From Nocardioidaceae bacterium (GTDB lineage: Bacteria > Actinomycetota > Actinomycetes > Propionibacteriales > Nocardioidaceae), in contig CP076053.1 of assembly GCA_018672315.1 (NCBI GenBank), positions 2,653,827 through 2,717,826 on the forward strand: a DNA stretch of 64,000 nt, written 5' to 3'. The notes beneath the pieces are model-generated. The model was not told the DNA's origin. It saw only the letters and a program-made list of their open reading frames with translations, and did no database searches. Both the position numbers and the translations under genes were made by a program. Shown piece by piece: positions 1 to 64,000 of the stretch. Each line of letters opens with the position of its first letter. Positions within the stretch are counted from its first letter, which is position 1.

Positions 1-1
1 C

Positions 2-301
2 GTGCCCGAGCCGCGGCCCGAGCTCGCCGCCGCGCCGACGGAGGCGCTCGTACGCTTCGGCCGCTCGGGCCTGGAGCTGCGCTGCCCGCCCGGCACCACC
101 GTGCTCGAGGCCGCCCAGCAGGCCGGGCTCGCGATCCCGTCCTCGTGCGGAGCCGGCCTCTGCGGCACCTGCAAGATCACGCTGCTCGACGGCCGCGTCG
201 ACATGTCCCACAGCGGCGGCATCCGCCCGCGCGAGATCGCGGCCGGAGCCTTCCTGCCGTGCTGCTCGACCCCCGACGGCGACATCGTCGTCGACGCCTG
301 A
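2..301 (+). CDS. C-terminal 2Fe-2S ferredoxin domain of an oxidoreductase (5'-partial)
   Basis: Plant-type [2Fe-2S] ferredoxin domain. Cluster ligands are Cys49, Cys54 and Cys57 (C-x4-C-x2-C) with the fourth at Cys87, counting from the GTG at base 2. The reading frame is open to the window edge, so this is probably the tail of a longer reductase with FAD and NAD domains upstream. The GGIRPREI stretch before the last Cys resembles the end of GbcB/vanillate-demethylase-type reductases that pass electrons from NAD(P)H to a Rieske oxygenase. It ends 21 bases before a DAO-family flavoenzyme, a pairing seen in glycine-betaine/sarcosine demethylation loci. The substrate is not determinable here. A free-standing ferredoxin starting at base 2 is less likely. 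Confidence 0.7.
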   Translation: MPEPRPELAAAPTEALVRFGRSGLELRCPPGTTVLEAAQQAGLAIPSSCGAGLCGTCKITLLDGRVDMSHSGGIRPREIAAGAFLPCCSTPDGDIVVDA

Positions 302-322
302 CCACGACCCGCGAGGACCCCC

Positions 323-1675
323 ATGACCAGCAGCCCCACCACCCCCACCAGCTCCCACGCCCTGACCGCCGACGCCGTCGTCGTCGGCTCCGGCGTGATC
401 GGCTCCGCCGTCGCCCTCGAGCTCGCCCGCGGCGGTCGTGACGTGCTCGTGCTCGACAAGGGCCCCGGGGCCGGGCACGGCTCCACGAGCGCGTCGAGCG
501 CGGTGATCCGGTTCCTCTACTCCACCTTCGACACCGTCGCCACCTCCTGGGAGGCGAAGTTCATGTGGGAGCAGTGGGCCGACCACCTGGGTGTGGCCGA
601 CCTCCCGGCCCCCGAGGCGCCGGCGCTGTCGCGGTTCCACCGCACCGGCATGCTGCACCTCGACGTGCCCGCCGTACCCCTGGAGGCCAGCCGGGATCTG
701 CTGCGGGCGGCCGGGGTGCCCTTCGAGTACCTCGACGCCGCCGCCCTCGCCGCCCGGTTCCCGCACCTCGACACCGGGGCGTACTGGCCGAACAAGCCGG
801 TGGAGTCCGAGGAGTTCTGGGAGGACGCCCCGGCCACCCTCGGCGCGCTGTACACCCCCGACGCCGGCTACATGGACGACCCGCGCCTCGCGGCCGACAA
901 CCTCGCGTACGCCGCCCGGCACCACGGTGCCCGCACCGCCTACCGGGCCGAGGTCGTGGCGGTGGAGCAGCGGGGGAGCACCTGGCACCTCGACCTCGCC
1001 GACGGACGCCGGGTCGAGGCGCCCGTCGTGGTCAACGCGGCCGGACCCTGGTCGGGGGCGTTCAACGCCATGGCCGGGATCGGGTCGGACTTCACCATCG
1101 GGGTGCGCCCGCTGCGCCAGGAGGTGCACCAGGTGACGCAGCCGCCCGGCTACGGCACCGACGCGGCCCCCGGGCCCGGTGTCTTCGACATCGACCTCGG
1201 CACGTACATGCGTCCGGGCCCCGCGGGCGCCTGGGTCGTGGGCGGCACCGAGCCGCACTGCGACCCCTTCGACTGGGTCGAGAAGCCCGAGGACGCCGCC
1301 CCCCACGTGACCACCGCCCGGCACACCGCGCAGGTGATGCGGGCCGCCCGCCGGCTGCCCGAGCTCGGGGTGCCGAACCAGCCGCGCGGTGTCGTCGGGG
1401 TCTACGACGTCGCCGACGACTGGACGCCGATCTACGACCGCACCGAGGCGCCCGGCTTCTACGTCGCGATGGGCACCAGCGGCAACCAGTTCAAGAACGC
1501 TCCGATCGCGGGCTGCTTCCTGGCCGCGATCGTCGACGCCGTCGAGGACGGCGCCGACCACGATGCCGAGCCGGTCACCTACGTGGGTGCGCACACCGGT
1601 CTCAAGATCGACCTCGGGGCGTTCTCGCGGAAGCGGCCGGTCAACGACTCCAGCACCCGGACCGTGCTCGGGTGA
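323..1675 (+). CDS. FAD-dependent oxidoreductase, DAO family
   Basis: A 450-residue flavoenzyme with an N-terminal Rossmann dinucleotide fold (GSGVIG at residues 22-27, with an acidic end to beta-2 in VLDKG) and the DAO-type layout of sarcosine/glycine oxidases and dimethylglycine dehydrogenase-like proteins. A conserved C-terminal GTSGNQFKNAP stretch near the flavin is visible. It should oxidise a C-N or related bond and pass electrons to O2 or a carrier. The ATG at 323 follows the ferredoxin-domain gene by 21 bases, with an AGGA-type ribosome site in GCGAGGACCCCC. The pairing suggests joint work on N-methylated amines, but this is inference from context; no specificity residues were checked. 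Confidence 0.85.
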   Translation: MTSSPTTPTSSHALTADAVVVGSGVIGSAVALELARGGRDVLVLDKGPGAGHGSTSASSAVIRFLYSTFDTVATSWEAKFMWEQWADHLGVADLPAPEAPALSRFHRTGMLHLDVPAVPLEASRDLLRAAGVPFEYLDAAALAARFPHLDTGAYWPNKPVESEEFWEDAPATLGALYTPDAGYMDDPRLAADNLAYAARHHGARTAYRAEVVAVEQRGSTWHLDLADGRRVEAPVVVNAAGPWSGAFNAMAGIGSDFTIGVRPLRQEVHQVTQPPGYGTDAAPGPGVFDIDLGTYMRPGPAGAWVVGGTEPHCDPFDWVEKPEDAAPHVTTARHTAQVMRAARRLPELGVPNQPRGVVGVYDVADDWTPIYDRTEAPGFYVAMGTSGNQFKNAPIAGCFLAAIVDAVEDGADHDAEPVTYVGAHTGLKIDLGAFSRKRPVNDSSTRTVLG

Positions 1676-1702
1676 GCCGTTGAGGCTGTCTACCCTTCTC
1701 GG

Positions 1703-3103
1703 GTGAGTGATCCTGCCGCGTCCGGTGCCGGCCCCGCGGGTGCCTCCGTGGGTGGCTCCGGGGGCGGCTCCGTAGGACGGGGGCGACGGGCGTACGCGGT
1801 GTGGACGGTCGCCGTCGCGGCGTACTTCCTCGCCGTCTTCCACCGCAGCTCCCTGGCGGTGGCGGGGCTGGTCGCGGCGGACCGCTTCGGCATCAGCGCG
1901 AGCCAGCTCGCGACGTTCGTGACGCTTCAGCTGGTCGTGTACGCCGGGCTGCAGGTCCCGGTGGGCCTGCTGGTCGACCGCTTCGGTCCCCGTCGGGTGC
2001 TGGTCGCGGGCGCGGTCCTCATGACGGTCTCGCAGGCGGCGTTCGCGTTCGCGGACTCCTACGCCGCCGCGCTCGTCGCGCGGGCCTTCGTCGGGGTCGG
2101 CGACGCGTTGACGTTCATCTGCGTGCTGCGGCTGGTTGCGACCTGGTTCGACGGGCGACGCGTCCCGGTGGTCACGCAGCTGACGGCGGTGATCGGTCAG
2201 GGCGGGGCGCTCGTGGCGGCGGTGCCGATGACGTACGCGCTCGCGCAGCTGGGGTGGACCCCCGCCTACCTGACCGCGGCCCTCGCCGGGGTGCTGGTGA
2301 CCGTGCTGCTGCTGCTCGTGGTGCGCGACGCCCCGGGCGCGCGGTCGGTCTCCGGTCAGGCGCTCTCGCTCGCGCAGGTGCGCGGCAGCCTCGCCGCCTC
2401 CTGGGCCCACCCCGGGACCCGGCTGGGGTTCTGGATGCACTTCGTCACGCAGTTCTCCGCGACGACGCTGGGGTTGCTGTGGGGCTACCCCTTCTTCGTG
2501 CGCGGGGAGGGGCGTACGCCGGCCGAGGCCGGACTGCTTCTCAGCATCATGGTCGTCGCCGTCATCGCCGCGGGGCCGCTGCTGGGCATGCGGACGGCCG
2601 CCCGTCCCTGGCAGCGCTCGAACCTCGTGCTCGGCATCGTCGCGGCGATCGTCGTGACGTGGACCGTCGTGCTGCTGTGGCCCGGGCCCGCGCCCTTCTG
2701 GCTCCTGGTCGTGCTCGTCGTCGTCGCCGGCATCGGCGGGCCGGCTTCGGTGATCGGCTTCGACCTGGCGCGGACGTCGAACCCGGCCGAGCGCGTCGCG
2801 AGCGCGACGGGCGTGGTGAACCAGGGCGGCTTCACCGCGAGCCTGGTGCTCGTGGTGGTGATCGGGCTGCTGCTGGACTGGCAGACGCCCGGGACCTCGG
2901 ACGCGTACACCCCGGAGGCGTTCAAGGTCGCCATGAGCTTCCAGTACGTGCTGTGGACGCTCGGGCTCGTGCAGGTGTGGCGGTGGCGGCAGAAGGCGCG
3001 GGCCTACCTGCGCGACGAGGACCCGGACTGGGTTGCGGCGCAGCTCGCTCTCGCCAGACCGTGGCGTCCCGCGCGGCGACGGACGCGCGACGAGCCGTCC
3101 TGA
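1703..3103 (+). CDS. MFS transporter
   Basis: A 466-residue, 12-helix major facilitator. The loop between helices 2 and 3 has the family motif G-x-L-x-D-R-x-G-x-R (GLLVDRFGPRRV near residues 90-100), and a long cytoplasmic loop splits the protein in two halves. An uncharged Gly/Ser/Ala-rich tail of about 25 residues precedes the first helix. The start is GTG at 1703, only 27 bases after the oxidase stop, so it is probably the third gene of the same unit. It may import the substrate of the upstream flavoenzyme or export a product. The arrangement resembles the UhpC/GlpT-like branch, but I would not name a substrate. Confidence 0.85.
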   Translation: MSDPAASGAGPAGASVGGSGGGSVGRGRRAYAVWTVAVAAYFLAVFHRSSLAVAGLVAADRFGISASQLATFVTLQLVVYAGLQVPVGLLVDRFGPRRVLVAGAVLMTVSQAAFAFADSYAAALVARAFVGVGDALTFICVLRLVATWFDGRRVPVVTQLTAVIGQGGALVAAVPMTYALAQLGWTPAYLTAALAGVLVTVLLLLVVRDAPGARSVSGQALSLAQVRGSLAASWAHPGTRLGFWMHFVTQFSATTLGLLWGYPFFVRGEGRTPAEAGLLLSIMVVAVIAAGPLLGMRTAARPWQRSNLVLGIVAAIVVTWTVVLLWPGPAPFWLLVVLVVVAGIGGPASVIGFDLARTSNPAERVASATGVVNQGGFTASLVLVVVIGLLLDWQTPGTSDAYTPEAFKVAMSFQYVLWTLGLVQVWRWRQKARAYLRDEDPDWVAAQLALARPWRPARRRTRDEPS

Positions 3104-3158
3104 CCTGTGCCGCCGGCGCGGGCGGAGTTGTCGGGGGCGTGGGCCAGACTGGGCCCTG

Positions 3159-4526
3159 ATGGATGCCTGGTCCCGCGCCCGTGCGCTCGCTGCTGCGCCG
3201 GACGAGGGCGTACGCGCCGCGGCGATCGCTCTCGCGCGCCCCGGCCCGTGGTCGGGCACGGGCGCCTCGGAGACCCTGCTGTGGGGGCGGTGCCAGGGCA
3301 CGGGCGGCGATCCGTACCAGGTGAGCATCGACGTGGCCGCGCCTGCGTGCCGGTGCTCGTGCCCCAGCCGCAAGCACCCGTGCAAGCACGCCGTTGCGCT
3401 GCTTCTGCTCTGGAGCGAGGGGTTGCTGCGCGCCGGGGAGGAGCTGCCGCTGGACGACCCTGCCCGACGCCGCGCCCGGACCCTCGCCGAGAGGGCACGA
3501 AATCGCGCCGAGAGGGCACAGAATCACGCCGAGGGGGCGGAGACCGCCCGCGAGCCCACCACGCAGCGACCTGTCAAGGACACCCCGGCCCAGGCCAAGC
3601 GTCGTGAGGCCCGGCTGGAGCTGATGACCTCCGGGTTGGCCGAGCTCGAGCTGTGGCTGGAGGACCTCGTCCGCGGTGGGCTGGCCGAGGCGCGCGGGCG
3701 CCCGTACGCGTTCTGGGACGCCGCGGCCGCGCGGCTCGTCGACGCCCAGGTGCCGCGGTTGGCCGATGAGATGCGACGGCTGGCCGAGCAGCTGCCGCAA
3801 CGGTCCGACTGGGCCGACCTCCTGCTGCCCGCCGTCGGGCGGTGGTGGGCGGCGACGCAGGTCTGGCAGCGGCGTACGCGTCTGTCCCCGGCCCAGATGG
3901 GGGACCTGCGGGCGGTGCTCGGGTGGTCGTACGCCACCGCCGAGGTGCTGGCCGCCGACGCCGTCGAGGACGACTGGGTCGTGCTCGGGGTGCACCACAC
4001 CGACGACGGGCGGGTGCGCGAGCAGCGCACCTGGATGTGGGGCGAGCAGACCCACGAGACGGTCGTGGTGCTCGACTTCGCCGGTGGGTCGCAGCCGATG
4101 CGGGAGGCCAGGCCGGTCGGGTCGCTGGTGCAGGGGCGGGTGGCGCGCTACCCGGGCTCGACGTTGCGCCGGGCGGTGTTCGCCGAGGCGCCGCTGTCGC
4201 TGGGTCGCCGCACGGCGCTGCCGCGACCCGGGTCGGTGTCCGACCTGCTCGACCGGGCGGCGCAGGCGCGCGAGCGGAACCCGTTCGTGGAGCGGGTGCC
4301 GGGCACCCTCGCGTACGCGGGACTCGAGGTGTCGCACGACCGGCTGCACGTCGTCGACGAGGCCGGCGACGCGCTGGTCGTCGAGGGCGACGCCGCGGCG
4401 TGGGCGTGGATCGCACGGTCGGGGGGCGCGCCCGGACCGGTGTTCGGCGAGCTCGAGGCGGGACGCTTCAGGTTGCTCTCCGCCCTCGTGGAGACGCGTG
4501 GTCGCGAGGAGCTGGTGGCGCTGTGA
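3159..4526 (+). CDS. SWIM zinc-finger protein of a MoxR/VWA module
   Basis: A 455-residue protein with a SWIM zinc finger (CxC...CxH) at residues 64-77: Cys64, Cys66, Cys75, His77. SWIM domains bind DNA or protein, and in MoxR loci they are thought to act as substrate adaptors; compare E. coli YehQ. Residues about 109-129, just after the finger, hold three 7-residue repeats (AERARNR, AERAQNH, AEGAETA) encoded by 21-bp repeat units that also occur outside genes at 15024-15145. I place the start at ATG 3159. An upstream in-frame extension to 3033 overlaps the MFS gene and is Arg-rich, shadow-like sequence. The stop overlaps the next gene by GTGA. First gene of the module. Confidence 0.85.
   Translation: MDAWSRARALAAAPDEGVRAAAIALARPGPWSGTGASETLLWGRCQGTGGDPYQVSIDVAAPACRCSCPSRKHPCKHAVALLLLWSEGLLRAGEELPLDDPARRRARTLAERARNRAERAQNHAEGAETAREPTTQRPVKDTPAQAKRREARLELMTSGLAELELWLEDLVRGGLAEARGRPYAFWDAAAARLVDAQVPRLADEMRRLAEQLPQRSDWADLLLPAVGRWWAATQVWQRRTRLSPAQMGDLRAVLGWSYATAEVLAADAVEDDWVVLGVHHTDDGRVREQRTWMWGEQTHETVVVLDFAGGSQPMREARPVGSLVQGRVARYPGSTLRRAVFAEAPLSLGRRTALPRPGSVSDLLDRAAQARERNPFVERVPGTLAYAGLEVSHDRLHVVDEAGDALVVEGDAAAWAWIARSGGAPGPVFGELEAGRFRLLSALVETRGREELVAL
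3484..3546 (+). repeat. Three in-frame 21-bp repeat units inside the SWIM gene
   Basis: Units begin at 3484, 3505 and 3526, with a shared core GCCGAGAGGGCAC followed by RNAAT. The third is degenerate (GCCGAGGGGGCGG). The same 21-bp unit forms the intergenic array at 15024-15145. Because 21 bases equal seven codons, the units add heptapeptides (consensus AERARNR) without breaking the frame. No third cluster was seen in the window. Confidence 0.85.
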
Positions 4527-6022
4527 ACGACCCCGACCTGGCCTACTGGTGGCACGAGGTCTCCAGCGCGGCGCTGCTCGGCACGGCGCGACGGGGCGTC
4601 CCCGACCCGCCCGACCTCGGGATCGAGGTGTCGGAGCAGGGCGCACGGCGTCTGCTCGACCAGGTCGCCCTGGGCGCGTCGATGAGGTCCCGACCGCCGG
4701 CCGTACGACTGTCGCCACCGCAGCGCGTCGACGTCGCGGCCGAGCAGCGGGCGGCCGCACCCGAGGTGGCCGTGCAGCTGCTGCGGCTGCTGCTGGACAA
4801 CCCGCCGGTTCCCGAGCGGCTGGCCCGCCGGCTCGTCGTGGTGTGGCTGCGGGCGTGCGAGGAGGACTTCTGCCGCGTTCCCGGTGAGGTGCTGCCGCGG
4901 GTGCTCGACGTCGCGTTGCGTGACGCCGCGGTGCGGACGGCGCTGCAGCCCGTGCTCGGCGAGGCCGGCCGCCGCATCTGCGCCATGAACCCCGCGTGGC
5001 AGGTGGCGCTGGAGGACGAGGGCGCGGCCCCCACGTACGCCTGCTGGCGCGACCTGCCGCTGCCCCGTCGGGTGGAGGCCTTCGAGAGGCTGCGGCTCCG
5101 CGATCCCGCTGCTGCCCGTGGGTGGCTGGAGGCCTGCTGGGACGAGGAGCCCGGCCGCGTACGCGCCGCCCTGCTGCCGGTCCTGAAGCACGGTCTGGGA
5201 GCAAACGACGAAGCTCTCGCGGAGAGGGCGCTGGACGACCGGTCGCCCGCGGCGCGGGAGACGGCGTGGCGGCTGCTGGACGGTCTGCCTGCCTCGGCCC
5301 GGGCCGCCCGCGCCCGAGCGGCCCTGGAGCCGCTGGTGTCGTCCTCGCGCTCGCTCGGCCGTCGCCGCCTGAGCGTCGAGGACCCGCCCGAACCCGATGC
5401 CGCGGGCCGTCGGGACGGTCTCGCGACGGCGGCGCCGCGAGGTGTCGACCCGGCGCGGTGGCGCGTCCGCGTCCTCGTCGCCGCCGCCCCGCTCGCGACG
5501 TTGGGCGAGGCGACCGGGTGGACACCGGCCCAGGTGGTCGCGGCCGCGGACGACGACGTGGTCGCGGGGCTCGTCCACGGCGCCGTCGCCGAGGGTGGCG
5601 AGGGCAGCGAGGCGGGCCGTGTCTGGTGCGAGCCGTTGCTGGAGCGCGTCTGGGAGCCCCGCCTGCTGGCCCTGCTCGACGAGGGGTCCCGGTCACGGCT
5701 TGCGGTCGCCCACCTCGGCTCGATCGTCCGCGACGGCGAGGTCGAGGCGCTGCGACGGGTCGGGGACACGGTCGTGGAGCTGAGCGGCCGGTGGCCCGAC
5801 GGACTCGCGCGCGCGGTGACGGGGGCGCTCATGCACCCGTCCGTCCGCGCCGAGGACGTGCGCGAGCTGATCCCCGTGCTGCTCGAGCGCCTGCCGCGCT
5901 CCGCGCTCGACCTGCTCGTGAAGGCGCACGCGTTGCGTCTCTCGCAGGCCCACGTCGCGGCGCTCGACGACGTGCGGCGAGGCATCGAGATGCGGGGCAC
6001 GATCGCGCAGGCGTTCCGATGA
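4523..6022 (+). CDS. DUF5691 family protein
   Basis: A 499-residue, Ala/Leu/Arg-rich, all-helical protein of the type found next to SWIM, MoxR and DUF5682 genes and annotated DUF5691; a HEAT-like repeat fold is plausible. The N-terminus reads NDPDLAYWWHEVSSAALLGTAR, and the conserved start with a buried GTARR stretch fits the family. No catalytic motif is visible. The start is the GTG at 4523, which overlaps the SWIM gene stop (GTGA) and suggests translational coupling. It ends in an ATGA overlap with the next gene. Its role is probably as a scaffold or substrate-presenting partner of the MoxR ATPase (inference). Confidence 0.75.
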   Translation: MNDPDLAYWWHEVSSAALLGTARRGVPDPPDLGIEVSEQGARRLLDQVALGASMRSRPPAVRLSPPQRVDVAAEQRAAAPEVAVQLLRLLLDNPPVPERLARRLVVVWLRACEEDFCRVPGEVLPRVLDVALRDAAVRTALQPVLGEAGRRICAMNPAWQVALEDEGAAPTYACWRDLPLPRRVEAFERLRLRDPAAARGWLEACWDEEPGRVRAALLPVLKHGLGANDEALAERALDDRSPAARETAWRLLDGLPASARAARARAALEPLVSSSRSLGRRRLSVEDPPEPDAAGRRDGLATAAPRGVDPARWRVRVLVAAAPLATLGEATGWTPAQVVAAADDDVVAGLVHGAVAEGGEGSEAGRVWCEPLLERVWEPRLLALLDEGSRSRLAVAHLGSIVRDGEVEALRRVGDTVVELSGRWPDGLARAVTGALMHPSVRAEDVRELIPVLLERLPRSALDLLVKAHALRLSQAHVAALDDVRRGIEMRGTIAQAFR

Positions 6023-6570
6023 CCTGGGTGTTCCCGACGGTCACCTCGGTCGTGTTCGTGCTGCTGGCGCTCTGGTCGCGCAACCAGCCGGCCGATCGGC
6101 TGCGCCGTGCCGTGAAGGAGGACCCCGACATCGGCAGGTCCCTGGTCCGGTCGGCGCGCGGCACGACCGGTCGGGTGCTGGCCGTCTTCCTCGGGGTCGG
6201 CTTCCTCGGCACTGCTGCTGCCCTGCTCGTCGCGGGGGACCTGGCCGGTCTGCTGTACGCGCTGCTGGCGGCGACCTGGCTGTGGTCGCGGGCCGAGTCC
6301 CGGTGGCTGGCAGGGCGCGTCGGTGGGCTGCTCAGGGAGCCGTACGCGCCGACCGTGCAGGACCGGCTGCGCGACCGCTTCTCCGCGGGGTGGGCCGTCA
6401 TCGCGCTCTCGGCGCTCACGACGGCGCAGCTGCTGGGATTCGACAGCGAGCCGACCTGGCAGCTCGTGACGAGCGGCGTGCTCCTCGTGGTCACGTTCGC
6501 CGCGGGCGTCGCCGCCGTGTGGTCCCAGGCCTGGGTGTTCTCGGAGCGTCGGTGGTCTCGTGGAGGATGA
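6019..6570 (+). CDS. Small membrane protein in the MoxR module
   Basis: A 183-residue protein with about five hydrophobic helices: the N-terminus (residues 1-18), a pair around 55-90, and a pair around 125-165. They are separated by charged loops rich in Arg and Asp. I recognise no family. It starts at ATG 6019 overlapping the DUF5691 stop by four bases and ends just past the MoxR ribosome-binding site, so it sits inside the operon. It could tether the ATPase complex to the membrane, but nothing in the sequence shows this. Confidence 0.75.
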   Translation: MTWVFPTVTSVVFVLLALWSRNQPADRLRRAVKEDPDIGRSLVRSARGTTGRVLAVFLGVGFLGTAAALLVAGDLAGLLYALLAATWLWSRAESRWLAGRVGGLLREPYAPTVQDRLRDRFSAGWAVIALSALTTAQLLGFDSEPTWQLVTSGVLLVVTFAAGVAAVWSQAWVFSERRWSRGG

Positions 6571-6574
6571 GGAC

Positions 6575-7705
6575 ATGAGCACGGGGGAGCAGCACAGCGA
6601 CGTCGAGGTGCCCGGCGAGATCCTGCGTGAGCGCGCCGAGCAGGCGTACGCCGACGAGCTCGCCGCCCTGGCCGAGGTCGACGACCGGCCGCGTCCGCCG
6701 CAGTGGCGGCTGAGTCCGTGGGCCGTCACGACGTACCTGATGGGTGGCACGCTGGCGGACGGCACCGAGATCAGCCCGAAGTACGTCGGCTCGCGCCGCC
6801 TGATCGAGGTGGCGGTCTCCTCGCTGGTCACCGACCGGGCGTTGCTGCTGCTCGGCGTGCCGGGCACGGCCAAGACGTGGGTCGCCGAGCACCTCGCCGC
6901 GGCGGTCTCCGGCGACTCCGGGCTGGTGGTGCAGGGCACGGCCGGCACGCCGGAGGAGTCGCTGCGCTACGGCTGGAACTACGCGCGGCTGCTGTCGGAG
7001 GGACCGACCCGTGGGGCCCTGGTGCCCAGCCCGGTGATGCGGGCGATGGAGTCGGGGTCACTCGTACGCATCGAGGAGCTCACCCGCATCCCCGCCGACG
7101 TGCAGGACGCCCTCATCTCGATCCTGTCCGAGAAGTCCCTGCCGATCCCCGAGATCCAGGCCGAGGTGCAGGCACGGCGCGGGTTCAACGTGATCGCGAC
7201 GGCGAACAACCGCGACAAGGGTGTCAACGACCTGTCCTCCGCGCTCAAGCGTCGCTTCAACACCGTCGTGCTGCCGCTCCCTGACTCCCTCGAGGACGAG
7301 GTCACCATCGTCCGCCGGCGCGTGGAGCAGCTCGGCGTCTCGCTCGACCTGCCGGCCGAGCTGGAGTCGCTGGCCCAGGTCGAGCGGGTGGTGACGATCT
7401 TCCGCGAGCTGCGGTCGGGGGCGACGGCCGACCGGCGTACGACGCTCAAGTCGCCGTCGGCGACCCTGTCCACCGCCGAGGCGATCTCGGTGATGACCAA
7501 CGGCGTTGCCCTGTCCGCCCACTTCGGCGACGGCACGGTGGGTGCCGATGACATCGCCGCGGGCCTGGTCGGGGCGATCGTGAAGGACCCGGTCGCCGAC
7601 TCGGTGGTGTGGGGGGAGTACCTCGAGACGGTCGTGAAGGACCGGCCCGAGTGGCGCGACCTCTACCGCGCGTGCCGAGACCTGGGAAGCACGTCGGGGT
7701 CGTGA
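6575..7705 (+). CDS. MoxR-family AAA+ ATPase (YehL-like)
   Basis: A 376-residue AAA+ ATPase. The Walker A site is GVPGTAKTW, the Walker B region reads VRIEELTRIP (a Glu-Glu form of the usual DE), and sensor 1 is in ATANNRDKGVNDL, followed by an arginine-finger region SALKRRFN. These fit the MoxR clade, whose members remodel proteins together with VWA-domain partners. I choose ATG 6575 rather than the in-frame GTG at 6560 because GGAGG at 6562-6566 lies eight bases before it. Neighbours encode SWIM, DUF5691, DUF5682 and VWA proteins, the gene set of the YehL subfamily. Client proteins are unknown. Confidence 0.9.
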   Translation: MSTGEQHSDVEVPGEILRERAEQAYADELAALAEVDDRPRPPQWRLSPWAVTTYLMGGTLADGTEISPKYVGSRRLIEVAVSSLVTDRALLLLGVPGTAKTWVAEHLAAAVSGDSGLVVQGTAGTPEESLRYGWNYARLLSEGPTRGALVPSPVMRAMESGSLVRIEELTRIPADVQDALISILSEKSLPIPEIQAEVQARRGFNVIATANNRDKGVNDLSSALKRRFNTVVLPLPDSLEDEVTIVRRRVEQLGVSLDLPAELESLAQVERVVTIFRELRSGATADRRTTLKSPSATLSTAEAISVMTNGVALSAHFGDGTVGADDIAAGLVGAIVKDPVADSVVWGEYLETVVKDRPEWRDLYRACRDLGSTSGS

Positions 7706-7739
7706 TCCCGGCGCGCCGAGCAGGCGTCCCAGGTGGCCG

Positions 7740-8456
7740 TCAGGTGGCGCGCAACCGTGCGGTCGCGGCCGGAGTGCCCAGCTCGGCGCGGTCCTCCGGA
7801 TGCTCGGCCCAGTGGGCGAGTGCGTCGCGCACGTCGCTGGGGTAGAGGTCGGCGTCGAACGTCGGCACGGTGAACCCGTCGTCGGTCCAGCCCCCGGCGA
7901 CGCTCGCCTCGCTCAGCGGCTCCACCCGCACGGCGCCGTCGGGGGTGAACCGGAGCGGCGCCATCTCCGACCACGCGACAGCCGTCCTCGAGAAGCGACG
8001 ACGACGGCGTACGTGCTCCCGGTCGAGCACGATCTCGGCGCGGAGGAACCACCACAGCAGCGGCAGGATGACGACGAGTGGGGCGTACGCCGTCGGCAGT
8101 GTGGTCCATCTGAACTCCGCCGGGGGGTCGGATCCGCGTGCAATCCGTGATCCCGCCATACCGATGGACAGGGCGAAGACAGTCGCTGCTGCGATCGGAA
8201 GTGGTGACCGTTTCATGGTCATCCGAGGCCCGCGGGCGACGACGTGCCAGTCCGGCCAGCGTCTCGTGAAGACGTTGGCGCCTGAGGCGACCAGCAGGCC
8301 GATGAGCATGATCTCGTTGCCGATGAGCCCGTCGAGGACCAGCACCAGGGCCGCGCAGGCGATGAGCCCCGCCGTGAGCACGCGCGACATCCACCGGGCC
8401 CGATGCTCCCTGCGCCCTCTCTTCTGCATCTCGACGCGCTCGTCTGTCGAGATCAT
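7740..8456 (-). CDS. Membrane protein of unknown function
   Basis: A 238-residue protein with a basic N-terminus (KRGRREHRARW) followed by two hydrophobic helices near residues 25-65, a second pair near 85-135, and a soluble C-terminal domain of about 100 residues. I recognise no family. The C-terminal part resembles PH-like membrane-protein tails (VLDREHVRRRRRFSRTAVAWSEMAPLRF), as in small bPH/YdbT-like proteins, but this is tentative. ATG 8456 is preceded by GGAGGG at a good distance. It is convergent with MoxR and divergent from the DUF5682 gene, so it interrupts the otherwise plus-strand module. Confidence 0.7.
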   Translation of the reverse strand: MISTDERVEMQKRGRREHRARWMSRVLTAGLIACAALVLVLDGLIGNEIMLIGLLVASGANVFTRRWPDWHVVARGPRMTMKRSPLPIAAATVFALSIGMAGSRIARGSDPPAEFRWTTLPTAYAPLVVILPLLWWFLRAEIVLDREHVRRRRRFSRTAVAWSEMAPLRFTPDGAVRVEPLSEASVAGGWTDDGFTVPTFDADLYPSDVRDALAHWAEHPEDRAELGTPAATARLRAT

Positions 8457-8591
8457 GGCGGCCCTCCGAGAGCTGGGTGACGGATCAGGGCAGCAGCGTA
8501 CGACCGCCGACAGAGCCGGTCGAGCGATCGGAGACCGCCGGTGTCGAGCCGTGATCCTGGCCCTGTCGGTGCGGTCGGTCAGGATGGACCC

Positions 8592-11108
8592 GTGAGCGCG
8601 ACGGCACCCGACGACACCGCTGCCCCGGCGGACGGTGCGTTGTTCGTCGACGAGCTGACGGTGCTGGGCGTACGCCACCACGGGCCGGGGTCGGCCCGCT
8701 CGGTGCTCGCGGCGCTGGAGGAGGTGAGGCCCGACCAGGTGATCATCGAAGGGCCCCCCGAGCTCGACGACCTCGTGCGCCACGTCGCCGATCCCGGTCT
8801 CGTGCCGCCGCTCGCGGCGCTGGTCTACGTCGCCGACGCCCCGCGACGCGCGGCCTTCTACCCCTTCGCCTCGTTCTCCCCGGAGTGGGTGGCGCTGCGG
8901 TGGGCGCTGGCGCACGGGGTGCCGGTGCGGTTCGCCGATCTGCCCGCGACGCACTTCCTCGCGCCCGACGCGGGCGGGGACGTGCCGGTGCTCCCCGCCC
9001 CCGGTGACAACACGGGCGACGACACCGGCGAGGGGCCCTCGCACCGACGGCGCGTGAGGCGCCGTTCGTACGCTGCCGACCCCATCGGCACCCTGGCCTC
9101 GCTGGCGGGCTACGACGACGCCGAGCGGTGGTGGGAGGACGCCGTCGAGCAACGCGCACACCGGGCCGGGCAGTCGTCGCTCGCGGGCTTCGCCGCCATC
9201 ACCGAGGCGATGGATGCGCTGCGCACCGCCGATGAGGAGGAGGACGAGGAGACCGACGCCCCGGCGACCGACCCCGCCAACATGCTGCGCGAGGCCGCCA
9301 TGCGCCGGGTGGTGCGGGCGAGCCTGAAGGAGGGGCGCCAGCGCATCGTCTTCGTGTGCGGCGCCTTCCACGCCCCGGCGCTGCAGCTCGACCGATTCCC
9401 GACGGCGGCCGCCGACAACAGGCTGCTGGCCAAGCGACCCAAGGTGAAGGTGCGCGCCACGTGGGCTCCGTGGACGGCCGGCCGACTCGCGACCGCCTCG
9501 GGCTACGGCGCCGGGGTCACCTCACCGGGGTGGTACGAGCACCTCTTCACCACCTGGCAGGCCGACGGTCCCCAGACGGTCGCGGAGACCTGGCTCGTAC
9601 GCGTCGCGCGGGAGCTCCGCGCCCAGCGCTACGACGCCGACCCCGCCTCGGTGGTCGAGGCGACCAGGCTGGCCACGACGCTGGCGGCCGTCCGCGGTCG
9701 TCCGGCCGTGGGGCTCCCCGAGCTGAGCGAGGCGACCCAGGCGGTGCTGTGCGACGGTGCCGAGCTGCCGCTGCGGTTGATCCACCGCAACCTCGTGGTC
9801 GGTCAGGCGCTCGGGCAGGTGCCCGACGGTGTGCCGGCCGTCCCGCTCATGGCCGACCTGACCCGTCGCCAGAAGGCGCTGCGCATGAAGGTGTCGGCGT
9901 CGGCGACGACGCTGGAGCTCGATCTGCGCCGAGAAGCCGGACGCGACCGGTCGCGCCTGCTGCACCAGCTGCGGCTGCTCGAGATCGACTGGGGTCGTCC
10001 GACGGAGACGGGCGCGACGCTCGGCACGTTCCGGGAGGCGTGGAAGGTGCGCTGGGACCCCGAGCTCGCCGTCGCCGTCGTCGAGGCAGGCCTCCACGGC
10101 ACGACGGTCCCGGACGCGGCGGCGGCGAAGGCCAGACGCCTCGCCGGGCGTACGAATGACCTCGGTGAGCTCTCCGCGATGGTCGAGCGCTGCCTGACCG
10201 CGGACCTCCCCGACGCCCTGGACGACGTGGTGGCGGCCCTCGGGCGGGCCACCGCGCGGCAGCACGACGTCGGCTCGTTGCTCGCGGCGATCGAGCCGTT
10301 GGCGCGTACGCGACGCTACGGCGACGTGCGCGCCGTCGACACCGCGGCGGTGCTGGAGGTGCTGCGCACGGTCGTGGCCCGCGCCACCGTCGGTCTGCGT
10401 GCCGCCTGCCACGGGCTCGACCCCGACGCCGCGGGCGAGCTGCGCACGCGGGTGGATGCGGCGCACCGCGGCATCGCGCTCCTCGGCGCGGAGGCCGACG
10501 GCGTGGGGGACCGGCTGACGGGTCAGTGGGGCGCGGCGCTGGAGGGTGTGGCCGAGGACGACGGTGTGCCCGGTGGCCTCTCCGGACGTGTCAACAGGCT
10601 CCTCCTCGACGCCGGTCGGCTCGCGGGCGAGGAGGCAGCCGTACGCCTCGCGCGCCGTCTCTCACCCGCGGTGCCCGCACCCGAGGCGGCGGCCTGGCTC
10701 GACGGGTTCGTCGACGGTGACGTGCTGCTGCTCCTGCACGACGACGACGTGCTCGACATCGTCGACGCCTGGGTGGAGGGGATCGACGAGGCCGCGTTCG
10801 AGGACCTGCTGCCGCTGCTGCGGCGTTCGTTCTCCCGGTTCAGCGGGCCGGAGCGCGACCAGGTCGGGCGCCGGTTGCGCAGCGGCGCCCACCGTCTGGG
10901 GTCGCGGCGAGGGTGGTCGGGGTCCGGCGGCGCGGGGGCGTGGCTTCCTGACGGCAGTGCTGATGCCGTGGACGAGGTGCCACCGGTGACACCGATCGAC
11001 GAGGACGACCCGGCCGAACCCGTACGCGGCGCGCACCTGTTGCCCGCGCACGAGCTGGCCGCCCTGCACGCGCTGGGCCGCTGGATGGGGCGGGAGGTGG
11101 CCTCGTGA
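8592..11108 (+). CDS. DUF5682 family protein (MoxR/VWA module)
   Basis: A protein of about 838 residues opening with the family signature VLGVRHHGPGSARSV and VIIEGPPELD. This is a TraB/ChaN-like start in which His and Glu residues may form a metal or active site. The rest is helical and Ala/Leu-rich with an acidic linker (EEEDEETDAP) near residue 220. DUF5682 proteins occur with MoxR and VWA genes, for example YehM in E. coli. Start: GTG 8592 is chosen. An upstream in-frame GTG at 8541 would add 17 residues without a clear ribosome site. It ends in a GTGA overlap with the VWA gene, so the two are translationally coupled. Confidence 0.85.
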   Translation: MSATAPDDTAAPADGALFVDELTVLGVRHHGPGSARSVLAALEEVRPDQVIIEGPPELDDLVRHVADPGLVPPLAALVYVADAPRRAAFYPFASFSPEWVALRWALAHGVPVRFADLPATHFLAPDAGGDVPVLPAPGDNTGDDTGEGPSHRRRVRRRSYAADPIGTLASLAGYDDAERWWEDAVEQRAHRAGQSSLAGFAAITEAMDALRTADEEEDEETDAPATDPANMLREAAMRRVVRASLKEGRQRIVFVCGAFHAPALQLDRFPTAAADNRLLAKRPKVKVRATWAPWTAGRLATASGYGAGVTSPGWYEHLFTTWQADGPQTVAETWLVRVARELRAQRYDADPASVVEATRLATTLAAVRGRPAVGLPELSEATQAVLCDGAELPLRLIHRNLVVGQALGQVPDGVPAVPLMADLTRRQKALRMKVSASATTLELDLRREAGRDRSRLLHQLRLLEIDWGRPTETGATLGTFREAWKVRWDPELAVAVVEAGLHGTTVPDAAAAKARRLAGRTNDLGELSAMVERCLTADLPDALDDVVAALGRATARQHDVGSLLAAIEPLARTRRYGDVRAVDTAAVLEVLRTVVARATVGLRAACHGLDPDAAGELRTRVDAAHRGIALLGAEADGVGDRLTGQWGAALEGVAEDDGVPGGLSGRVNRLLLDAGRLAGEEAAVRLARRLSPAVPAPEAAAWLDGFVDGDVLLLLHDDDVLDIVDAWVEGIDEAAFEDLLPLLRRSFSRFSGPERDQVGRRLRSGAHRLGSRRGWSGSGGAGAWLPDGSADAVDEVPPVTPIDEDDPAEPVRGAHLLPAHELAALHALGRWMGREVAS

Positions 11109-12340
11109 GCCCGCACGTGGACCCCGAGACCGGCGAGATCCTCGCATCCCGTGACCGGCTGACCCGGTGGCGCCTGGTGCTCGGCAGCGCCGCGCAGGAG
11201 TCGCTGGAGCCCTCGGGGCTGGACGACGACGTCGAGGCGGGACCCGACCTCGACGAGGACGACCAGCAGCGCGACGCCGCGCTGGAGAAGCTCTACGACG
11301 CCGACCGCACCGGCGGCCTGGCCAGGTCCTCGCCGCAGGTGGCGCGCTGGTTGGGCGACGTACGCACCTACTTCCCCTCCTCGGTGGTGCAGGTGATGCA
11401 GGCCGACGCCATGGACCGTCTGGGCCTGCACCAGCTGCTGCTCGAGCCCGAGACGATGGAGGCGGTGCAGCCCGACATCGGCATGGTCACCACCCTGCTG
11501 AGCCTCAACCAGGTCATCCCGGAGGCCTCGCGCGAGGCCGCTCGCTCGGTGGTGCGAGCGGTGACCGAGCAGCTCGAGGAGCGGCTGCGCGCCAAGGTCG
11601 TGCAGGCGGTCACGGGCGCGCTGCAGCGCTCGGCCCGTACGCGCCGGCCTCGCCGTCCCGGCGACATCGACTGGGGCCGCACGGTCGCGGCGAACCTGCG
11701 GCACTACCAGCCGAGTCACCGCACCGTCGTGCCGGAGCGGCTGGTCGGGTACGCCCGGCGTACGCCCCGGGTCGAGCGCGATGTGATCGTGTGCCTCGAC
11801 CAGTCCGCCTCGATGGGGGAGTCGGTGGTCTTCGGGTCGGTGTTCGGTGCCGTGATGGCCTCGATCGGCTCGTTGACGACACGGCTGGTCGCCTTCGACA
11901 CCTCCGTGGTCGACCTGACCGACGAGCTCGACGACCCCGTCGAGGTCCTCTTCGGGGTGCAGCTCGGCGGCGGCACCGACATCGGCAGGGCGCTGACCTA
12001 CTGCGAGGGCCTCGTCGAGCGTCCCGAGGACACGGTGCTCGTGCTCATCAGCGACCTGATGGAGGGCGGGACGCCGGGCGTGCTGACCTCCCGGGTCAAG
12101 GCGCTGGTCGAATCAGGGGTCACCGTGGTGGCGCTGCTGGCGCTCAGCGACGCGGGTGCTCCGGCGTACGACCCGGCGATGGCGGCCCTGCTGGCCGCCG
12201 CGGGGGTGCCGACGTTCTCGTGCGCACCGGACGCCTTCCCCGACCTGATGGCCGCGGCCGTGGAGCGGCGCGACGTGGCGCAGTGGGCCTCCTCGCGTGG
12301 CTTCGCGGTGGCGCAGCCGGAGACCGAGACCAGCACGTGA
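11105..12340 (+). CDS. VWA (CoxE/YehP-like) domain protein
   Basis: A 411-residue protein with a C-terminal von Willebrand A domain. The complete MIDAS metal site is visible: DQSASM (DxSxS), the Thr of GGGTDIG, and the Asp of ISDLMEGG. The N-terminal 200 residues are helical and charged, with a basic patch RTRRPRRPGDIDW before the VWA domain. VWA partners of MoxR ATPases use the metal site to hold clients. The GTG start at 11105 overlaps the DUF5682 stop. This is the last gene of the module; the next gene lies 57 bases downstream. Confidence 0.88.
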   Translation: MSPHVDPETGEILASRDRLTRWRLVLGSAAQESLEPSGLDDDVEAGPDLDEDDQQRDAALEKLYDADRTGGLARSSPQVARWLGDVRTYFPSSVVQVMQADAMDRLGLHQLLLEPETMEAVQPDIGMVTTLLSLNQVIPEASREAARSVVRAVTEQLEERLRAKVVQAVTGALQRSARTRRPRRPGDIDWGRTVAANLRHYQPSHRTVVPERLVGYARRTPRVERDVIVCLDQSASMGESVVFGSVFGAVMASIGSLTTRLVAFDTSVVDLTDELDDPVEVLFGVQLGGGTDIGRALTYCEGLVERPEDTVLVLISDLMEGGTPGVLTSRVKALVESGVTVVALLALSDAGAPAYDPAMAALLAAAGVPTFSCAPDAFPDLMAAAVERRDVAQWASSRGFAVAQPETETST

Positions 12341-12397
12341 CGCAGGTGTGACGTCGACCGGGTGTGCGCGGGCGCCCCGACCACTAGGTTCGGCCGC

Positions 12398-13885
12398 ATG
12401 AAGGACTACGCCGACCACGACGCCACCGCCCTCGCTGAGAAGGTCCGCGCGGGTGAGGTGACCGCGTCCGAGCTGCTCGACGACGCCAAGAGCCGCGCCG
12501 CGCAGGTGAACTCACGACTGAACGCGATCGTCGCGCCGGTCGAGCCGACCTTCCCGAGCACCGAGGAGCAGCAGGCGGGGCCGTTCGCCGGCGTGCCGTT
12601 CCTGGTCAAGGACCTCATGCAGGACGTCGCGGGCTATCCGACCACGGGCGGGTCGCGGTCGCAGGCGGAGGTGGTGCCCGAGGAGTCCGCGACCGTCGTA
12701 CGCCGCTGGATCGACGCCGGCCTCGTGGTCTTCGGCAAGACCAACACCCCGGAGTTCGGTGCCAAGGGCATCACCGAGTCCACCCACCTCGGAGTCGCGC
12801 GCAACCCGTGGAACCTCGACCACACCCCCGGTGGCTCCTCCGGCGGCGCGGCGGCGGCCGTGGCGGCGGGCATCATCCCCTGCGCGGCGGCCTCCGACGG
12901 TGGTGGCTCGATCCGCATCCCGGCCTCGGCCTGCGGCCTCTTCGGCTTGAAGCCGTCACGGGGGCTGGTGCCCTCGGGACCGACGATGGGTGAGGCGATC
13001 GGCGGCACGTCCACCGACGGCGTGATCTCGCGCAGCGTCCGCGACACCGCCGGGATGCTCGACGTGCTCATGGGACCGGCCGAGGAGTCCCCGTACGTCG
13101 CGGCGCTGCCCCCTCGCCCGTTGACCGACGAGGTGGGGGAGGACCCGGGTCGTCTGCGCATCGGCATGAGCGCCGCCAGCTCGATCAACGACGACGTGCA
13201 CCCCGACGCGCGCGCTGCGATGACGACCTGCGCGGAGGTGCTGCGCGAGCTCGGTCACGAGGTCGTCGAGCTCGACGAGCAGCCGTTCGACGACGCCGCG
13301 CTGGCGGCGGACTTCCTCACCACCTGGTTCGTCAACGCGGCCGTGACGGTCGACAACGCCAAGGCGGCGGCGGAGGCGGCGGGCAAGCCGGTCGGTGACG
13401 AGGCGTTCGAGGACGACACCCTGATGATGGCGGCGCTCGGCCGAGCCACCTCCTCGACCGACTACGTCAAGGCCATCCAGCGGCGCCACACGCACCTGCG
13501 CCGGCTCGCGGACTTCCACCGCGCGTACGACTTCCTCCTCACCCCGACCACGGCGACCCCACCGCCGAGGATCGGTGCGTTGGACACGCCGTTCCCGGCA
13601 CGACTGGTGCTCAAGGGGCTGCTGAAGGCGAGGGTGGCGAGCACGCTGCGCTTCACGCCGATCGTGCAGACGATCATCAACGACAACCTGGGCTGGGTGC
13701 CGTACACCCAGCTGGCGAACCTCACCGGTCGTCCCGCCATGTCGGTGCCGCTGTTCTGGGGCGAGGGCGACCTGCCGATCGGGTCGCAGCTGGTCGGGTC
13801 GCTGAACGACGAGCCGCGCATGATCCGGCTCGCCGCGCAGCTGGAGGAGACCTCGCCGTGGCGGGACAAGCACCCGGCGCTGTGA
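12398..13885 (+). CDS. Amidase signature family hydrolase
   Basis: A 495-residue amidase. The Ser-cisSer-Lys triad regions are seen: Lys in FLVKDLMQD, the glycine-serine loop GGSSGGAAAAVAAG, and the nucleophile region SDGGGSIRIPAS. The length fits the family. It would hydrolyse a carboxamide, but substrate cannot be told from sequence; GatA is unlikely because no gatB/gatC is adjacent. ATG 12398 is chosen over a GTG-type extension at 12362 in the intergenic gap. The stop overlaps the next membrane-protein gene. Confidence 0.9.
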   Translation: MKDYADHDATALAEKVRAGEVTASELLDDAKSRAAQVNSRLNAIVAPVEPTFPSTEEQQAGPFAGVPFLVKDLMQDVAGYPTTGGSRSQAEVVPEESATVVRRWIDAGLVVFGKTNTPEFGAKGITESTHLGVARNPWNLDHTPGGSSGGAAAAVAAGIIPCAAASDGGGSIRIPASACGLFGLKPSRGLVPSGPTMGEAIGGTSTDGVISRSVRDTAGMLDVLMGPAEESPYVAALPPRPLTDEVGEDPGRLRIGMSAASSINDDVHPDARAAMTTCAEVLRELGHEVVELDEQPFDDAALAADFLTTWFVNAAVTVDNAKAAAEAAGKPVGDEAFEDDTLMMAALGRATSSTDYVKAIQRRHTHLRRLADFHRAYDFLLTPTTATPPPRIGALDTPFPARLVLKGLLKARVASTLRFTPIVQTIINDNLGWVPYTQLANLTGRPAMSVPLFWGEGDLPIGSQLVGSLNDEPRMIRLAAQLEETSPWRDKHPAL

Positions 13886-14322
13886 GGGTGGCGGGGTCGC
13901 TCCCCGCGCGCGTACCTGGTCAGAAGCCGACCACGGCCGAGCGTGCCGTTGCCGGGGCGTACGCCGTTGTCGCCGTCGTCATGGCCGTGACGGTCGGGTG
14001 GCGGTTGGTGGGCGAGATCCTCGAGTCCGTCTCGGCCTCGGTCGATGGCCGGGATCCAGGCTGGCTCGACGGGGAGCCGGTCCTGTACGTACTGGTCCTC
14101 GGATCGTTGCTGATCCTCCAGGTCGCGCTGCCCCTGACCGCATGGCTGGTGTGGCGAGGACGGCCGGCGGGGCTGATCACGGCGAGTGTTGCGCTCGCAG
14201 TCTCGACAGTGCCGCTGGCACTGAACGGACTCCTGACTCCGGTGGTTCTGATCCCGTGGCTCGCGCAGGCGGCAGCGGTGGGGTTGCTGATCGATGCGCG
14301 GCGGACACGTGCCCGGCGATGA
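13882..14322 (+). CDS. Small membrane protein of unknown function
   Basis: About 146 residues with four predicted hydrophobic segments (VAGAYAVVAVVMAVTVG; LYVLVLGSLLILQVALPLTAWLVW; LITASVALAVSTVPLAL; VVLIPWLAQAAAVGLLI) and a basic C-terminus. No family is recognised. The GTG at 13882 forms a GTGA overlap with the amidase stop and is preferred; GTG 13858 would give a 28-base overlap. Coupling to the amidase is implied by position only. Confidence 0.6.
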   Translation: MRVAGSLPARVPGQKPTTAERAVAGAYAVVAVVMAVTVGWRLVGEILESVSASVDGRDPGWLDGEPVLYVLVLGSLLILQVALPLTAWLVWRGRPAGLITASVALAVSTVPLALNGLLTPVVLIPWLAQAAAVGLLIDARRTRARR

Positions 14323-14364
14323 TCTCGATTTGCGAGCGTCAACTGTCGCCGAAAGAGTAGAGCG

Positions 14365-15024
14365 GTGAGCAGCGCTTCCTCCGATCACGACGCGTCGCAC
14401 GTCCCGCCGCCGATTCCCGCCGGTGGTGTCGCCACGGTCCCGCACTCGCGGCTCGAGGACGTCACCGGCGTCGTGGTCGGCACCTTCGTCACGGCATTGG
14501 GTCTGACCCTGCTCGGGTCGGTCGGCGCGGTCACCGGAGGCACCGCGGGCCTGGCACTGCTGATCGGCTACGCGACGGGACTGAGCTTCGCGGTGGTCTT
14601 CGTGGTGCTGACGCTGCCGTTCCTGGCGCTGGCGTGGACACGGAAGGGACGCGCCTTCACGCTGCGTACGCTCGCCTCGGTCGTGCTCGTCGGTGCCTTC
14701 AGCGCTCTGCACGAGTCGGTGCTGACGCTCACCGACGACCATGCGTGGCACAAGGTCCTCACCGGTGACCTGATCATCGGCATCGGACTGCTCATCGTCT
14801 TCCGGCACGGGTCGAGCCTGGGCGGCTTCAACGTGCTGGCGCTGGTGGCACAGGAGCAGTTCGGGCTGTCGGCCGGCTACGTGCAGATGGCGCTGGACGT
14901 CGCCGTGGTGCTCGTGGCGTTCGCGGTCGCCCCGTGGGAGATCGTGCTGCTCTCGGCCGCCGGCGCCGTGGTGCTCAACCTCGTGCTGGCGATGAACCAC
15001 CGCCCGGGCCGCTACCGCGCCTGA
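14365..15024 (+). CDS. YitT/DUF161-like membrane protein
   Basis: A 219-residue integral membrane protein. After a polar head of about 30 residues the first helix begins (VVVGTFVTALGLTLL). The segments GAVTGGTAGLALLI and HGSSLGGFNVLAL carry the Gly-rich TGG and GGF/N motifs typical of YitT-family proteins, which have about five or six helices. Function in the family is poorly known (proposed small-molecule transport or sensing). The start is GTG 14365. The stop codon abuts the 21-bp repeat array that fills the gap to the convergent reductase gene. Confidence 0.7.
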   Translation: MSSASSDHDASHVPPPIPAGGVATVPHSRLEDVTGVVVGTFVTALGLTLLGSVGAVTGGTAGLALLIGYATGLSFAVVFVVLTLPFLALAWTRKGRAFTLRTLASVVLVGAFSALHESVLTLTDDHAWHKVLTGDLIIGIGLLIVFRHGSSLGGFNVLALVAQEQFGLSAGYVQMALDVAVVLVAFAVAPWEIVLLSAAGAVVLNLVLAMNHRPGRYRA

Positions 15025-15145
15025 CGCCCAGAGGGCACACAATCACGCCGAGAGGGCAGAAAATGACGCCGAGAGGGCAACAAATGACGCCGAGAGGGCA
15101 CGAAATTTCGTGCCCTCTCGGCGGACGTCTGTGCCCTCTCGGCGG
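15024..15145. repeat. 21-bp-period repeat array with a 34-bp perfect palindrome
   Basis: Four direct units start at 15024, 15045, 15066 and 15087 (consensus ACGCCGAGAGGGCANNAAAT plus one base). Two inverted units follow. The junction of unit 4 and the first inverted unit makes a perfect 34-base palindrome at 15089-15122. The array exactly fills the gap between the convergent yitT-like gene (stop ends 15024) and the FAD reductase (stop begins 15146). A hairpin here could act as a bidirectional terminator, but repeats of the same unit also lie inside the SWIM gene at 3484-3546, so the family is not only a terminator. Confidence 0.9.
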
Positions 15146-16378
15146 TCAGGCCAGCGAGCCGGCGAGCTCGCTCAGGTCGGCCGGCCGCGAGCCCTTCTTG
15201 ATGAGCTCCTTGGCCTTCTCGATGTCGCCGGCGCCGCGCCACAGCAGCACGCCGCGTACGCCGTCCTGGTCGGCGTAGTAGACGACCTTCGCGCTGCGGT
15301 CGTTGCCGTCCTCGTCGGTGCCCGACTCGCTCTCGACGTAGGTGTCGAGCGAGGCGTCCAGGGTTCCGACGGCCTCGTAGCCGAGGTCGAAGACGTCCGA
15401 CCAGAACATCGGCGTGTAGTCGTAGGTCTCGTCCGACCCGGCAAGGATGCGCCCCGCGGCAGCGCCCTGCTGGTCGGCGTTGTCGATGTGGGACACGCGC
15501 GTACGCCCCAGCACGGCGTCGGGGTAGGAGGCGACGTCGCCGGCGGCGTACACGTCGGAGGCCGACGTCGCCAGGTGACCGTCGACCTCGACACCGCCGT
15601 CCTCGGTGAGGTCCACGACGCCGTGGAGGAACCCGGTCGAGGGGGACACGCCAAGACCGACGACGGCGACGTCGGCGGTGAGCTCCTCACCGCTCTTGCT
15701 GCGCAGGGTCACGCCGTCGCCCGACGGGGTGCCGCCGGCGATCTCGACGCCGTTGCGTACGTCGACTCCCGCCTGGATCAGCCGGTCGGTGAGCGTCTGG
15801 GCGATCTCGGCCGGGAACATGTGGTCGGCCACGAGTCGGCCCGGGTGCAGCAGCGAGACGCGGCAGCCCTGCTGCTGCATCGCCGCGGCCATCTCGGTGC
15901 CGATGTAGCCACCGCCGACGACGGCGACGTGCAGGTCCGCGGGGGAGTCGGCGGCGTCGATGATCGCCGCGAGCCGCTCGTAGTCGGCGCGGGTGCGGTA
16001 GTAGAGGACGCGGTCGCCGGCGGGGAGGTCCTCGAGGGTGTTCGGGTGGGCGCCGGTGGCGATGAGGAGGCGGCCGTACCCGTAGGTGTCGCCCGAGGCG
16101 GTGGTGACCTGCTTCGCGGAGGTGTCGACGTCGGTGACCGGGTCTGAGAGGTGCACGGTCGCGCCGGTCTTCTCCGAGGTCTCCGGGTCCTGGTTCGCCA
16201 CGGTGGTGGACTCGTCGAGCCAGAGGTACTTGCTCAGCGGCGGCCGCGGGAAGGGCCCGTGCTCCTCGTCGGTGAGGATCGCGATGGTGCCGGTGTCGCC
16301 GGCGGAGCGGATGGCGGTGGCGGCGGCGTCGGCCGTGGGGCCGCCGCCGAGGATCAGGTGGTCGTAGTCGCTGTGCAT
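15146..16378 (-). CDS. FAD/NAD(P)-dependent reductase (pyridine nucleotide-disulphide family)
   Basis: A 410-residue reductase. The N-terminal FAD site reads HLILGGGPTADAAA, a variant of GxGxxA. A second Rossmann motif for NAD(P)H is VAVVGGGYIGTEMA, and the late FAD motif is VYAAGDVAS. There is no redox CxxxxC pair, which places it with ferredoxin/rubredoxin/putidaredoxin-reductase-like or AIF-like proteins. The C-terminal ~90 residues end in an acidic/Lys-rich tail. ATG 16378 is chosen; an upstream in-frame extension overlaps the divergent gene. It transfers electrons from NAD(P)H to an unknown acceptor. No ferredoxin or oxygenase partner lies adjacent. Confidence 0.85.
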   Translation of the reverse strand: MHSDYDHLILGGGPTADAAATAIRSAGDTGTIAILTDEEHGPFPRPPLSKYLWLDESTTVANQDPETSEKTGATVHLSDPVTDVDTSAKQVTTASGDTYGYGRLLIATGAHPNTLEDLPAGDRVLYYRTRADYERLAAIIDAADSPADLHVAVVGGGYIGTEMAAAMQQQGCRVSLLHPGRLVADHMFPAEIAQTLTDRLIQAGVDVRNGVEIAGGTPSGDGVTLRSKSGEELTADVAVVGLGVSPSTGFLHGVVDLTEDGGVEVDGHLATSASDVYAAGDVASYPDAVLGRTRVSHIDNADQQGAAAGRILAGSDETYDYTPMFWSDVFDLGYEAVGTLDASLDTYVESESGTDEDGNDRSAKVVYYADQDGVRGVLLWRGAGDIEKAKELIKKGSRPADLSELAGSLA

Positions 16379-16468
16379 GACCTGACCGTGCCCGGGCGCC
16401 ACGGGCACCACACGCGCCGCTCCGGCGGAGCGACCGTGGTCACGCGCGGCGGTTCGTACGATGACCGC

Positions 16469-16996
16469 ATGGTGCCGTTCCGGAAGAAGGACCGACCGTC
16501 CGACGCAGGGAGCAGCAGCGAGGCCGACCTCGCAAGGCTCGAGGAGCTCGCGCGTACGGATGAGGCCTTCGGCCAGGGGCTCGACGGCTACAACATCCTG
16601 CTCGGCGATCCGTCCGAGCACGGTGAGTGGGCCGACTGCCCGCCCCGCATCGGGCGGTCGTTCGCCGCCGACGGCACCGAGCACGAGTTCAGCCTGCTCG
16701 ACAACGGTGCGGTCGTGCTCTACACGCCGCTCTCGGACACGCCGTACGTCGTGGTCGGGGCGGACATGCGCGAGTTCTTCGCCCTGCTGCTCGAGAGCAA
16801 CGGGTCAGGGGTCGGGGCGCTCGGCTACGACCTGGACGAGGGAGTCGAGGAGCTGACCGAGCCTGAGGACGAGCTGGAACCCGACGAGTTGCTGGTGATC
16901 GAGCTCCTGCGGGCGGAGTTCGGGGTGACGCCGTGGACGGACCACCGTGCGCGGCTCGCGGAGCTGCAGTCGCTGCTGCCCGGGACGAGCGCCTGA
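16469..16996 (+). CDS. Hypothetical acidic cytoplasmic protein
   Basis: A 175-residue soluble protein with a basic head (VPFRKKDRPS), then a strongly acidic body and a very acidic stretch near residues 128-145 (EEL-EPEDELEPDEL). Segments such as NGAVVLYTPLSDTPYVVVGADMREFFALLLESN look like the core of a SMI1/KNR4/SUKH-like fold, but the match is weak. The ATG at 16469 fits codon use. It is divergent from the FAD reductase and converges with the GlxA-type regulator ten bases downstream. Function unknown. Confidence 0.65.
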   Translation: MVPFRKKDRPSDAGSSSEADLARLEELARTDEAFGQGLDGYNILLGDPSEHGEWADCPPRIGRSFAADGTEHEFSLLDNGAVVLYTPLSDTPYVVVGADMREFFALLLESNGSGVGALGYDLDEGVEELTEPEDELEPDELLVIELLRAEFGVTPWTDHRARLAELQSLLPGTSA

Positions 16997-17006
16997 CCGG
17001 CAGACC

Positions 17007-17945
17007 TCAGCGGCGGTCGCGCACCTCGCGTACGGACGTGCCCCGTCGTGCGCGCAGCAGCGACCGCAGGGAGCCCGCGTTGCGGTAGCCGACCGCCTCG
17101 GCGATCTGCTCGACCGAGCGCTCGGTGGTGCGCAGCAGGTGGATGGCCTGGTCCAGGCGCACCTGCTGCATGAACGAGACGGGGCTGAGGCCCAGCACCT
17201 GCTGGGTGGCGCGCTGCAGGGTGCGCTCGCTGACGCCGAGCTCGCGGGCGGCGTCGCGCAGCGGCTTGGGGTCGGCGAGGTGGCGGCGTACCCAGGCGTC
17301 GAACGCGCTGACCGTCGGGTCGGAGGCGGCGAGCTGGCTGGGGACCGCGAACGTCGCCTGCGACGCGGTGCGACCGATCAGCAGACGACGGGCGACGTCG
17401 TCGGCGACCTGGGGGGACAGGTTGCGTACGACGGACAGCGCCAGGTCGATGTGGGCGAAGGCGGAGCCGGCGGTGAGGATGCGGCCGTCGCTGATGAGGG
17501 TCTGGGAGTCGTCGAGGTCCACGCGGCTGTAGCGCCTGCGGAAGTCGGGTCCGAGCCACCAGCTGGTGGTGACGGTGTGGCCGTCGGCGAGGCCGGCCTC
17601 GGCGAGGAAGAAGGTGGCCGAGCAGCCCGCGGCGACCGTGGCGCCTCCAGCGGCGAGGCGGCGCACCTGAGGCAGCAGCGCGTGCCCGGAGACCGTACGG
17701 ATGACCGTGTCTGCGTCGACCAGGCCGATGGCCGGCAGCAGCACCAGGTCGGCGGCCTCGACCTCCTCGACCGGCGTCGTGGCCAGACGCAGCCCGTGGC
17801 CGGTGCGGATCTGGCCGCCGGCGCTGGCCGTGACCACCTCGATGAGCGGGCGCTCCGCGAGGGCGTTGGCGGTGGAGAAGATGTCGAGGGTCACGGCGAG
17901 GCCGGAGTCGAACATCCCGTCGACGCAGAGGAGAGTGGCACGCAC
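17007..17945 (-). CDS. GlxA-type transcriptional regulator (DJ-1/PfpI plus AraC HTH)
   Basis: A protein of about 312 residues. The N-terminal half is a DJ-1/PfpI-like sensor domain (LLCVDGMFDSGLAVTLDIFSTAN; nucleophile-elbow region AAGCSATFFLAEAG). The C-terminal ~100 residues hold two helix-turn-helices of the AraC/XylS type (LRDAARELGVSERTLQRATQQ and VEQIAEAVGYRNAGSLRSLLR). Such regulators usually activate amine or amino-acid catabolism. The start is uncertain: GTG 17945 opens the domain cleanly but lacks a spaced ribosome site, so leaderless translation is possible. No obvious target gene is adjacent. Confidence 0.8.
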   Translation of the reverse strand: MRATLLCVDGMFDSGLAVTLDIFSTANALAERPLIEVVTASAGGQIRTGHGLRLATTPVEEVEAADLVLLPAIGLVDADTVIRTVSGHALLPQVRRLAAGGATVAAGCSATFFLAEAGLADGHTVTTSWWLGPDFRRRYSRVDLDDSQTLISDGRILTAGSAFAHIDLALSVVRNLSPQVADDVARRLLIGRTASQATFAVPSQLAASDPTVSAFDAWVRRHLADPKPLRDAARELGVSERTLQRATQQVLGLSPVSFMQQVRLDQAIHLLRTTERSVEQIAEAVGYRNAGSLRSLLRARRGTSVREVRDRR

Positions 17946-18056
17946 CCCTCGAATGTAGCGAGCGGCGCGCAACGACCCCTCCTTTGGGGTGTGGCGGGAG
18001 AGTCGCGCCTCAGGCACCGCGCGCGGGACGGCCGTCTGGTCGGAGGACCCCCCGAT

Positions 18057-18085
18057 TTGATGCTGCGTACGCCTCCCGCTAACGT
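18057..18085 (+). promoter_or_regulatory. Promoter of the initiator tRNA gene
   Basis: A -35 hexamer TTGATG (18057-18062) and a -10 hexamer TAACGT (18080-18085) are separated by 17 bases. The -10 ends 12 bases before the mature 5' end of the tRNA, as expected for a short 5' leader. Confidence 0.6.
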
Positions 18086-18097
18086 TGGTCTCACCGA

Positions 18098-18171
18098 CGC
18101 GGGGTGGAGCAGCTCGGTAGCTCGCTGGGCTCATAACCCAGAGGTCGCAGGTTCAAATCCTGCCCCCGCTA
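18098..18171 (+). tRNA. Initiator tRNA-Met (anticodon CAT)
   Basis: A 74-base cloverleaf. Acceptor CGCGGGG pairs with CCCCGC and leaves an unpaired first base (C1 opposite T72), an initiator feature. The anticodon stem has three consecutive G-C pairs (GGG/CCC) around CTCATAA, also diagnostic of initiators. The T-loop GTTCAAATC is normal. CCA is not encoded. The 3' end (18163-18173) is repeated at 24999-25009 and appears to be the attachment site of an integrated element, so the mature 3' part may derive from the element. Confidence 0.95.
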
Positions 18172-18173
18172 CT
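18163..18173 (+). repeat. Putative attL at the tRNA 3' end
   Basis: Eleven bases CCCCCGCTACT covering the acceptor 3' strand, discriminator base and two following bases. Identical to 24999-25009 in the same orientation. Confidence 0.6.
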
Positions 18174-18504
18174 TTTCAAGACTGCGATTGCGGTCTTGTG
18201 CGTCAGGCCCTCAGGCTCACCTGGGGGCCTTGGCCCGTTCCCGGGGCGTGCGGATGCGCTCGCGTCCAGGACGACGGGTGCCGAGTTCGCGGTCAGATGC
18301 GGCCGCCCTGCGCGGGCACATGTCGGCTGCGAGGGTGGTGCATGCGTTTCTGACCTGCGGCGATGCCTCATCGGGGCGTGGCGCCGGGGTGGCACACCGA
18401 TGGTGCATCGACGTTGCCTGTGCAGGGATTGCACGCCAGTGGCGGTGCCGGACCGGTGCTTGGCACCCGTGACCGACCAGGTCACCCGCCCGAGAAGCAC
18501 CTGC
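18172..18504. other. Intergenic left end of the element, no gene seen
   Basis: No open frame here has host-like or element-like codon bias. The stretch carries several GTGCAT/TGCACG-type short dyads (for example GGTGGTGCATGCG and GATGGTGCATCGAC around 18335-18412). These could be recombinase arm sites or operators for the HTH gene, but I cannot show it. Confidence 0.4.
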
Positions 18505-18945
18505 GTGACAACCGCCGCACCCACACCGAGCAGTCCGGCCAGTGGCGAATGGATCACCCGCGAGGACCTGGCCACCCTGGCCCGCCGGAGCGTCGACACG
18601 ATCCGCCGCGACGTCGAGCGCCACTCGCTCGACACCCGTACCGACGAGAAGGGCCGCGTGCTGGTCAACGCCAATGACTTCTTGGCACTCGGCCGGCTCG
18701 CGCCCGAGGATCTGCGTCGAGGCGCCACCCCGGCGGAGTCGGTCGCGATGACCCGAGCTCGCGACGAGGTCGGGTCGCTGACGGCCGAGCTGGCCCGGCT
18801 CGAGGGAAGGCTGGAGCACCTGGGCCGTTCCGAGGAGACCTTGCGCGATCAGCTGGCCGTCAAGGACAAGCAGATCGCCAAGCTCGACGAGACGGTCAAG
18901 CAGCTCACCGCACTGCTGACCCAGCTCGCTCGGAGCCCCCGATGA
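18505..18945 (+). CDS. MerR-like HTH protein with C-terminal coiled coil (excisionase candidate)
   Basis: About 146 residues. The N-terminal part has a MerR/excisionase-type winged HTH (EWITREDLATLARRSVDTI, then a wing KGRVLVNANDFLALG). The C-terminal half is a heptad-rich coiled coil (EVGSLTAELARLEGRLEHL to LDETVKQLTALLTQL). Such proteins often precede actinobacterial integrases. It overlaps the integrase by ATGA, which supports a functional pair. The start is uncertain: GTG 18505 with GAGAAG eight bases upstream is chosen; GTG 18469 is possible. It could act as recombination directionality factor or as regulator. Confidence 0.65.
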   Translation: MTTAAPTPSSPASGEWITREDLATLARRSVDTIRRDVERHSLDTRTDEKGRVLVNANDFLALGRLAPEDLRRGATPAESVAMTRARDEVGSLTAELARLEGRLEHLGRSEETLRDQLAVKDKQIAKLDETVKQLTALLTQLARSPR

Positions 18946-20315
18946 ACCCCCGCCACCTCGCGCTGGTCACCGAGCGTTCCGAGGGCACCGAGCCGGCCAC
19001 TTGCGTCGAGCCTGGGACGCACCGCAGGCCGGGCGCTGGGCCCGCCGAGGGGTTCATGCTCTTATGTCACGGACTCCCCGTGGCGCTCAGCGAGTCCGAG
19101 AGCGATCTCGTCGTGCTGGTCAACCAAGCCAACGACGACGCCGACCTGGTCGACAATCTCTTCGCAGACATCGACCCCGACGACTTCCGGCTCGCCGAGA
19201 TCCTCCTCGAAGAGCTGCTGCGCCGCTACGGCGTCCACCGCAAGGCCAACGGTGACCGGATCCGCGACGTGGCCTCGGAGGTCTGCCGCTACGTTGTGCC
19301 GTTCCTGGTGGAGCTCTCCCACACCGCGCCCGCCGAGCGCCGCGGGGTGTCCCAGCTGAAGGTCACCGACCTCGAGCGCCTACCCCGCATCCTGGCCGGG
19401 GATCTCGTCCTCCCGGCGGCCACCGTGGCCGGCGACCGTCTCGGACGCCGGGCAGCCAGCGCGATCTGGCTCAGCGTCGACGACGCGACACGACTGTGCG
19501 GCCGGGATGCGGTCGCCGACGCGACCAGCGCGGGAGACCTCGAGGTCCACCCCGACGTGAGGACTGGCCAACCCCTGATCCTCGCCGCGGACCTACGCCG
19601 GGCCGGCCTGCTCACCGAACCCGAGACCGCTCACGGACTCAAGCGCAACACCGCTACGAACGTGCTGCGCGATCTGCGCTATGCCATCGATCGTGCCCGG
19701 CCGCCGTTGACAACCTGCGACCTGCAGGCCATCGAACCGCTTGGCCCACGGCGCAAACGCCAGCAGAAGCCGGTGCCGAGTCCCTTGGACCTCCGGCAGG
19801 TCCGCCAACTGGCCGCATCGCTGAGCCCCCTCCACCAGGTCTGCCTATGGATGGGCCGCCTTCTCGGGTTCCGTGTCGGCGAGGAGTTCGGCCTCCACGT
19901 CTTCGACTACTCCCGAGACGGGGAGGGGCGACCATGGCTCGACGTCACAGCACAAGGTGGACGGGTCACCCAGCACCGTGACCCTGACACCGGCCGACTG
20001 CTGACGGTCCACAGCCGAATCGGCACCAAGACGGCTGCCGGGACCCGACTCGTCCCGCTCCCCATGCTGCTCGGCGACCTCATCGACGACCTCGTCGCGG
20101 TCTTCCATACCGACCCGGCCACCGGAAAGGTCGACTACACCGCGCGCCTGATCCCCGGCATCGGCAACGACGACAGCTCCGGGCAGTCCAGCTACAGGTC
20201 AGCTCTCCAGGCCGCCACGGGAGATCAGTGCCCCCCGCGCCTGCGTGCGTCCCGAGCCAGGGGGGTCTTCATCGTCTCGAGAAGGTCTACGAGCGCGGCG
20301 AGAGCGACCAGCTGA
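18942..20315 (+). pseudogene. Tyrosine recombinase/integrase, C-terminally truncated
   Basis: The frame encodes 457 residues, of which about 1-425 look authentic. The catalytic domain begins normally: the first active-site Arg lies in LLGFRVGEEFGL (near residue 310) and the beta-hairpin Lys in GTKTAAGTRLVPLP (near 361). After SSYRSALQAATGDQ, at about base 20225, the HxxR box, the second His/Trp and the Tyr nucleophile are all absent. The frame runs on into unrelated Arg/Ser-rich residues. I found no continuation in other frames, so this is truncation rather than frameshift. The break coincides with the end of a minus-strand small ORF. Recombination activity is not expected. Confidence 0.75.
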
Positions 20316-20509
20316 TCCAGCGGCTTGTCCCCGGCCGCAATGCAGTTTGCGAGCGCGAGCAGGCGGTCAGCAGTTGCAGGCGGAGTCGATGGCATACACC
20401 GCAGAGTGCTCAGCCAGCCCTGCCTCGCAATGGTCTGCGCGCAAAGTTCGCTGACAGCGTCCAGCGGTCCAAGTCGATGCCCGAGCAAAGGCCGAACTCG
20501 TCTGCGCAA
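20225..20509 (-). CDS. Possible small protein downstream of the exonuclease
   Basis: A 94-residue frame starting at TTG 20509 with GGAG five bases upstream, 12 bases after the exonuclease-fusion stop. The C-terminal half is a clean amphipathic helical region (ATADRLLALANCIAAGDK and LVALAALVDLLETM). The N-terminal part is Arg-rich and less convincing; an internal ATG at 20395 would give 56 residues. No family is recognised. It ends exactly at the point where the plus-strand integrase loses homology. It could be a real operon partner or a chance frame. Confidence 0.4.
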   Translation of the reverse strand: MRRRVRPLLGHRLGPLDAVSELCAQTIARQGWLSTLRCMPSTPPATADRLLALANCIAAGDKPLDQLVALAALVDLLETMKTPLARDARRRGGH

Positions 20510-20521
20510 TTGCTCTCCGGG

Positions 20522-22198
20522 TCAGGGGTCTATCCCCTCGACCTGAGATCGCGTGTAAGCCTCAAGGATGTCAGCCCGGATCCGCCCACGCTCTCCGATG
20601 TCGTAACCGTTCTGCCGGGCCCATGCACGGATCACGGCCGGCTCAGTGTCGGTTGTGACGACCCGCGCACCAGCGCGCGGTTGCTTCGGCCGCGCCGGCG
20701 TCGGAGACGTCGCAGAGAGCAGCGTGTCTCGCCGGTGAGTCGTGGGCCTGGCTGGCTGGATGTGGGCGAGCAGCCGCTGGTAGGTGGCGGGGTCGACCTG
20801 TCGGGTGCCGAGCTCGCGAGCCTTGGCAAGCTTGGTGCCGTCCATCGTCCCGTCTGTCACGAGGAGCGCGACGACCCCGGACACTCCGCCGACGACGCGC
20901 ACACCTGCGGCCTCGGATGCCTCCTCGAGCGCGGCCCGCTGCTCCTGGGCGCAGCCGGTGAAGACGACTTTGTCGCCGACCCGCAGAGGCTCCCCCAGGT
21001 CCCAGACGGCCGGCAGAGGTGCGAGCCCTTGGCCGAGATGATCGTGTCGGTGGGCGCTGGCGCGGTCCAGCGCGATCGCGACATGGGACTTGGACACGGC
21101 CAACAGGTCGGCGACGGCGTTGAGCTCGGTTCGCTCTGCTCGGGAGATCCTGCCGTCGCCGACAGCCTGGCTCGCCATCGACAGCAGAAACGCCCGGTGG
21201 GCTTCGGCGACGGCGTCCGGTTCGAGCTCGTGGACGGCTGCGACTTCGGCGAGTGCTTCGCTCTCCTCAGTGGTCAGCTCGTAGTCCTCGAGGACCTCGG
21301 CGAGCTTCTCCAGGTAGGCGAGGGTGCCTTCGGGCGCCCCCTCGTCGAGGGCGTCGACGAGGGAGAACCGTTCCAGGAGCTGCACAAGCGGCGCGGCTGG
21401 AGCAGTTGCCTGGTTGCGAGAGATGTTGCGCTGTGCCTGTGCAGACAACGTCGATCGCTGGGTGCGGCCTTCGGTGGTGCGCATCCGCGAAAGCTCCGTC
21501 CACACGAATGCAGCGTCGGCCTCGGGGCCAGACGGCCAGGAGACGGTGGTACCGGCGTCGAGCAGGTCGAGGTCTTGGCGGCGGGGCGGGGGACCCCAGG
21601 CGGGGTGCATGAACGCGGCGAGGAGGGCAGCGGTTGCCCGGGCGTCGCCGAGAGCAGAGTGCGCATCTTCGACGCGAAGCCCTATGGCGGCGCAGCAGTC
21701 GGGCAGGCGACGTCGCGGCAGCCCGGGTAGGTGGTGCCCGGACGCTTCCAGGGTGCACAGCGAGGGCAGGTACGGCAGCCGCCACCCGGCGCGGGCGTAC
21801 TCGGTGCGCAAGAAGGCGAGGTCGAACTTGGCGTTGTGAGCGGCGACGGCCGCCCCTGCCAGCGTCGAGGAGAGGTCGCGGGCGATGTCGGCGAATCGTG
21901 GGGCGTGGCGTACGTCTCGCTCGGTGATCCCATGGATGTGGGTGGCGCCGACCGGGCCGTCGGGGTTCAGGCGGGTAGTCCACTCGCCTAGCACCTGGCC
22001 GTGCGGGTCGGTGCGAATAACGGCGATCTCGATGATGCGGTCGCTGGTGGGCGACAGGCCGGTGGTTTCGACGTCGAGGACGGCGAATCCCGCGGACGGC
22101 GGGCCCAAGACTCCCCGGGACGGAGACGATGCAGCAGGCGGGTTCGTGATGGTGGCTTGCGGGTTGAGGGCCCGGCGTAGACGATCTTTCAGTCCCAT
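20522..22198 (-). CDS. DEDDh exonuclease - BRCT - Lsr2-type DNA-binding fusion
   Basis: A 558-residue multidomain protein. Residues about 35-200 form a DnaQ-like 3'-5' exonuclease: ExoI DVETTGL, ExoII AHNAKFDLAFL, ExoIII HSALGDARAT, with the DEDDh His. Residues about 300-380 are helical and TerB-like (LSMASQAVGDGRISRAERTEL). Residues about 405-480 are BRCT-like (GDKVVFTGCAQEQRAALEEA), as in epsilon/ligase BRCT folds. The last 45 residues match the Lsr2 C-terminal DNA-binding domain (IRAWARQNGYDIGERGRI). Family knowledge: Lsr2 heads bind AT-rich foreign DNA. Such a fusion suggests a nuclease directed to particular DNA. ATG 22198 is clear. Carried inside the tRNA element. Confidence 0.85.
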   Translation of the reverse strand: MGLKDRLRRALNPQATITNPPAASSPSRGVLGPPSAGFAVLDVETTGLSPTSDRIIEIAVIRTDPHGQVLGEWTTRLNPDGPVGATHIHGITERDVRHAPRFADIARDLSSTLAGAAVAAHNAKFDLAFLRTEYARAGWRLPYLPSLCTLEASGHHLPGLPRRRLPDCCAAIGLRVEDAHSALGDARATAALLAAFMHPAWGPPPRRQDLDLLDAGTTVSWPSGPEADAAFVWTELSRMRTTEGRTQRSTLSAQAQRNISRNQATAPAAPLVQLLERFSLVDALDEGAPEGTLAYLEKLAEVLEDYELTTEESEALAEVAAVHELEPDAVAEAHRAFLLSMASQAVGDGRISRAERTELNAVADLLAVSKSHVAIALDRASAHRHDHLGQGLAPLPAVWDLGEPLRVGDKVVFTGCAQEQRAALEEASEAAGVRVVGGVSGVVALLVTDGTMDGTKLAKARELGTRQVDPATYQRLLAHIQPARPTTHRRDTLLSATSPTPARPKQPRAGARVVTTDTEPAVIRAWARQNGYDIGERGRIRADILEAYTRSQVEGIDP

Positions 22199-22330
22199 AG
22201 CGACCCCCGAGGTGGCACGGTGCAGTGGCCCGGTAGTTCATCACGGGCGTCTGCTCTTCGCCAGCCCTTGGGAGTCTGCAGGTGACGATCAGCCTTCGGT
22301 GGCACTAGGAGATCTCCTGATCGAGCGATT

Positions 22331-22361
22331 GAAGTGCACTAGAAGTGCACTACAATGCACC
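22331..22361 (+). promoter_or_regulatory. Tandem operator overlapping the XRE-cupin start codon
   Basis: Two exact 11-base copies of GAAGTGCACTA (22331-22341 and 22342-22352) run into a third degenerate copy (CAATGCACCA) that contains the ATG at 22355. Each holds the palindrome GTGCAC or a near form. The position at the start codon suggests an autoregulatory operator and leaderless translation of the regulator. Confidence 0.6.
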
Positions 22362-22966
22362 ACGTGGATGACGACACCGCAGCGCTCGCGCTGGCCATCG
22401 GCGGCCGTGTCAAGCAAGAGCGCCAGGACCGCAAGTGGACCCTTGATCAGCTCGCCGACGCTGCCGGCATGAGCCGACGGGCCGTGATCAACGTCGAGCA
22501 GGGTGCCGCCAACCCCAGCGTCGGGACGCTGCTGCGAATCAGCGACGCCCTCGGTGTCGGACTGCCCTCGCTGGTCGCGCCCCCGGAGCCGAAGCCTGTC
22601 ACCGTCACCCGGGCCGGCCATGGTGCTGCGTTGTGGACCGGCACAAACGGCGGCCGGGGCGTGCTTGTTGCCGGGACCGGCCCCCCTGACGTCGTCGAGT
22701 TGTGGGATTGGTCGCTGGCACCCGGCGATCGGCACGACAGTGAGGCCCACACCTCCGACACGAAAGAACTCATCCAGGTCCTCGAAGGCATCGTCACCGT
22801 CCATGCCGGGGACCAGGCCGTGACTCTCGGGATAGGGGATGCCGTCGCGTTCCCCGGTGACATCGCGCACGGTTACGCCAACGGCGGCGAGACCCCCGCC
22901 CGGTTCACGCTCGCCGTCTACGAACCCGGCGTCGGACCCGCCGGCCGGGGCGACAGCCAGCCCTGA
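22355..22966 (+). CDS. XRE-family HTH regulator with C-terminal cupin domain
   Basis: A 203-residue regulator. Residues about 15-70 form an XRE HTH (WTLDQLADAAGMSRRAVINVEQG, then SVGTLLRISDALGV). Residues about 110-190 are a cupin sensor (motif 1 around GDRHDSEAHTSDTKELIQVLEG, motif 2 GDAVAFPGDIAHGYAN). Members of this class sense small ligands and control adjacent amino-acid, sulphur or polyamine genes. No ribosome site precedes the ATG, and tandem GTGCAC repeats overlap it, so transcripts may be leaderless and self-controlled. It is 82 bases upstream of a two-gene unit that it probably regulates. Confidence 0.85.
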   Translation: MHHVDDDTAALALAIGGRVKQERQDRKWTLDQLADAAGMSRRAVINVEQGAANPSVGTLLRISDALGVGLPSLVAPPEPKPVTVTRAGHGAALWTGTNGGRGVLVAGTGPPDVVELWDWSLAPGDRHDSEAHTSDTKELIQVLEGIVTVHAGDQAVTLGIGDAVAFPGDIAHGYANGGETPARFTLAVYEPGVGPAGRGDSQP

Positions 22967-23048
22967 CAGGCCCTAGCCGGGCCAGCAGGTCCGCTCCCTG
23001 CCCCCCGAAGCCCACCTTCCCGAGCCACCGATCAGCAAGGAGAACGCC

Positions 23049-23354
23049 TTGATCTGCGCCCAGTTCATCTTCAAGCCTGGAGCCTACGACGAGGAGTTCT
23101 ATCGACTCGACGCCCAGATCGACGACTTCGCGCGCAACCTTCAGGGGTTCGACCGCACCGAGACCTGGCTCTCGCCCGAGCGCGACCTCGTCAACGCCGT
23201 CTACTACTTCGCGGACACGACATCGCTAGCCCAGCTCGCCCAATTCGCCCCGCACCGAAGGGCCAAGAATGAAGCCTCGCGTTGGTACGACGGCTACCGC
23301 ATTGTCATCAGCGAGATCAGCGCCACCTACGGCGACGGACGACTGAAGGCGTGA
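23049..23354 (+). CDS. Small dimeric alpha/beta-barrel (ABM-like) protein
   Basis: A 101-residue protein with the look of a ferredoxin-like dimeric barrel of the antibiotic-biosynthesis-monooxygenase type: an N-terminal strand CAQFIFKPG, a long helix EEFYRLDAQIDDFARNL, a strand ETWLSPERDLVNAVYYF, and a late helix SLAQLAQFAPHRRAK. It may be a monooxygenase-like enzyme or a ligand-binding partner. The start is TTG 23049, decided by a strong AAGGAG at 23038-23043; no ATG is available. It overlaps or abuts the PLP enzyme gene, so the two act together. Confidence 0.7.
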   Translation: MICAQFIFKPGAYDEEFYRLDAQIDDFARNLQGFDRTETWLSPERDLVNAVYYFADTTSLAQLAQFAPHRRAKNEASRWYDGYRIVISEISATYGDGRLKA

Positions 23355-23359
23355 CGACG

Positions 23360-24595
23360 ATGACCACCACGCATAGCGCCGGAGACGGCCGCCGGCCTGA
23401 CAAGCACGACTACGACAGCGTCGCAGGTGACACCTGGGCCGTGCACGGAGGCAACCGACCCGACGGGACCACGGGCGCGATCCGCACCCCGATCGTCATG
23501 GCCAACTCGTACCTGCTGCCCGACGATCCGACCACGATCGACACCCCTGACTTCAAGGGTCTCGTCTACACCCGCGAGCACGGCGCCAACCAGCTCGGGC
23601 TGGAGATCAAGCTCGCCAAACTCGAGCACGGCGAGGCAGCAGCCGTCTTCGGCACCGGCATGGCCGCCCTGCACGCCGCGTTCTTCACCCTCCTCAACCC
23701 CGGTGACCACGCGCTCATCTCCAACGTCGTCTACATGCGCGTCGAAGGGCTCTTTGCCACCCTCTTCCCGGCCAAGCTAGGCATCGACGTCGACTTCGTC
23801 GACATCACCGATCTCGAGGCCGTCCGCCGCCTCGTCCGTCCCAACACCCGAGTCATCCACACCGAAGCCATCGCCAATCCCGATCTGCGCGTCGCCGACA
23901 TCGCCGCCCTGGCCGAGATCGCCCACCTCGCCGGCGCCCGGTTGACGGTCGACTCCACCTTCACCCCGCCGCCGCTCTTGCGTCCGCTCGACCTCGGCGC
24001 CGACCTCGTCATGCACTCCCTCACCAAGTACTACAACGGGCACGGCGACGCCATGGGCGGGGCTGTCATCGGCGCCGCGGACCTCGTCGAGGAAGTCCGC
24101 CGCGGGGCCCTCTGGCACGCGGGCGGCGCCATCTCCCCGTTCAACGCTTGGCTCATCATGCGCGGGTCCACCACCCTCCCGCTGCGCCTGGAGCGGCACT
24201 GCGCCAACGCCCAGGCTGTTGCTGATTTCCTTCACAACGACCCCCGCGTCGCCCACGTCAGCTACCCAGGCCTGCAACACCATCCTCAGCACGAGATCGC
24301 CGCGGCTCAGCTACGGCATGGCTACGGCGGCGTCGTCAGCTTCGCCCTGGCCGGCAACCATGAGGAACGCGTCCGGTTCGTCAACGACCTACGCATCATC
24401 ACCTCGGCCGTCTCGCTAGGTCACGACGAAACTCTCATCGTCTACGAGGAGTACCCGGACGGCCCGGCTGCTTCCTTCGACCCCGTCTACCAGGCCAATG
24501 GCCTCATCCGGCTCGCGATCGGACTGGAGGCCAAGGACGACCTCATCGCTGACCTCGACGCGGCACTGACCGCGGTCTACGGTCCGCCGCGATGA
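23360..24595 (+). CDS. Cys/Met-metabolism PLP enzyme (cystathionine gamma-synthase/methionine gamma-lyase family)
   Basis: A 411-residue fold-type I PLP enzyme. The cofactor-phosphate region is FGTGMAALHAAFF, the aspartate region VDSTFTPPPLLRPL, and the PLP lysine lies in MHSLTKYYNGHGDAMGG. The C-terminal region with SLGHDETLI (substrate carboxylate loop) is intact. Length and motifs fit trans-sulphuration enzymes; which side (lyase or synthase) is not decided by what I can see. ATG 23360 with GAAGG ten bases upstream is chosen; GTG 23351 would give a GTGA overlap with the preceding gene. With the XRE-cupin regulator it forms the metabolic cargo of the element. Confidence 0.85.
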   Translation: MTTTHSAGDGRRPDKHDYDSVAGDTWAVHGGNRPDGTTGAIRTPIVMANSYLLPDDPTTIDTPDFKGLVYTREHGANQLGLEIKLAKLEHGEAAAVFGTGMAALHAAFFTLLNPGDHALISNVVYMRVEGLFATLFPAKLGIDVDFVDITDLEAVRRLVRPNTRVIHTEAIANPDLRVADIAALAEIAHLAGARLTVDSTFTPPPLLRPLDLGADLVMHSLTKYYNGHGDAMGGAVIGAADLVEEVRRGALWHAGGAISPFNAWLIMRGSTTLPLRLERHCANAQAVADFLHNDPRVAHVSYPGLQHHPQHEIAAAQLRHGYGGVVSFALAGNHEERVRFVNDLRIITSAVSLGHDETLIVYEEYPDGPAASFDPVYQANGLIRLAIGLEAKDDLIADLDAALTAVYGPPR

Positions 24596-24998
24596 CGAAG
24601 GCTCACCGCGAGGGCTCTACGTCTCCCCACGCGTCGCAATGGTCGGGCGGCCGCCATGGCGAGCGACTGCTCCACCGCGTCTACAGCGCCAGTGGAGCCC
24701 GGCCCGGGAGGTGCAGCTGAAATGGCTGGTACCGGCACAGGTGACGTTGCGGTCGCGCGGCTTGACCTCGTACGCGAGAATCGGGCGAGGATAGCTAGGT
24801 GAGCCGCGCGGCTGAGCAGAGACCGGCTCGAGACGTCGTTTCACGTTCGGATGTCCGTCCAACGTCTTGCCTGCGCTCTGGTCCGGCTCCGCGTGGTTGG
24901 ATCCGGGCATGACCGGAGGGTGGCATCTGCCAGTGCACGCGCCAGGGGGAGCGTGCCGGCAGCAACGACGAACACAGCAATCGGAGACCTGCGAGGTC
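24596..24998. other. Non-coding right end of the element
   Basis: About 400 bases after the PLP enzyme with no convincing gene on either strand. The frames present are Arg/Ser-rich and shifted shadows. It probably holds decayed element sequence up to the right attachment repeat. Confidence 0.5.
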
Positions 24999-25009
24999 CC
25001 CCCGCTACT
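24999..25009 (+). repeat. Putative attR (copy of the tRNA 3' end)
   Basis: CCCCCGCTACT, identical to 18163-18173 and in the same orientation. Followed after 20 bases by a hairpin terminator, as expected for the original downstream flank of the tRNA gene. Confidence 0.55.
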
Positions 25010-25029
25010 CAGCGCATCGGCGCAGCCAA

Positions 25030-25059
25030 GAGGCCCTTTCCGGCAACGGAGAGGGCCTC
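25030..25059 (+). terminator. Hairpin terminator, probably the original tRNA terminator
   Basis: A 13-bp stem (25030-25042 with 25047-25059, one G-T pair) closed by a GCAA tetraloop. There is no clear poly-T tail, which is common in high-GC genomes. It follows attR closely and has no other gene upstream to serve. Confidence 0.65.
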
Positions 25060-25128
25060 GTTCGCGTCGTTGAGGTGGTGTCGTCCTGTGCGAGGCGCCG
25101 TCGGCACAGCGCACTGCCAGCTGTTTCT

Positions 25129-25151
25129 CGACCTCTGGGTTATGAGCCCAG
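25129..25151 (-). repeat. Inverted 23-base copy of the initiator tRNA anticodon arm
   Basis: Exact reverse complement of 18125-18147, spanning the anticodon stem-loop and the variable-region start. Similarity continues weakly into the D-arm side (CGAG..CCGAG with a four-base insertion) but the T-arm and acceptor are missing, so this is not a working tRNA. It lies about 120 bases outside attR, in the opposite orientation to the tRNA. Confidence 0.85.
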
Positions 25152-25270
25152 GAGGCGAGTGCCGAGGCGGACAGGGTTGGCCGTCGTAGGCATCTCCGTG
25201 GGGCAGATGTCCCTCCTGTCGGTGACCCGTGTCCCTGTCGAGGTCGAGCGATCGCCGGGAGCATTCGAGC

Positions 25271-26206
25271 ATGGACTTCGACTCTGCCCCGGGCCACGTG
25301 ACCTTCGCCGACAACGACGACCTCCGCGACATCATGACCGGCGCGGTGGTGGTGGGCGTGGATGGCTCGTCCGATTCCGAGAATGCCCTGGTCTGGGCCG
25401 CGGGTCGCGCCGCCAAGGAGCGCCGGGTCCTGGTCGTGCTCCACGCGGTCAACCTGGCTGCCGCCTATTCGCAGGCGCTCGTCTACGCCGACGGCATCGA
25501 CCGGGACACGTTGGTACGACGATTCGAGTCGAACGCGCAGAGGGTCGCCGACGAGGCGGCCGAGCGCGCTGCTGCCTTGCAGCCTGACCTCGACGTGCGC
25601 GCCCTGATCTCGCGCGACGACGCCAGGAACGCTCTGCTGAGGGCCGCTCACGATGCCTGGATGGTCGTGCTCGGGTCGCGAGGGCGTGGTCCGGTCAGGT
25701 CGATGCTCCTCGGTTCGGTCGGGGCGACGGTCAGCCGGCGGGCCGAGTGTCCGGTGGTGGTCGTGCGCCCGGGTGGCGCTGGCCATCGAGGTGGGATCGT
25801 GGCCGGCGTGGACGCGGGTTCCTCAGCGAGCTCCGTCCTCGACTTCGCATTCAGCGAGGCCTCGGTGCAACGCCTCCCTCTCACGGTCCTGCACACCCAC
25901 GTCGACAAGGTGGCACTCGCCGTCGGACTCCACACCCTCGGGGACGCACGTGACACCGAGGACGCCACGCGACTTCTCGCCGAAGTCGTCGCGGGATACC
26001 AGGAGAAGTTCCCCGACGTGCAGGTGACTCGTACGGTTCGCGGTGAGGAAGCCGCGTCGGCCTTGCTGTCGACGGACCCCGAGGCCTCGCTCGTGGTGGT
26101 GGGTCGGTCTCGTCACTCAGGTCCGTTGGCCGCGCTGCGCGTCGGCCTTGCCACCACGGTCCTCGAGCACGCGAACACCACGGTGGCGATCGTCCCCACT
26201 CCCTGA
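25271..26206 (+). CDS. Universal stress protein, two tandem Usp domains
   Basis: A 311-residue protein with two Usp folds. Domain 1 (about residues 20-160) has the strand VVVGVDGSSDSENAL and the ATP-loop GSRGRGPVRSMLLGSVG (G-x2-G-x9-G-S). Domain 2 (about 170-305) begins IVAGVDAGSSASSVL and carries VVVGRSRHSGPLAALRVGLAT, a weaker ATP site. Tandem Usp proteins are typical of actinobacterial dormancy regulons. ATG 25271 is chosen with GGGAG about ten bases upstream; an in-frame GTG at 25229 would add 14 residues. It is followed by a PPOX-like gene and a DevS/DevR pair on the other strand. Confidence 0.88.
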   Translation: MDFDSAPGHVTFADNDDLRDIMTGAVVVGVDGSSDSENALVWAAGRAAKERRVLVVLHAVNLAAAYSQALVYADGIDRDTLVRRFESNAQRVADEAAERAAALQPDLDVRALISRDDARNALLRAAHDAWMVVLGSRGRGPVRSMLLGSVGATVSRRAECPVVVVRPGGAGHRGGIVAGVDAGSSASSVLDFAFSEASVQRLPLTVLHTHVDKVALAVGLHTLGDARDTEDATRLLAEVVAGYQEKFPDVQVTRTVRGEEAASALLSTDPEASLVVVGRSRHSGPLAALRVGLATTVLEHANTTVAIVPTP

Positions 26207-26241
26207 CCCCGGCGGTTTCGCCTCGGTAGCCGCATTGCTGG

Positions 26242-26685
26242 TCACGGCCACTGCGTCCGGGTTCCCGCTGTCGCGGGAGCGTTCAGGTTGCGACCGGTCA
26301 GGCGATCGATCTCGATCCGCAACAACATCAGCCTGACACCGGCCGGCCACACGTCCACCTGCCTGCTCGGGACGGAAAGGTGCTCGCGCCTGCCGCGACC
26401 ACGAGCCAGCACGCTCCAGCCGAGACGCAGCTCGGGATCCACGTGGTCGACCTCGAAGGCGACGGGGGCGGAGCCGCACTCGCGTCCTGCCAGCGAGTAC
26501 GGGGAGAGACGGACGGTGATGTCTCCTTGGTCCATAACGTAGTTCACCGGCTGGGCGCTGAGCCCCTCGGCGCCCCGCCAGATGAGTCTGCCCACGGATC
26601 CGCTTGCCAAGAGCTGGCGACACGTGGTCTCGGTGAGCTCCTCGGGCCACCCTCCGTGACGTACGAACTGGTGCTGGCGGGTCAT
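26242..26685 (-). CDS. Pyridoxamine 5'-phosphate oxidase-like (PPOX) protein
   Basis: A 147-residue split-barrel flavin/F420-type protein (VGRLIWRGAEGLSAQPVNYVM, then strands ITVRLSPYS and VAFEVDHVDPELRLGWSVLARG). Such small proteins often bind FMN, F420 or haem; the exact cofactor is not decided. ATG 26685 has GAGGAG six bases upstream. It converges with the universal stress gene and lies downstream of the DevS-like kinase on the same strand. Both protein types are DevR targets in mycobacteria, so membership in a hypoxia/NO response is plausible (inference). Confidence 0.8.
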   Translation of the reverse strand: MTRQHQFVRHGGWPEELTETTCRQLLASGSVGRLIWRGAEGLSAQPVNYVMDQGDITVRLSPYSLAGRECGSAPVAFEVDHVDPELRLGWSVLARGRGRREHLSVPSRQVDVWPAGVRLMLLRIEIDRLTGRNLNAPATAGTRTQWP

Positions 26686-26868
26686 GACGACTCCTCTGCG
26701 GTTCCGCGCGACGGTGGATGCCGTCCGCGGGTGGTCTGCGCAGACACCTGCGCCCATGCCCTCAGGCTGTCCGCGCCCGCGGCCCGGCGGTAGTGACGTG
26801 GGTCCTCACCGACAGGGACCGGCGTCCCGTGACCGCAGCCATCCGGAGTGGGTGGAGCGGGGCCGGAC

Positions 26869-28566
26869 TCAGCGCCCGTGTCTCGGCGGGGCCGGCACGG
26901 TCCACACCACCTGCGTGCCCCGACCGGGGGTAGACCGGACCTCGAGAGTCCCGCCACGGTCCTCGGCTCGCCGTCGCAAGTTCTCGAGCCCGCTGTGAGC
27001 GACCCGCGTGTCGTCGAAGCCGGCGCCGTCATCTGTCACCGTCAGACAGATCTGGCGGCCGGCCGCGACCGTGACCTCGACGGTGTCCGCACTGGCGTGC
27101 CTGCCGGCGTTCGAAAGAGCCTCGGCAAGGACTGCGAGGACGTCCTCAGCCACCTCCCCGACGACGACGCTGCGTACGGGCCCCTCGAAGGTGAGCGAGG
27201 GACGGAACTTCAGCGTGGCTCGGGCGCGCTCCACCAAAAGCGAGATCCGTGACTGCACGTCACCGGCATGAGCTGGGACGTTCAAGGCGAAGATGGTGCG
27301 ACGGATGTCCTTGACCGTCTGGTCGAGCTCGTCGACCGCGCGGGACACCCTGCCCGCGGTCTGAGGGTCCTCGAGCCTGCGCGTCAAGGAGTCCAGGCCG
27401 AGGGACACGGCGAACAGCCGCTGGATCACCACGTCATGGAGGTCTCGCGCGATCCGGTCACGCTCCTCGAGCACGGCGAGCCGTTGCTGGTTGTCGCGCG
27501 CCCGGGCGACCTCCAGAGCCAGCCCCAGCTGGTGCGCGTGCTGCCGTGGTAGGTCCGGGTCGAGGTCGTGACCGGCCCCCGCACGCTCGTGCGCCCAGGC
27601 GATGCCCAGGACGCCGAGCGCGGCACCATCGGTCCGCAGGGGGACGACCAGCTGGGGACCGCCCAGAGGCCCCCTCGGCTCCAGGGATCCGGCGAGTCCG
27701 CCGGCGTCGGCCTCTGCGTCGGCCTCGGAGAGGATCTGCGCAGTCGACGTGCCAGGGCGCGTCAGGTCGTCGAGGTCGCCGGGGAGGGCCCCTGCGAGCG
27801 CCGCCACGCGCGAGGGCCCGTGGCTGCTCCGGAGCACCAACCAGGCGCTGTCGGCGTCGGCCGCGAGCATCGCGCGGTGCGCCAGCGCGTCGAGGACCTC
27901 CGAGGTCGCCCCGTCACCGGCGAGCGCACTGGTGCCGAGGGCCGTGGCCTCCAACCAGTGCTGCCGGTGGCGTGCTTCCTGGTAGAGCCGTGCGTTCTCG
28001 ATCGCGACACCGGCGGCGGCCGCTAGCGCCACCACCATCTCCTCGTCCTCCGCCGTGAATTCGCCTCCCCCCGCCTTCTCGGTCAGGTAGAGATTGCCGA
28101 ACACGCGTCCTCGGCTGCGGACCGGGACGCCGAGGAACGAGCGCATCGGAGGGTGGTGCGCAGGAAATCCGAAGGATGCCGGGTGCTCGGCGATCTCGTG
28201 CAGCCGCAGCGGCTCCGGTCGATCGATCAGCAGACCCAGGAGACCGAGTCCGTGGGGTGCGTCCCCGATGTCGGAGGCCACGCTCACCGCGAGGCCGTGG
28301 TGGACGAAGGTACGCAGCGGGCGGTCGCCCCCCTCCGCCAGCACGCCCAGCGCCGCGTACCGCGCCTCGACGATCGCTCCCGCCAGTCGGACGATGCGGG
28401 CCAGGACTCCGTCGAGCGACAGGTCGCTCGTCGTGGCCACGGCGGCGTCGAGCAGGAGACGCATGCGCTCCCGCTCCGAGAGCGGGCCGCCCGTACGACC
28501 CAACAGTCCGTCCAGCCGCTCGTCGATGTCGACGCGTCGCAGACTGGGGTCGGGGCGGTCACTCAT
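26869..28566 (-). CDS. DevS/DosS-like sensor histidine kinase (two GAF domains)
   Basis: A 565-residue soluble kinase. Residues about 40-190 form GAF-1 (MRSFLGVPVRSRGRVFGNLYLTEK), about 205-345 a second, less clear GAF (LVVPLRTDGAALGVLGI). Residues about 355-420 form a HisKA_3 dimerisation helix with the phospho-acceptor His in ERDRIARDLHDVVIQRL, and the C-terminus is a HATPase (EALSNAGRHA, VTDDGAGFD, GLENLRRRAEDRGG). In DevS, GAF-A holds haem; whether that holds here would depend on a proximal His that I did not align. It starts three bases after the response regulator stop, so the pair is one operon. Confidence 0.88.
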   Translation of the reverse strand: MSDRPDPSLRRVDIDERLDGLLGRTGGPLSERERMRLLLDAAVATTSDLSLDGVLARIVRLAGAIVEARYAALGVLAEGGDRPLRTFVHHGLAVSVASDIGDAPHGLGLLGLLIDRPEPLRLHEIAEHPASFGFPAHHPPMRSFLGVPVRSRGRVFGNLYLTEKAGGGEFTAEDEEMVVALAAAAGVAIENARLYQEARHRQHWLEATALGTSALAGDGATSEVLDALAHRAMLAADADSAWLVLRSSHGPSRVAALAGALPGDLDDLTRPGTSTAQILSEADAEADAGGLAGSLEPRGPLGGPQLVVPLRTDGAALGVLGIAWAHERAGAGHDLDPDLPRQHAHQLGLALEVARARDNQQRLAVLEERDRIARDLHDVVIQRLFAVSLGLDSLTRRLEDPQTAGRVSRAVDELDQTVKDIRRTIFALNVPAHAGDVQSRISLLVERARATLKFRPSLTFEGPVRSVVVGEVAEDVLAVLAEALSNAGRHASADTVEVTVAAGRQICLTVTDDGAGFDDTRVAHSGLENLRRRAEDRGGTLEVRSTPGRGTQVVWTVPAPPRHGR

Positions 28567-28569
28567 GCG

Positions 28570-29232
28570 TCAGCGGCGTGGATGCTTCTGGGCGAAGATC
28601 GCCGCCTGGGTGCGACTGCCCAGCCCGAGCTTCGCCAGCATGGTCGAGACGTAGTTGCGTACGGTCTTCTCGGCGAGGAAGAGCTCGGAGGCGATCTCCC
28701 GGTTCGTCAGTCCGCGGCCGATCAGCTCGAGCAGACGCTGCTCCTGCTCGGTGAGACGCTCGAGCTCCTCGTCCACCGGCGGACCGTGACGGACCCGGTC
28801 GAAGACCCGTGCGGTGAGATCGGGGTCGAGGGTCGAGTGCCCCGCGGCGACCCGACGGATGTCGTGCACGAGGTCCACTCCCCGCACGTGCTTGAGGACG
28901 TACCCGGCGGCGCCGGCCATGATCGCGGCGAAGACCGCGTCGTCGTCGTCGTACGAGGTCAGGATGAGCGCTCGGATCTCGGGGTCACGCGAACGCACCT
29001 CCCGACACACGTCGATCCCGGTCCCGTCGCGAAGCCGGTTGTCGAGGACGGCGACGTCGGGACGGAGCGCGAGGATGCGGGGCACGGCCTCGGCCGCGGA
29101 GCCTGCCTCCCCGACCACGACGATCCCTTGCTCATCGGCCAACATCTCCCGGATGCCGCGGCGCACGACCTCGTGGTCGTCCAGGAGGAAGACGCGCACG
29201 AGGCGTTCCTCCGGCGCCGACGGCTCGACCAT
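28570..29232 (-). CDS. DevR/NarL-family response regulator
   Basis: A 220-residue regulator. The receiver domain has acidic Asp18-Asp19 in FLLDDHEVVRRG, phospho-acceptor Asp64 in VAVLDNRLRDG, and switch Lys in YVLKHVRG. The LuxR-type HTH is at the C-terminus (LTEQEQRLLELIGRGLTNREIASELFLAEKTVRNYVSTMLAKLG). The sequence and the downstream GAF kinase fit DevR/DosR. ATG 29232 is chosen over an upstream in-frame extension into the intergenic region. Probable targets are the nearby Usp and PPOX genes. Confidence 0.88.
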   Translation of the reverse strand: MVEPSAPEERLVRVFLLDDHEVVRRGIREMLADEQGIVVVGEAGSAAEAVPRILALRPDVAVLDNRLRDGTGIDVCREVRSRDPEIRALILTSYDDDDAVFAAIMAGAAGYVLKHVRGVDLVHDIRRVAAGHSTLDPDLTARVFDRVRHGPPVDEELERLTEQEQRLLELIGRGLTNREIASELFLAEKTVRNYVSTMLAKLGLGSRTQAAIFAQKHPRR

Positions 29233-29313
29233 GCGGTCATCGTAGTAGCGCTCGTGGGACCTCCGTCCATCGTGATCGGGACCGATGACCATGGGCGGCG
29301 CCCTCCTGGCTTC

Positions 29314-29547
29314 CTACCGTCCCTGGAGAAGCCGGTCGTCAGCCACCGGCACATCCTCGGAGGAGCGTGGGGTCGCCGTGGTCGGCTCCGGCTCGACGAC
29401 GTACGCGGTCAGGTCGGTCTCGTCGACGACGACCCGCACCACTGCGCCACCACCCCCACCGCTCACCTCGACCACGCCACGGCGAGTGCCGTGGCGCACG
29501 AGCTGCTCACCGGGCCGCGCGACCGGTCGATCCTGAGGTCGACCCAC
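29314..29547 (-). CDS. Possible small protein upstream of the DevR-like gene
   Basis: A 77-residue frame whose codons are strongly GC3-biased in the stretch VRVVVDETDLTAYVVEPEP, unlike a random shadow. The N-terminal 20 residues are less convincing, and an internal GTG (VRHGTRRGVV) could be the true start. It ends 81 bases before the response regulator start on the same strand, so it could be the first gene of that operon. No family is recognised. Confidence 0.4.
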   Translation of the reverse strand: MGRPQDRPVARPGEQLVRHGTRRGVVEVSGGGGGAVVRVVVDETDLTAYVVEPEPTTATPRSSEDVPVADDRLLQGR

Positions 29548-29642
29548 GCAGAGGCCGGTCTCGATCTCATCGACCGCGTCGTGCCCCTGGGGTCGACGGC
29601 GGGGGACACGGGCGCCGGGCGCTCCACGTCTATGGTCACCGC

Positions 29643-30161
29643 ATGTCTCGCACCTCTCGACCCATGACCGTCAGCGACTCCGTCGAGGTCGCCGTCGCAC
29701 CCGGGGTCGCGTACGCAGCCTTCAGCGACGTCTCCCAGATGGGACGCTGGAGTCCCGAGAACCGCGGGGCCGACGCCGAGCCGGGCAAGGCGCTGACCGT
29801 CGGGGACCGGTTCACCGGCCGCAACCGCCGTGGCCGTGTCAGCTGGCAGACCAGCTGTGTGGTGACGGCCGCCGACGCCCCGCACCACTTCGCGTTCACC
29901 GTCGACACCTGGGGCGTACGCAAGCCGTGGCTGAAGGCTCCCGTGGCGACCTGGGACTACCGCTTCGAGCCCACCGAGACCGGCGTCCGGGTGCAGCAGA
30001 CGTGGATCGACGAGCGCACCTCGTGGCCCGACTGGGCCGCGCGGGCCTTCGACAAGGTCGCGACCGGCACGACGTTCGCGCGGTTCCAGCGCGGCAACAT
30101 CGCTCGTACGCTCGCGCGCTTCAAGCGCGAGCTCGAGAACGGCGAGCGATCCCCGAGCTGA
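29643..30161 (+). CDS. SRPBCC (START/polyketide-cyclase-like) family protein
   Basis: A 172-residue protein with the helix-grip fold pattern: strand VSDSVEVAVAPGVAYAAFSDVSQMGRWSPEN, central strands WQTSCVVTAADAPHHFAFTVDTWG and WDYRFEPTETGVRVQQTW, and a long C-terminal helix (FARFQRGNIARTLARFKREL). It binds a hydrophobic ligand or acts as a cyclase/dehydratase-like protein; no catalytic residue is evident. ATG 29643 is chosen; ATG 29664 is an alternative. It stands alone between divergent and downstream regulators. Confidence 0.8.
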   Translation: MSRTSRPMTVSDSVEVAVAPGVAYAAFSDVSQMGRWSPENRGADAEPGKALTVGDRFTGRNRRGRVSWQTSCVVTAADAPHHFAFTVDTWGVRKPWLKAPVATWDYRFEPTETGVRVQQTWIDERTSWPDWAARAFDKVATGTTFARFQRGNIARTLARFKRELENGERSPS

Positions 30162-30324
30162 CGCCGTCGTCCCGGGGCCGCGATCTCCGACCGATTCCGT
30201 ACCTATCCGGGCGGCGCAGATGCGTCGTGAGACCGAGGGGATCGGGTACCTTTCCCGCGGAGTCGCCTGGCGGCGACGAAGCGCAGATCCGCCGCGAGCG
30301 GCGGTCCCGACCGGAGGAGCGGCA

Positions 30325-30996
30325 GTGGGCGATCGGACGATGCCGTCCCCGCTCGGCGGCGAGGTGACGTACGCGGACCGGACGGTCTCGGTCCTGCGGC
30401 AGATGATCCTCGAGGGCCAGCTCGCCTCCGGTGAGCGACTCAACGAGGTGCACCTCGCCCAGGCGCTGGGCATCAGCCGCGGTCCTCTGCGCGAGGCGAT
30501 GCGGCGGCTCAGCAGCGAGGGCCTGCTGAACCTCGTGCCGCACCGCGGGGCGTTCGTGCCGGCCTTCACCGCCGAGCAGCTCTCCGACCTCTACACGCTG
30601 CGCATCGCTCTCGAGACGCACGCCGCCCGCTTGGTGGCCGAGTCGGGCGACGCCTCGAGCCTCGAGCCTCTCGTGAGCGAGGTCGACGGGGCGGCCTCGG
30701 TGCTCGCCGACGGCGACGCCGCCTATCCCTCCGACCGCGACTTCCACCGGGTGCTCGTGCAGCTCTCGGGCAGTACTGCCCTCGTGGAGGCCGCCGAGGC
30801 GACGTCGGCCCGCATCAGGCTGGCGCGGTCACGATCGGCCAGCCAGCCGGCACGGGCCCGCGAGGCGGTGGCGGAGCACCGCGACATCGTCGACGCCCTC
30901 TCGGCAGGGGACGCCGAGGCGGCCGTACGCCTCCTGCGTCGTCACCTGCTGAACTCCCTCGACAACGCGATCGCCCTCATCGACGCGCAGACCTGA
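30325..30996 (+). CDS. GntR-family regulator, FCD subfamily
   Basis: A 223-residue regulator with an N-terminal winged HTH (LRQMILEGQLASGERLNEVHLAQALGISRGPLREAMRRLSSEGL) and a C-terminal FCD helical ligand domain with the metal-binding pattern Asp/His (SDRDFHRVL, AEHRDIVDAL). It probably responds to a carboxylic acid. GTG 30325 with GGAGG at 30312-30316 sets the start. It overlaps the 3' end of mftF tail to tail by 20 bases. It is a second GntR near the mycofactocin region (another is at 48557) and may control part of it. Confidence 0.85.
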   Translation: MGDRTMPSPLGGEVTYADRTVSVLRQMILEGQLASGERLNEVHLAQALGISRGPLREAMRRLSSEGLLNLVPHRGAFVPAFTAEQLSDLYTLRIALETHAARLVAESGDASSLEPLVSEVDGAASVLADGDAAYPSDRDFHRVLVQLSGSTALVEAAEATSARIRLARSRSASQPARAREAVAEHRDIVDALSAGDAEAAVRLLRRHLLNSLDNAIALIDAQT

Positions 30997-32482
30997 GGTC
31001 GCGTACGCCACGGCCTGCCCCGCTCGGCCCACCGGGCCGAGAGGGGCGCCGCGGCAGCAGCGCCGCCAGAGACCGGGCGCGCCAGGCACCCCACCAGAGC
31101 CCGGCCCCGTACGCCGCGTCGTCGAGTCGCCGCCCGACCAGCAGCGTGGCGACGTCGAGCCCTGTGTGCCGTCGCTCGTAGCAGGCCACGAGACCGTCGA
31201 TCACCAGAGCCGAGGCCATCACCCGACGGCCAGGCCGCGAGGCCAGCAGGACCGCCGAGACCGGTGACCAGTGCCTGACCAGCAGCGACGACTCCTGTCG
31301 CACCGCCCAGCCGGCGCCTTGCAGTGCCAGCGCGACCGATGCCCGCGCCCGGGTGGGCTGCGGCACCTCGCGGGGGAGCGCCCGATCGACCGAGACGGCA
31401 GCGTGCGCAACGGTGGCACCGGCCACGGCGAGGCCCCACCTCCGCCGGGAGAGCAGCGCCAGCCCCGCGACGGCCATCGAGGGCGACAGCACCGCGGGGG
31501 CCAACTGACCCGGGTGACGCCTGGCCAGCTCGGCACCGCCCGAGCCGTACACGACCTTGCGGCCGAGCCACCCGGTCAGTGTGGGGCGTACGTCGTGGTG
31601 CACCACGCACCCGGGGTCGTACCGCACGCGGTTCCCCGCCGCGGTCAGTCGCCAGACCAGGTCCACGTCCTCGCCGACCCGCAGCCTCGTGTCGAACCCG
31701 TCACCGAGCCGTGCCACCTCGCCGACCAGGCACGCGCTGGGCAGCCAGCCCACGGCGGCGCCGCTGCTTACGGAGCCGGGGCGGCGACCGAGGTCCAAGG
31801 ACGAGGCCGCGGCGTCGTACGGCTCGAACCATCGCGGGTCCGCCCTCGTCGTACGGCCGACGACACGGGGTCCGACGAGGGCCACCGAGGGGTCCGCGAG
31901 CTGCCGCGTCAGCTGCAGCAGCACCTCCGCGGACGCGACGACGTCGGAGTCGACGAAGGCGACCAGGGGGGTGCGTACGCGAGCCAGCCCTGCGTTGCGC
32001 GCACCGGCCGGTCCGACGTTGTCCGCCAAGACCACCAGCTCGGCGCCGTGGCGAGTCGCGACCGCCGCGACCGCGCCCGGACCGCGGGAGGCGTCGTCGA
32101 CCACGACGACACGGAGTGGTCCGAGAGCCGCGAGACAACGGTCGAGCTGCTCCGCGCGGTCGCGGACCGGCACGACCACCGTCATCTCCTCGGCCGGTCT
32201 CGCCTCGACGTCGTCGACCACGGGAGCCGCCATGTCGCGTGCCAGGAGACGGTCGGCCAGCACCGCACTCGCGACGTCGGTCACCGTGAGCCGGCGACCG
32301 GACAGCAGATCGCCGGCGGCGCGTGAGAGGCGCATCGCCGTGACCGGAGCGCCGCCGACCAGGAGCCGGCCGCCCTCGAGCTGCGATGTCGTCGGCAGCA
32401 GCTCGACCGTGAAGCCGTCTGGCAGGGCGGGCTCCGCGGGCTGATCGTGCACGGGCGCGGCCGCGGGCGCGGTCGACGTCAT
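30977..32482 (-). CDS. mftF: Mycofactocin biosynthesis glycosyltransferase MftF
   Basis: A 501-residue protein with a GT2 glycosyltransferase domain at residues about 100-330 (MTVVVPVRDRAEQLDRCL, the DxD-type metal motif FVDSDVVAS, and GEDVDLVWRL), an N-terminal ~90-residue domain typical of MftF, and hydrophobic C-terminal segments. MftF adds beta-1,4-glucose units to premycofactocin. It starts in an ATGA overlap with the SDR gene, last of the mftA-B-C-D-E-SDR-F operon. Sequence and context agree. Confidence 0.9.
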   Translation of the reverse strand: MTSTAPAAAPVHDQPAEPALPDGFTVELLPTTSQLEGGRLLVGGAPVTAMRLSRAAGDLLSGRRLTVTDVASAVLADRLLARDMAAPVVDDVEARPAEEMTVVVPVRDRAEQLDRCLAALGPLRVVVVDDASRGPGAVAAVATRHGAELVVLADNVGPAGARNAGLARVRTPLVAFVDSDVVASAEVLLQLTRQLADPSVALVGPRVVGRTTRADPRWFEPYDAAASSLDLGRRPGSVSSGAAVGWLPSACLVGEVARLGDGFDTRLRVGEDVDLVWRLTAAGNRVRYDPGCVVHHDVRPTLTGWLGRKVVYGSGGAELARRHPGQLAPAVLSPSMAVAGLALLSRRRWGLAVAGATVAHAAVSVDRALPREVPQPTRARASVALALQGAGWAVRQESSLLVRHWSPVSAVLLASRPGRRVMASALVIDGLVACYERRHTGLDVATLLVGRRLDDAAYGAGLWWGAWRARSLAALLPRRPSRPGGPSGAGRGVRDLRSARR

Positions 32483-33246
32483 GGCCTGAAGCCGCCGTCG
32501 GCGTGCACGTCCGAGGCGTGGAAGACCGCGCCGGCCGGGGAGCAGGCGTGGGCGATGACGGCGGCGACCTCCGCGGGCGCGAGGACGCGGCCGAGGTCCT
32601 GCTGCGCGACCAGCGTCGCGACGTCCACGCCGTAGAGCCCTGCGGTCTCGGCCAGCATCGCGGTGTCGGTGGATCCGGGGGAGACCGCGCACGCCGTGAT
32701 CCCGGTGCCGCGCAGGTCCGCGGCGAGCCCCTTCACGAGACCGACCACGGCGTGCTTGACGGTGCTGTAGCCCGCGAGGTGGAACAGGCCGTGGTGACCG
32801 GCGGCCGAGGCGACGGCCACGAAGCGCGCACGCTCGGGACTCGGGCTGCGCAGCATCGCGGGGATCGCCGCCGCGGCCAGGTTCCACACGCCGCGCACGT
32901 CGACGTCCCACAGGTCCTGCAGGTCGGAATCGGCGGTCTCCCACAGCGGCGCGCCACCGCGGACGACGGCTGCGGCGCCGACGGCGACGTCGAGGCGTCC
33001 CCAGCGGTCAGTCGCGAGATCCACCGCCGTCTCGAGCGCCGACCGGTCGCGGACGTCGGCGACGACCGGCACGACCGAATCACCGCCGCGCGCGGCCACC
33101 TGCTCGAGGTCCTCCCGGGTCGCCTGCGGGGACCCCGAGCACACGTCGAGCGCGACCACGGCACAGCCGTCGGCGACCAGGTGGTCGACCACGGCCGCGC
33201 CGATGCCGCGGGCCGCCCCGGTGACGATCGCGACGCGCTCTGTCAT
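32479..33246 (-). CDS. Mycofactocin-locus short-chain dehydrogenase
   Basis: A 255-residue SDR: cofactor loop TGAARGIG at residues 9-16, Asp in LDVCSG, catalytic Ser in AVASAAG and YxxxK in YSTVKHA. SDRs of this type inside mft loci are thought to use bound NAD(H) recycled by mycofactocin. It lies between mftE and mftF, overlapping mftF by four bases and ten bases after mftE. Substrate unknown. Confidence 0.88.
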   Translation of the reverse strand: MTERVAIVTGAARGIGAAVVDHLVADGCAVVALDVCSGSPQATREDLEQVAARGGDSVVPVVADVRDRSALETAVDLATDRWGRLDVAVGAAAVVRGGAPLWETADSDLQDLWDVDVRGVWNLAAAAIPAMLRSPSPERARFVAVASAAGHHGLFHLAGYSTVKHAVVGLVKGLAADLRGTGITACAVSPGSTDTAMLAETAGLYGVDVATLVAQQDLGRVLAPAEVAAVIAHACSPAGAVFHASDVHADGGFRP

Positions 33247-33256
33247 CGACCGCCCC

Positions 33257-33925
33257 TCACGCCGTCAGGCGACGGGCCGCGTCCGTCACGTCCGCCACCA
33301 TCGCGCGCAGCACCCCGAGGCCCTCCTGCGCCGACGCGCCGGCGGGGTCGCCCAGCACGCCGTTGGCGGAGACGGCGGCGACGCCCCCGGACATCATCGC
33401 GGGCAGGATCTCCGCGAGCGGACTGCAGTTGCCGGCCTCGGCACGGTCCAGTCGTACGGACCCGGGCCGCAGGTGGAGCATCAGCGAGGTCTCCGTACGC
33501 CCTGCGTGCAGGTCGACCTCCTCGGTGGCGCACGCGACCCACGCCACCCGCCGACCCTCCATGCCGAGCGTTTCGACGGCCGCGCGCAGCGCCGTGAGGT
33601 TGCCTCCGTGCGCGTTGACCAGCAGCACGCCGGCCGCCCAGGTCGTCATCGAGCGCACGAGCTCGACGACCTGGTGGGTCAACGCGTCGGTCCCCACCGA
33701 GGAGGTGCCGGCGAAGGACTGGTGCTCCCCGCTCGACCCGTACGCCAGCGGCGGCGCCGCCCACCCGCCGACCTCGCGCGCCGCGGCCTCCGCGACGGCG
33801 ACGGCGATCGTGGTGTCGGTGTCCAGCGGCAGGTGGGGCCCGTGCTGCTCGACCGACCCGACGGGCACCAGGACCAGCGGCCGCCGATCGATCTCCGGCC
33901 ACGTCGCGTCGGCGAGCGAGCTCAC
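33257..33925 (-). CDS. mftE: Mycofactocin precursor peptide peptidase MftE
   Basis: A 222-residue creatininase-fold metalloprotease. Metal ligands are visible in GSVEQHGPHLPLDTDT (Glu, His, Asp) and NAHGGN. MftE removes the leader from the modified MftA, leaving the Val-Tyr-derived moiety AHDP. The start is GTG 33925 in a GTGA overlap with mftD. Confidence 0.9.
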   Translation of the reverse strand: MSSLADATWPEIDRRPLVLVPVGSVEQHGPHLPLDTDTTIAVAVAEAAAREVGGWAAPPLAYGSSGEHQSFAGTSSVGTDALTHQVVELVRSMTTWAAGVLLVNAHGGNLTALRAAVETLGMEGRRVAWVACATEEVDLHAGRTETSLMLHLRPGSVRLDRAEAGNCSPLAEILPAMMSGGVAAVSANGVLGDPAGASAQEGLGVLRAMVADVTDAARRLTA

Positions 33926-35154
33926 GACAGGACGGGTGAGGGGGCGCGGTCCGAGGACACGTGGAAGCCGTCGGGGACGAGCAGGTGCTCGGGGGAGAGG
34001 TCCTGGACCGAGGAGACCCCGAGTCCACGCAGCGCGGAGTCGATGCCTCCGCCGAGGACGTCGATGACGTTCTCGACGCCGGTCTGGCCGTTGGCGGCGA
34101 GACCCCACAGGTACGCGCGGCCGATCATCACCGCCGACGCGCCGAGGGCCAGGGCCTTCACGACGTCGGAGCCCCGGCGTACGCCACCGTCCATCAGCAC
34201 CGTGATGTCCTCGCCCACCGCCTGCGCGATCGGGTGGAGCACCCGGATCGCGGCCGGTGTGCCGTCGATGTTGTTGCCTCCGTGGTTGGAGACCGAGATC
34301 GCGTCGACGCCCGCGTCCACCGCGCGTCGCGCGTCGTCGACCCGGCACACGCCCTTGAGGACGAACGGGGTCCCGCTGATCTCGTGCCAGGTCGCTGCCA
34401 TCCACGCGACGTCCTCCCACGACGGCGGCGGCGTGGTCATCCACTCGTAGTACGCGCCGAAGAAGGTCGGGCCGACAGACTCCTGGGGCGGGGCGAGGTT
34501 CGGGGCCGTCAGGTCCGGGATCTGGCCGGACCGACCGAAGCGGTACATCCAGCGCGCCTTGGTCGCCACCTGCGGGGCCATCCGCACCATCGTCCTCAGG
34601 TCGACCTTCTCGGGGATCTCGGGCGAGCCCCAGTCACGACCCATCGAGAAGGACCAGTCGAGCGTCGCGATCAGCCCGATCACGCCGGCGCGGTGGGCCC
34701 GCTGCATGCGCTGGATCATGGTGTCGCGGTCACCGGTCCAGTACATCTGGAAGTACGTCTGGGCGCCGGTGGCGGTGACCTCCTCCACCGACTTCGACGC
34801 GAAGTTCGACAACCCCATGATCGTGCCCCGGGCCGCAGCGGCCCGGGCGACGGCGACCTCCCCGTCCGGGTGCACCGCCTGCACGCCCGTGGGGCTGATG
34901 AGCACCGGAAGCGACACGTCCGTGCCGAGGATCCGGGTCTGCGTCGAGCGCTCCGCGGCGTGGCCTGCGACGAGGGGCAGCAACCCTATCTCGGTGAAGG
35001 CCGACTCGTTGTCGCTTATCGTCTGGCCGCGCTCCGAGCCCGCGACGAGCGCGCCGTACACGGGAGCGGGCAGGCGCTTGCGCGCCCGGCGCTGGGCGAC
35101 GGCCACGGACTCGAACCAGGGGTTCTGCTTCCAGGGGTTCGTCGGCTTCTTCAT
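33922..35154 (-). CDS. mftD: Mycofactocin FMN-dependent oxidase MftD
   Basis: A 410-residue alpha-hydroxyacid-dehydrogenase-fold (LldD-like) flavoprotein. The FMN and substrate region reads GVCRVDDARRAVDAG and SNHGGNNIDGTP; the two Asn replace the Arg-Gln of lactate oxidases, as usual for MftD. It oxidatively deaminates AHDP to premycofactocin. It overlaps mftC by four bases and mftE by four. Confidence 0.92.
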   Translation of the reverse strand: MKKPTNPWKQNPWFESVAVAQRRARKRLPAPVYGALVAGSERGQTISDNESAFTEIGLLPLVAGHAAERSTQTRILGTDVSLPVLISPTGVQAVHPDGEVAVARAAAARGTIMGLSNFASKSVEEVTATGAQTYFQMYWTGDRDTMIQRMQRAHRAGVIGLIATLDWSFSMGRDWGSPEIPEKVDLRTMVRMAPQVATKARWMYRFGRSGQIPDLTAPNLAPPQESVGPTFFGAYYEWMTTPPPSWEDVAWMAATWHEISGTPFVLKGVCRVDDARRAVDAGVDAISVSNHGGNNIDGTPAAIRVLHPIAQAVGEDITVLMDGGVRRGSDVVKALALGASAVMIGRAYLWGLAANGQTGVENVIDVLGGGIDSALRGLGVSSVQDLSPEHLLVPDGFHVSSDRAPSPVLS

Positions 35155-36452
35155 GAGCAGCAGCCCTTCGTCGCGCAGGAATCGGTGGTGGGATCGAACC
35201 CGGCCAGCGGGCTCTCGGCGCAGGCACTGGCCGGTGGTCGGGTCAGCAGCTTCAGCATCACCGGCTGGTTCCGCGTCGGCGCGGCCTTGGAATGGTCCTG
35301 GCTCGAGGCGGGGATCACCCGGTCACCCGCCAGTGCCTGCTCGCCGTAGCCCTGGACGCACTCGGGGTCGGGTCCGTCGAGGGGGAGCCCGGTGAAGAAC
35401 TTGGCGGCCATGCAGCCGCCGCGGCAGGAGTCGAAGAACGCACAGGAGGCGCAGGCGCCACCGGTCTGGGGGGAACGCAGCTCGGTGAACAGCTCGGAGG
35501 TCTGCCAGACCGCCTGGAAGCCGCCGTCGGTGAGCAGGTTGCCCGCCAGGAACTCGTCGTGGATCGCGAAGGGGCAGGCGTACACGTCCCCGATGGGGTC
35601 GATCAGGCACACGACGCGACCGGCACCGCACAGGTTGAGACCCGGCAGAGCCTCGCCGAACGCGGCGAGGTGGAAGAACGAGTCGCCGGTCAGGACGCCC
35701 TCGCCCTTGGCCATGAGCCAGTCGTACAGCTCGCGCTGCTGGTGGGGGAGGGGGTGCAGCTCGTCCCACACGTCCGCGCCGCGACCGCTCGGGCGCAGCC
35801 GGGTCAGGCGCAGGGTCGCACCGAACCGGTCCGCGAGCGCCTGGAACTCGTCCAGCTGGCCGATGTTCTGCCGGGTGCAGACCACCGAGATCTTGGCGTC
35901 GGTGAAGCCGGCGTCCTGGAGGTTCTGCAGCGCCGTGAGGGCCATGTCGTACGAGCCGGGGCCCCGCACGTAGTCGTTGACCTCCGCGGTCGCCCCGTCG
36001 AGGGAGATCTGCACGTCGACGTACCCGTTGCAGGCCGGGGAAGCGAGGAACGCGGCGCGCTCGGGGGTCAGACGTGCCCCGTTGGTGGAGAACTTCACCC
36101 CGACCTGGTGGTCGATCGCGTACTGCAGCAGGTGCCAGAAGTCGGGCCGGATGGTGGGCTCGCCACCGCCGATGTTGACGTAGAAGACCTGCATCCGCTG
36201 CAGCTCGTCGATGACCGCCTCGCACTGCTCGGTGGTGAGCTCGCGCGGATCCCGTCGTCCGCTGCTCGACAGGCAGTGTGCGCACTCGAGGTTGCAGGCG
36301 TAGGTGAGCTCCCAGGTCAGGCAGATCGGAGCGTCGAGGCCGAGCTCGAACTGCTCCACGAGCGTGCCGCCGGTCGGTCGCGCAGGCGGGGCGGTCGGAG
36401 CGGTCCGAGCGGTGAGGGCGGTCGGGGCCGGCCGGGTGGGCGTGATGGTCAT
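35151..36452 (-). CDS. mftC: Mycofactocin radical SAM maturase MftC
   Basis: A 433-residue radical SAM/SPASM protein. The SAM cluster is Cys53-x3-Cys57-x2-Cys60. The C-terminal SPASM Cys set is visible in NLCGAG, DVYACPFAI, GGACASCAFFDSCRGGCM and DPECV. MftC decarboxylates and cross-links the C-terminal Val-Tyr of MftA. The extra C-terminal tail ends in CATKGCCS. Overlaps mftB by four bases. Confidence 0.93.
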   Translation of the reverse strand: MTITPTRPAPTALTARTAPTAPPARPTGGTLVEQFELGLDAPICLTWELTYACNLECAHCLSSSGRRDPRELTTEQCEAVIDELQRMQVFYVNIGGGEPTIRPDFWHLLQYAIDHQVGVKFSTNGARLTPERAAFLASPACNGYVDVQISLDGATAEVNDYVRGPGSYDMALTALQNLQDAGFTDAKISVVCTRQNIGQLDEFQALADRFGATLRLTRLRPSGRGADVWDELHPLPHQQRELYDWLMAKGEGVLTGDSFFHLAAFGEALPGLNLCGAGRVVCLIDPIGDVYACPFAIHDEFLAGNLLTDGGFQAVWQTSELFTELRSPQTGGACASCAFFDSCRGGCMAAKFFTGLPLDGPDPECVQGYGEQALAGDRVIPASSQDHSKAAPTRNQPVMLKLLTRPPASACAESPLAGFDPTTDSCATKGCCS

Positions 36453-36724
36453 GCGTTCTCCTCGGAGCTGCGGGGCCGGATCATGTCGGTGCGGGCGAGC
36501 CCGGCGAGCGCCTCGGCGTACGCCTCGTGCTGGGCGGGCGGCACGCCGGCCGCCTCGAGGGCTCCACGGACGTCGGGCTGGTCGCCCAGGGCCTGGACCA
36601 CGGCCACCAGCTCGGGCCGCTTGAGGAACGTGAGCTTGCGGTTGCCGAAGTGGTACGCGAGCGCCCCGAAGGGCTCGGGTCGCAACGCCACCGAGGGCGA
36701 CAGGGTCCAGGCCTGGTCGAGCAT
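36449..36724 (-). CDS. mftB: Mycofactocin peptide chaperone MftB
   Basis: A 91-residue RiPP-recognition (PqqD-like) protein with the opening LDQAWTLSPSVALRPEPFGALAYHF and LTFLKRPEL typical of MftB. It binds the MftA leader and presents it to MftC. The ATG at 36724 overlaps the mftA stop (TGATG-type overlap), so translation is coupled. Confidence 0.92.
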   Translation of the reverse strand: MLDQAWTLSPSVALRPEPFGALAYHFGNRKLTFLKRPELVAVVQALGDQPDVRGALEAAGVPPAQHEAYAEALAGLARTDMIRPRSSEENA

Positions 36725-36840
36725 CAGTAGACGCCGCACATGCCGTCGATCGAGACCTCCTCGATGAGCATCTCGCTCGTCACGGTCTCCTCCGGCGACG
36801 CGGTGGGGGTGTCGGCTGAGGTGGGGGTGTCGGGGTTCAT
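36724..36840 (-). CDS. mftA: Mycofactocin precursor peptide MftA
   Basis: A 38-residue peptide read from ATG 36840 to TGA. It ends with the diagnostic core IDGMCGVY; the terminal Val-Tyr becomes the redox cofactor. The leader is acidic with TPTSADTPTASPEE, and MLIEEVSIDG is the MftB/MftC recognition stretch. The ribosome site GAGAGG precedes it. It is short and easily missed by gene callers. Confidence 0.95.
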   Translation of the reverse strand: MNPDTPTSADTPTASPEETVTSEMLIEEVSIDGMCGVY

Positions 36841-36855
36841 GGCGATCCTCTCTCG

Positions 36856-36873
36856 CAAACTGTTGACAGTTTG
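36856..36873. promoter_or_regulatory. MftR box 1 in the mftA/mftR divergent region
   Basis: A perfect dyad of two 8-base arms around TG: CAAACTGTTGACAGTTTG. It sits 16-33 bases upstream of mftA and 68 bases upstream of mftR. The same core recurs at 37550-37565 and 40773-40784. Confidence 0.8.
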
Positions 36874-36940
36874 GACACCGTAACTGCACCCGGGGCAACA
36901 ACGGAAGGCCTAGATTGCACGCGTGTCGAGGAGGTAGCCG

Positions 36941-37522
36941 GTGGGACGACCTGAAGTGACCAGCCACGACGCCATCGAGCAGGCGGCGTTCAGGCTCTTC
37001 GCCGAGCGCGGCTTCGAGGCGACGACGCTGGAGGACATCGCGGCGGAGGTGGGCGTCGGTCGACGCACGCTCTTCCGCTACTTCCCGTCGAAGAACGACA
37101 TCGCCTGGGGGCGCTTCGACCAGACGCTCGACGCGCTCCGCGAGCTGCTCGCCGCGATCCCGGACGACGTGCCCGTGCTCGAGGCGGTGGGTCGCGGCAT
37201 CGTCGACTTCAACCGGTTCCCGGCGCACGCGCGACCGCCACACGTCGACCGGATGCGGCTGATCCTCACCACACCGGCTCTGCAGGCCCACTCCGCCCTG
37301 CGGTACGCCGAGTGGCGTCAGGTCGTCGCCGACGACGCCGCGCGGCGCCTGGGGCGTGCTCCCCACGAGCTGGAGCCGCAGCTGGTGGGGCACGTCGCGC
37401 TCGCCGTTGCGCTGACGGCGTACGAGCTCTGGCTGCAGGACCCTGATGTCTCGCTCATCGACCTGCTGGTGGACGGACTGTCGGTGCTCGCCCTGCGGCC
37501 CGGCGGGCGCGCCGGCGCGTGA
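36941..37522 (+). CDS. mftR: Mycofactocin locus TetR-family regulator MftR
   Basis: A 193-residue TetR protein. The N-terminal HTH is EAAFRLFAERGFEATTLEDIAAEVGVGRRTLFRYFPSKNDIAW (near residues 12-60; shown in short form because of the reader limit: key residues GFEATT, VGVGRRTLFRYF). Known MftR proteins bind acyl-CoA ligands and repress mft genes. GTG 36941 has GAGGAGG at a good distance. It is divergent from mftA with a palindromic operator between them. Confidence 0.88.
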   Translation: MGRPEVTSHDAIEQAAFRLFAERGFEATTLEDIAAEVGVGRRTLFRYFPSKNDIAWGRFDQTLDALRELLAAIPDDVPVLEAVGRGIVDFNRFPAHARPPHVDRMRLILTTPALQAHSALRYAEWRQVVADDAARRLGRAPHELEPQLVGHVALAVALTAYELWLQDPDVSLIDLLVDGLSVLALRPGGRAGA

Positions 37523-37549
37523 GGGAAGAGGGCCCACCGACACCAGGCG

Positions 37550-37565
37550 CAACTGTTGACAGTTG
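37550..37565. promoter_or_regulatory. MftR box 2, promoter of the lyase/hydantoinase operon
   Basis: CAACTGTTGACAGTTG, a perfect dyad with TG at the centre. It contains TTGACA (37556-37561), a consensus -35; a weak -10 (CACACT, 37579-37584) follows after 17 bases. Binding would block RNA polymerase. Confidence 0.75.
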
Positions 37566-37675
37566 ACATGTGACCGCGCACACTGAGGATCTCAGTCCGC
37601 ACCCGGTCTGCGCTCGACCGGATCCGTCGCCGCCCCCCCTCGTGCGACGTCTCCGCCGACCCTCGGAAAGGTCAG

Positions 37676-38578
37676 ATGACCCGCATGTCCAGCCCCTCCT
37701 CGCTCAGCGCGCTGCTCGCGCGACCCGAACGACCGCTGCTCCTGCCCGGTGCGCCCAACGCGCTGACGGCGCGCGTGATCGAGCAGGCGGGGTTCGAGGC
37801 CGTGTACGTCTCCGGCGCCGGCGTCACCAACACCTACCTCGGGATGCCCGACCTCGGACTGATGTCCGCGACCGAGCTCGCCGGGCACGTGGCCGCGATG
37901 GCCGACAGCGTCGAGATCCCGCTCGTCGTCGACGCCGACACCGGCTTCGGCAACGCGTTGAACGTGCAGCGCACCGTGCGTCAGCTCGAGCGGGCGGGAG
38001 CGGCGGCGATCCAGCTCGAGGACCAGGTCAGCCCCAAGAAGTGCGGACACTTCGAGGGCAAGGGCGTCGTCACCGTCGAGGAGATGGTCGGCAAGGTGAA
38101 GGCCGCCGTCGACGCCCGCCACAGCGACGACACCCTGATCATCGCGCGCACCGACGCGCTGGCGGGGGAGGGCATCGACGCCGCGATCGACCGCGCCGGC
38201 GCCTACGCCGAGGCCGGCGCGGACATCCTCTTCGTCGAGGCCCCGCGTACCCACGAGCAGATGGCACGGGTGGTGCGGGACGTGCCCGGCATCCACATGG
38301 CCAACATGGTCGAAGGGGGCCTGACACCCCTGACCTCGCGCGAGGAGCTCGGCCAGCTGGGCTTCTCGATCGCGCTGTACGCGAACGCGGCCATGCGTGG
38401 AGCCGTCGCCGGCATGCGGCAGGTGATGGAGCACCTCATCGATCACGGTGACACGCTGGACGCCGGCGACCTGATGATCTCGTGGGCGGACCGCCAGGAG
38501 CTCGTGCGCAAGCCCGAGTTCGATGCACTCGACCGGCGCTACGCCGCCGACGTCACCGACCGTGAGGAGCGAGCATGA
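37676..38578 (+). CDS. Isocitrate lyase/PEP mutase superfamily lyase
   Basis: A 300-residue (beta/alpha)8 lyase. It has the metal Asp pattern DADTGFGN and the catalytic loop KKCGHF with Cys, which favours C-C lyases (methylisocitrate or dimethylmalate lyase-like) over decarboxylases. It would cleave a 2-hydroxy-dicarboxylate to pyruvate or glyoxylate plus an acid. ATG 37676 has GAAAGG upstream. ATGA-overlapping with the hydantoinase gene. First gene of the box-2 operon. The precise substrate is open. Confidence 0.85.
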   Translation: MTRMSSPSSLSALLARPERPLLLPGAPNALTARVIEQAGFEAVYVSGAGVTNTYLGMPDLGLMSATELAGHVAAMADSVEIPLVVDADTGFGNALNVQRTVRQLERAGAAAIQLEDQVSPKKCGHFEGKGVVTVEEMVGKVKAAVDARHSDDTLIIARTDALAGEGIDAAIDRAGAYAEAGADILFVEAPRTHEQMARVVRDVPGIHMANMVEGGLTPLTSREELGQLGFSIALYANAAMRGAVAGMRQVMEHLIDHGDTLDAGDLMISWADRQELVRKPEFDALDRRYAADVTDREERA

Positions 38579-39993
38579 CCACCACCACCGTCCACGACAC
38601 ACGCCTGACCGGTGGCCGGGTCTACCTGCACGGCTCGGGGGTCTCCCCGGTCGACCTGCTCATCACCGACGGCCGCGTCGCCGGGATCGTCTCGCCCAGC
38701 TCGCAGGCCCGGGCGCGTGAGGTCGTCGACCTGGGTGGCAAGCTCGTGCTCCCCGGGGCGATCGACCCGCACGTCCACCTCGGCAAGGACATCCGCGTGC
38801 CGCGCGACCCCGACGACGCGCGCCTCGAGACGGCCTCGGCCGTCAACGGCGGTGTCACCACGATGCTCGTCTACCTCATGAGCGGGGAGCCGTACGAGAC
38901 CGTCGTGCCCGGCGCCCAGGCCGTGATGGAGCAGGACTCCTTCACCGACTTCGGCTTCCACATCGTCGTCGGCTCCGACGACCACGTGCACGACATCCCG
39001 GCCTACATCCGTGAGTTCGGGGTCTCCAGCTTCAAGTTCTTCATGAACTTCAAGGGCGACGAGGGTGCCTACCTCGGCCTGCCCGGCAACGACGACGGCT
39101 ACATGTACGACGTGCTCGGCACCGCCGCCGACGCCGGCGCGATGATCAACCCCCACCCGGAGAACATCGAGCTCGTCTGGAAGCTGAAGAACCGTCCGAT
39201 CGACGAGTCCCGTGGCCCGCTGAGCGCCTGGAACCAGTCGCGCCCCTCCTTCGTGGAGGCGGAGGCGGTGCAGCGAGTGGCGTACATGGCCCAGATCACC
39301 GGGGCCTCGGTGTACGCCGTCCACACCAGCAGCAAGCTGGCGCTCGACGCCATGCAGCGTCAGCGGGAGTCCTACGAGAACCTGTTCGTCGAGACGTGCA
39401 CGCAGTACCTCACGCTGACCACGGAGTCCGGCTGCGGCACCTACGGCAAGGTCAACCCGCCGATCCGTGAGCGGGAGGACCTCGAGACGCTCTGGCTCGG
39501 CCTCGCCGACGGCCGGGTCGACAGCGTCGGGTCGGACCACAACCACCGTCACCGGACCGCCAAGGAGAAGGACATCTGGACGGCGTCCGCCGGGTTCCCC
39601 GGCACCGGCGGCGTGCTGCCCCTGACCCTGAGCGAGGGCCTGCGGCGGGGGGTGTCGATCGACCGGCTGGTCGACGCGACGTCGACCCGCGCGGCGAAGC
39701 TCTTCGGCATGTATCCCCGCAAGGGGACCATCCGCGTCGGCTCCGACGCCGACCTCGCGGTGGTCGACCTCGACGGCAGCTACACGATCAACGCGTCGAC
39801 CCAGTACTCGGGCGCGGAGTACACGCCGTGGGAGGGCACGGAGGTGCCGCTGCGCGTGGTGCACACCCTGGTGCGTGGTCGGTTCGCGATGCGGGACGGC
39901 GTCCTCGCCGAGAAGACCACCGGTCAGTACCTGCGGCGTGAGCACAGCGGTGCGACCGCCCTCGCCGCGGCCGAGAAGGAGGCGGAGGCATGA
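38575..39993 (+). CDS. Dihydropyrimidinase/D-hydantoinase-type amidohydrolase
   Basis: A 472-residue cyclic amidohydrolase. Metal ligands and the carboxylated Lys region are seen: DPHVHLG (HxH), FKFFMNF (Lys), INPHPEN and VHTSS (His), and GSDHNH (Asp). It opens a cyclic imide or ureide ring. Overlaps both neighbours by ATGA. The partner is a cysteine hydrolase instead of a classical carbamoylase. The pathway is probably ring opening of a heterocycle (inference). Confidence 0.88.
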   Translation: MTTTTVHDTRLTGGRVYLHGSGVSPVDLLITDGRVAGIVSPSSQARAREVVDLGGKLVLPGAIDPHVHLGKDIRVPRDPDDARLETASAVNGGVTTMLVYLMSGEPYETVVPGAQAVMEQDSFTDFGFHIVVGSDDHVHDIPAYIREFGVSSFKFFMNFKGDEGAYLGLPGNDDGYMYDVLGTAADAGAMINPHPENIELVWKLKNRPIDESRGPLSAWNQSRPSFVEAEAVQRVAYMAQITGASVYAVHTSSKLALDAMQRQRESYENLFVETCTQYLTLTTESGCGTYGKVNPPIREREDLETLWLGLADGRVDSVGSDHNHRHRTAKEKDIWTASAGFPGTGGVLPLTLSEGLRRGVSIDRLVDATSTRAAKLFGMYPRKGTIRVGSDADLAVVDLDGSYTINASTQYSGAEYTPWEGTEVPLRVVHTLVRGRFAMRDGVLAEKTTGQYLRREHSGATALAAAEKEAEA

Positions 39994-40664
39994 GCGACCT
40001 CATCGACGAGACCACCAGGCAGCGCTACGACGCGGCCGGCTTCGGCCGGCCGGTCGGTCTCGGGTCCCGGCCAGGGCTGCTCATCATCGACGTGCAGTAC
40101 CGGACGACCGGCACCGAGCCACGTCCCTTCGACGAGGCGATCCAGGAGTTCACCACCAGCGTCGGAGAGGCCGCGTGGGACGCGGTGGGCAACATCAAGC
40201 GCCTCCTCGAGCTCTTCCGCTCCCGGGACTGGCCGGTGCTCTACCCGTACGTCGCGCCCAAGAAGTCCTTCGACGCCGGAGCGCTCGGGGCGAAGGTGCC
40301 GGGCATCATGGACATCCCCGACAAGGGCTATGAGTTCCACCCCGACATCGCCCCGCGAGAGGGCGAGATCCTGCTGCCGAAGCGTCATCCGAGCGCGTTC
40401 TTCGGCACCCCGCTGCTGAGCTACCTGGTGCAGGCGGGCATCGACTCCCTCGTCGTCACCGGGTGCTCCACCTCCGGATGCGTCCGGGGGAGTGCGGTCG
40501 ACGCGTTCTCCTACAACTACAAGGTCGCAGTGCCCTCGGACGCGGTGTACGACCGCAGTCCGCTCGTCCACGAGGTCAACCTCTTCGACATGGGACAGAA
40601 GTACGCCGACGTCTCCACCACCGACGAGCTCCTGAGCGCTCTGGAGGGCGTTCCCGGACGCTGA
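39990..40664 (+). CDS. Cysteine hydrolase (isochorismatase/N-carbamoylsarcosine amidase-like)
   Basis: A 224-residue hydrolase with the Asp-Lys-Cys triad: LLIIDVQYRT, LPKRHPSAF and VTGCSTSGCVR. These act on N-carbamoyl amino acids, ureidoacids, maleamate or similar. Following a hydantoinase, hydrolysis of a ring-opened N-carbamoyl or amide acid is the natural reading. ATGA overlap with the preceding gene; last gene of the operon. Confidence 0.85.
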   Translation: MSDLIDETTRQRYDAAGFGRPVGLGSRPGLLIIDVQYRTTGTEPRPFDEAIQEFTTSVGEAAWDAVGNIKRLLELFRSRDWPVLYPYVAPKKSFDAGALGAKVPGIMDIPDKGYEFHPDIAPREGEILLPKRHPSAFFGTPLLSYLVQAGIDSLVVTGCSTSGCVRGSAVDAFSYNYKVAVPSDAVYDRSPLVHEVNLFDMGQKYADVSTTDELLSALEGVPGR

Positions 40665-40772
40665 GACCGGCAGGCCGACAGACCGGTGCGCGGGGCCTCG
40701 AGAGGTCCGGCGCAGCGGCCTATCGGCGTACCTGAACGGCGCAGGAAATCCACGCGAAAACGCCAAGTGCAC

Positions 40773-40784
40773 ACTGTTGACAGT
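40773..40784. promoter_or_regulatory. MftR box 3, promoter of the 14-gene catabolic operon
   Basis: Core ACTGTTGACAGT, a 12-base dyad. TTGACA (40777-40782) is followed by TAGCGT (40800-40805) after exactly 17 bases, a good sigma-70-type promoter. The palindrome covers the -35. The nearest gene starts at 40843. Confidence 0.8.
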
Positions 40785-40842
40785 TAGTAGTTGACGACCT
40801 AGCGTGATCCGAGTCATAGCCCATCGACAGAGAGGCACCGGC

Positions 40843-41214
40843 ATGCATGCGACGTCATGGACCGAGCTGCCCGAGACCGAAGGTCTCCCGAACAACTTCC
40901 GGCGGGCCGTCGCCGGCCGCGAGATCAGCGTCAACCGGATCACCTGGGTGCACCCCACCGAGCTGCCGCCGCACGTGCACGACGACGCCGAGCAGGCGCT
41001 GGTCATGCTCGAGGGGCGCATCCGGTTCAGCATCGACGGCACCGAGATGGAGCTCGCCGCCGGCGACGTGGCCATCGTGCCCCGGCACGCGGTCCACGGC
41101 GGGCGCAGCATCGAGGGCGAGGCCGTCTTCATCGAGGTCTTCAGCCCGATGCGGGTCGACCTGCTCCCGGGCTTCCTCGGCGGAGCATCGATGCCGACGG
41201 GGGAGCAGCCATGA
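40843..41214 (+). CDS. Cupin domain protein
   Basis: A 123-residue single cupin. Motif 1 includes PPHVHDDAEQALVMLEGRIRF (His-His-Glu type) and motif 2 GDVAIVPRHAVHGGRS (His). Metal binding is likely. Role may be a small isomerase, dioxygenase or ligand sensor. ATG 40843 has GAGAGG upstream; an upstream in-frame GTG/ATG at 40804 overlaps the -10. First gene of the 14-gene run; ATGA overlap with the MBL gene. Confidence 0.8.
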   Translation: MHATSWTELPETEGLPNNFRRAVAGREISVNRITWVHPTELPPHVHDDAEQALVMLEGRIRFSIDGTEMELAAGDVAIVPRHAVHGGRSIEGEAVFIEVFSPMRVDLLPGFLGGASMPTGEQP

Positions 41215-42074
41215 CCCTGCAGCAGATCAGCAGCCGCGTGCACGTCGAGGTCGCGCACCTGGGCAGCAACAACTCGCTCATCGTCGACCCCGCCGGCCTG
41301 ATCCAGGTCGACAGCCCGCACCGGCCGACCGACGCCGTCAGGTGGGCCGAGACCGCCGCGCGTTTCGGTGAGACCCGGTTCGTCGTCAACACCGACCACC
41401 ACCCCGACCACACCATCGGCAACTTCTGGCAGCGCGGCGAGGTCGTCGCCCACCGCGGAACCCGCACCCGTCTGCTGACCGAACCCCCCTCGGACCAGTA
41501 CCTGAAGGACCTGTTCTCGCGCATCGACCCCGAGGCCGTGGCCTGGGTCGACGACTACGAGGTGAAGGTGCCGAACGTCGTCTTCAGCGACCAGCTCGAC
41601 CTGCACGTCGGCGACGTCGCCCTGGAGCTCACCTTCCGCCCCGGCCACACCGCCAACAGCCTGCTGGCGTGGTTCCCCGGCGACGCCGTCATCTTCACCG
41701 GCGACATCGTCTGCGAGGCGGGGTTGCCCTCGTTCCAGGACTCCCGGCTCGTCGACTGGTTCGACGCCATCGACGCCGTCAGCGCGTACGACTTCGAGTT
41801 CCTCGTGCCCGGGCACGGCGAGGTCGCGGACCGTGCGGTCGTCGACCGCTACCGCCAGCTCGGTCGCGAGGTCGTCGCCGAGGTGGCCGCCACCATCGAC
41901 GCGGGTCACTCCAAGGACCAGGCCTGCGACGAGGTGCGCTTCGAGGACAACATCCACGTCGACACCGACGACTACGTCGGCTACCCCGACGCACTGGTCG
42001 AGATGTTCCAGCGCCGGTCCATCGCGCGCATCTACGACGACCTCGTCGCCAGCCCCGAGCTCGCGACCCGCTGA
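41211..42074 (+). CDS. MBL-fold metallohydrolase
   Basis: A 287-residue metallo-beta-lactamase-fold protein with metal motif TDHHPDHTIGN (HxHxDH-like with Asp), GHTANS, and a later TGDIVCEAG and PGHGEV. It is close to quinoprotein-relay or lactonase-type MBL proteins. It probably hydrolyses a lactone, ester or thioester. It overlaps the cupin by ATGA and precedes the binding-protein gene by 50 bases. Confidence 0.82.
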   Translation: MTLQQISSRVHVEVAHLGSNNSLIVDPAGLIQVDSPHRPTDAVRWAETAARFGETRFVVNTDHHPDHTIGNFWQRGEVVAHRGTRTRLLTEPPSDQYLKDLFSRIDPEAVAWVDDYEVKVPNVVFSDQLDLHVGDVALELTFRPGHTANSLLAWFPGDAVIFTGDIVCEAGLPSFQDSRLVDWFDAIDAVSAYDFEFLVPGHGEVADRAVVDRYRQLGREVVAEVAATIDAGHSKDQACDEVRFEDNIHVDTDDYVGYPDALVEMFQRRSIARIYDDLVASPELATR

Positions 42075-42124
42075 CCCGCACCCGCACCTCGCCCGGACCC
42101 ACTCAACGCAACTCTGGAGGACCC

Positions 42125-43270
42125 ATGCAGACCAACAAGCTCACCGCCTTGGCGGCGGCGTCGGTGGCGACGCTGCTGCTCGGCGCCTGCGGCAGCTCGT
42201 CCGGCGGAGCCGGAGCGGATGCCGGCTCGGGCACCGACACGGCCGCCGCGGAAGCCGCCCAGCAGGCCGTCGACGCCGCGAAGGACATCCCGTCCGTCGA
42301 CGACCTGGGTGAACCGATCGACGTCTCGAGCCTCGAGGGCCAGACGATCTACTCGATCCCCATCGACAGCAAGGCCGAGTTCTACTCCGTGGGCGAGGAG
42401 GCGATGAAGAGCGTCGCCGAGGAGGCGGGCGTCAACTTCCGCACCTTCCCCTCGGACGGCACGCAGACCTCCTACCAGCAGGGCATCCAGCAGGCCATCA
42501 ACGACGACGCCGGTGCGATCCTGCTGAACGGCCCGCTGGCCGAGACGCTCGGCCCGCAGATCGACGCCGCCAAGGAGGCCGGCATCCCGGTCATCCCGCT
42601 CCACCTGAGCGACAGCGAGGGCGAGGGGACCCCGGGCCTGGAGTACGAGGCCTTCGCCCCCTTCAACCAGGCCGCCCGTCTGTTCACGCAGTACGCCATC
42701 GCCGACCTGGAGGGCGAGCCCGTCCACGCGCTGGTGATCGAGGTCTCCGAGACCGGACCCTCGGAGGGCATGGTGCAGACCATCCAGGACACCCTCGAGA
42801 ACGAGGGGCCCGCGGGGTCGACGACCACGGTCGTCAACGCGCCCGTCGCCCAGTGGTCGACCCAGGTGCAGGGCCTGGTGCAGTCCGCGCTCCTCAAGGA
42901 CCCCGAGATCAACGCGGTGCTGCCGATCTACGACTCGATCTCGCTGTACGCCGCGCCCGGCATCGCCCAGGCTGCCGGTGGACGCGACGTGCAGATCTAC
43001 ACCTTCAACGGCACGCCCGCCATCCTGAAGATGATCGAGGACGGCAGTGTCGCGGTGAACGTCGCGGAGAGCCCCGACTGGGTCGCGCACGTCAACATCG
43101 ACGTCGCCTTCCGCGCCATGCTCGGTGCGGACCCGATCCCGGGTGAGACCGGCCCGCTCCGCCTCGTCGACGAGTCCAACGTCGCCGACTTCGGCAACCC
43201 GCCGTCGCCCTCGGAGGGCTTCGGCGACGAGTACCCCGACGCCTTCTTCGAGCTCTGGGGGCTGCAGTAA
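42125..43270 (+). CDS. Sugar-type ABC transporter substrate-binding lipoprotein
   Basis: A 381-residue periplasmic-binding-protein type 1 (ribose/RbsB-like) lipoprotein. The signal peptide has lipobox LLLGAC with Cys22 as lipidation site. The two-lobe PBP fold follows (GQTIYSIPIDSKAEFYSVGEEAM, later AAKEAGIPVIPLHL, DPEINAVLPIYDS). TCTGGAGG sets ATG 42125. It feeds the ATPase and permease immediately downstream. Substrate unknown, likely a polyol or small hydroxylated compound. Confidence 0.88.
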   Translation: MQTNKLTALAAASVATLLLGACGSSSGGAGADAGSGTDTAAAEAAQQAVDAAKDIPSVDDLGEPIDVSSLEGQTIYSIPIDSKAEFYSVGEEAMKSVAEEAGVNFRTFPSDGTQTSYQQGIQQAINDDAGAILLNGPLAETLGPQIDAAKEAGIPVIPLHLSDSEGEGTPGLEYEAFAPFNQAARLFTQYAIADLEGEPVHALVIEVSETGPSEGMVQTIQDTLENEGPAGSTTTVVNAPVAQWSTQVQGLVQSALLKDPEINAVLPIYDSISLYAAPGIAQAAGGRDVQIYTFNGTPAILKMIEDGSVAVNVAESPDWVAHVNIDVAFRAMLGADPIPGETGPLRLVDESNVADFGNPPSPSEGFGDEYPDAFFELWGLQ

Positions 43271-43273
43271 GTC

Positions 43274-44839
43274 ATGACCGAGACCCAGTCGGTCCCGGCC
43301 AGCGGGGCGGGCACGCCCGCCCCGCTGCTCCGGGTCTCCTCCCTCCGCAAGGCCTTCAACGGCGTCCCCGCCCTGCGGGGTGTCGACCTCGACGTCCGCG
43401 CCGGTGAGGTGCACGGACTGCTCGGCGCCAACGGCAGCGGCAAGTCCACCCTCATCAAGGTGCTCGCCGGCTTCCACGACGCCGACGGCGGCGTGGTCAG
43501 CATCCACGGGCGGGAGCTGCGGAGCCCCTTCGGCTCCCGCGGCCTCCGCGAGGAGGGGATGGGCTTCGTGCACCAGGACCTGGGGCTGGCCCCGGCCGGC
43601 ACGGTGCTGGAGCACATGGCCCTGGACTCGACGGGCAGCGCACGCGGCTTCGTACGCGTCGACTGGTCCGCGGAGCGGGCCCGCGTCCGCGAGCTGCTCG
43701 AGCGGTTCGAGGTCGACGTCGACGTCGACGCCACGATCGACATGCTCACCCCGGTGCAGCGCGCCATGGTCGCCGTGGTGAGGGCCGTCGGCGCCCAGGA
43801 GCTCACGGGTGGGAAGCGCAGCCAGATCCTGGTGCTCGACGAGCCCACCGTGTTCCTGCCCCGCCACGAGGTGGGGCTCCTCTTCGACCTGCTCGACCGG
43901 CTGCGCTCGCGTGGTGACGCGGTGCTGCTCGTCAGCCACGACCTCGACGAGATCCTGCAGGTGACCGACCGGGTGACCGTCTTCCGCAACGGGGAGACCG
44001 CCGGCACCCGCGACACCGCCGGCTCGACCCGCGACGACCTCGTGCAGCTGATCCTCGGCACCGGGAACGACGCCGCGGTCAAGCTGACGAGCACGACGAC
44101 CCAGGATCTCGAGCCCGTGCTGTCAGCGCGAGGTCTCACGGGGGAGCGGCTGCGCGACCTGGATCTCGACCTCTACCCCGGCGAGGTCGTCGGTGTCACC
44201 GGCCTGGCCGGGTCGGGCTTCGAGGAGCTGCCCGAGCTGCTCTACGGAGCACGGGCCGCCCGCGCGGGCACGGTGCTCCTCGACGGGGTCGCCACCGACC
44301 GGCCCCGGCCCGCGGACTCGATGCGCCGCGGCGTCGTCCTCATCCCCGCGGACCGCAAGGGGCAGGGCGGCGTCCTGGACCTCACGGTCCTGGAGAACAT
44401 GTCGCTGCCGTTCCTGACCGGGCGTGCCAACGGCTTCCTCGTCGACTGGACGGCGATCCGGGCCCAGGCGCAGGCCGCGTGCGAGCGGCTGAACGTGCAG
44501 CCGCCGATGCCGGCCGCGCAGCTGGGCCACCTCAGTGGCGGCAACCAGCAGAAGGCGCTGCTCGGCAAGTGGCTCGACACCGATCCCAGGGTCATGCTGC
44601 TGAGCGAGCCGACCCAGGGCGTCGACATCGGCGCCCGCCGCGAGATCTTCCGCCTCATCCGGGCCGCCATCGCCGACGGCATGTCGGTGCTGTGCGCGAC
44701 CTCGGACTACGAGCAGCTCGTCGAGATGGCCGATCGCGTCATCGTCATCGACCAGGGTCGCGCCCGTGCCGAGGTGCACGGCGAGGACATCACCAAGGAC
44801 GCCCTCGCGTCCGCCGTCTACGCAGAGGAAGCATCATGA
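43274..44839 (+). CDS. Sugar ABC transporter ATPase with two nucleotide-binding domains
   Basis: A 521-residue RbsA/MglA-type duplicated ATPase. Domain 1 has Walker A GANGSGKST and Walker B VLDEPTVF but only a degenerate signature (TPVQRAMVAVV). Domain 2 lacks a full Walker A (GLAGSGFEEL), as usual in this class, but has LSGGNQQKALLGKWL. Starts three bases after the binding-protein stop and overlaps the permease by ATGA. Confidence 0.9.
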   Translation: MTETQSVPASGAGTPAPLLRVSSLRKAFNGVPALRGVDLDVRAGEVHGLLGANGSGKSTLIKVLAGFHDADGGVVSIHGRELRSPFGSRGLREEGMGFVHQDLGLAPAGTVLEHMALDSTGSARGFVRVDWSAERARVRELLERFEVDVDVDATIDMLTPVQRAMVAVVRAVGAQELTGGKRSQILVLDEPTVFLPRHEVGLLFDLLDRLRSRGDAVLLVSHDLDEILQVTDRVTVFRNGETAGTRDTAGSTRDDLVQLILGTGNDAAVKLTSTTTQDLEPVLSARGLTGERLRDLDLDLYPGEVVGVTGLAGSGFEELPELLYGARAARAGTVLLDGVATDRPRPADSMRRGVVLIPADRKGQGGVLDLTVLENMSLPFLTGRANGFLVDWTAIRAQAQAACERLNVQPPMPAAQLGHLSGGNQQKALLGKWLDTDPRVMLLSEPTQGVDIGARREIFRLIRAAIADGMSVLCATSDYEQLVEMADRVIVIDQGRARAEVHGEDITKDALASAVYAEEAS

Positions 44840-45870
44840 CGACCACCTCACCGCCCCGCACCGACGAGAAGAGCACCGGCACGGCGACCACGAAGCGTCC
44901 TGCCGAGCCCGAGCGTTTCGCGCTCCTGGGCGTCTGGGCGCTGCTGATCATCGTCTTCAGCCTCCTGGTGCCCGACACGTTCCCCACGACGGCGAACGTC
45001 TCGAACATGCTCGGGTCGCAAGCGGTGCTGCTGATCCTGGCCCTCGGCCTGATCATCCCGCTGCGCACCGGCGACCTGGACCTGTCGATCGCCTCGACCT
45101 TGAACCTGGCGGCCGTCGTGGTCGCGGTGCTCAACGTCAACAAGGGGTGGAACATCTGGGCGGCCGTGCTCGCAGCGATCGTCGCCGCCCTGCTGGTCGG
45201 CATCGTGAACGGTCTGATCGTGACCGTCTTCGAGATCGACCCCCTCATCGTGACGCTGGGCACCGGCACCGTGGTGCAGGGCCTGATCTACCTGATCTCC
45301 AGCTCGGTCACCATCACCGGCGTCGACCGCACGCTGTCCGAGGTGATGCTGACCCAGCCGTTCCTGTCCATCCCCCTGGACTTCTACTACGCCGTCGCGC
45401 TGTGCGTGGTCATCTGGTACGTCTTCGACCACACGGCAGTGGGGCAGCGACTGCTCTTCGCCGGGCAGAGCCGCGACGTCGCCCGGCTCAACGGCGTCAA
45501 CGTGCCGGGACTGCGCCTGGGGGCACTGACCGCCTCGGCCGGCATCGCCGGCGTCGCCGGCGTCGTCTACACCGGCACGACCGCCAGCGCCGACCCGGTC
45601 TCAGGCGCCGCGTTCCTGCTGCCGGCCTTCGCCGCCTGCTTCCTCGGGTCGACGGTCCTGCGCATCGGCCGCTTCAACCCGTGGGGCACGCTCATCGCCG
45701 TCTACTTCCTCGTCACCGGCATCACCGGCCTGCAGCTCATGGGCGCCCAGCAGTACGTCCAGCAGCTCTTCTACGGCGGGGCGCTCGTCATCGCGGTCGT
45801 CATGTCGAAGGTCGTCAAGAGCCGCGGCGAGCGGCGACGCCGCGCCGAGGTGCGCGACGCACCCGCCTGA
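44836..45870 (+). CDS. Sugar ABC transporter permease
   Basis: A 344-residue RbsC-like permease with about nine to ten helices after a 30-residue polar head. The conserved loop between helices (LIIPLRTGDLDLSIASTLNL) carries the family EAA-like GxxDLS motif, and VARLNGVNVPGLRLGALTASAG follows. The Arg-rich C-terminus is cytoplasmic. Single permease, so it likely forms a homodimer. Confidence 0.9.
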   Translation: MTTTSPPRTDEKSTGTATTKRPAEPERFALLGVWALLIIVFSLLVPDTFPTTANVSNMLGSQAVLLILALGLIIPLRTGDLDLSIASTLNLAAVVVAVLNVNKGWNIWAAVLAAIVAALLVGIVNGLIVTVFEIDPLIVTLGTGTVVQGLIYLISSSVTITGVDRTLSEVMLTQPFLSIPLDFYYAVALCVVIWYVFDHTAVGQRLLFAGQSRDVARLNGVNVPGLRLGALTASAGIAGVAGVVYTGTTASADPVSGAAFLLPAFAACFLGSTVLRIGRFNPWGTLIAVYFLVTGITGLQLMGAQQYVQQLFYGGALVIAVVMSKVVKSRGERRRRAEVRDAPA

Positions 45871-45921
45871 TCCAGCCACCTCTCCGTCACCACCCCAAGC
45901 AGAGCCTCGAAAGGAACCACC

Positions 45922-47031
45922 ATGAAGACCAAGGCAGCCGTCATCCACGCCGTCAACGAGGAGTGGAAGGTGCAGGAGCTCGACCTCGACGAGCCCGGTG
46001 AGAACGAGGTACGCATCAAGGTCATGGCCAGCGGGCTGTGCCACTCCGACGACCACTTCGTCACCGGCGACCTCGCCGTGCAGCTCCCGATGGTCGGCGG
46101 TCACGAGGGCGCCGGCGTCGTCGAGGCGGTCGGCTCCAAGGTGACCCGCGTCCAGGTCGGGGACCGGGTCGCGACGCTGTTCATCCCCGCGTGCGGCCAG
46201 TGTGTCTACTGCGCCCAGGGGATGCAGTACATCTGCAACAACGGTGCCGGCATGGAGCTCGGCATGAGCATGGACGGCAACCCGCACTTCCACGACGCCG
46301 ACGGCAACCCAGTCGGTGGCGTGACCCGGCTCGGCACCTTCTCCAACTACATCGTCTGCCACGAGATGCAGACGGTGAAGCTGCCCGAGGACATCCCCTT
46401 CGAGCTGGCCTGCCTCGCCTCGTGCGGCGTCGCCACCGGGTTCGGAGCCGCGGTCAACGGCGGGGTGAAGCCCGGGGACGTCGTGCTCGTGCTGGGCCTC
46501 GGCGGGGTCGGAGCGAACGCCGTCCAGGGCGCGAAGCACGCGGGCGCGGACCACATCATCGTCATCGAGCCCGTCGCCGACAAGCACGACCAGGCGAAGG
46601 TCTTCGGGGCGACCGAGGCGTACACCTCCATCCCCGAGGCGCAGGAGCGCATCGACCACCTCACCAACGGTCAGGGCGTCGACGTGGCGCTCATCTGCGT
46701 GGGACGCGTCGACGGCGACATCATCGGCGACGCCTTCCGGGCGGTCGGCAAGTCCGGCTCGTGCGTCCTGGTCTCCGTCGGCCAGGCCGAGGAGGGCATC
46801 TCCATCAGCCCGCAGGACTTCACGAACTTCGCCAAGCACTTCCAGGGCGTCATGTACGGCAACTGCAACCCGACGGCCGACATCCCGAAGCTCCTCAAGA
46901 TGTACGCCGACGGGACGCTCAAGCTCGATGAGCTGGTCTCGCGTCGCTACAAGCTCGAGGAGATCAACCAGGCCGTCGCCGACATGCACGCCGGACGCAA
47001 CATCCGCGGCGTGATCGTGCACGAGCACTGA
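45922..47031 (+). CDS. NDMA-dependent (mycofactocin-linked) alcohol dehydrogenase
   Basis: A 369-residue zinc MDR alcohol dehydrogenase. The catalytic zinc ligands are Cys40 and His61-Glu62; the structural zinc ligands are Cys91, Cys94, Cys97, Cys105. The nucleotide site is GLGGVGANA. The FIPACGQCVYC and GAGMELGMSMDG segments are typical of the NDMA-dependent family, whose tightly bound NAD(H) is recycled by mycofactocin. It is the most direct link between the mft locus and this operon. Confidence 0.9.
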   Translation: MKTKAAVIHAVNEEWKVQELDLDEPGENEVRIKVMASGLCHSDDHFVTGDLAVQLPMVGGHEGAGVVEAVGSKVTRVQVGDRVATLFIPACGQCVYCAQGMQYICNNGAGMELGMSMDGNPHFHDADGNPVGGVTRLGTFSNYIVCHEMQTVKLPEDIPFELACLASCGVATGFGAAVNGGVKPGDVVLVLGLGGVGANAVQGAKHAGADHIIVIEPVADKHDQAKVFGATEAYTSIPEAQERIDHLTNGQGVDVALICVGRVDGDIIGDAFRAVGKSGSCVLVSVGQAEEGISISPQDFTNFAKHFQGVMYGNCNPTADIPKLLKMYADGTLKLDELVSRRYKLEEINQAVADMHAGRNIRGVIVHEH

Positions 47032-47085
47032 CCCTCGGCCGGTCCCTCGGCGAACACCCACCCCACCCCCAGCTCAGGAGCAGGC

Positions 47086-48564
47086 ATGACCACCACCCCC
47101 GACGTCGACGTCAACGCGCCGATCGAGCACACCCGACTCCTCATCGACGGCGACTTCGTCGACGCCGCCGACGGCGCGACCCTCGAGACCATCAACCCGG
47201 CGACCGGCAGGGCCATCACCGACGTGGCCCTCGGTGACGTCACCGACCTCGACCGCGCCGTGGCCGCCGCGCGCACCGCGTACGACTCCGGGCCCTGGCC
47301 CCGGATGAAGCCGGACGAGCGTGCGGCCGCCCTGTGGCGCCTCGGCGACCTGATGCTGGCCGACGCCGCGGAGCTCGGCCGGCTGGAGACCCTGGACCAG
47401 GGCAAGCCGTACACCCAGTCGGTCGGCGGGTACGTGCCGGCCGCTGCCGGGCTGTTCCACTACATGTCCGGCTTCGCCACCAAGCTCGAGGGCTCGACGA
47501 TCCCCGTCTCGGCGCCCGGTGAATACCACACCTACACCCGGCGCGAGGCCCTCGGCGTCGTGGGTCTGATCATCCCGTGGAACTTCCCGCTCAACATCGC
47601 GGCGTGGAAGCTCGCCCCGGCGCTCGCTGCCGGCAACACCGTCGTGATCAAGCCGGCCGAGACGACGCCCCTCTCGACGCTGCGGCTGGGCCAGCTGGCG
47701 CTCGAGGCGGGCATCCCGCCCGGCGTGGTGAACGTGGTCAACGGCTACGGCCACACCGTCGGGCAGCGGCTGGCCGAGCACCCGCTCGTCGACAAGGTGT
47801 CGTTCACCGGGTCCACCGCGACGGGGCGTCGCATCGTGGACGCGGCACGGGGCAACCTCAAGCGCGTCACCTTGGAGCTCGGCGGCAAGAGCGCGAACAT
47901 CATCTTCCCCGACGCCGACATCGAGGCGGCGATCGCGGGCTCGGCCGACGGCATCTTCAGCAACGCCGGGCAGGCGTGCGCGGCGGGGTCCCGGCTCTAC
48001 GTCCACGACGACGTCTACGACGAGGTCATGGCCGGCATGGCCGAGAAGGCCCGCGGCATCACCGTGGGCGACGGGTTCGACCCCGCCACGGAGATCGGGC
48101 CGCTGGGCAGCCTGGAGCACTTCGAGCGCGTCAGCGGCTACCTGGACGTCGGTCGCGACGAGGGCGAGATCGTCACCGGTGGCGGCCGGGTGGGGGAGCA
48201 GGGCTACTTCATCGAGCCGACGATCATCGCCGGGGTCTCCCAGGAGGCGCGCGTGGTGAAGGAGGAGATCTTCGGTCCGGTCGTCGTGGCCAACCGGTTC
48301 TCCGACGTCGACGAGGTCGTCGCGATGGCCAACGACAGCAGGTACGGACTGTCCTCGGGGATCTGGACCGCCAACGTGGGCACCGCCCACAGCGTCGCGG
48401 CGCGGATCCAGGCGGGCAACGTCTGGGTGAACACCTACGGGGTCTTCGACGCCGCGATGCCGTTCGGCGGGGTGAAGGAGTCCGGCTGGGGCCGCGAGAT
48501 GGGTCATGCGGTGATGCACGACTACACCGACATCAAGACCGTGTGCGTGAGGATCGATGCCTGA
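47086..48564 (+). CDS. Aldehyde dehydrogenase
   Basis: A 492-residue NAD(P)-dependent ALDH. The catalytic Cys is in NAGQACAAGSRLY, the general base Glu in TLELGGKS, and the Asn in PWNFPLN. It would oxidise the aldehyde made by the preceding alcohol dehydrogenase. A GAGCAGGC ribosome site precedes ATG 47086. It overlaps the GntR gene by eight bases. Confidence 0.92.
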   Translation: MTTTPDVDVNAPIEHTRLLIDGDFVDAADGATLETINPATGRAITDVALGDVTDLDRAVAAARTAYDSGPWPRMKPDERAAALWRLGDLMLADAAELGRLETLDQGKPYTQSVGGYVPAAAGLFHYMSGFATKLEGSTIPVSAPGEYHTYTRREALGVVGLIIPWNFPLNIAAWKLAPALAAGNTVVIKPAETTPLSTLRLGQLALEAGIPPGVVNVVNGYGHTVGQRLAEHPLVDKVSFTGSTATGRRIVDAARGNLKRVTLELGGKSANIIFPDADIEAAIAGSADGIFSNAGQACAAGSRLYVHDDVYDEVMAGMAEKARGITVGDGFDPATEIGPLGSLEHFERVSGYLDVGRDEGEIVTGGGRVGEQGYFIEPTIIAGVSQEARVVKEEIFGPVVVANRFSDVDEVVAMANDSRYGLSSGIWTANVGTAHSVAARIQAGNVWVNTYGVFDAAMPFGGVKESGWGREMGHAVMHDYTDIKTVCVRIDA

Positions 48565-49255
48565 CGGCGGGCGGTTCGAGGGCGTCGCGCCGATCGACCG
48601 CAGCAACCTGACGCTCGCCGGGAGGGTCGAGGCGCGGCTCCGCGACCAGATCGTCACCGGTGAGCGGGTCACTGGCTCGCGGCTCAACGAGGTCGAGATC
48701 GCCGCCGACCTCGGTGTGAGCCGGGGGCCGGTGCGCGAGGCCCTGCAGCGACTCGCGCACGCCGGGCTCGTGGTGCTCGAGTCGCACCGAGGTGCCTTCG
48801 TACGCCGCCTCGACCTCGCCGAGGTGCGCGAGCTCTTCGAGGTGCGCATCGCGCTGGAGTGCGAGGCGGCCGAGCTGGCTGCGGCGCGCATCAGCGACAC
48901 CGGTCTCGAGGAGCTGGCCCGGCTGCAGGAGACCTCGGTCTCCGAGGTGACGCAGGGCCCGGCGCCCTCGCCGTTCGACCACCTGGACCTCCACACGCTG
49001 GTGGTGCGCGAGGCCGGCAACGAGCGCCTGCAGCAGGCCGTGACCCAGGTGAACGTCGAGCTGCGACTGGCGCGGTCACGCTCGGGCGCGACCGGTCAGC
49101 GCGCGAAGGAGGCCGTCGGTGAGCACGACGAGCTCATCGCCCACCTGAGGGCCAGGGACGGCGACGGGGCCAGGGCCTCGATGAAGAGGCACCTGCACGC
49201 GTCCTTGCAGAACACGATGTTCCTGCTCGCCGACGCAGGGGGGGAGACACGATGA
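48557..49255 (+). CDS. GntR-family regulator, FCD subfamily
   Basis: A 232-residue regulator inside the catabolic operon. HTH: RLRDQIVTGERVTGSRLNEVEIAADLGVSRGPVREALQRLAHAGL (key residues in the winged helix; FCD domain in the C-terminal half with DHLDLHTLVV and EHDELIAHL). It is similar in type to the GntR at 30325. Location between ALDH and the ene-reductase suggests feedback by a pathway acid. Overlaps both neighbours. Confidence 0.88.
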   Translation: MPDGGRFEGVAPIDRSNLTLAGRVEARLRDQIVTGERVTGSRLNEVEIAADLGVSRGPVREALQRLAHAGLVVLESHRGAFVRRLDLAEVRELFEVRIALECEAAELAAARISDTGLEELARLQETSVSEVTQGPAPSPFDHLDLHTLVVREAGNERLQQAVTQVNVELRLARSRSGATGQRAKEAVGEHDELIAHLRARDGDGARASMKRHLHASLQNTMFLLADAGGETR

Positions 49256-50388
49256 CCGGGACGATCTTCACCCCCTGGCGGCTCGGGCACGTCGAGCTCG
49301 CCAACCGCGTCGTGATGGCGCCGATGACGCGCAACCGCGCGGACGAGGAGGGCGTGCTCCCCGAGGCAGCTGTCGAGTACTACCGGCAGCGGGCGGGCGC
49401 GGGCCTGATCGTCTCCGAGGCGACGCAGCCCAGCGTCCAGGCGCAGGGCTATCCCGGCACACCGGGGATCCACACCGATGCCCAGCAGGCGGTCTGGACC
49501 CGAGTGGCGGATGCCGTCCACGGCGCCGGCGGACGCATCTTCCTCCAGCTGATGCACACCGGGCGGGTGGGGCACCCGAGCGTCCGGGCGACGCAATCGG
49601 CACAGGTGGCGCCCAGCGCGGTACGTGCCGACCTCGAGGTCGAGACCCGGCAGCGCGGACAGTTCGTGCCCTGCCCGGAGCCGCGCGAGATGACCCTCGC
49701 CGAGATCGAGGAGACCATCCGTGACCACGCGGACGCAGCAGCCCGGGCGGTCGCCGCGGGCGCCGACGGCGTGGAGCTGCACGGTGCCAACGGCTACCTG
49801 CTGCACCAGTTCCTCTCACCGGGGACGAACCGACGCACCGACCGCTACGGCGGCTCGGCGGAGGGGCGTACGCGCTTCGTCGTGGACCTCGCACGCGCGG
49901 TCGCCGACCGTGTCGGCGCCGACAGGGTTGGCCTGCGCATCTCGCCCGGAGGCCAGTTCAACGACATGCACGACCGCGGCAACGAGGAGACCTACCTGGC
50001 TCTCGTGGACGCGCTCGCGCCGATGGGTCTGGCCTACCTGCACACGTTGCGTGGCCGCACCTCGACCCTCCACGAGGAGCTGCGCCGGCGGTGGCCCTCG
50101 ACCTACGTCGTGAACACGGGCTACCTCGGCTCCAGCGAGCTCGACGAGGTGGCTCCCATCGTCGAGACCGGTGTCTCCGACCTGGTCAGCGTGGGTCGGC
50201 TCTTCATCTCCAACCCCGACCTCGTCGACCGGTGGCGTCACGGGGTGGACCGGGCGACCTGGGACGAGGACACCTTCTACATCGGCGGGGAGCGCGGTTA
50301 CACCGACTACCCCGCGTACGACCTGACGCACGACCCGACGCACGACCCGACGGACCCGAGCAGGGAACCGAACCGAGGAGAGGACTGA
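49252..50388 (+). CDS. Old yellow enzyme-family ene-reductase
   Basis: A 378-residue FMN (beta/alpha)8 oxidoreductase: N-terminal VVMAPMTRNRAD, substrate-binding pair in ELHGANGYLLHQF (HxxN), and FMN-phosphate region SVGRLFISNPDLV. It would reduce an activated alkene, such as an unsaturated acid or aldehyde. The last ~20 residues contain tandem THDPTHDP, from a 12-base DNA repeat. Starts in an ATGA overlap. Confidence 0.88.
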   Translation: MTGTIFTPWRLGHVELANRVVMAPMTRNRADEEGVLPEAAVEYYRQRAGAGLIVSEATQPSVQAQGYPGTPGIHTDAQQAVWTRVADAVHGAGGRIFLQLMHTGRVGHPSVRATQSAQVAPSAVRADLEVETRQRGQFVPCPEPREMTLAEIEETIRDHADAAARAVAAGADGVELHGANGYLLHQFLSPGTNRRTDRYGGSAEGRTRFVVDLARAVADRVGADRVGLRISPGGQFNDMHDRGNEETYLALVDALAPMGLAYLHTLRGRTSTLHEELRRRWPSTYVVNTGYLGSSELDEVAPIVETGVSDLVSVGRLFISNPDLVDRWRHGVDRATWDEDTFYIGGERGYTDYPAYDLTHDPTHDPTDPSREPNRGED

Positions 50389-50393
50389 CACCC

Positions 50394-51131
50394 ATGGTGG
50401 ATCTGAACGGAAAGGTGGCCGTGGTCACCGGAGGTGCCTCCGGCATCGGGGCGTCGACCGTGGAGGTGCTCCGGGGTGCCGGCGCGACCGTCGTCGCCTG
50501 GGACCTGCACGACGGCGACGGCGTCACCGGCGTCGACATCCGCGACCACGAGGCCGTCGCGAAGGCCGCGGAAGCCGTCGTGGCCGAGCACGGTCGTGTC
50601 GACGTGCTGGTCAACTGCGCCGGCATCATCACCGAGAACCTCCCCGCCGACCGGGTGGACCCGGAGGACTTCCGACGCACCTACGACGTCAACGTCGTCG
50701 GGTCGTTCAACTGTGCCAAGGCGCTCTACCCCGCTCTGAGGGACAGCGGCGCCGGCGCCATCGTCAACGTCGCCTCCCAGGCGGCCCTGGTGAGCCTTCC
50801 CGACCAGTCGGCGTACTCGGCCTCGAAGGGGGCGGTGTCGGCGCTGACCCGCTCGCTGGCCGTCGACTGGGCGCGCGACAACGTCCGCGTCAACGCGATC
50901 TGCCCGGGCTTCACGCTCACCCCGATGGCGCGGCAGCAGATGACCCCCGAGCTGGACGCCGCGGTCTCGCGACGCGTGCCGTTGGGGCGCATGTTCGAGC
51001 CCGAGGAGATGGGGCGCACCATCGCGTTCCTCGCCTCGGACTGGGCCTCGGGCATCACCGGCGTCGTCATCCCGGTCGACGGCGGCTGGACCGCCGGCGA
51101 GCCCGCGCTCCCGATGGGCGGCGACGCATGA
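50394..51131 (+). CDS. Short-chain dehydrogenase/reductase
   Basis: A 245-residue classical SDR: TGGASGIG near residue 12, Asp in AWDLHDG (NAD preference), catalytic Ser in VASQAAL, YSASK. It would oxidise a hydroxyl group. An AGGAGAGG ribosome site lies before ATG 50394. Overlaps the second SDR by ATGA. Confidence 0.9.
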   Translation: MVDLNGKVAVVTGGASGIGASTVEVLRGAGATVVAWDLHDGDGVTGVDIRDHEAVAKAAEAVVAEHGRVDVLVNCAGIITENLPADRVDPEDFRRTYDVNVVGSFNCAKALYPALRDSGAGAIVNVASQAALVSLPDQSAYSASKGAVSALTRSLAVDWARDNVRVNAICPGFTLTPMARQQMTPELDAAVSRRVPLGRMFEPEEMGRTIAFLASDWASGITGVVIPVDGGWTAGEPALPMGGDA

Positions 51132-51907
51132 GCGGCGCGAGCGACCGGTTCGCGGGCAGCCGGGTCTGGGTCACCGGGGCCAGCTCGGGGATCGGCCGTG
51201 GTGTGGCCGAGCGCTTCGCTGCCGAGGGAGCGCACGTGCTCCTCTTCGGCCGCGACCGGGCCAGGCTGGACGACGCGGTCGCCGCGTGCGGCGACCACGC
51301 GACCGGCGCTGTCCTCGACGCGACCGTCCAGGCCGATGTCGACGAGCGCGTGCCGGCGCTGCTGGAGGAGCACGGTGCTCCCGACGTCGTGGTGCACGCC
51401 GCCGGCATCACCGTCGTCGGAGCCCTCGACACGCTCAGCGTCGCGGACTACCACCGGCAGATGGACGCCAACCTCACCAGCGTGTTCCTGCTGAACCGGC
51501 ACACCTGGCCGGCGCAGGTCGCCCACGGCGGCGGCAGCGTCATCACGGTCGGCTCGACCGCGTCCTTCGCGGCGTTCGCGCAGGACGCGGCGTACGTCGC
51601 CTCCAAGGGCGCGGTGCTCGCCCTCACCAAGGCGATGGCGCTGGACGGTGGGCCGGTGGGCATCCGGGTGAACTCCGTGTGCCCCGGTTTCATCCTCACC
51701 CCGAACCTGCAGGGCTTCTTCGACGCGCAGGATGATCCCGAGGGTGTGGCCGCCGGCGCGGCGGCCGCCGCTCCGGTGGGACGCATGGGTTCGCCCGAGG
51801 ACGTCGCCGGCGCCGTGACCTTCCTGGCCTCGCCGGACGCCGCCTTCGTGACCGGCACCTCGATCCTCGTCGACGGCGGTCTCATGGCGAAGGTGCCGAC
51901 CGCATGA
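51128..51907 (+). CDS. Short-chain dehydrogenase/reductase (second copy type)
   Basis: A 259-residue SDR only distantly similar to the preceding one: TGASSGIG, Arg in FGRDRARL (suggesting NADP), VGSTASF, and YVASK. The C-terminus has the usual SILVDGGL. It may act on a different carbon of the same substrate. ATGA overlaps on both sides. Confidence 0.9.
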   Translation: MSGASDRFAGSRVWVTGASSGIGRGVAERFAAEGAHVLLFGRDRARLDDAVAACGDHATGAVLDATVQADVDERVPALLEEHGAPDVVVHAAGITVVGALDTLSVADYHRQMDANLTSVFLLNRHTWPAQVAHGGGSVITVGSTASFAAFAQDAAYVASKGAVLALTKAMALDGGPVGIRVNSVCPGFILTPNLQGFFDAQDDPEGVAAGAAAAAPVGRMGSPEDVAGAVTFLASPDAAFVTGTSILVDGGLMAKVPTA

Positions 51908-53271
51908 GCGCTGATGTCGAGACGGACGTCGACGTGGTGGTCGTCGGCGCAGGGGGAGGCGGCCTGGCCGCGGCACTGGCTGCCGCCGACGCCGGTGCCT
52001 CGGTCGTCGTGCTGGAGAAGCTCGAGGAGCCGGGGGGCAACACGGCCCTGTCGACCGGGTCGATCCCGGCCGCGGGCTCACGCTTCCAGGCCGAGGCCGG
52101 GGTGCAGGACGACCCGGAGCGCATGGCCGCGGACCTCCTCCGACAGAGCGGTCCCCACGAGGCCGAGCACCTGACGCGTCGGCTCGCCGAGACCTCGGCA
52201 TCCCTGGTCGAGTGGTTGGTCGACGACCACCAGGTGCGTCTGAAGCTGATCACCGACTACAAGCACGTGGGCCACTCCGTCGAGCGGCTCCACGCCCCGC
52301 CGTCGCGGCGGGGCATCGACCTCAGCCGCGACCTCGTCGCCGCCTGCGAGGGCGCCGGTGTCGACATCGTGCGCGGCAACCCGGTCGCCGAGCTGCTGGT
52401 CGACGACGGCACCGTGACCGGTGTGGTGGTCGACGGGGAGCGCAGCGGACGCCACGAGATCCGGTCGCGGGCGGTCGTGCTCGCGGCGAACGGCTTCGCC
52501 AACAACCGGGACCTCGTCGCGCGGTGGGCGCCGGACCTGGTCGGGCTCGAGTACTTCGGTGCCCACGGATCGACGGGCGAGGCCATCGAGTGGGGCGTCC
52601 AGCTCGGCGCACAGCTGCGCAACCGGACGGCCTACCAGGGCTACGCGGCGGTCGCCTACCCGCACGGGTCGATCCTGTCCTGGACGACACAGGAGAAGGG
52701 GGGAGTCCTGGTCGACGCGACGGGCTCCCGTCTGGGCGACGAGATCGTCGGCTACTCCGGTTTCGCGGTGGAGGTGCTGCGTGGCAGCGCGCCGATCTGG
52801 GCGGTCTACGACACGAGGATCCGTGACATCACGCTGAAGGAGGAGGAGTACGCCGAGCTCGTCGAGATGGGTGGCGCCAAGGTGTGCGACGAGGTCGAGG
52901 ACCTGGCCTCGGTCACCGGTGCACCGGTCGAGGCGCTGCGGTCGACCCTGGAGGCGTACGCGGCGGCCGCCCGGGGGGAGCAGCCCGACGCCTTCGGACG
53001 GACCGACTTCGGTCTGGCCCCGCTCGAGCCGCCGTACGTCGCCTCGCGGGTGACGCCGGGGCTTTTCCACACCCAGGGCGGGTTGGAGATCGACGCCGAT
53101 GCGCGCGTCCTGACCGAGGACGGGACGCCGGTGCCCGGGCTCTTCGCCGTCGGCGGGGTGGCCGCCGGCATCAGCGGACAGCAGGGTGGGCGTGGCTACT
53201 CCTCGGGCAACGGCCTCCTCACCGCTGTCGGGCTGGGACGTCTCGCAGGGACGGCGGCGGCCGCCGGATGA
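51904..53271 (+). CDS. FAD-dependent fumarate reductase/ketosteroid dehydrogenase-like flavoprotein
   Basis: A 455-residue flavoprotein. FAD site VVVGAGGGGLAAALAAADAG at the N-terminus, EKLEEPGGNTALSTGS after it, and a C-terminal HTQGGLEIDADARVL plus GGRGYSSGNGL. The class catalyses (de)hydrogenation of C=C next to a carbonyl. Its place between SDRs and PrpD proteins suggests reduction or desaturation of a dicarboxylate. Overlaps neighbours by four bases. Confidence 0.85.
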   Translation: MSADVETDVDVVVVGAGGGGLAAALAAADAGASVVVLEKLEEPGGNTALSTGSIPAAGSRFQAEAGVQDDPERMAADLLRQSGPHEAEHLTRRLAETSASLVEWLVDDHQVRLKLITDYKHVGHSVERLHAPPSRRGIDLSRDLVAACEGAGVDIVRGNPVAELLVDDGTVTGVVVDGERSGRHEIRSRAVVLAANGFANNRDLVARWAPDLVGLEYFGAHGSTGEAIEWGVQLGAQLRNRTAYQGYAAVAYPHGSILSWTTQEKGGVLVDATGSRLGDEIVGYSGFAVEVLRGSAPIWAVYDTRIRDITLKEEEYAELVEMGGAKVCDEVEDLASVTGAPVEALRSTLEAYAAAARGEQPDAFGRTDFGLAPLEPPYVASRVTPGLFHTQGGLEIDADARVLTEDGTPVPGLFAVGGVAAGISGQQGGRGYSSGNGLLTAVGLGRLAGTAAAAG

Positions 53272-54677
53272 ACCACGCGGGCAGCACGGATGGCTCCGAC
53301 GGCTCGGATGGCTCCGGGCCACCGAGATCGTGGTGGACCTGGCGCGATCGGCTCCGAGCTCACGTCGCTGCTGGTGCGACGGCTCTCGAGGACGCTGCCG
53401 TGCGGCGCAAGGCCGCGATGGTCGTGATGGACGACCTCGCCGCGGCGACGGCCGGGCACGCCCACGCCGAGGTGCGGACGCTCGCCGACATCGCGCGCGA
53501 GCGTGGCGGACCGTCCGAGTCGAGCCTGATGACCGGGGATCGGGTGAGGCGGGAGCAGGCGGCGGTGATCAACGCCGCAGCCGCCGCGTGGGACGAGCTC
53601 GATGAGGGCTACCGGCCCGCGACCTGCCACGGCGGCCTCTACACGGTGCCCGCGGTCGTGGCCGAGGCCGAGGCGACCGGGGCGAGCGTGGCCGAGGTGC
53701 TGGGCGCCACGGTGGTGGGCTACGAGGTCGTCACGGCGTACGCCCGGGCGCTGCCCCCGGCCCGTCCGCTCGTGCTGCACCCGCACGCCACGCTGGCGCC
53801 GATCGGGGCGGCAGCGGGTCTGACCTGGTTGCGTACGCGGGACGCCGACGCGGTGCTGCGAGCCGCTGACGTCGCTGCGACGTTCGCGATGGCCGGACCG
53901 TTCGGCCACGCCGTCACCGGCGCCCAGGTGCGCAACGCCTGGCCCGCGGCGGGTGCGACGCTGGGTTTCCTCGCCGCGGACGTCGCCCACGCCGGTCTGC
54001 TGGGCGAGGACGACAGCGCATGGGGCGCCCTGCGACGAGGCATGGGCAACGGTGTCTCGGAGGAGGAGCTGGCGGGGGACTTCGACAGCTGGGCGATCCT
54101 CGACGGCTACCACAAGGTCTACGCGGCCTGCCAGTACACGCACTCGGCGCTCGAAGCCGCGCTCGAGGTCCGCGATGAGCTCCTTCAGGACCGGGATCCC
54201 GACGAGGTGCGGTCGATCCTCGTGGAGACCCACCCGCTGGCGATGGCCCTGGACAGCACCACGCCGAGCACCTCCCTGGCGGGCAAGTTCTCGGTGCCGC
54301 ACGTCGTCGCAGCGGTGCTGCGGACCGGACGCAGCGACCCCACGGTCTTCGATGCGGCCCTCCTCGACGACCCTCAGATCGCTCGACTGCGAGCAACGGT
54401 GCGCCTCACGCCGTACGAGCCGCTCCCGCCTGCTCCGCACGACCGGCCTGCGCGTGTGACGGTGACGCTCGGTGACGGCAGCACGGCGTCGGCGCGGTGT
54501 CTCAGCGCGGTCGGGGGCCCGGATCGACCGCTGGAGGACGCGCAGGTGCTCGACAAGATCGCGGCACTCACCGGGGCGACCGCCCCCGCCTTCGCCGCCG
54601 TGGCACGCGGGCTGGTCGACGGCGAGCGCGACGACCGCTCGGCCTGGCGGGACCTGATGGAGGAGGCACTGCGATGA
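53268..54677 (+). CDS. MmgE/PrpD family protein (first)
   Basis: A 469-residue MmgE/PrpD protein (2-methylcitrate dehydratase, cis-aconitate decarboxylase or iminodisuccinate epimerase fold). The conserved entry AAAAWDELDEGYRPATCHGGL and the late DGYHKVYAACQYTHSALEAAL are visible. The first ~20 residues are Ser/Asp/Gly-rich linker. ATGA overlaps on both sides. The first of a tandem pair with low mutual identity. Confidence 0.85.
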   Translation: MNHAGSTDGSDGSDGSGPPRSWWTWRDRLRAHVAAGATALEDAAVRRKAAMVVMDDLAAATAGHAHAEVRTLADIARERGGPSESSLMTGDRVRREQAAVINAAAAAWDELDEGYRPATCHGGLYTVPAVVAEAEATGASVAEVLGATVVGYEVVTAYARALPPARPLVLHPHATLAPIGAAAGLTWLRTRDADAVLRAADVAATFAMAGPFGHAVTGAQVRNAWPAAGATLGFLAADVAHAGLLGEDDSAWGALRRGMGNGVSEEELAGDFDSWAILDGYHKVYAACQYTHSALEAALEVRDELLQDRDPDEVRSILVETHPLAMALDSTTPSTSLAGKFSVPHVVAAVLRTGRSDPTVFDAALLDDPQIARLRATVRLTPYEPLPPAPHDRPARVTVTLGDGSTASARCLSAVGGPDRPLEDAQVLDKIAALTGATAPAFAAVARGLVDGERDDRSAWRDLMEEALR

Positions 54678-56053
54678 CCCACACGCCGTCCGTGAGCCGG
54701 GACCTCGTCGAGCGAGCCGTCCGCGTGCACCGCGACCTCCCGGCCGAGGTCTCGGAGGCGGCTCGTCTCCACCTGCTCGACGCGCTGGGTGTCGGCATCG
54801 CCGGCTCGATCCACAGCCCGCTGGGGTCCCTGCCCGCCATCGCAGCCGGGCACCCGGGCGGCCGCTCCAGTGTGCTCGGCTCCGGACTGACCACGACTGC
54901 TCCCGTGGCGGCGCTGGTCAACGGGGCGCTGATCCACTCGCTCGAGTTCGACGACACCCACGTCGCCTCGATCGTCCACGGCAGCAGCACGGTGGCCGCC
55001 GCCGCGCTCGCCGTCGCGCAGGAGACCGAGGCCGACGGGGAGGCGATGCTCTCCGCCTTCGCTCTGGGCTGGGAGGTGCTCGTACGCATGGGGCTGGCGA
55101 GCCCCGGCGCCCTGCAGGCGCGAGGGTTCCAGACCACGTCCGCCGTCGGGCCGTTCGCGGCGGCGCTCGTGTCCGGGCTGCTGCACGGCGACCCCGTCGA
55201 CACGATCGTCGACGCACTGGGCATCGCGGGGTCGCAGGTCGGTGGCACCTTCGCCTTCCTCGCCGACGGCGACACCGTCAAGGCGGGACAGCCGGCATGG
55301 GCCGCCCACGCCGGGCTGTGGGCGGCCGAGCTGGCCCGCAGCGGCATGACGGGGCCGGAGCGCGTGCTCGAGGGCCCGCTCGGCTTCTACGAGCTGTACG
55401 CCGGGGACGAGGTTGCAGCCACGAGGCTGCGCGAGGAGCTGGATGACCTCGGGGATCGGTGGCACCTGCTGTCAGCGGCCTACAAGCTCATCCCGTGCTG
55501 CCACTTCATCCACCCCTTCGTCGAGGCGGTGGGTGAGGTGCTCGACACCGTCGATGCGCACGACGTGGCCTCGATCCACTGCCACGTGCCACGCGGTGCC
55601 ATGGCGATCATCGCCGACCCGTGGGAGTCGCGGCAGCACCCGGCGACACCCCACGACGTGCGATGGAGCCTGCCGTACGTGCTCGCTGCCCGCGTCGTCG
55701 ACGGCGAGGTCGGGCTGGATCTCTTCACCCGGGAGATCGGCGGGGAGCGGCTCGAGCTGTCACGGCGCATCACCGCCGAGCCCTGGGAGGACTCGGGCTT
55801 CCCGGGCGTCTACCCGGCGCGTGTCACGGTCACCACCCGCGACGGCAGGCGCGTCGAGGCGAGCGTCCCCGACGTGCTCGGAGGGGCGAGCCGCCCGCTG
55901 ACCCGCGAACAGGTCGTCGCCAAGGCGCGCACCAACCTCGCCGCGGGCGGGCTGCCGACCGGCGTGATCGAGGACCTGGTGGCCGAGGTGCTGGACGCCG
56001 GCGGGCCCACGCCAACGGCATTGGGTGACCTCCTGGGGCCACGTGGCGGATGA
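54674..56053 (+). CDS. MmgE/PrpD family protein (second)
   Basis: A 459-residue MmgE/PrpD protein with the classic HSLEFDDTHVASIVHGSS motif (active-site His region) and LSAAYKLIPCCHFIHPF. This one matches the canonical family better than its neighbour. It could dehydrate or decarboxylate a hydroxy-acid whose lyase partner is the isocitrate-lyase-type enzyme at 37676. Last gene of the 14-gene run. Confidence 0.87.
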   Translation: MTHTPSVSRDLVERAVRVHRDLPAEVSEAARLHLLDALGVGIAGSIHSPLGSLPAIAAGHPGGRSSVLGSGLTTTAPVAALVNGALIHSLEFDDTHVASIVHGSSTVAAAALAVAQETEADGEAMLSAFALGWEVLVRMGLASPGALQARGFQTTSAVGPFAAALVSGLLHGDPVDTIVDALGIAGSQVGGTFAFLADGDTVKAGQPAWAAHAGLWAAELARSGMTGPERVLEGPLGFYELYAGDEVAATRLREELDDLGDRWHLLSAAYKLIPCCHFIHPFVEAVGEVLDTVDAHDVASIHCHVPRGAMAIIADPWESRQHPATPHDVRWSLPYVLAARVVDGEVGLDLFTREIGGERLELSRRITAEPWEDSGFPGVYPARVTVTTRDGRRVEASVPDVLGGASRPLTREQVVAKARTNLAAGGLPTGVIEDLVAEVLDAGGPTPTALGDLLGPRGG

Positions 56054-56109
56054 GACAGACGCGCGAGCCCCGCGCACCTCTTGACCACCTGCAGATCGGT
56101 CAGCCAAAC

Positions 56110-56132
56110 TTGACTCAATGAATACTGAGCAA
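56110..56132. promoter_or_regulatory. Putative ArsR operator overlapping the start codon
   Basis: A dyad TTG-CTCA ... TGAG-CAA centred on the ATG at 56118, with one extra base in the left arm. AT-rich against its surroundings. No ribosome site precedes the ATG, so leaderless autoregulated expression is plausible. Confidence 0.45.
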
Positions 56133-56795
56133 AATGCGGAGCTCACGCGTCGCGCCGCGGTGCACGCGGCGCTGGGAGATCCGGCTCGGCTGCGCATCGT
56201 CGACACGCTCCTCATCGGCGACGCCTCACCGTCCGAGCTGTCACGCGTGCTCGGGATGCCGTCGAACCTGCTCGCCCATCACCTCGGGACGCTCGAGTCC
56301 TCCGGCCTGGTCAGCCGTCGACGCTCCGAGGGGGACGGCCGGCGCACGTACCTCCGCCTCGCTCGTGACGTGCTGTCCCGCACGGCACCTGCGGCGTCCG
56401 ACACGCCGGACCGGGTCGTGTTCGTCTGCACCGCCAACTCGGCCAGGTCGCACCTCGCAGCCGCTCTGTGGAAGCAGACCAGCGACATCCCCACGGCGTC
56501 CGCAGGGACCCACCCGGCCGCGACCGTCGACCGGGGGGCTGTCGAGGCCGCGAGGCGTCATCACCTGCCGATGCCACGGATCCAGCCGCGATCTCTGACG
56601 GACGTCCTCGTCGACGGCGATCTGGTCGTCACGGTCTGCGACCGCGCCCACGAGACGCTCGGCGAGGTGTCGGCGGTGCACTGGTCGGTCGCCGATCCCG
56701 TCGGGGCGAGCACGACCGAGGCCTTCGACGTGGCCGTCGAGGACCTGTCCGTACGCGTCGGCGAGCTGGCGCGACGCGTGTCCACCCCTGTCTGA
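56118..56795 (+). CDS. ArsR-type HTH fused to a low-molecular-weight phosphatase/arsenate-reductase domain
   Basis: A 225-residue fusion. Residues about 12-90 are an ArsR winged HTH (DPARLRIVDTLLIGDASPSELSRVLG). Residues about 99-220 are an LMW-PTP/ArsC fold with the Cys104-x5-Arg110 P-loop (CTANSAR) and general-acid Asp in WSVADPVG. It lacks the Cys-rich arsenite site of classical ArsR that I could identify. It may couple regulation to arsenate reduction. 22 bases before an ArsC gene. Confidence 0.85.
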   Translation: MNTEQNAELTRRAAVHAALGDPARLRIVDTLLIGDASPSELSRVLGMPSNLLAHHLGTLESSGLVSRRRSEGDGRRTYLRLARDVLSRTAPAASDTPDRVVFVCTANSARSHLAAALWKQTSDIPTASAGTHPAATVDRGAVEAARRHHLPMPRIQPRSLTDVLVDGDLVVTVCDRAHETLGEVSAVHWSVADPVGASTTEAFDVAVEDLSVRVGELARRVSTPV

Positions 56796-56817
56796 CCACG
56801 AGCTCCGGAGGCACCGC

Positions 56818-57474
56818 ATGTCCGCTCACCTGAACCCTGCCGTGACCCTGGACCAGCAGGTCGCTCTCAAGACCGCCTCGACGCGGCTGCAGCAGGATTT
56901 CGCCGGCATCTACGGCGTGGAGACCATCGAGCGCTTCCTGCACTCCTCCTACGACGAGTTCGCGGGACGCGCCACGTTGCTCAACTACCTGCCGCTGCTC
57001 GCTGAACGCTTCGCCAAGCAGAGGCTCCAGGCGATGGCCCGCGTCGAGGGCCACGTCGAGGACGGCAAGCCCGTCGTCCTGTTCCTGTGCGTCCACAACG
57101 CGGGTCGTTCGCAGATGGCCCTCGGATTCTTCAATGCCCACGCGGGCGGTCGTGCCCTCGCGTGGTCGGGAGGTTCCGAGCCCGGCAACGAGGTCAATCC
57201 CTCGGCCGTCGCGGCGATGGCGGAACGCGGCATCGACATCTCCGGTGAGTTCCCCAAGCCGTGGACGGACGAGGTCGTACGCGCCGCGGACGTCGTGGTC
57301 ACGATGGGGTGCGGCGACGCCTGCCCGATCTTCCCCGGCAAGAGGTACGAGGACTGGGAGCTCGACGATCCTGCAGGGATGACGGTCGAGGACGTGCGGC
57401 CGGTCCGCGACGAGATCGAACGACGCGTCCTCGCGCTGCTCGAGCAGCTGCAGGTGCCTGCGGCCGACTCCTGA
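56818..57474 (+). CDS. arsC: Arsenate reductase/arsenate-mycothiol transferase-type LMW-PTP protein
   Basis: A 218-residue protein. The N-terminal ~80 residues form a three-helix domain (IYGVETIERFLHSSYDEFA) seen in actinobacterial arsenate-mycothiol transferases; the PTP P-loop is Cys91-x5-Arg97 (CVHNAGR). MGCGDACPIFPGKRYEDWELDDP provides the late Cys and Asp. It converts arsenate with mycothiol to be reduced by mycoredoxin. No ACR3/ArsB efflux gene is in the window. Confidence 0.88.
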   Translation: MSAHLNPAVTLDQQVALKTASTRLQQDFAGIYGVETIERFLHSSYDEFAGRATLLNYLPLLAERFAKQRLQAMARVEGHVEDGKPVVLFLCVHNAGRSQMALGFFNAHAGGRALAWSGGSEPGNEVNPSAVAAMAERGIDISGEFPKPWTDEVVRAADVVVTMGCGDACPIFPGKRYEDWELDDPAGMTVEDVRPVRDEIERRVLALLEQLQVPAADS

Positions 57475-57555
57475 CCCCGTGGGCGAGATCAGACCACTAC
57501 CCAGGGGATCGACGAAAGCGGGTGCGTCGGGGCTCAGGAGACATAGCCTCTGACC

Positions 57556-59667
57556 ATGCCGCTGTCCGTGCCACGAGCAGGGCTCCAGCGGAAGCTGTTC
57601 GTGGCCTTCGTCCTCATCGGTGTCGCCCTGGCCGTGGTCTTCGCCGGGCTGCTGACATCGTCGCTCCCGGCGGCGACCCGCGAGAGCGCCTCGGCGGTCG
57701 GACTGCTGCTGACCGGGGTCCTGGCCACCGTCAGCGCGGCGGTCCGCGGGCGCTGGTCCGCCGGCAACCGCAGGCGCGCCTGGCGCCTGCTCGCAGCCGG
57801 CGGCGTGGTCGCGCTCTGGGGCAACGTGGTGGGTGCCGTGCTGGACAGAGACGTCCTGGTCGCGCTGCCGCTCGACGACGTGGCGATCGCGCTCGCTCTC
57901 GCGCTCTCGATCGCCAGCCTGGCCTACTTCACGCAGGTCACCCGGAACCGTACGGACATGGCCGTCCTGGCCCTCGACGGGCTGATCCTCGGGTCGGCCG
58001 TGCTCATCATGACCTGGGTGCTGGTCTACGACCGCCTCCTGGCCGCCAGCGGGGACCTGGCGTTCCTTGCCGGGATCCTGATCCCGATGCTCGACGTCGT
58101 GCTGGCCACCGCGGCGCTCATCCTGCTCCGGCGCACCCGCGGAGCCGACCGACTGGCCCTCGGCCTGGTGACCGCCGGCTTCATCGTCTACACGATGACG
58201 GATCTCGGGTACGCCGTGCTGGTGGCCGACGGCGACTTCGTCTTCGGGACGCCCCTGGACCTCGGTTGGATGCTCGGCTACCTGCTCATCGCGGCCGCCG
58301 CCTGGGCCCCGTCCGGTGACGCCAGCGCAGTGACCGGCGACGGGATCGCCGGGGCCGAGGACTGGGACACGGCGGTCGTCTTCGTGGTCCTGCTCCTGGC
58401 CGTGATCGTGGAGGTCCTGGGCGACAGGAACGCCGACCTGGTCAGCATCGAGGCCGCGCTGTGGGTGATCCTCATCGGTGGTGCCGGCGTGCGGCAGGGG
58501 CTCATCGCCCGGGACAACCGGCACCTGCGGAGCAACCTCGAGGCCGACATCCGGGCACGGACGGTCGACCTGCGTCAGATGGCCCGGAGGACCGAGGTGC
58601 TGCTGACCTCGGTCGCGGACGGGATCTACGGCGTCGACGCCGACGGCATGATGACCTTCGTCAACCCCTCGGGAGCATCGATGCTGGGCTACTCCGTCGA
58701 CGAGCTCATCGGCCTCGACGCCCACGAGATCTTCCACGCGCCCGCCGACGACGGGACGCCGTACGCGGCCGCCGGCTGCTACATCGCCGACGCCATCCGG
58801 AACCGTGTCGTCGCCGCCGGCGAGGAGGACCGCTACGTACGGGCCGACGGCGGGGTCTTCCCGGTGGAGATCACCGCCAGCCCCCTGGTCGACAGCGAGA
58901 CCGACGACGTCCTGGGTGGCGTGGTCGTCTTCCGTGACATCACGCAGCGGCACGAGATCAACCGGATCAAGGACGAGTTCCTCTCCGTGGTCAGCCACGA
59001 GCTGCGCACCCCGCTCACCTCGATCCGCGGGTCCCTCGAGCTGCTCGCGGACGGCGACCTCGGTGAGCTCCCGGGCCCGGCGGCCTCGATGGCCGACCGG
59101 GCGCTGCGCAGTTCCGAGCGGTTGTCACGGATGATCAGCGACATCCTCGACCAGGAGCGCATCGACTCGGGCAACCTGACCCTGTCCCTCGCAGCGCACG
59201 ACATCGAGGACCTGCTGGCCGTGGCCCAGCGCGAGCTGACCGACTTCGCCACGAGCCGGCGGGTGGATCTGGTCCGTACCGTGCACTGTCCGGCCCGGGT
59301 GATGGCCGACGGGGACAGGATCGTGCAGGCGCTGACGAACCTGATCAGCAACGCGGTGAAGTTCTCGCCGCCCGGGTCCGCGGTCGAGCTGAGTGCGACG
59401 CACGACGGGGACGACATCGTGGTGCGCGTCAGCGACCGCGGCCGGGGGATCCCTGCCGATCGCCTGGAGACGATCTTCGACCGTTTCGCGCAGGTGGACT
59501 CCTCCGACATCCGCGAGCAGGACGGCTCCGGCCTGGGCCTGGGCATCTGTCGCGGCATCGTCGAGCGCCACGGCGGCTCGGTCAGGCTCACGAGCGAGGT
59601 CGGGGTCGGGACCACCGCGCTCGTCTCGCTCAGAGCGGTCCGTACGCTCGCCGACGCCGCCCCGTGA
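57556..59667 (+). CDS. Membrane PAS-domain sensor histidine kinase
   Basis: A 703-residue kinase. Residues about 1-310 contain eight to ten hydrophobic helices (MASE-like input domain, unassigned). A PAS domain covers about 340-460 (VADGIYGVDADGMMTFVNPSGASMLGY). HisKA has His in FLSVVSHELRTPLTSIRGSL, HATPase has NLISNAVKFSPP, DRGRGIP and GSGLGLGI. No response regulator is adjacent, so it is an orphan. Confidence 0.88.
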   Translation: MPLSVPRAGLQRKLFVAFVLIGVALAVVFAGLLTSSLPAATRESASAVGLLLTGVLATVSAAVRGRWSAGNRRRAWRLLAAGGVVALWGNVVGAVLDRDVLVALPLDDVAIALALALSIASLAYFTQVTRNRTDMAVLALDGLILGSAVLIMTWVLVYDRLLAASGDLAFLAGILIPMLDVVLATAALILLRRTRGADRLALGLVTAGFIVYTMTDLGYAVLVADGDFVFGTPLDLGWMLGYLLIAAAAWAPSGDASAVTGDGIAGAEDWDTAVVFVVLLLAVIVEVLGDRNADLVSIEAALWVILIGGAGVRQGLIARDNRHLRSNLEADIRARTVDLRQMARRTEVLLTSVADGIYGVDADGMMTFVNPSGASMLGYSVDELIGLDAHEIFHAPADDGTPYAAAGCYIADAIRNRVVAAGEEDRYVRADGGVFPVEITASPLVDSETDDVLGGVVVFRDITQRHEINRIKDEFLSVVSHELRTPLTSIRGSLELLADGDLGELPGPAASMADRALRSSERLSRMISDILDQERIDSGNLTLSLAAHDIEDLLAVAQRELTDFATSRRVDLVRTVHCPARVMADGDRIVQALTNLISNAVKFSPPGSAVELSATHDGDDIVVRVSDRGRGIPADRLETIFDRFAQVDSSDIREQDGSGLGLGICRGIVERHGGSVRLTSEVGVGTTALVSLRAVRTLADAAP

Positions 59668-59755
59668 GCCCGCCCGGACGACCGAGCCCGTGGCGGATAC
59701 GCTGCCGGTCGCAGTCCGGACCCGGTCGCGACCGCCCTCAGCCATCGGAGCGCAC

Positions 59756-60283
59756 ATGACAACCGATCCTCACCCCGTCGACGGGGGCGTCGAGCCTCCT
59801 GCGGGGCCCCGGATCACCGTTCGTACAGGGAGCGGCACGGGGCGTACGCGGCTCTCCGCCTTCGACAGCGCCCTCGGCGAGGCGGGCGTGGCGGACGTCA
59901 ACCTGATCACCTTGTCCTCGGTGATCCCGGAGCAGAGCACGGTGGTCGAGACCCGCGAGACGATCGAGGCCGAGCACGGCGACCGGCTGTGGTGCGTGCT
60001 CGCCCAGGCGGGCGCGGAGCAGCACGGCGAGGTGGTCTGGGCGGGTCTGGGCTGGGCCGTGGACCGCCGCACCACGGGCGGGGTGTTCGTCGAGCACCAC
60101 AGCGGCAGCGAGGAGGCGTTGCGCACGCAGATCACCCTCAGCCTGGAGGACCTGTGCGCCTCGCGCGGCTGGGACGACGTCGAGACCGGCACGGCCGTGG
60201 CGAGCGCCGAGTGCGTCGACGACCCGGTGTGCGCGGTGGCCGTCGCGGCGTACGAGGTGCAGGGGTGGGGCACCCGTGGCTGA
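59756..60283 (+). CDS. Pyruvoyl-dependent arginine decarboxylase
   Basis: A 175-residue proenzyme. The self-cleavage site is in NLITLSSVIP (Ser54-Ser55), where Ser55 would become the pyruvoyl group. It would convert arginine to agmatine and CO2. ATG 59756 follows a 88-base gap after the kinase. It overlaps the GNAT gene by eight bases. Confidence 0.85.
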   Translation: MTTDPHPVDGGVEPPAGPRITVRTGSGTGRTRLSAFDSALGEAGVADVNLITLSSVIPEQSTVVETRETIEAEHGDRLWCVLAQAGAEQHGEVVWAGLGWAVDRRTTGGVFVEHHSGSEEALRTQITLSLEDLCASRGWDDVETGTAVASAECVDDPVCAVAVAAYEVQGWGTRG

Positions 60284-60857
60284 GTCGGAGACCGTCGAGC
60301 AGACGATCGCCATCGAGGTCCAGCGCGAGCTCTCCGACGACGTGACAGAGCGGTTCCACCAGCTCTACCTCGCGGCCTTCGAGCCCATGGCGACGCGCGC
60401 AGTGGCCCGCCAGGTGCTGCACCCCGAGGAGTTCGTCGAGGAGATGCGGGACCCGCGGGTCATGAAGTACCTCGCCCGCGACGACGACGGCGACGTCATC
60501 GGTCTCACCACGTTGACGCGCGACCTCGAGACCGTGCCGTGGATCAGCCCGCAGTACTTCGCCGCCCGCTACCCCGAGCACACCGCTCGGCATGCGGTCT
60601 ACTACCTGGGCTTCACCCTCGTCGCTCCGGAGCACCAGCGGTCGAGTGTCTTCCGGGCGATGATCGAGGCCGTCATCGGCGACGTCCGCGACGCTCGTGG
60701 GGTCTGCGGCTGGGACGTCTGCGCCTACAACGAGAGGGTGCTCGGCTTCTCGAGCATGATCGAGACCCTGCTGCACGCGCACGCGGAGTGCACGGTGGAA
60801 GGGATCGACAGCCAGCTCTACTCCGTCGTCGAGATGCACGGTCCGCTCCCGGGCTGA
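60276..60857 (+). CDS. GNAT-like acyltransferase
   Basis: A 193-residue protein with GNAT features: strand DVIGLTTLTRDL, then YYLGFTLVAPEHQRSSVFRAMIEAVI where a CoA-binding Q/RxxGxG/A is degenerate (APEHQRSSVFR). Overlap with the arginine decarboxylase suggests it may acetylate agmatine or another polyamine, but this is inference. GTG 60276 start. Confidence 0.65.
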   Translation: MAESETVEQTIAIEVQRELSDDVTERFHQLYLAAFEPMATRAVARQVLHPEEFVEEMRDPRVMKYLARDDDGDVIGLTTLTRDLETVPWISPQYFAARYPEHTARHAVYYLGFTLVAPEHQRSSVFRAMIEAVIGDVRDARGVCGWDVCAYNERVLGFSSMIETLLHAHAECTVEGIDSQLYSVVEMHGPLPG

Positions 60858-60887
60858 CGCCGCCCTGCTCAGGGCAGACTGCACGTC

Positions 60888-62309
60888 GTGTTCCTCACCC
60901 TCACGACCACGCATCGGCCCGCGACCGATCTCGGTCACCTGCTGCACAAGCACCCTGACCGCGTCCAGGAGTTCGACCAGTCCTTCGGCACGGCCACCGT
61001 GTTCTACCCCGAGGCGGGGGAGGAGCGCTGCACCGCCGCCGTGGTGCTCGACGTCGACCCGGTGCGGCTCGCGCGCTCCCGCCGGAAGAACGTCCCCGAC
61101 TTCAGCCTCGCGCAGTACGTCAACGACCGGTCGTACGCCGCCTCGTCCCTGCTCGGCGCGGCGGTCGCCGACGTCTTCCGCACCGCGCGCGCCGGCCGCT
61201 GCCGGTCGAGGCAGGAGCTCGCGGACTCGGCGATCCCGCTCGAGATCTCGATCCCCGTGCTGCCCTGTCGGGGCGGGCCCGAGATCGCCGTCCGCCTCTT
61301 CACGCCGCTCGGCTGGACCGTCGAGGCCGATCCGATCCCGCTCGACGAGACCCTCACGACGCTGCCCGGCTGGGGCGACTCGCGCTACGTACGCCTCCGC
61401 CTCGTCGGCACGGTGCGCCTGGCCGACGCCCTCTCCCAGCTGTACGTGCTGCTGCCGGTGCTCGACGAGTCCAAGCACTACTGGCAGGGCCCCGACGAGG
61501 TCGACAAGCTCCTGCGCTCCGGCGAGGGGTGGCTGGCGGACCACCCCGAGCGTGAGCTCATCACCCGCCGCTACCTCGCCCGCACCGGCCTCGCCCGCGA
61601 CGCCCTGGCGCGACTCGCCGAGGTCGGCGACGACACCGACGAGGCCGTGCCCGCCGACGAGGAGCACGCGCTGCTGCCTGCCGCGCGGCGTACGCCGCTG
61701 AACCGGCAGCGCCACGACGCCGTCCTCGCCACCCTGCTGCAGCTGGGAGCGCGGTCCGTGATCGACCTGGGGTGCGGCCCCGGCGCCTTCCTCGCCCGCC
61801 TCGTCGAGACGCCGGACTTCACCCGCGTCGCGGGCGCCGAGGTCTCGACCAGGTCGCTGCAGCAGGCCGCTCGCCGCCTGCGCCTGGACTCCCTGAGCGA
61901 GCGACAGAGCGAGCGCATCGACCTCGTCCAGAGCGCCCTGACGTACGAGGACGACCGCCTCGCCGGGTACGACGCCGCCGTGCTCATGGAGGTCGTCGAG
62001 CATGTCGACCCCGAGCGTCTCGACGCGCTCGTACGCGTCGTGTTCGCCGCCGCGCGGCCCGGTGCGGTGGTCGTGACGACGCCGAACCGGGAGTACAACG
62101 ACCTCTACGAGCACCTCGACGGGCCCCGTCACCCCGACCACCGCTTCGAGTGGACGCGGGCCGAGTTCGCCGCCTGGTGCGCCCAGGTCGCGGGAGCCCA
62201 CGCGTACGCCGTGACCCATCACGGCATCGGTGACGTCGACGCCGAGCGGGGAGCTCCGACACAGATGGGCGTCTTCACCCGCATCGAGGGGCAGGAGGCC
62301 ACCGCATGA
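60888..62309 (+). CDS. hen1: RNA 3'-terminal 2'-O-methyltransferase Hen1
   Basis: A 473-residue bacterial Hen1. The N-terminal ~240 residues are the family-specific domain that binds Pnkp. The C-terminal SAM methyltransferase has VIDLGCGPGAFL (near residue 290) and the metal motif EVVEHVDPERL (near 367). It marks the broken RNA 3' end before ligation. GTG 60888. Overlaps the Pnkp gene by ATGA. Confidence 0.92.
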   Translation: MFLTLTTTHRPATDLGHLLHKHPDRVQEFDQSFGTATVFYPEAGEERCTAAVVLDVDPVRLARSRRKNVPDFSLAQYVNDRSYAASSLLGAAVADVFRTARAGRCRSRQELADSAIPLEISIPVLPCRGGPEIAVRLFTPLGWTVEADPIPLDETLTTLPGWGDSRYVRLRLVGTVRLADALSQLYVLLPVLDESKHYWQGPDEVDKLLRSGEGWLADHPERELITRRYLARTGLARDALARLAEVGDDTDEAVPADEEHALLPAARRTPLNRQRHDAVLATLLQLGARSVIDLGCGPGAFLARLVETPDFTRVAGAEVSTRSLQQAARRLRLDSLSERQSERIDLVQSALTYEDDRLAGYDAAVLMEVVEHVDPERLDALVRVVFAAARPGAVVVTTPNREYNDLYEHLDGPRHPDHRFEWTRAEFAAWCAQVAGAHAYAVTHHGIGDVDAERGAPTQMGVFTRIEGQEATA

Positions 62310-64000
62310 GCGAGGGCGTGAACGGGTCGGGGACCCACCGGGTCGGTGTCCCGCAGGCCGGTCTGGTGCTGCTGGTCGGTGTCTCCGGCAGCGGCAAGTC
62401 CAGCTTCGCCGCCCGGCACTTCCTGCCCACCGAGGTCGTCTCCTCCGACACCTGCCGGGGCCTCGTCGCCGACGACGAGAACGACCAGTCGGCCACCCCC
62501 GACGCCTTCGAGGTGCTCGAGTTCATCGTCGGCGTACGCCTGCGCCGCGGCCTGCTCACCGTCGTCGACGCGACCAACGTGCAGGGCCCGGCGCGGGCCT
62601 CGCTGGTGCGGCTGGCGAAGAGCCACGACGTGCTCGTCGACGCGATCGTGCTCGACGTGCCCGAGCGCCTGGCGATCGACCGCAACCGGTCCCGCCCGGA
62701 CCGTGCGTTCGGCGACCACGTCGTCACCCGTCAGCAGCGCGACCTGACGCGGTCGATGCGGCGGATCAGGAAGGAGGGGTTCCGCCGCGTCCACGTGCTC
62801 CGCGGCGCCGAGGAGATCGACACCGTCACGATCGACCGGGAGCGGTCGTGGAACGACCGTCGCGACGAGAGCGGTCCCTTCGACGTCATCGGCGACGTCC
62901 ACGGCTGCGCCGGCGAGCTGCGTACGCTCCTGGGCGAGCTCGGCTGGGAGCTGGACCTCGACGACGCCGGCCGCGCCGTCGGCGCCCGCCACCCCGAGGG
63001 CCGCACGGCCGTGTTCGTGGGGGACCTCGTGGACCGCGGCCCGCGGACGCCTGAGGTGCTGTCGCTGGTCATGGGCATGGTCGCGGCGGGCACCGCGCTG
63101 TGCGTGGCGGGCAACCACGAGGCCAAGCTCGTCCGTGCCCTCAAGGGGGCGAAGGTGCAGGTCAGGCACGGGCTGGCCGAGTCGCTCACCCAGCTCGAGG
63201 CGGAGACCGACGACTTCCGCGCCGAGGCGCTGCAGTTCATGGACCGTCTGGTCAGCCACTACGTGCTGGACGGGGGCGACCTCGTCGTCGCGCACGCCGG
63301 GTTGAAGGAGAGCTACCACGGGCGGTCCTCGGGCCGGGTGCGCGCGTTCGCGCTCTACGGCGACACCACCGGGGAGACCGACGAGTTCGGCCTGCCGGTG
63401 CGCTACCCGTGGGCCGCGGAGTACCGCGGTCGCGCCGCCGTCGTCTACGGCCACACCCCGGTGCCCGATGCCGAGTGGGTCAACAACACGATCTGCCTCG
63501 ACACCGGCGTGGTCTTCGGTGGCAGCCTCACCGCCTTGCGGTGGCCCGAGCGGGAGCTCGTGTCGGTGCCGGCGGAGCAGGAGTGGTACGAGCCGGCGCG
63601 ACCCCTCGCGCCCGAGCGCGACGCCTCGGTCGAGCGCGAACCGTCCGTCCTGCGCCTGGAGGACGTCGCGGGCACGCACTGGTTCGACGTCGCGCAGGGC
63701 ACCGCGTACGCCGGGCGCGTGAAGGTGCCGGAGGAGAACGCCGCCGCGGCGCTGGAGGTCATGAGCCGCTTCGCGGTCGACCCGCGGTGGCTGGTGCACC
63801 TGCCGGCGACGATGTCGCCTGTCGCGACCGCGTCGGGGGAGCAGGCCGAGGCGGGCTACCTCGAGCACCCGGCCCAGGCGTTCGAGGAGTACGCCGGGTG
63901 GGGCGTCTCACGGGTGGTGTGCGAGGAGAAGCACATGGGGTCCCGGGCGATCGCGGTGCTGTGCCGCGACGCCGAGGTGGCCGCGCGCCGGTTCGGGGTG
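62306..64000 (+). CDS. pnkp: Polynucleotide kinase-phosphatase Pnkp (3'-partial)
   Basis: The first 565 residues; the gene runs off the window. Residues 1-175: kinase with Walker A GVSGSGKSS (25-33). Residues about 190-440: calcineurin-type phosphatase (DVIGDVHGC, GDLVDRG, GNHE, GHTPVP). From about 520: adenylyltransferase/ligase with the Lys motif EEKHMGSR (about 541). With Hen1 it repairs cleaved RNA such as tRNA anticodon breaks. Confidence 0.93.
   Translation, partial: MSEGVNGSGTHRVGVPQAGLVLLVGVSGSGKSSFAARHFLPTEVVSSDTCRGLVADDENDQSATPDAFEVLEFIVGVRLRRGLLTVVDATNVQGPARASLVRLAKSHDVLVDAIVLDVPERLAIDRNRSRPDRAFGDHVVTRQQRDLTRSMRRIRKEGFRRVHVLRGAEEIDTVTIDRERSWNDRRDESGPFDVIGDVHGCAGELRTLLGELGWELDLDDAGRAVGARHPEGRTAVFVGDLVDRGPRTPEVLSLVMGMVAAGTALCVAGNHEAKLVRALKGAKVQVRHGLAESLTQLEAETDDFRAEALQFMDRLVSHYVLDGGDLVVAHAGLKESYHGRSSGRVRAFALYGDTTGETDEFGLPVRYPWAAEYRGRAAVVYGHTPVPDAEWVNNTICLDTGVVFGGSLTALRWPERELVSVPAEQEWYEPARPLAPERDASVEREPSVLRLEDVAGTHWFDVAQGTAYAGRVKVPEENAAAALEVMSRFAVDPRWLVHLPATMSPVATASGEQAEAGYLEHPAQAFEEYAGWGVSRVVCEEKHMGSRAIAVLCRDAEVAARRFGV

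What the first reader, a model, noticed from the sequence alone, without database searches (positions are those of the whole stretch)
36856..40805. Three MftR-type palindromes define a mycofactocin regulon, two over consensus -35 elements
The dyad core ACTGTTGACAGT occurs at 36859-36870, 37552-37563 and 40773-40784, and I saw it nowhere else in the window. Box 1 is between mftA and mftR, box 2 precedes the lyase/hydantoinase operon, and box 3 precedes the 14-gene operon. In boxes 2 and 3 the centre supplies TTGACA, and box 3 has TAGCGT exactly 17 bases on. This suggests one TetR repressor coordinates cofactor synthesis with catabolic genes. The operator being an occluded -35 is directly seen; MftR as the binder is inferred.
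Basis: partly seen in the sequence, partly recalled or inferred. Interest (0 to 1): 0.85.

Follow-up and report, generated by a model that had tools for sequence, protein, structure and literature searches.

The report
GntR operator shared by mycofactocin genes
Three identical DNA switches next to a mycofactocin gene cluster most likely belong to GntR-type regulators of a neighbouring catabolic pathway, not to the cluster's own regulator MftR, so this bacterium appears to tie the making of a rare redox cofactor to the pathway that uses it.

Summary
The three dyads are real: ACTGTTGACAGT lies exactly where stated, three times in the 3.6-Mb genome, with no one-mismatch copy. The name 'MftR-type' is wrong. 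The footprinted MftR operator is a different dyad (PMC8728441); a matching block is found in 75 of 117 other mycofactocin promoters and in this one, beside box 1. The box instead follows two FCD/GntR paralogues, GntR2 (30358-30996) and GntR1 (48557-49255). In 341 family genomes all 13 with GntR2 of at least 45% identity carry the exact box, against 14 of the other 328; mycofactocin genes show no association (11 of 107 against 16 of 234). Four genomes without MftB match or MftR over cut-off have the box beside GntR2 genes. In other families, one genome has the box with GntR2 and no GntR1 seen, another with GntR1 and no GntR2 hit. Boxes 2 and 3 keep -35/-10 spacing in seven genomes. Box 1 seems to add mycofactocin synthesis to a catabolic regulon holding a mycofactocin-type alcohol dehydrogenase; three Aeromicrobium mft promoters have near-boxes elsewhere. 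Binding is untested.

The parts
36857..36872 (.). Box 1, AAACTGTTGACAGTTT, between the MftR-type operator block and the mftA start
   Evidence: Exact core. Box at <=2 mismatches in 4 of 7 mft promoters of GntR1 genomes and 0 of 111 others.
37551..37564 (.). Box 2, AACTGTTGACAGTT, with TTGACA 37556-37561 as -35 (17 nt to CACACT 37579-37584) and an overlapping second GTTGAC core at 37562-37567
   Evidence: the same arrangement with 18 nt precedes the orthologous operon in six relatives.
40773..40784 (.). Box 3, ACTGTTGACAGT, with TTGACA 40777-40782 as -35 (17 nt to TAGCGT 40800-40805) and a second GTTGAC core at 40790-40795
   Evidence: TAGCGT at 17 nt here and 18 nt in six relatives, and a GT-NN-AC second core in the same place in all seven (read by eye).
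36876..36906 (-). MftR-type operator block TTCCGTTGTTGCCCCGGGTGCAGTTACGGTG (dyad about 36884-36898, -10-like TACGGT 36877-36882)
   Evidence: Profile from 75 of 117 other mft promoters, this genome left out; score 32.5 here, best of 3000 random promoters 4.5.
36724..36840 (-). mftA, mycofactocin precursor peptide, ends IDGMCGVY
   Evidence: translation.
36449..36724 (-). mftB
   Evidence: TIGR03967 over cut-off.
35151..36452 (-). mftC, radical SAM maturase
   Evidence: TIGR03962 over cut-off.
33922..35154 (-). mftD
   Evidence: TIGR03966 over cut-off.
33257..33925 (-). mftE
   Evidence: TIGR03964 over cut-off.
32479..33246 (-). mycofactocin-coupled SDR
   Evidence: NF040491 over cut-off.
30977..32482 (-). 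mftF glycosyltransferase (start chosen by me, uncertain)
   Evidence: TIGR03965 over cut-off.
36941..37522 (+). mftR, TetR-family regulator
   Evidence: TIGR03968 244.3 bits, cut-off 224.9.
30358..30996 (+). GntR2, FCD/GntR regulator, proposed binder of the boxes
   Evidence: PF00392 and PF07729; orthologues of >=45% identity in 13 of 341 genomes, all 13 with the exact box.
48557..49255 (+). GntR1, FCD/GntR regulator inside the box-3 operon, second proposed binder
   Evidence: PF00392 and PF07729; orthologues of >=71% identity in exactly the 7 of 341 genomes with two or more exact boxes.
37676..38578 (+). PrpB-like lyase, first gene of the box-2 operon
   Evidence: TIGR02317 293.8 bits, below its cut-off; PDB relatives include 2,3-dimethylmalate lyase.
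38575..39993 (+). hydantoinase/dihydropyrimidinase-like amidohydrolase
   Evidence: TIGR02033, below cut-off.
39990..40664 (+). isochorismatase-fold amidohydrolase
40843..41214 (+). cupin, first gene of the box-3 operon
   Evidence: PF07883.
41211..42074 (+). metallo-beta-lactamase-fold hydrolase
   Evidence: all matches below cut-off.
42125..44839 (+). sugar-type ABC importer: binding protein (42125-43270) and double ATPase (43274-44839)
   Evidence: PF13407, PF00005.
44766..46001 (+). probable permease (start uncertain; no Pfam match)
   Evidence: Position in the operon only; no hit; an orthologue is present in all eight family GntR1 operons.
45922..47031 (+). NDMA-dependent (mycofactocin-type) alcohol dehydrogenase
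   Evidence: TIGR03989 459.7 bits, cut-off 440.
47086..48564 (+). aldehyde dehydrogenase
   Evidence: PF00171.
49252..56053 (+). rest of the box-3 operon: FMN oxidoreductase (49252), SDR (50394), SDR (51128), FAD_binding_2 (51904), two MmgE/PrpD proteins (53268, 54674)

Best explanation
The three dyads are operators of FCD-type GntR regulators, GntR2 and probably also its paralogue GntR1. They are not MftR sites. At boxes 2 and 3 the dimer covers the -35 hexamer and keeps RNA polymerase off the lyase/hydantoinase operon and the 14-gene operon until a pathway intermediate releases it. At box 1 the same dyad lies just after the predicted mftA -10, over the likely start site, next to MftR's own separate operator. 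The mycofactocin genes therefore answer both to MftR and to the GntR regulator of a pathway whose operon encodes a mycofactocin-type alcohol dehydrogenase. Shown by sequence: the boxes, their link to GntR2/GntR1, the conserved promoter spacing and the separate MftR-type block. Inferred: binding by GntR, repression rather than activation, the inducer, and the effect at box 1.
For: (1) 13 of 13 family genomes with GntR2 (>=45% identity, a threshold set after seeing the hits) have the exact box, against 14 of the other 328 (Fisher p 1.9e-16, not corrected for kinship). With all 17 genomes that have any hit at E<=1e-30 it is 14 of 17 against 13 of 324 (p 4.8e-15). (2) GntR1 orthologues of >=71% identity are in exactly the 7 genomes with two or more exact boxes. 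(3) 21 of 36 exact-box places in the 341 genomes lie at GntR2/lyase, cupin-operon or mft promoters of this regulon. (4) The box is beside GntR2 or lyase genes in G298, G216, G179 and G193, which have no MftB match and no MftR over cut-off. (5) Outside the family, G396 has three exact boxes on the same operons with GntR2 and no GntR1 seen; G428 has one exact box about 0.5 kb before the lyase gene and GntR1 with no separate GntR2 hit. A Patulibacter MAG has a 1-mismatch box about 95 bp before the lyase match. (6) GntR1 and GntR2 largely share the helix-turn-helix pattern RLNEV..A..LGxSRGPxREA. The box fits the FadR-subfamily form NyGT-N(2-3)-ACNy with 2-nt spacing (PMC4494728 passages). (7) -35/-10 spacing at boxes 2 and 3 is 17-18 nt in seven genomes. 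(8) A separate MftR-type block is found in most mft promoters searched, this one included.
Against: No binding or expression data exist for these proteins. Raw counts of the exact box in the family are not above control (36 places against 37 for the reversed pattern, counted by eye); only its placement is informative. Three of seven GntR1 genomes (G104, G059, G131) have no box at mft, although in G131 mft is as close to the regulon as in the three Aeromicrobium genomes that have one, so control of mft is not general. In this genome GntR2 has no box of its own, while 9 of 12 other family genomes with GntR2 have one directly upstream. In G147 the exact box stands before the cupin operon and not before GntR2; in G179 and G193 it is about 1.4 kb before the lyase gene. 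More distant GntR2-like proteins mostly lack a box nearby: of 15 such loci outside the family (36-40% identity), 13 have none at <=2 mismatches within the locus. In G428 the box is at control frequency overall (14 hits against 13 at <=1 mismatch), so its single exact copy could be chance. Box 2 and 3 -10 hexamers match only 3 of 6 here, and in G100, G104 and G059 a better -10 (TATAGC) stands at 16 nt.
Confidence: 0.85

Rival explanations
1. MftR binds all three boxes and runs a mycofactocin regulon.
For: Box 1 lies between mftA and mftR, and TetR proteins bind dyads (general knowledge).
Against: The published MftR operator differs. An MftR-type block is present here and in 75 of 117 other mft promoters. 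Box presence does not follow mft (11 of 107 against 16 of 234, p 0.29). The box stands beside GntR2 or lyase genes in genomes with no MftB match and no MftR over cut-off. The MftR recognition helix is the same as in relatives without the box.
Confidence: 0.04
2. Only one of the two paralogues (GntR2 alone or GntR1 alone) binds the boxes in this genome, and the other has another operator.
For: GntR2 is present in all 13 family genomes and in G396, where no GntR1 was seen. GntR1 is the one encoded within the box-3 operon.
Against: The two largely share the helix-turn-helix pattern, and each occurs without a hit to the other in some genome that carries the box (for GntR1 alone this rests on the single copy in G428).
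Confidence: 0.35
3. The dyad is only a conserved strong -35 element and no operator.
For: TTGACA is at the -35 position of boxes 2 and 3 in seven genomes.
Against: The A-A flank and the symmetric ACTG/AGT letters recur around TTGACA in most of the sites listed (the 12 core letters are fixed by the search). Box 1 has no -10 in range in the mftR direction (read by eye). Presence follows GntR2.
Confidence: 0.04
4. At mft the GntR protein activates instead of represses, or the box there serves mftR.
For: In three Aeromicrobium mft promoters the near-box lies on the mftR side, upstream of the MftR-type block.
Against: In this genome box 1 lies just downstream of the predicted mftA -10, a usual place for repression.
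Confidence: 0.2

Closest known systems
MftR and its operator Omft in Mycolicibacterium smegmatis (PMC8728441)
   Same: A dyad with GGCA-N5-TGCC form 5' to mftA; its counterpart is at 36876-36906 here. TetR regulator encoded beside the cluster.
   Different: The boxes of the finding do not resemble it and occur where no MftR over the cut-off is detected.
FadR-subfamily GntR regulators with 2-nt spaced GT..AC operators (PMC4494728 names GntR, HpxS, HypR, MdcY, PrpR, UxuR)
   Same: FCD domain, palindrome NyGT-NN-ACNy, added cores nearby, regulator gene in or near a catabolic operon.
   Different: Core TGTTGACA with CTG/CAG flanks; two paralogues; a RiPP cofactor cluster among the apparent targets.
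PhnR-type GntR regulator (TIGR03338)
   Same: Only NCBIfam match of GntR2 at E<=1e-20.
   Different: 122 bits against a cut-off of 271.5; not a member.
Mycofactocin-type alcohol dehydrogenases (TIGR03989; linked to mycofactocin genomes in PMC3023750, passages)
   Same: A member over the cut-off lies in the box-3 operon.
   Different: Sits with hydantoinase-like, PrpB-like and PrpD-like enzymes in a pathway that I could not name.

Membership tests
MftR operator (Omft) sites | Dyad of form T-N2-GGCA-N5-TGCC-N2-A | tested here: not met
   Boxes are ACTGT-TG-ACAGT; best Omft-profile score of windows overlapping box 1 is -13.
MftR operator (Omft) sites | Conserved at mft promoters across species | tested here: not met
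   Box at <=2 mismatches in 4 of 118 mft promoters; MftR-type block in 75 of 117 others plus this one.
MftR operator (Omft) sites | Bound by MftR in vitro | not testable with these tools
   No binding assay possible.
FadR-subfamily (FCD) GntR operators | Palindrome NyGT-N(2-3)-ACNy | tested here: met
   C-T-GT-TG-AC-A-G, 2-nt spacing; form from PMC4494728 passages. In the narrower form NyGTM-N0-1-KACNy the K (G) is met and the M (T) is not.
FadR-subfamily (FCD) GntR operators | Cognate regulator is GntR plus FCD domain, encoded in or beside the regulated operon | tested here: met
   GntR1 in the box-3 operon; GntR2 at 30358-30996, directly behind a box in 9 of 12 other family genomes with it.
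FadR-subfamily (FCD) GntR operators | Site co-occurs with the regulator across genomes | tested here: met
   13 of 13 against 14 of 328 genomes; repeated outside the family in G396, more weakly in G428.
FadR-subfamily (FCD) GntR operators | Bound by the regulator and released by a ligand | not testable with these tools
   Needs EMSA and a ligand screen.
TIGR03338 PhnR | Score over the curated cut-off | tested here: not met
   122 against 271.5 bits.

The most novel reading that the evidence does not exclude
Mycofactocin synthesis has been recruited, at least twice independently, into a pathway-specific GntR regulon by gaining that regulon's operator beside MftR's operator. Cofactor supply is then switched on by the substrate that needs it as well as by MftR's acyl-CoA signal.
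Probability: 0.55. Interest if true: 0.65.

Novelty: new variant of a known kind. Interest (0 to 1): 0.5.

Why it matters
When and why bacteria make mycofactocin is not well settled; the one control protein described in the passages I read is MftR. The sequence predicts a second, substrate-linked input and gives a defined operator, two candidate regulators and a candidate pathway. It also corrects a misreading that proximity to mftR invites.

Tried and rejected
Rejected: MftR as binder. Rejected: raw abundance of the box as evidence, since the family total (36 places) equals the reversed control (37, counted by eye). Tried: a sigma-70 consensus scan lists no promoter in 36700-40900. Tried: my first search pattern for MftR helices was too strict (26 of 118 loci) and was replaced by tblastn (76 of 118 loci). 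The Omft profile was first built on those 26 loci, then on all; it was scored on the same loci it was built from, this genome being left out. The mft promoter set is 118 loci in 107 genomes: 105 of the 107 family genomes with MftB, plus G018 and G366; G251, G300 and one of five G224 loci were not fetched. G147 (GntR1 60%) and G366 (52%) are counted among the 111 'others'. G428's mft promoter has a 2-mismatch box that coincides with a possible -35 beside the MftR-type dyad; I do not count it as support. Exact boxes not linked to the regulon: 15 of 36 places (G060, G063 at 1042415, G077, G082, G092, G007, G009, G122, G124, G028, G185, G228, G254, G285, G003). Of these, G122, G185 and G028 have weak GntR homologues (34-39% identity) within about 11 kb, and G124 and G003 none in the 18 kb looked at; the other ten were only held against the hit list, which shows no hit near them. 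The GntR searches score only the best few candidates of each genome, so weaker homologues can be missed. The catabolic substrate could not be settled. Papers: PMC8728441 (outline, abstract and passages), PMC4494728 (listing and passages), PMC7176365, PMC11166783 and PMC3023750 (passages; none of the passages seen reports a GntR acting on mft), the rest as search listings only. In those listings I saw no report of a GntR protein at an mft promoter; most subscription papers are not held. No structure prediction was run.
Full report
Observation. The dodecamer ACTGTTGACAGT is present at the three stated places. The whole 3.6-Mb genome holds exactly these three, with no copy at one mismatch.

Genes around it. 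Leftward runs a mycofactocin cluster, mftF, an SDR, mftE, mftD, mftC, mftB and mftA. Divergent from it is mftR, over its family cut-off. Box 2 precedes a PrpB-like lyase, a hydantoinase-like enzyme and an isochorismatase-fold amidohydrolase. Box 3 precedes 14 genes: cupin, MBL-fold hydrolase, a sugar-type ABC importer (binding protein, ATPase, probable permease), a mycofactocin-type NDMA-dependent alcohol dehydrogenase (TIGR03989 over cut-off), aldehyde dehydrogenase, an FCD/GntR regulator (GntR1), an FMN oxidoreductase, two SDRs, an FAD_binding_2 protein and two MmgE/PrpD proteins. A second FCD/GntR regulator, GntR2, lies at 30358-30996, tail to tail with mftF.

MftR has another operator. In M. 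smegmatis the footprinted operator is a 27-bp sequence with the dyad T-N2-GGCA-N5-TGCC-N2-A (PMC8728441, passages). A profile built from the other mft promoters finds a block TTcCnTTtTGGCcctGAGTGCCATTAnTGTG in 75 of 117 and in 0 of 3000 random promoters. This genome, left out of the profile, has it at 36876-36906 on the minus strand, score 32.5 against a random best of 4.5. Box 1 ends 3 bp away from that block and does not match it. The MftR recognition helix is the same here (VGVGRRTLFRYF) as in G131, G104 and G059, whose mft promoters lack the box. The expected MftR site is therefore present and is not the box.

The box follows GntR proteins. In 341 genomes of the family the exact box occurs at 36 places in 27 genomes, no more than the reversed control (37, counted by eye). 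Its placement is what matters. GntR1 orthologues of 71% identity or more exist in seven genomes, exactly the seven with two or more exact boxes. GntR2 orthologues of 45% identity or more exist in 13 genomes; all 13 have the exact box, against 14 of the other 328 (p 1.9e-16, kinship not corrected). The 45% line was drawn after seeing the hits; with every genome that has a hit at E<=1e-30 the count is 14 of 17 against 13 of 324 (p 4.8e-15). Of the four weaker genomes, G140 has a one-mismatch box about 110 bp before its GntR gene, G185 has an exact box elsewhere, and G010 and G086 have none at <=2 mismatches in the locus. Presence of mycofactocin genes shows no association: 11 of 107 against 16 of 234, p 0.29. 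Of the 36 places, 21 lie at the promoters of this regulon: 12 at GntR2 or lyase genes, 8 before the cupin operon, 1 at mftA.

Natural tests. G298, G216, G179 and G193, each given as 100% complete, have the box beside GntR2 or lyase genes. They have no MftB match and no MftR over the cut-off. In G179 and G193 the box is about 1.4 kb before the lyase gene. Outside the family, G396 has three exact boxes and no others in the genome: before the cupin operon, before the lyase operon and upstream of GntR2. No GntR1 stands in its operon, and its mft cluster is on another contig, best box match there 4 mismatches. G428 has GntR1 and no separate GntR2 hit, with one exact box about 0.5 kb before the lyase gene; in that genome hits at <=1 mismatch are at control level (14 against 13), so this case is weaker. 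A Patulibacter MAG has a one-mismatch box about 95 bp before the lyase match. The helix-turn-helix regions of the two paralogues largely share one pattern; G147's GntR1 departs from it and three other proteins differ by one residue. The dyad has the published form of FadR-subfamily operators, NyGT-N(2-3)-ACNy, with 2-nt spacing (PMC4494728, passages).

Promoter logic. At box 3 the TAGCGT element stands 17 nt (this genome) or 18 nt (six relatives) after TTGACA; in G100, G104 and G059 a better hexamer, TATAGC, stands at 16 nt. A second GT-NN-AC core follows the box in all seven (read by eye). At box 2 the spacing is again 17 or 18 nt, to CACAAT, CACACT or AAGAAT. Covering the -35 fits repression. 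This remains an inference, as does the ligand.

Mycofactocin joins the regulon. In 118 mft promoters the box at two or fewer mismatches occurs in 4 of 7 GntR1 genomes (this one exact; G076 one; G100 and G063 two) and in 0 of 111 others. In those four the mft cluster lies beside the box operons (mftB to box 2 about 1.1 kb here, about 6.3 kb in the three Aeromicrobium genomes). In G059 it is 0.4 Mb away and in G104 2.9 Mb along the contig (0.7 Mb the other way if circular), and neither has a box at mft. G131 is an exception: its mft is as close, 6.2 kb, yet has no box. In this genome the box is on the mftA side of the MftR-type block; in the three Aeromicrobium genomes it is on the mftR side. 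This points to separate gains, although old homologous sites that moved cannot be excluded. All eight family genomes with GntR1 (60% identity or more) have both the mycofactocin-type dehydrogenase in the operon and an mft cluster, which gives a reason for joint control.

Names. Genomes G131, G100, G076 and G063 correspond by identical coordinates to Nocardioides caldifontis, Aeromicrobium stalagmiti, Aeromicrobium sp. Root472D3 and Aeromicrobium endophyticum. The family is therefore taken to be Nocardioidaceae (inferred). The genus of the window is not known to me.

Verdict. The MftR reading does not. The sites are best read as operators of a two-paralogue GntR regulon that has annexed the mycofactocin cluster in this lineage and probably in some Aeromicrobium. 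I saw no report of a GntR protein at an mft promoter in the held library (listings). Binding and expression remain untested.

Noticed in passing
30358-30996 and 30977-32482: GntR2 (+) and mftF (-) end tail to tail with about 20 bp of overlap; in six relatives (G131, G100, G076, G063, G104, G059) GntR2 instead sits directly behind box 2, so the mft block appears to have been rearranged between GntR2 and the lyase operon here.
   Followed up: partly
37676-40664 and 53268-56053: A PrpB-like lyase, a hydantoinase-like amidohydrolase, an isochorismatase-fold amidohydrolase (PDB relatives include N-carbamoylsarcosine amidohydrolase) and two MmgE/PrpD proteins could form a route that opens a cyclic imide or similar ring and cleaves the dicarboxylate; the substrate is a guess.
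   Followed up: partly
56118-57474: ArsR-type helix-turn-helix joined to a low-molecular-weight phosphatase domain, followed by a second such phosphatase with its own N-terminal domain; looks like an arsenic-resistance pair.
   Followed up: no
60888-62309: Protein with the Hen1 ligase-Pnkp-associating domain and a methyltransferase domain, i.e. a bacterial RNA-repair Hen1.
   Followed up: no
59690-60283: Pyruvoyl-dependent arginine decarboxylase family protein.
   Followed up: no
L110 (G063:C1:1042415-1042426): An additional exact box in Aeromicrobium endophyticum, far from the regulon; a possible further target or chance.
   Followed up: no
L266 (G028:C1:143000-161000): Exact box with a second TGTCAACAGT stretch nearby and a weak GntR homologue (36% identity) about 1.8 kb away, in a genome without MftB match.
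   Followed up: no
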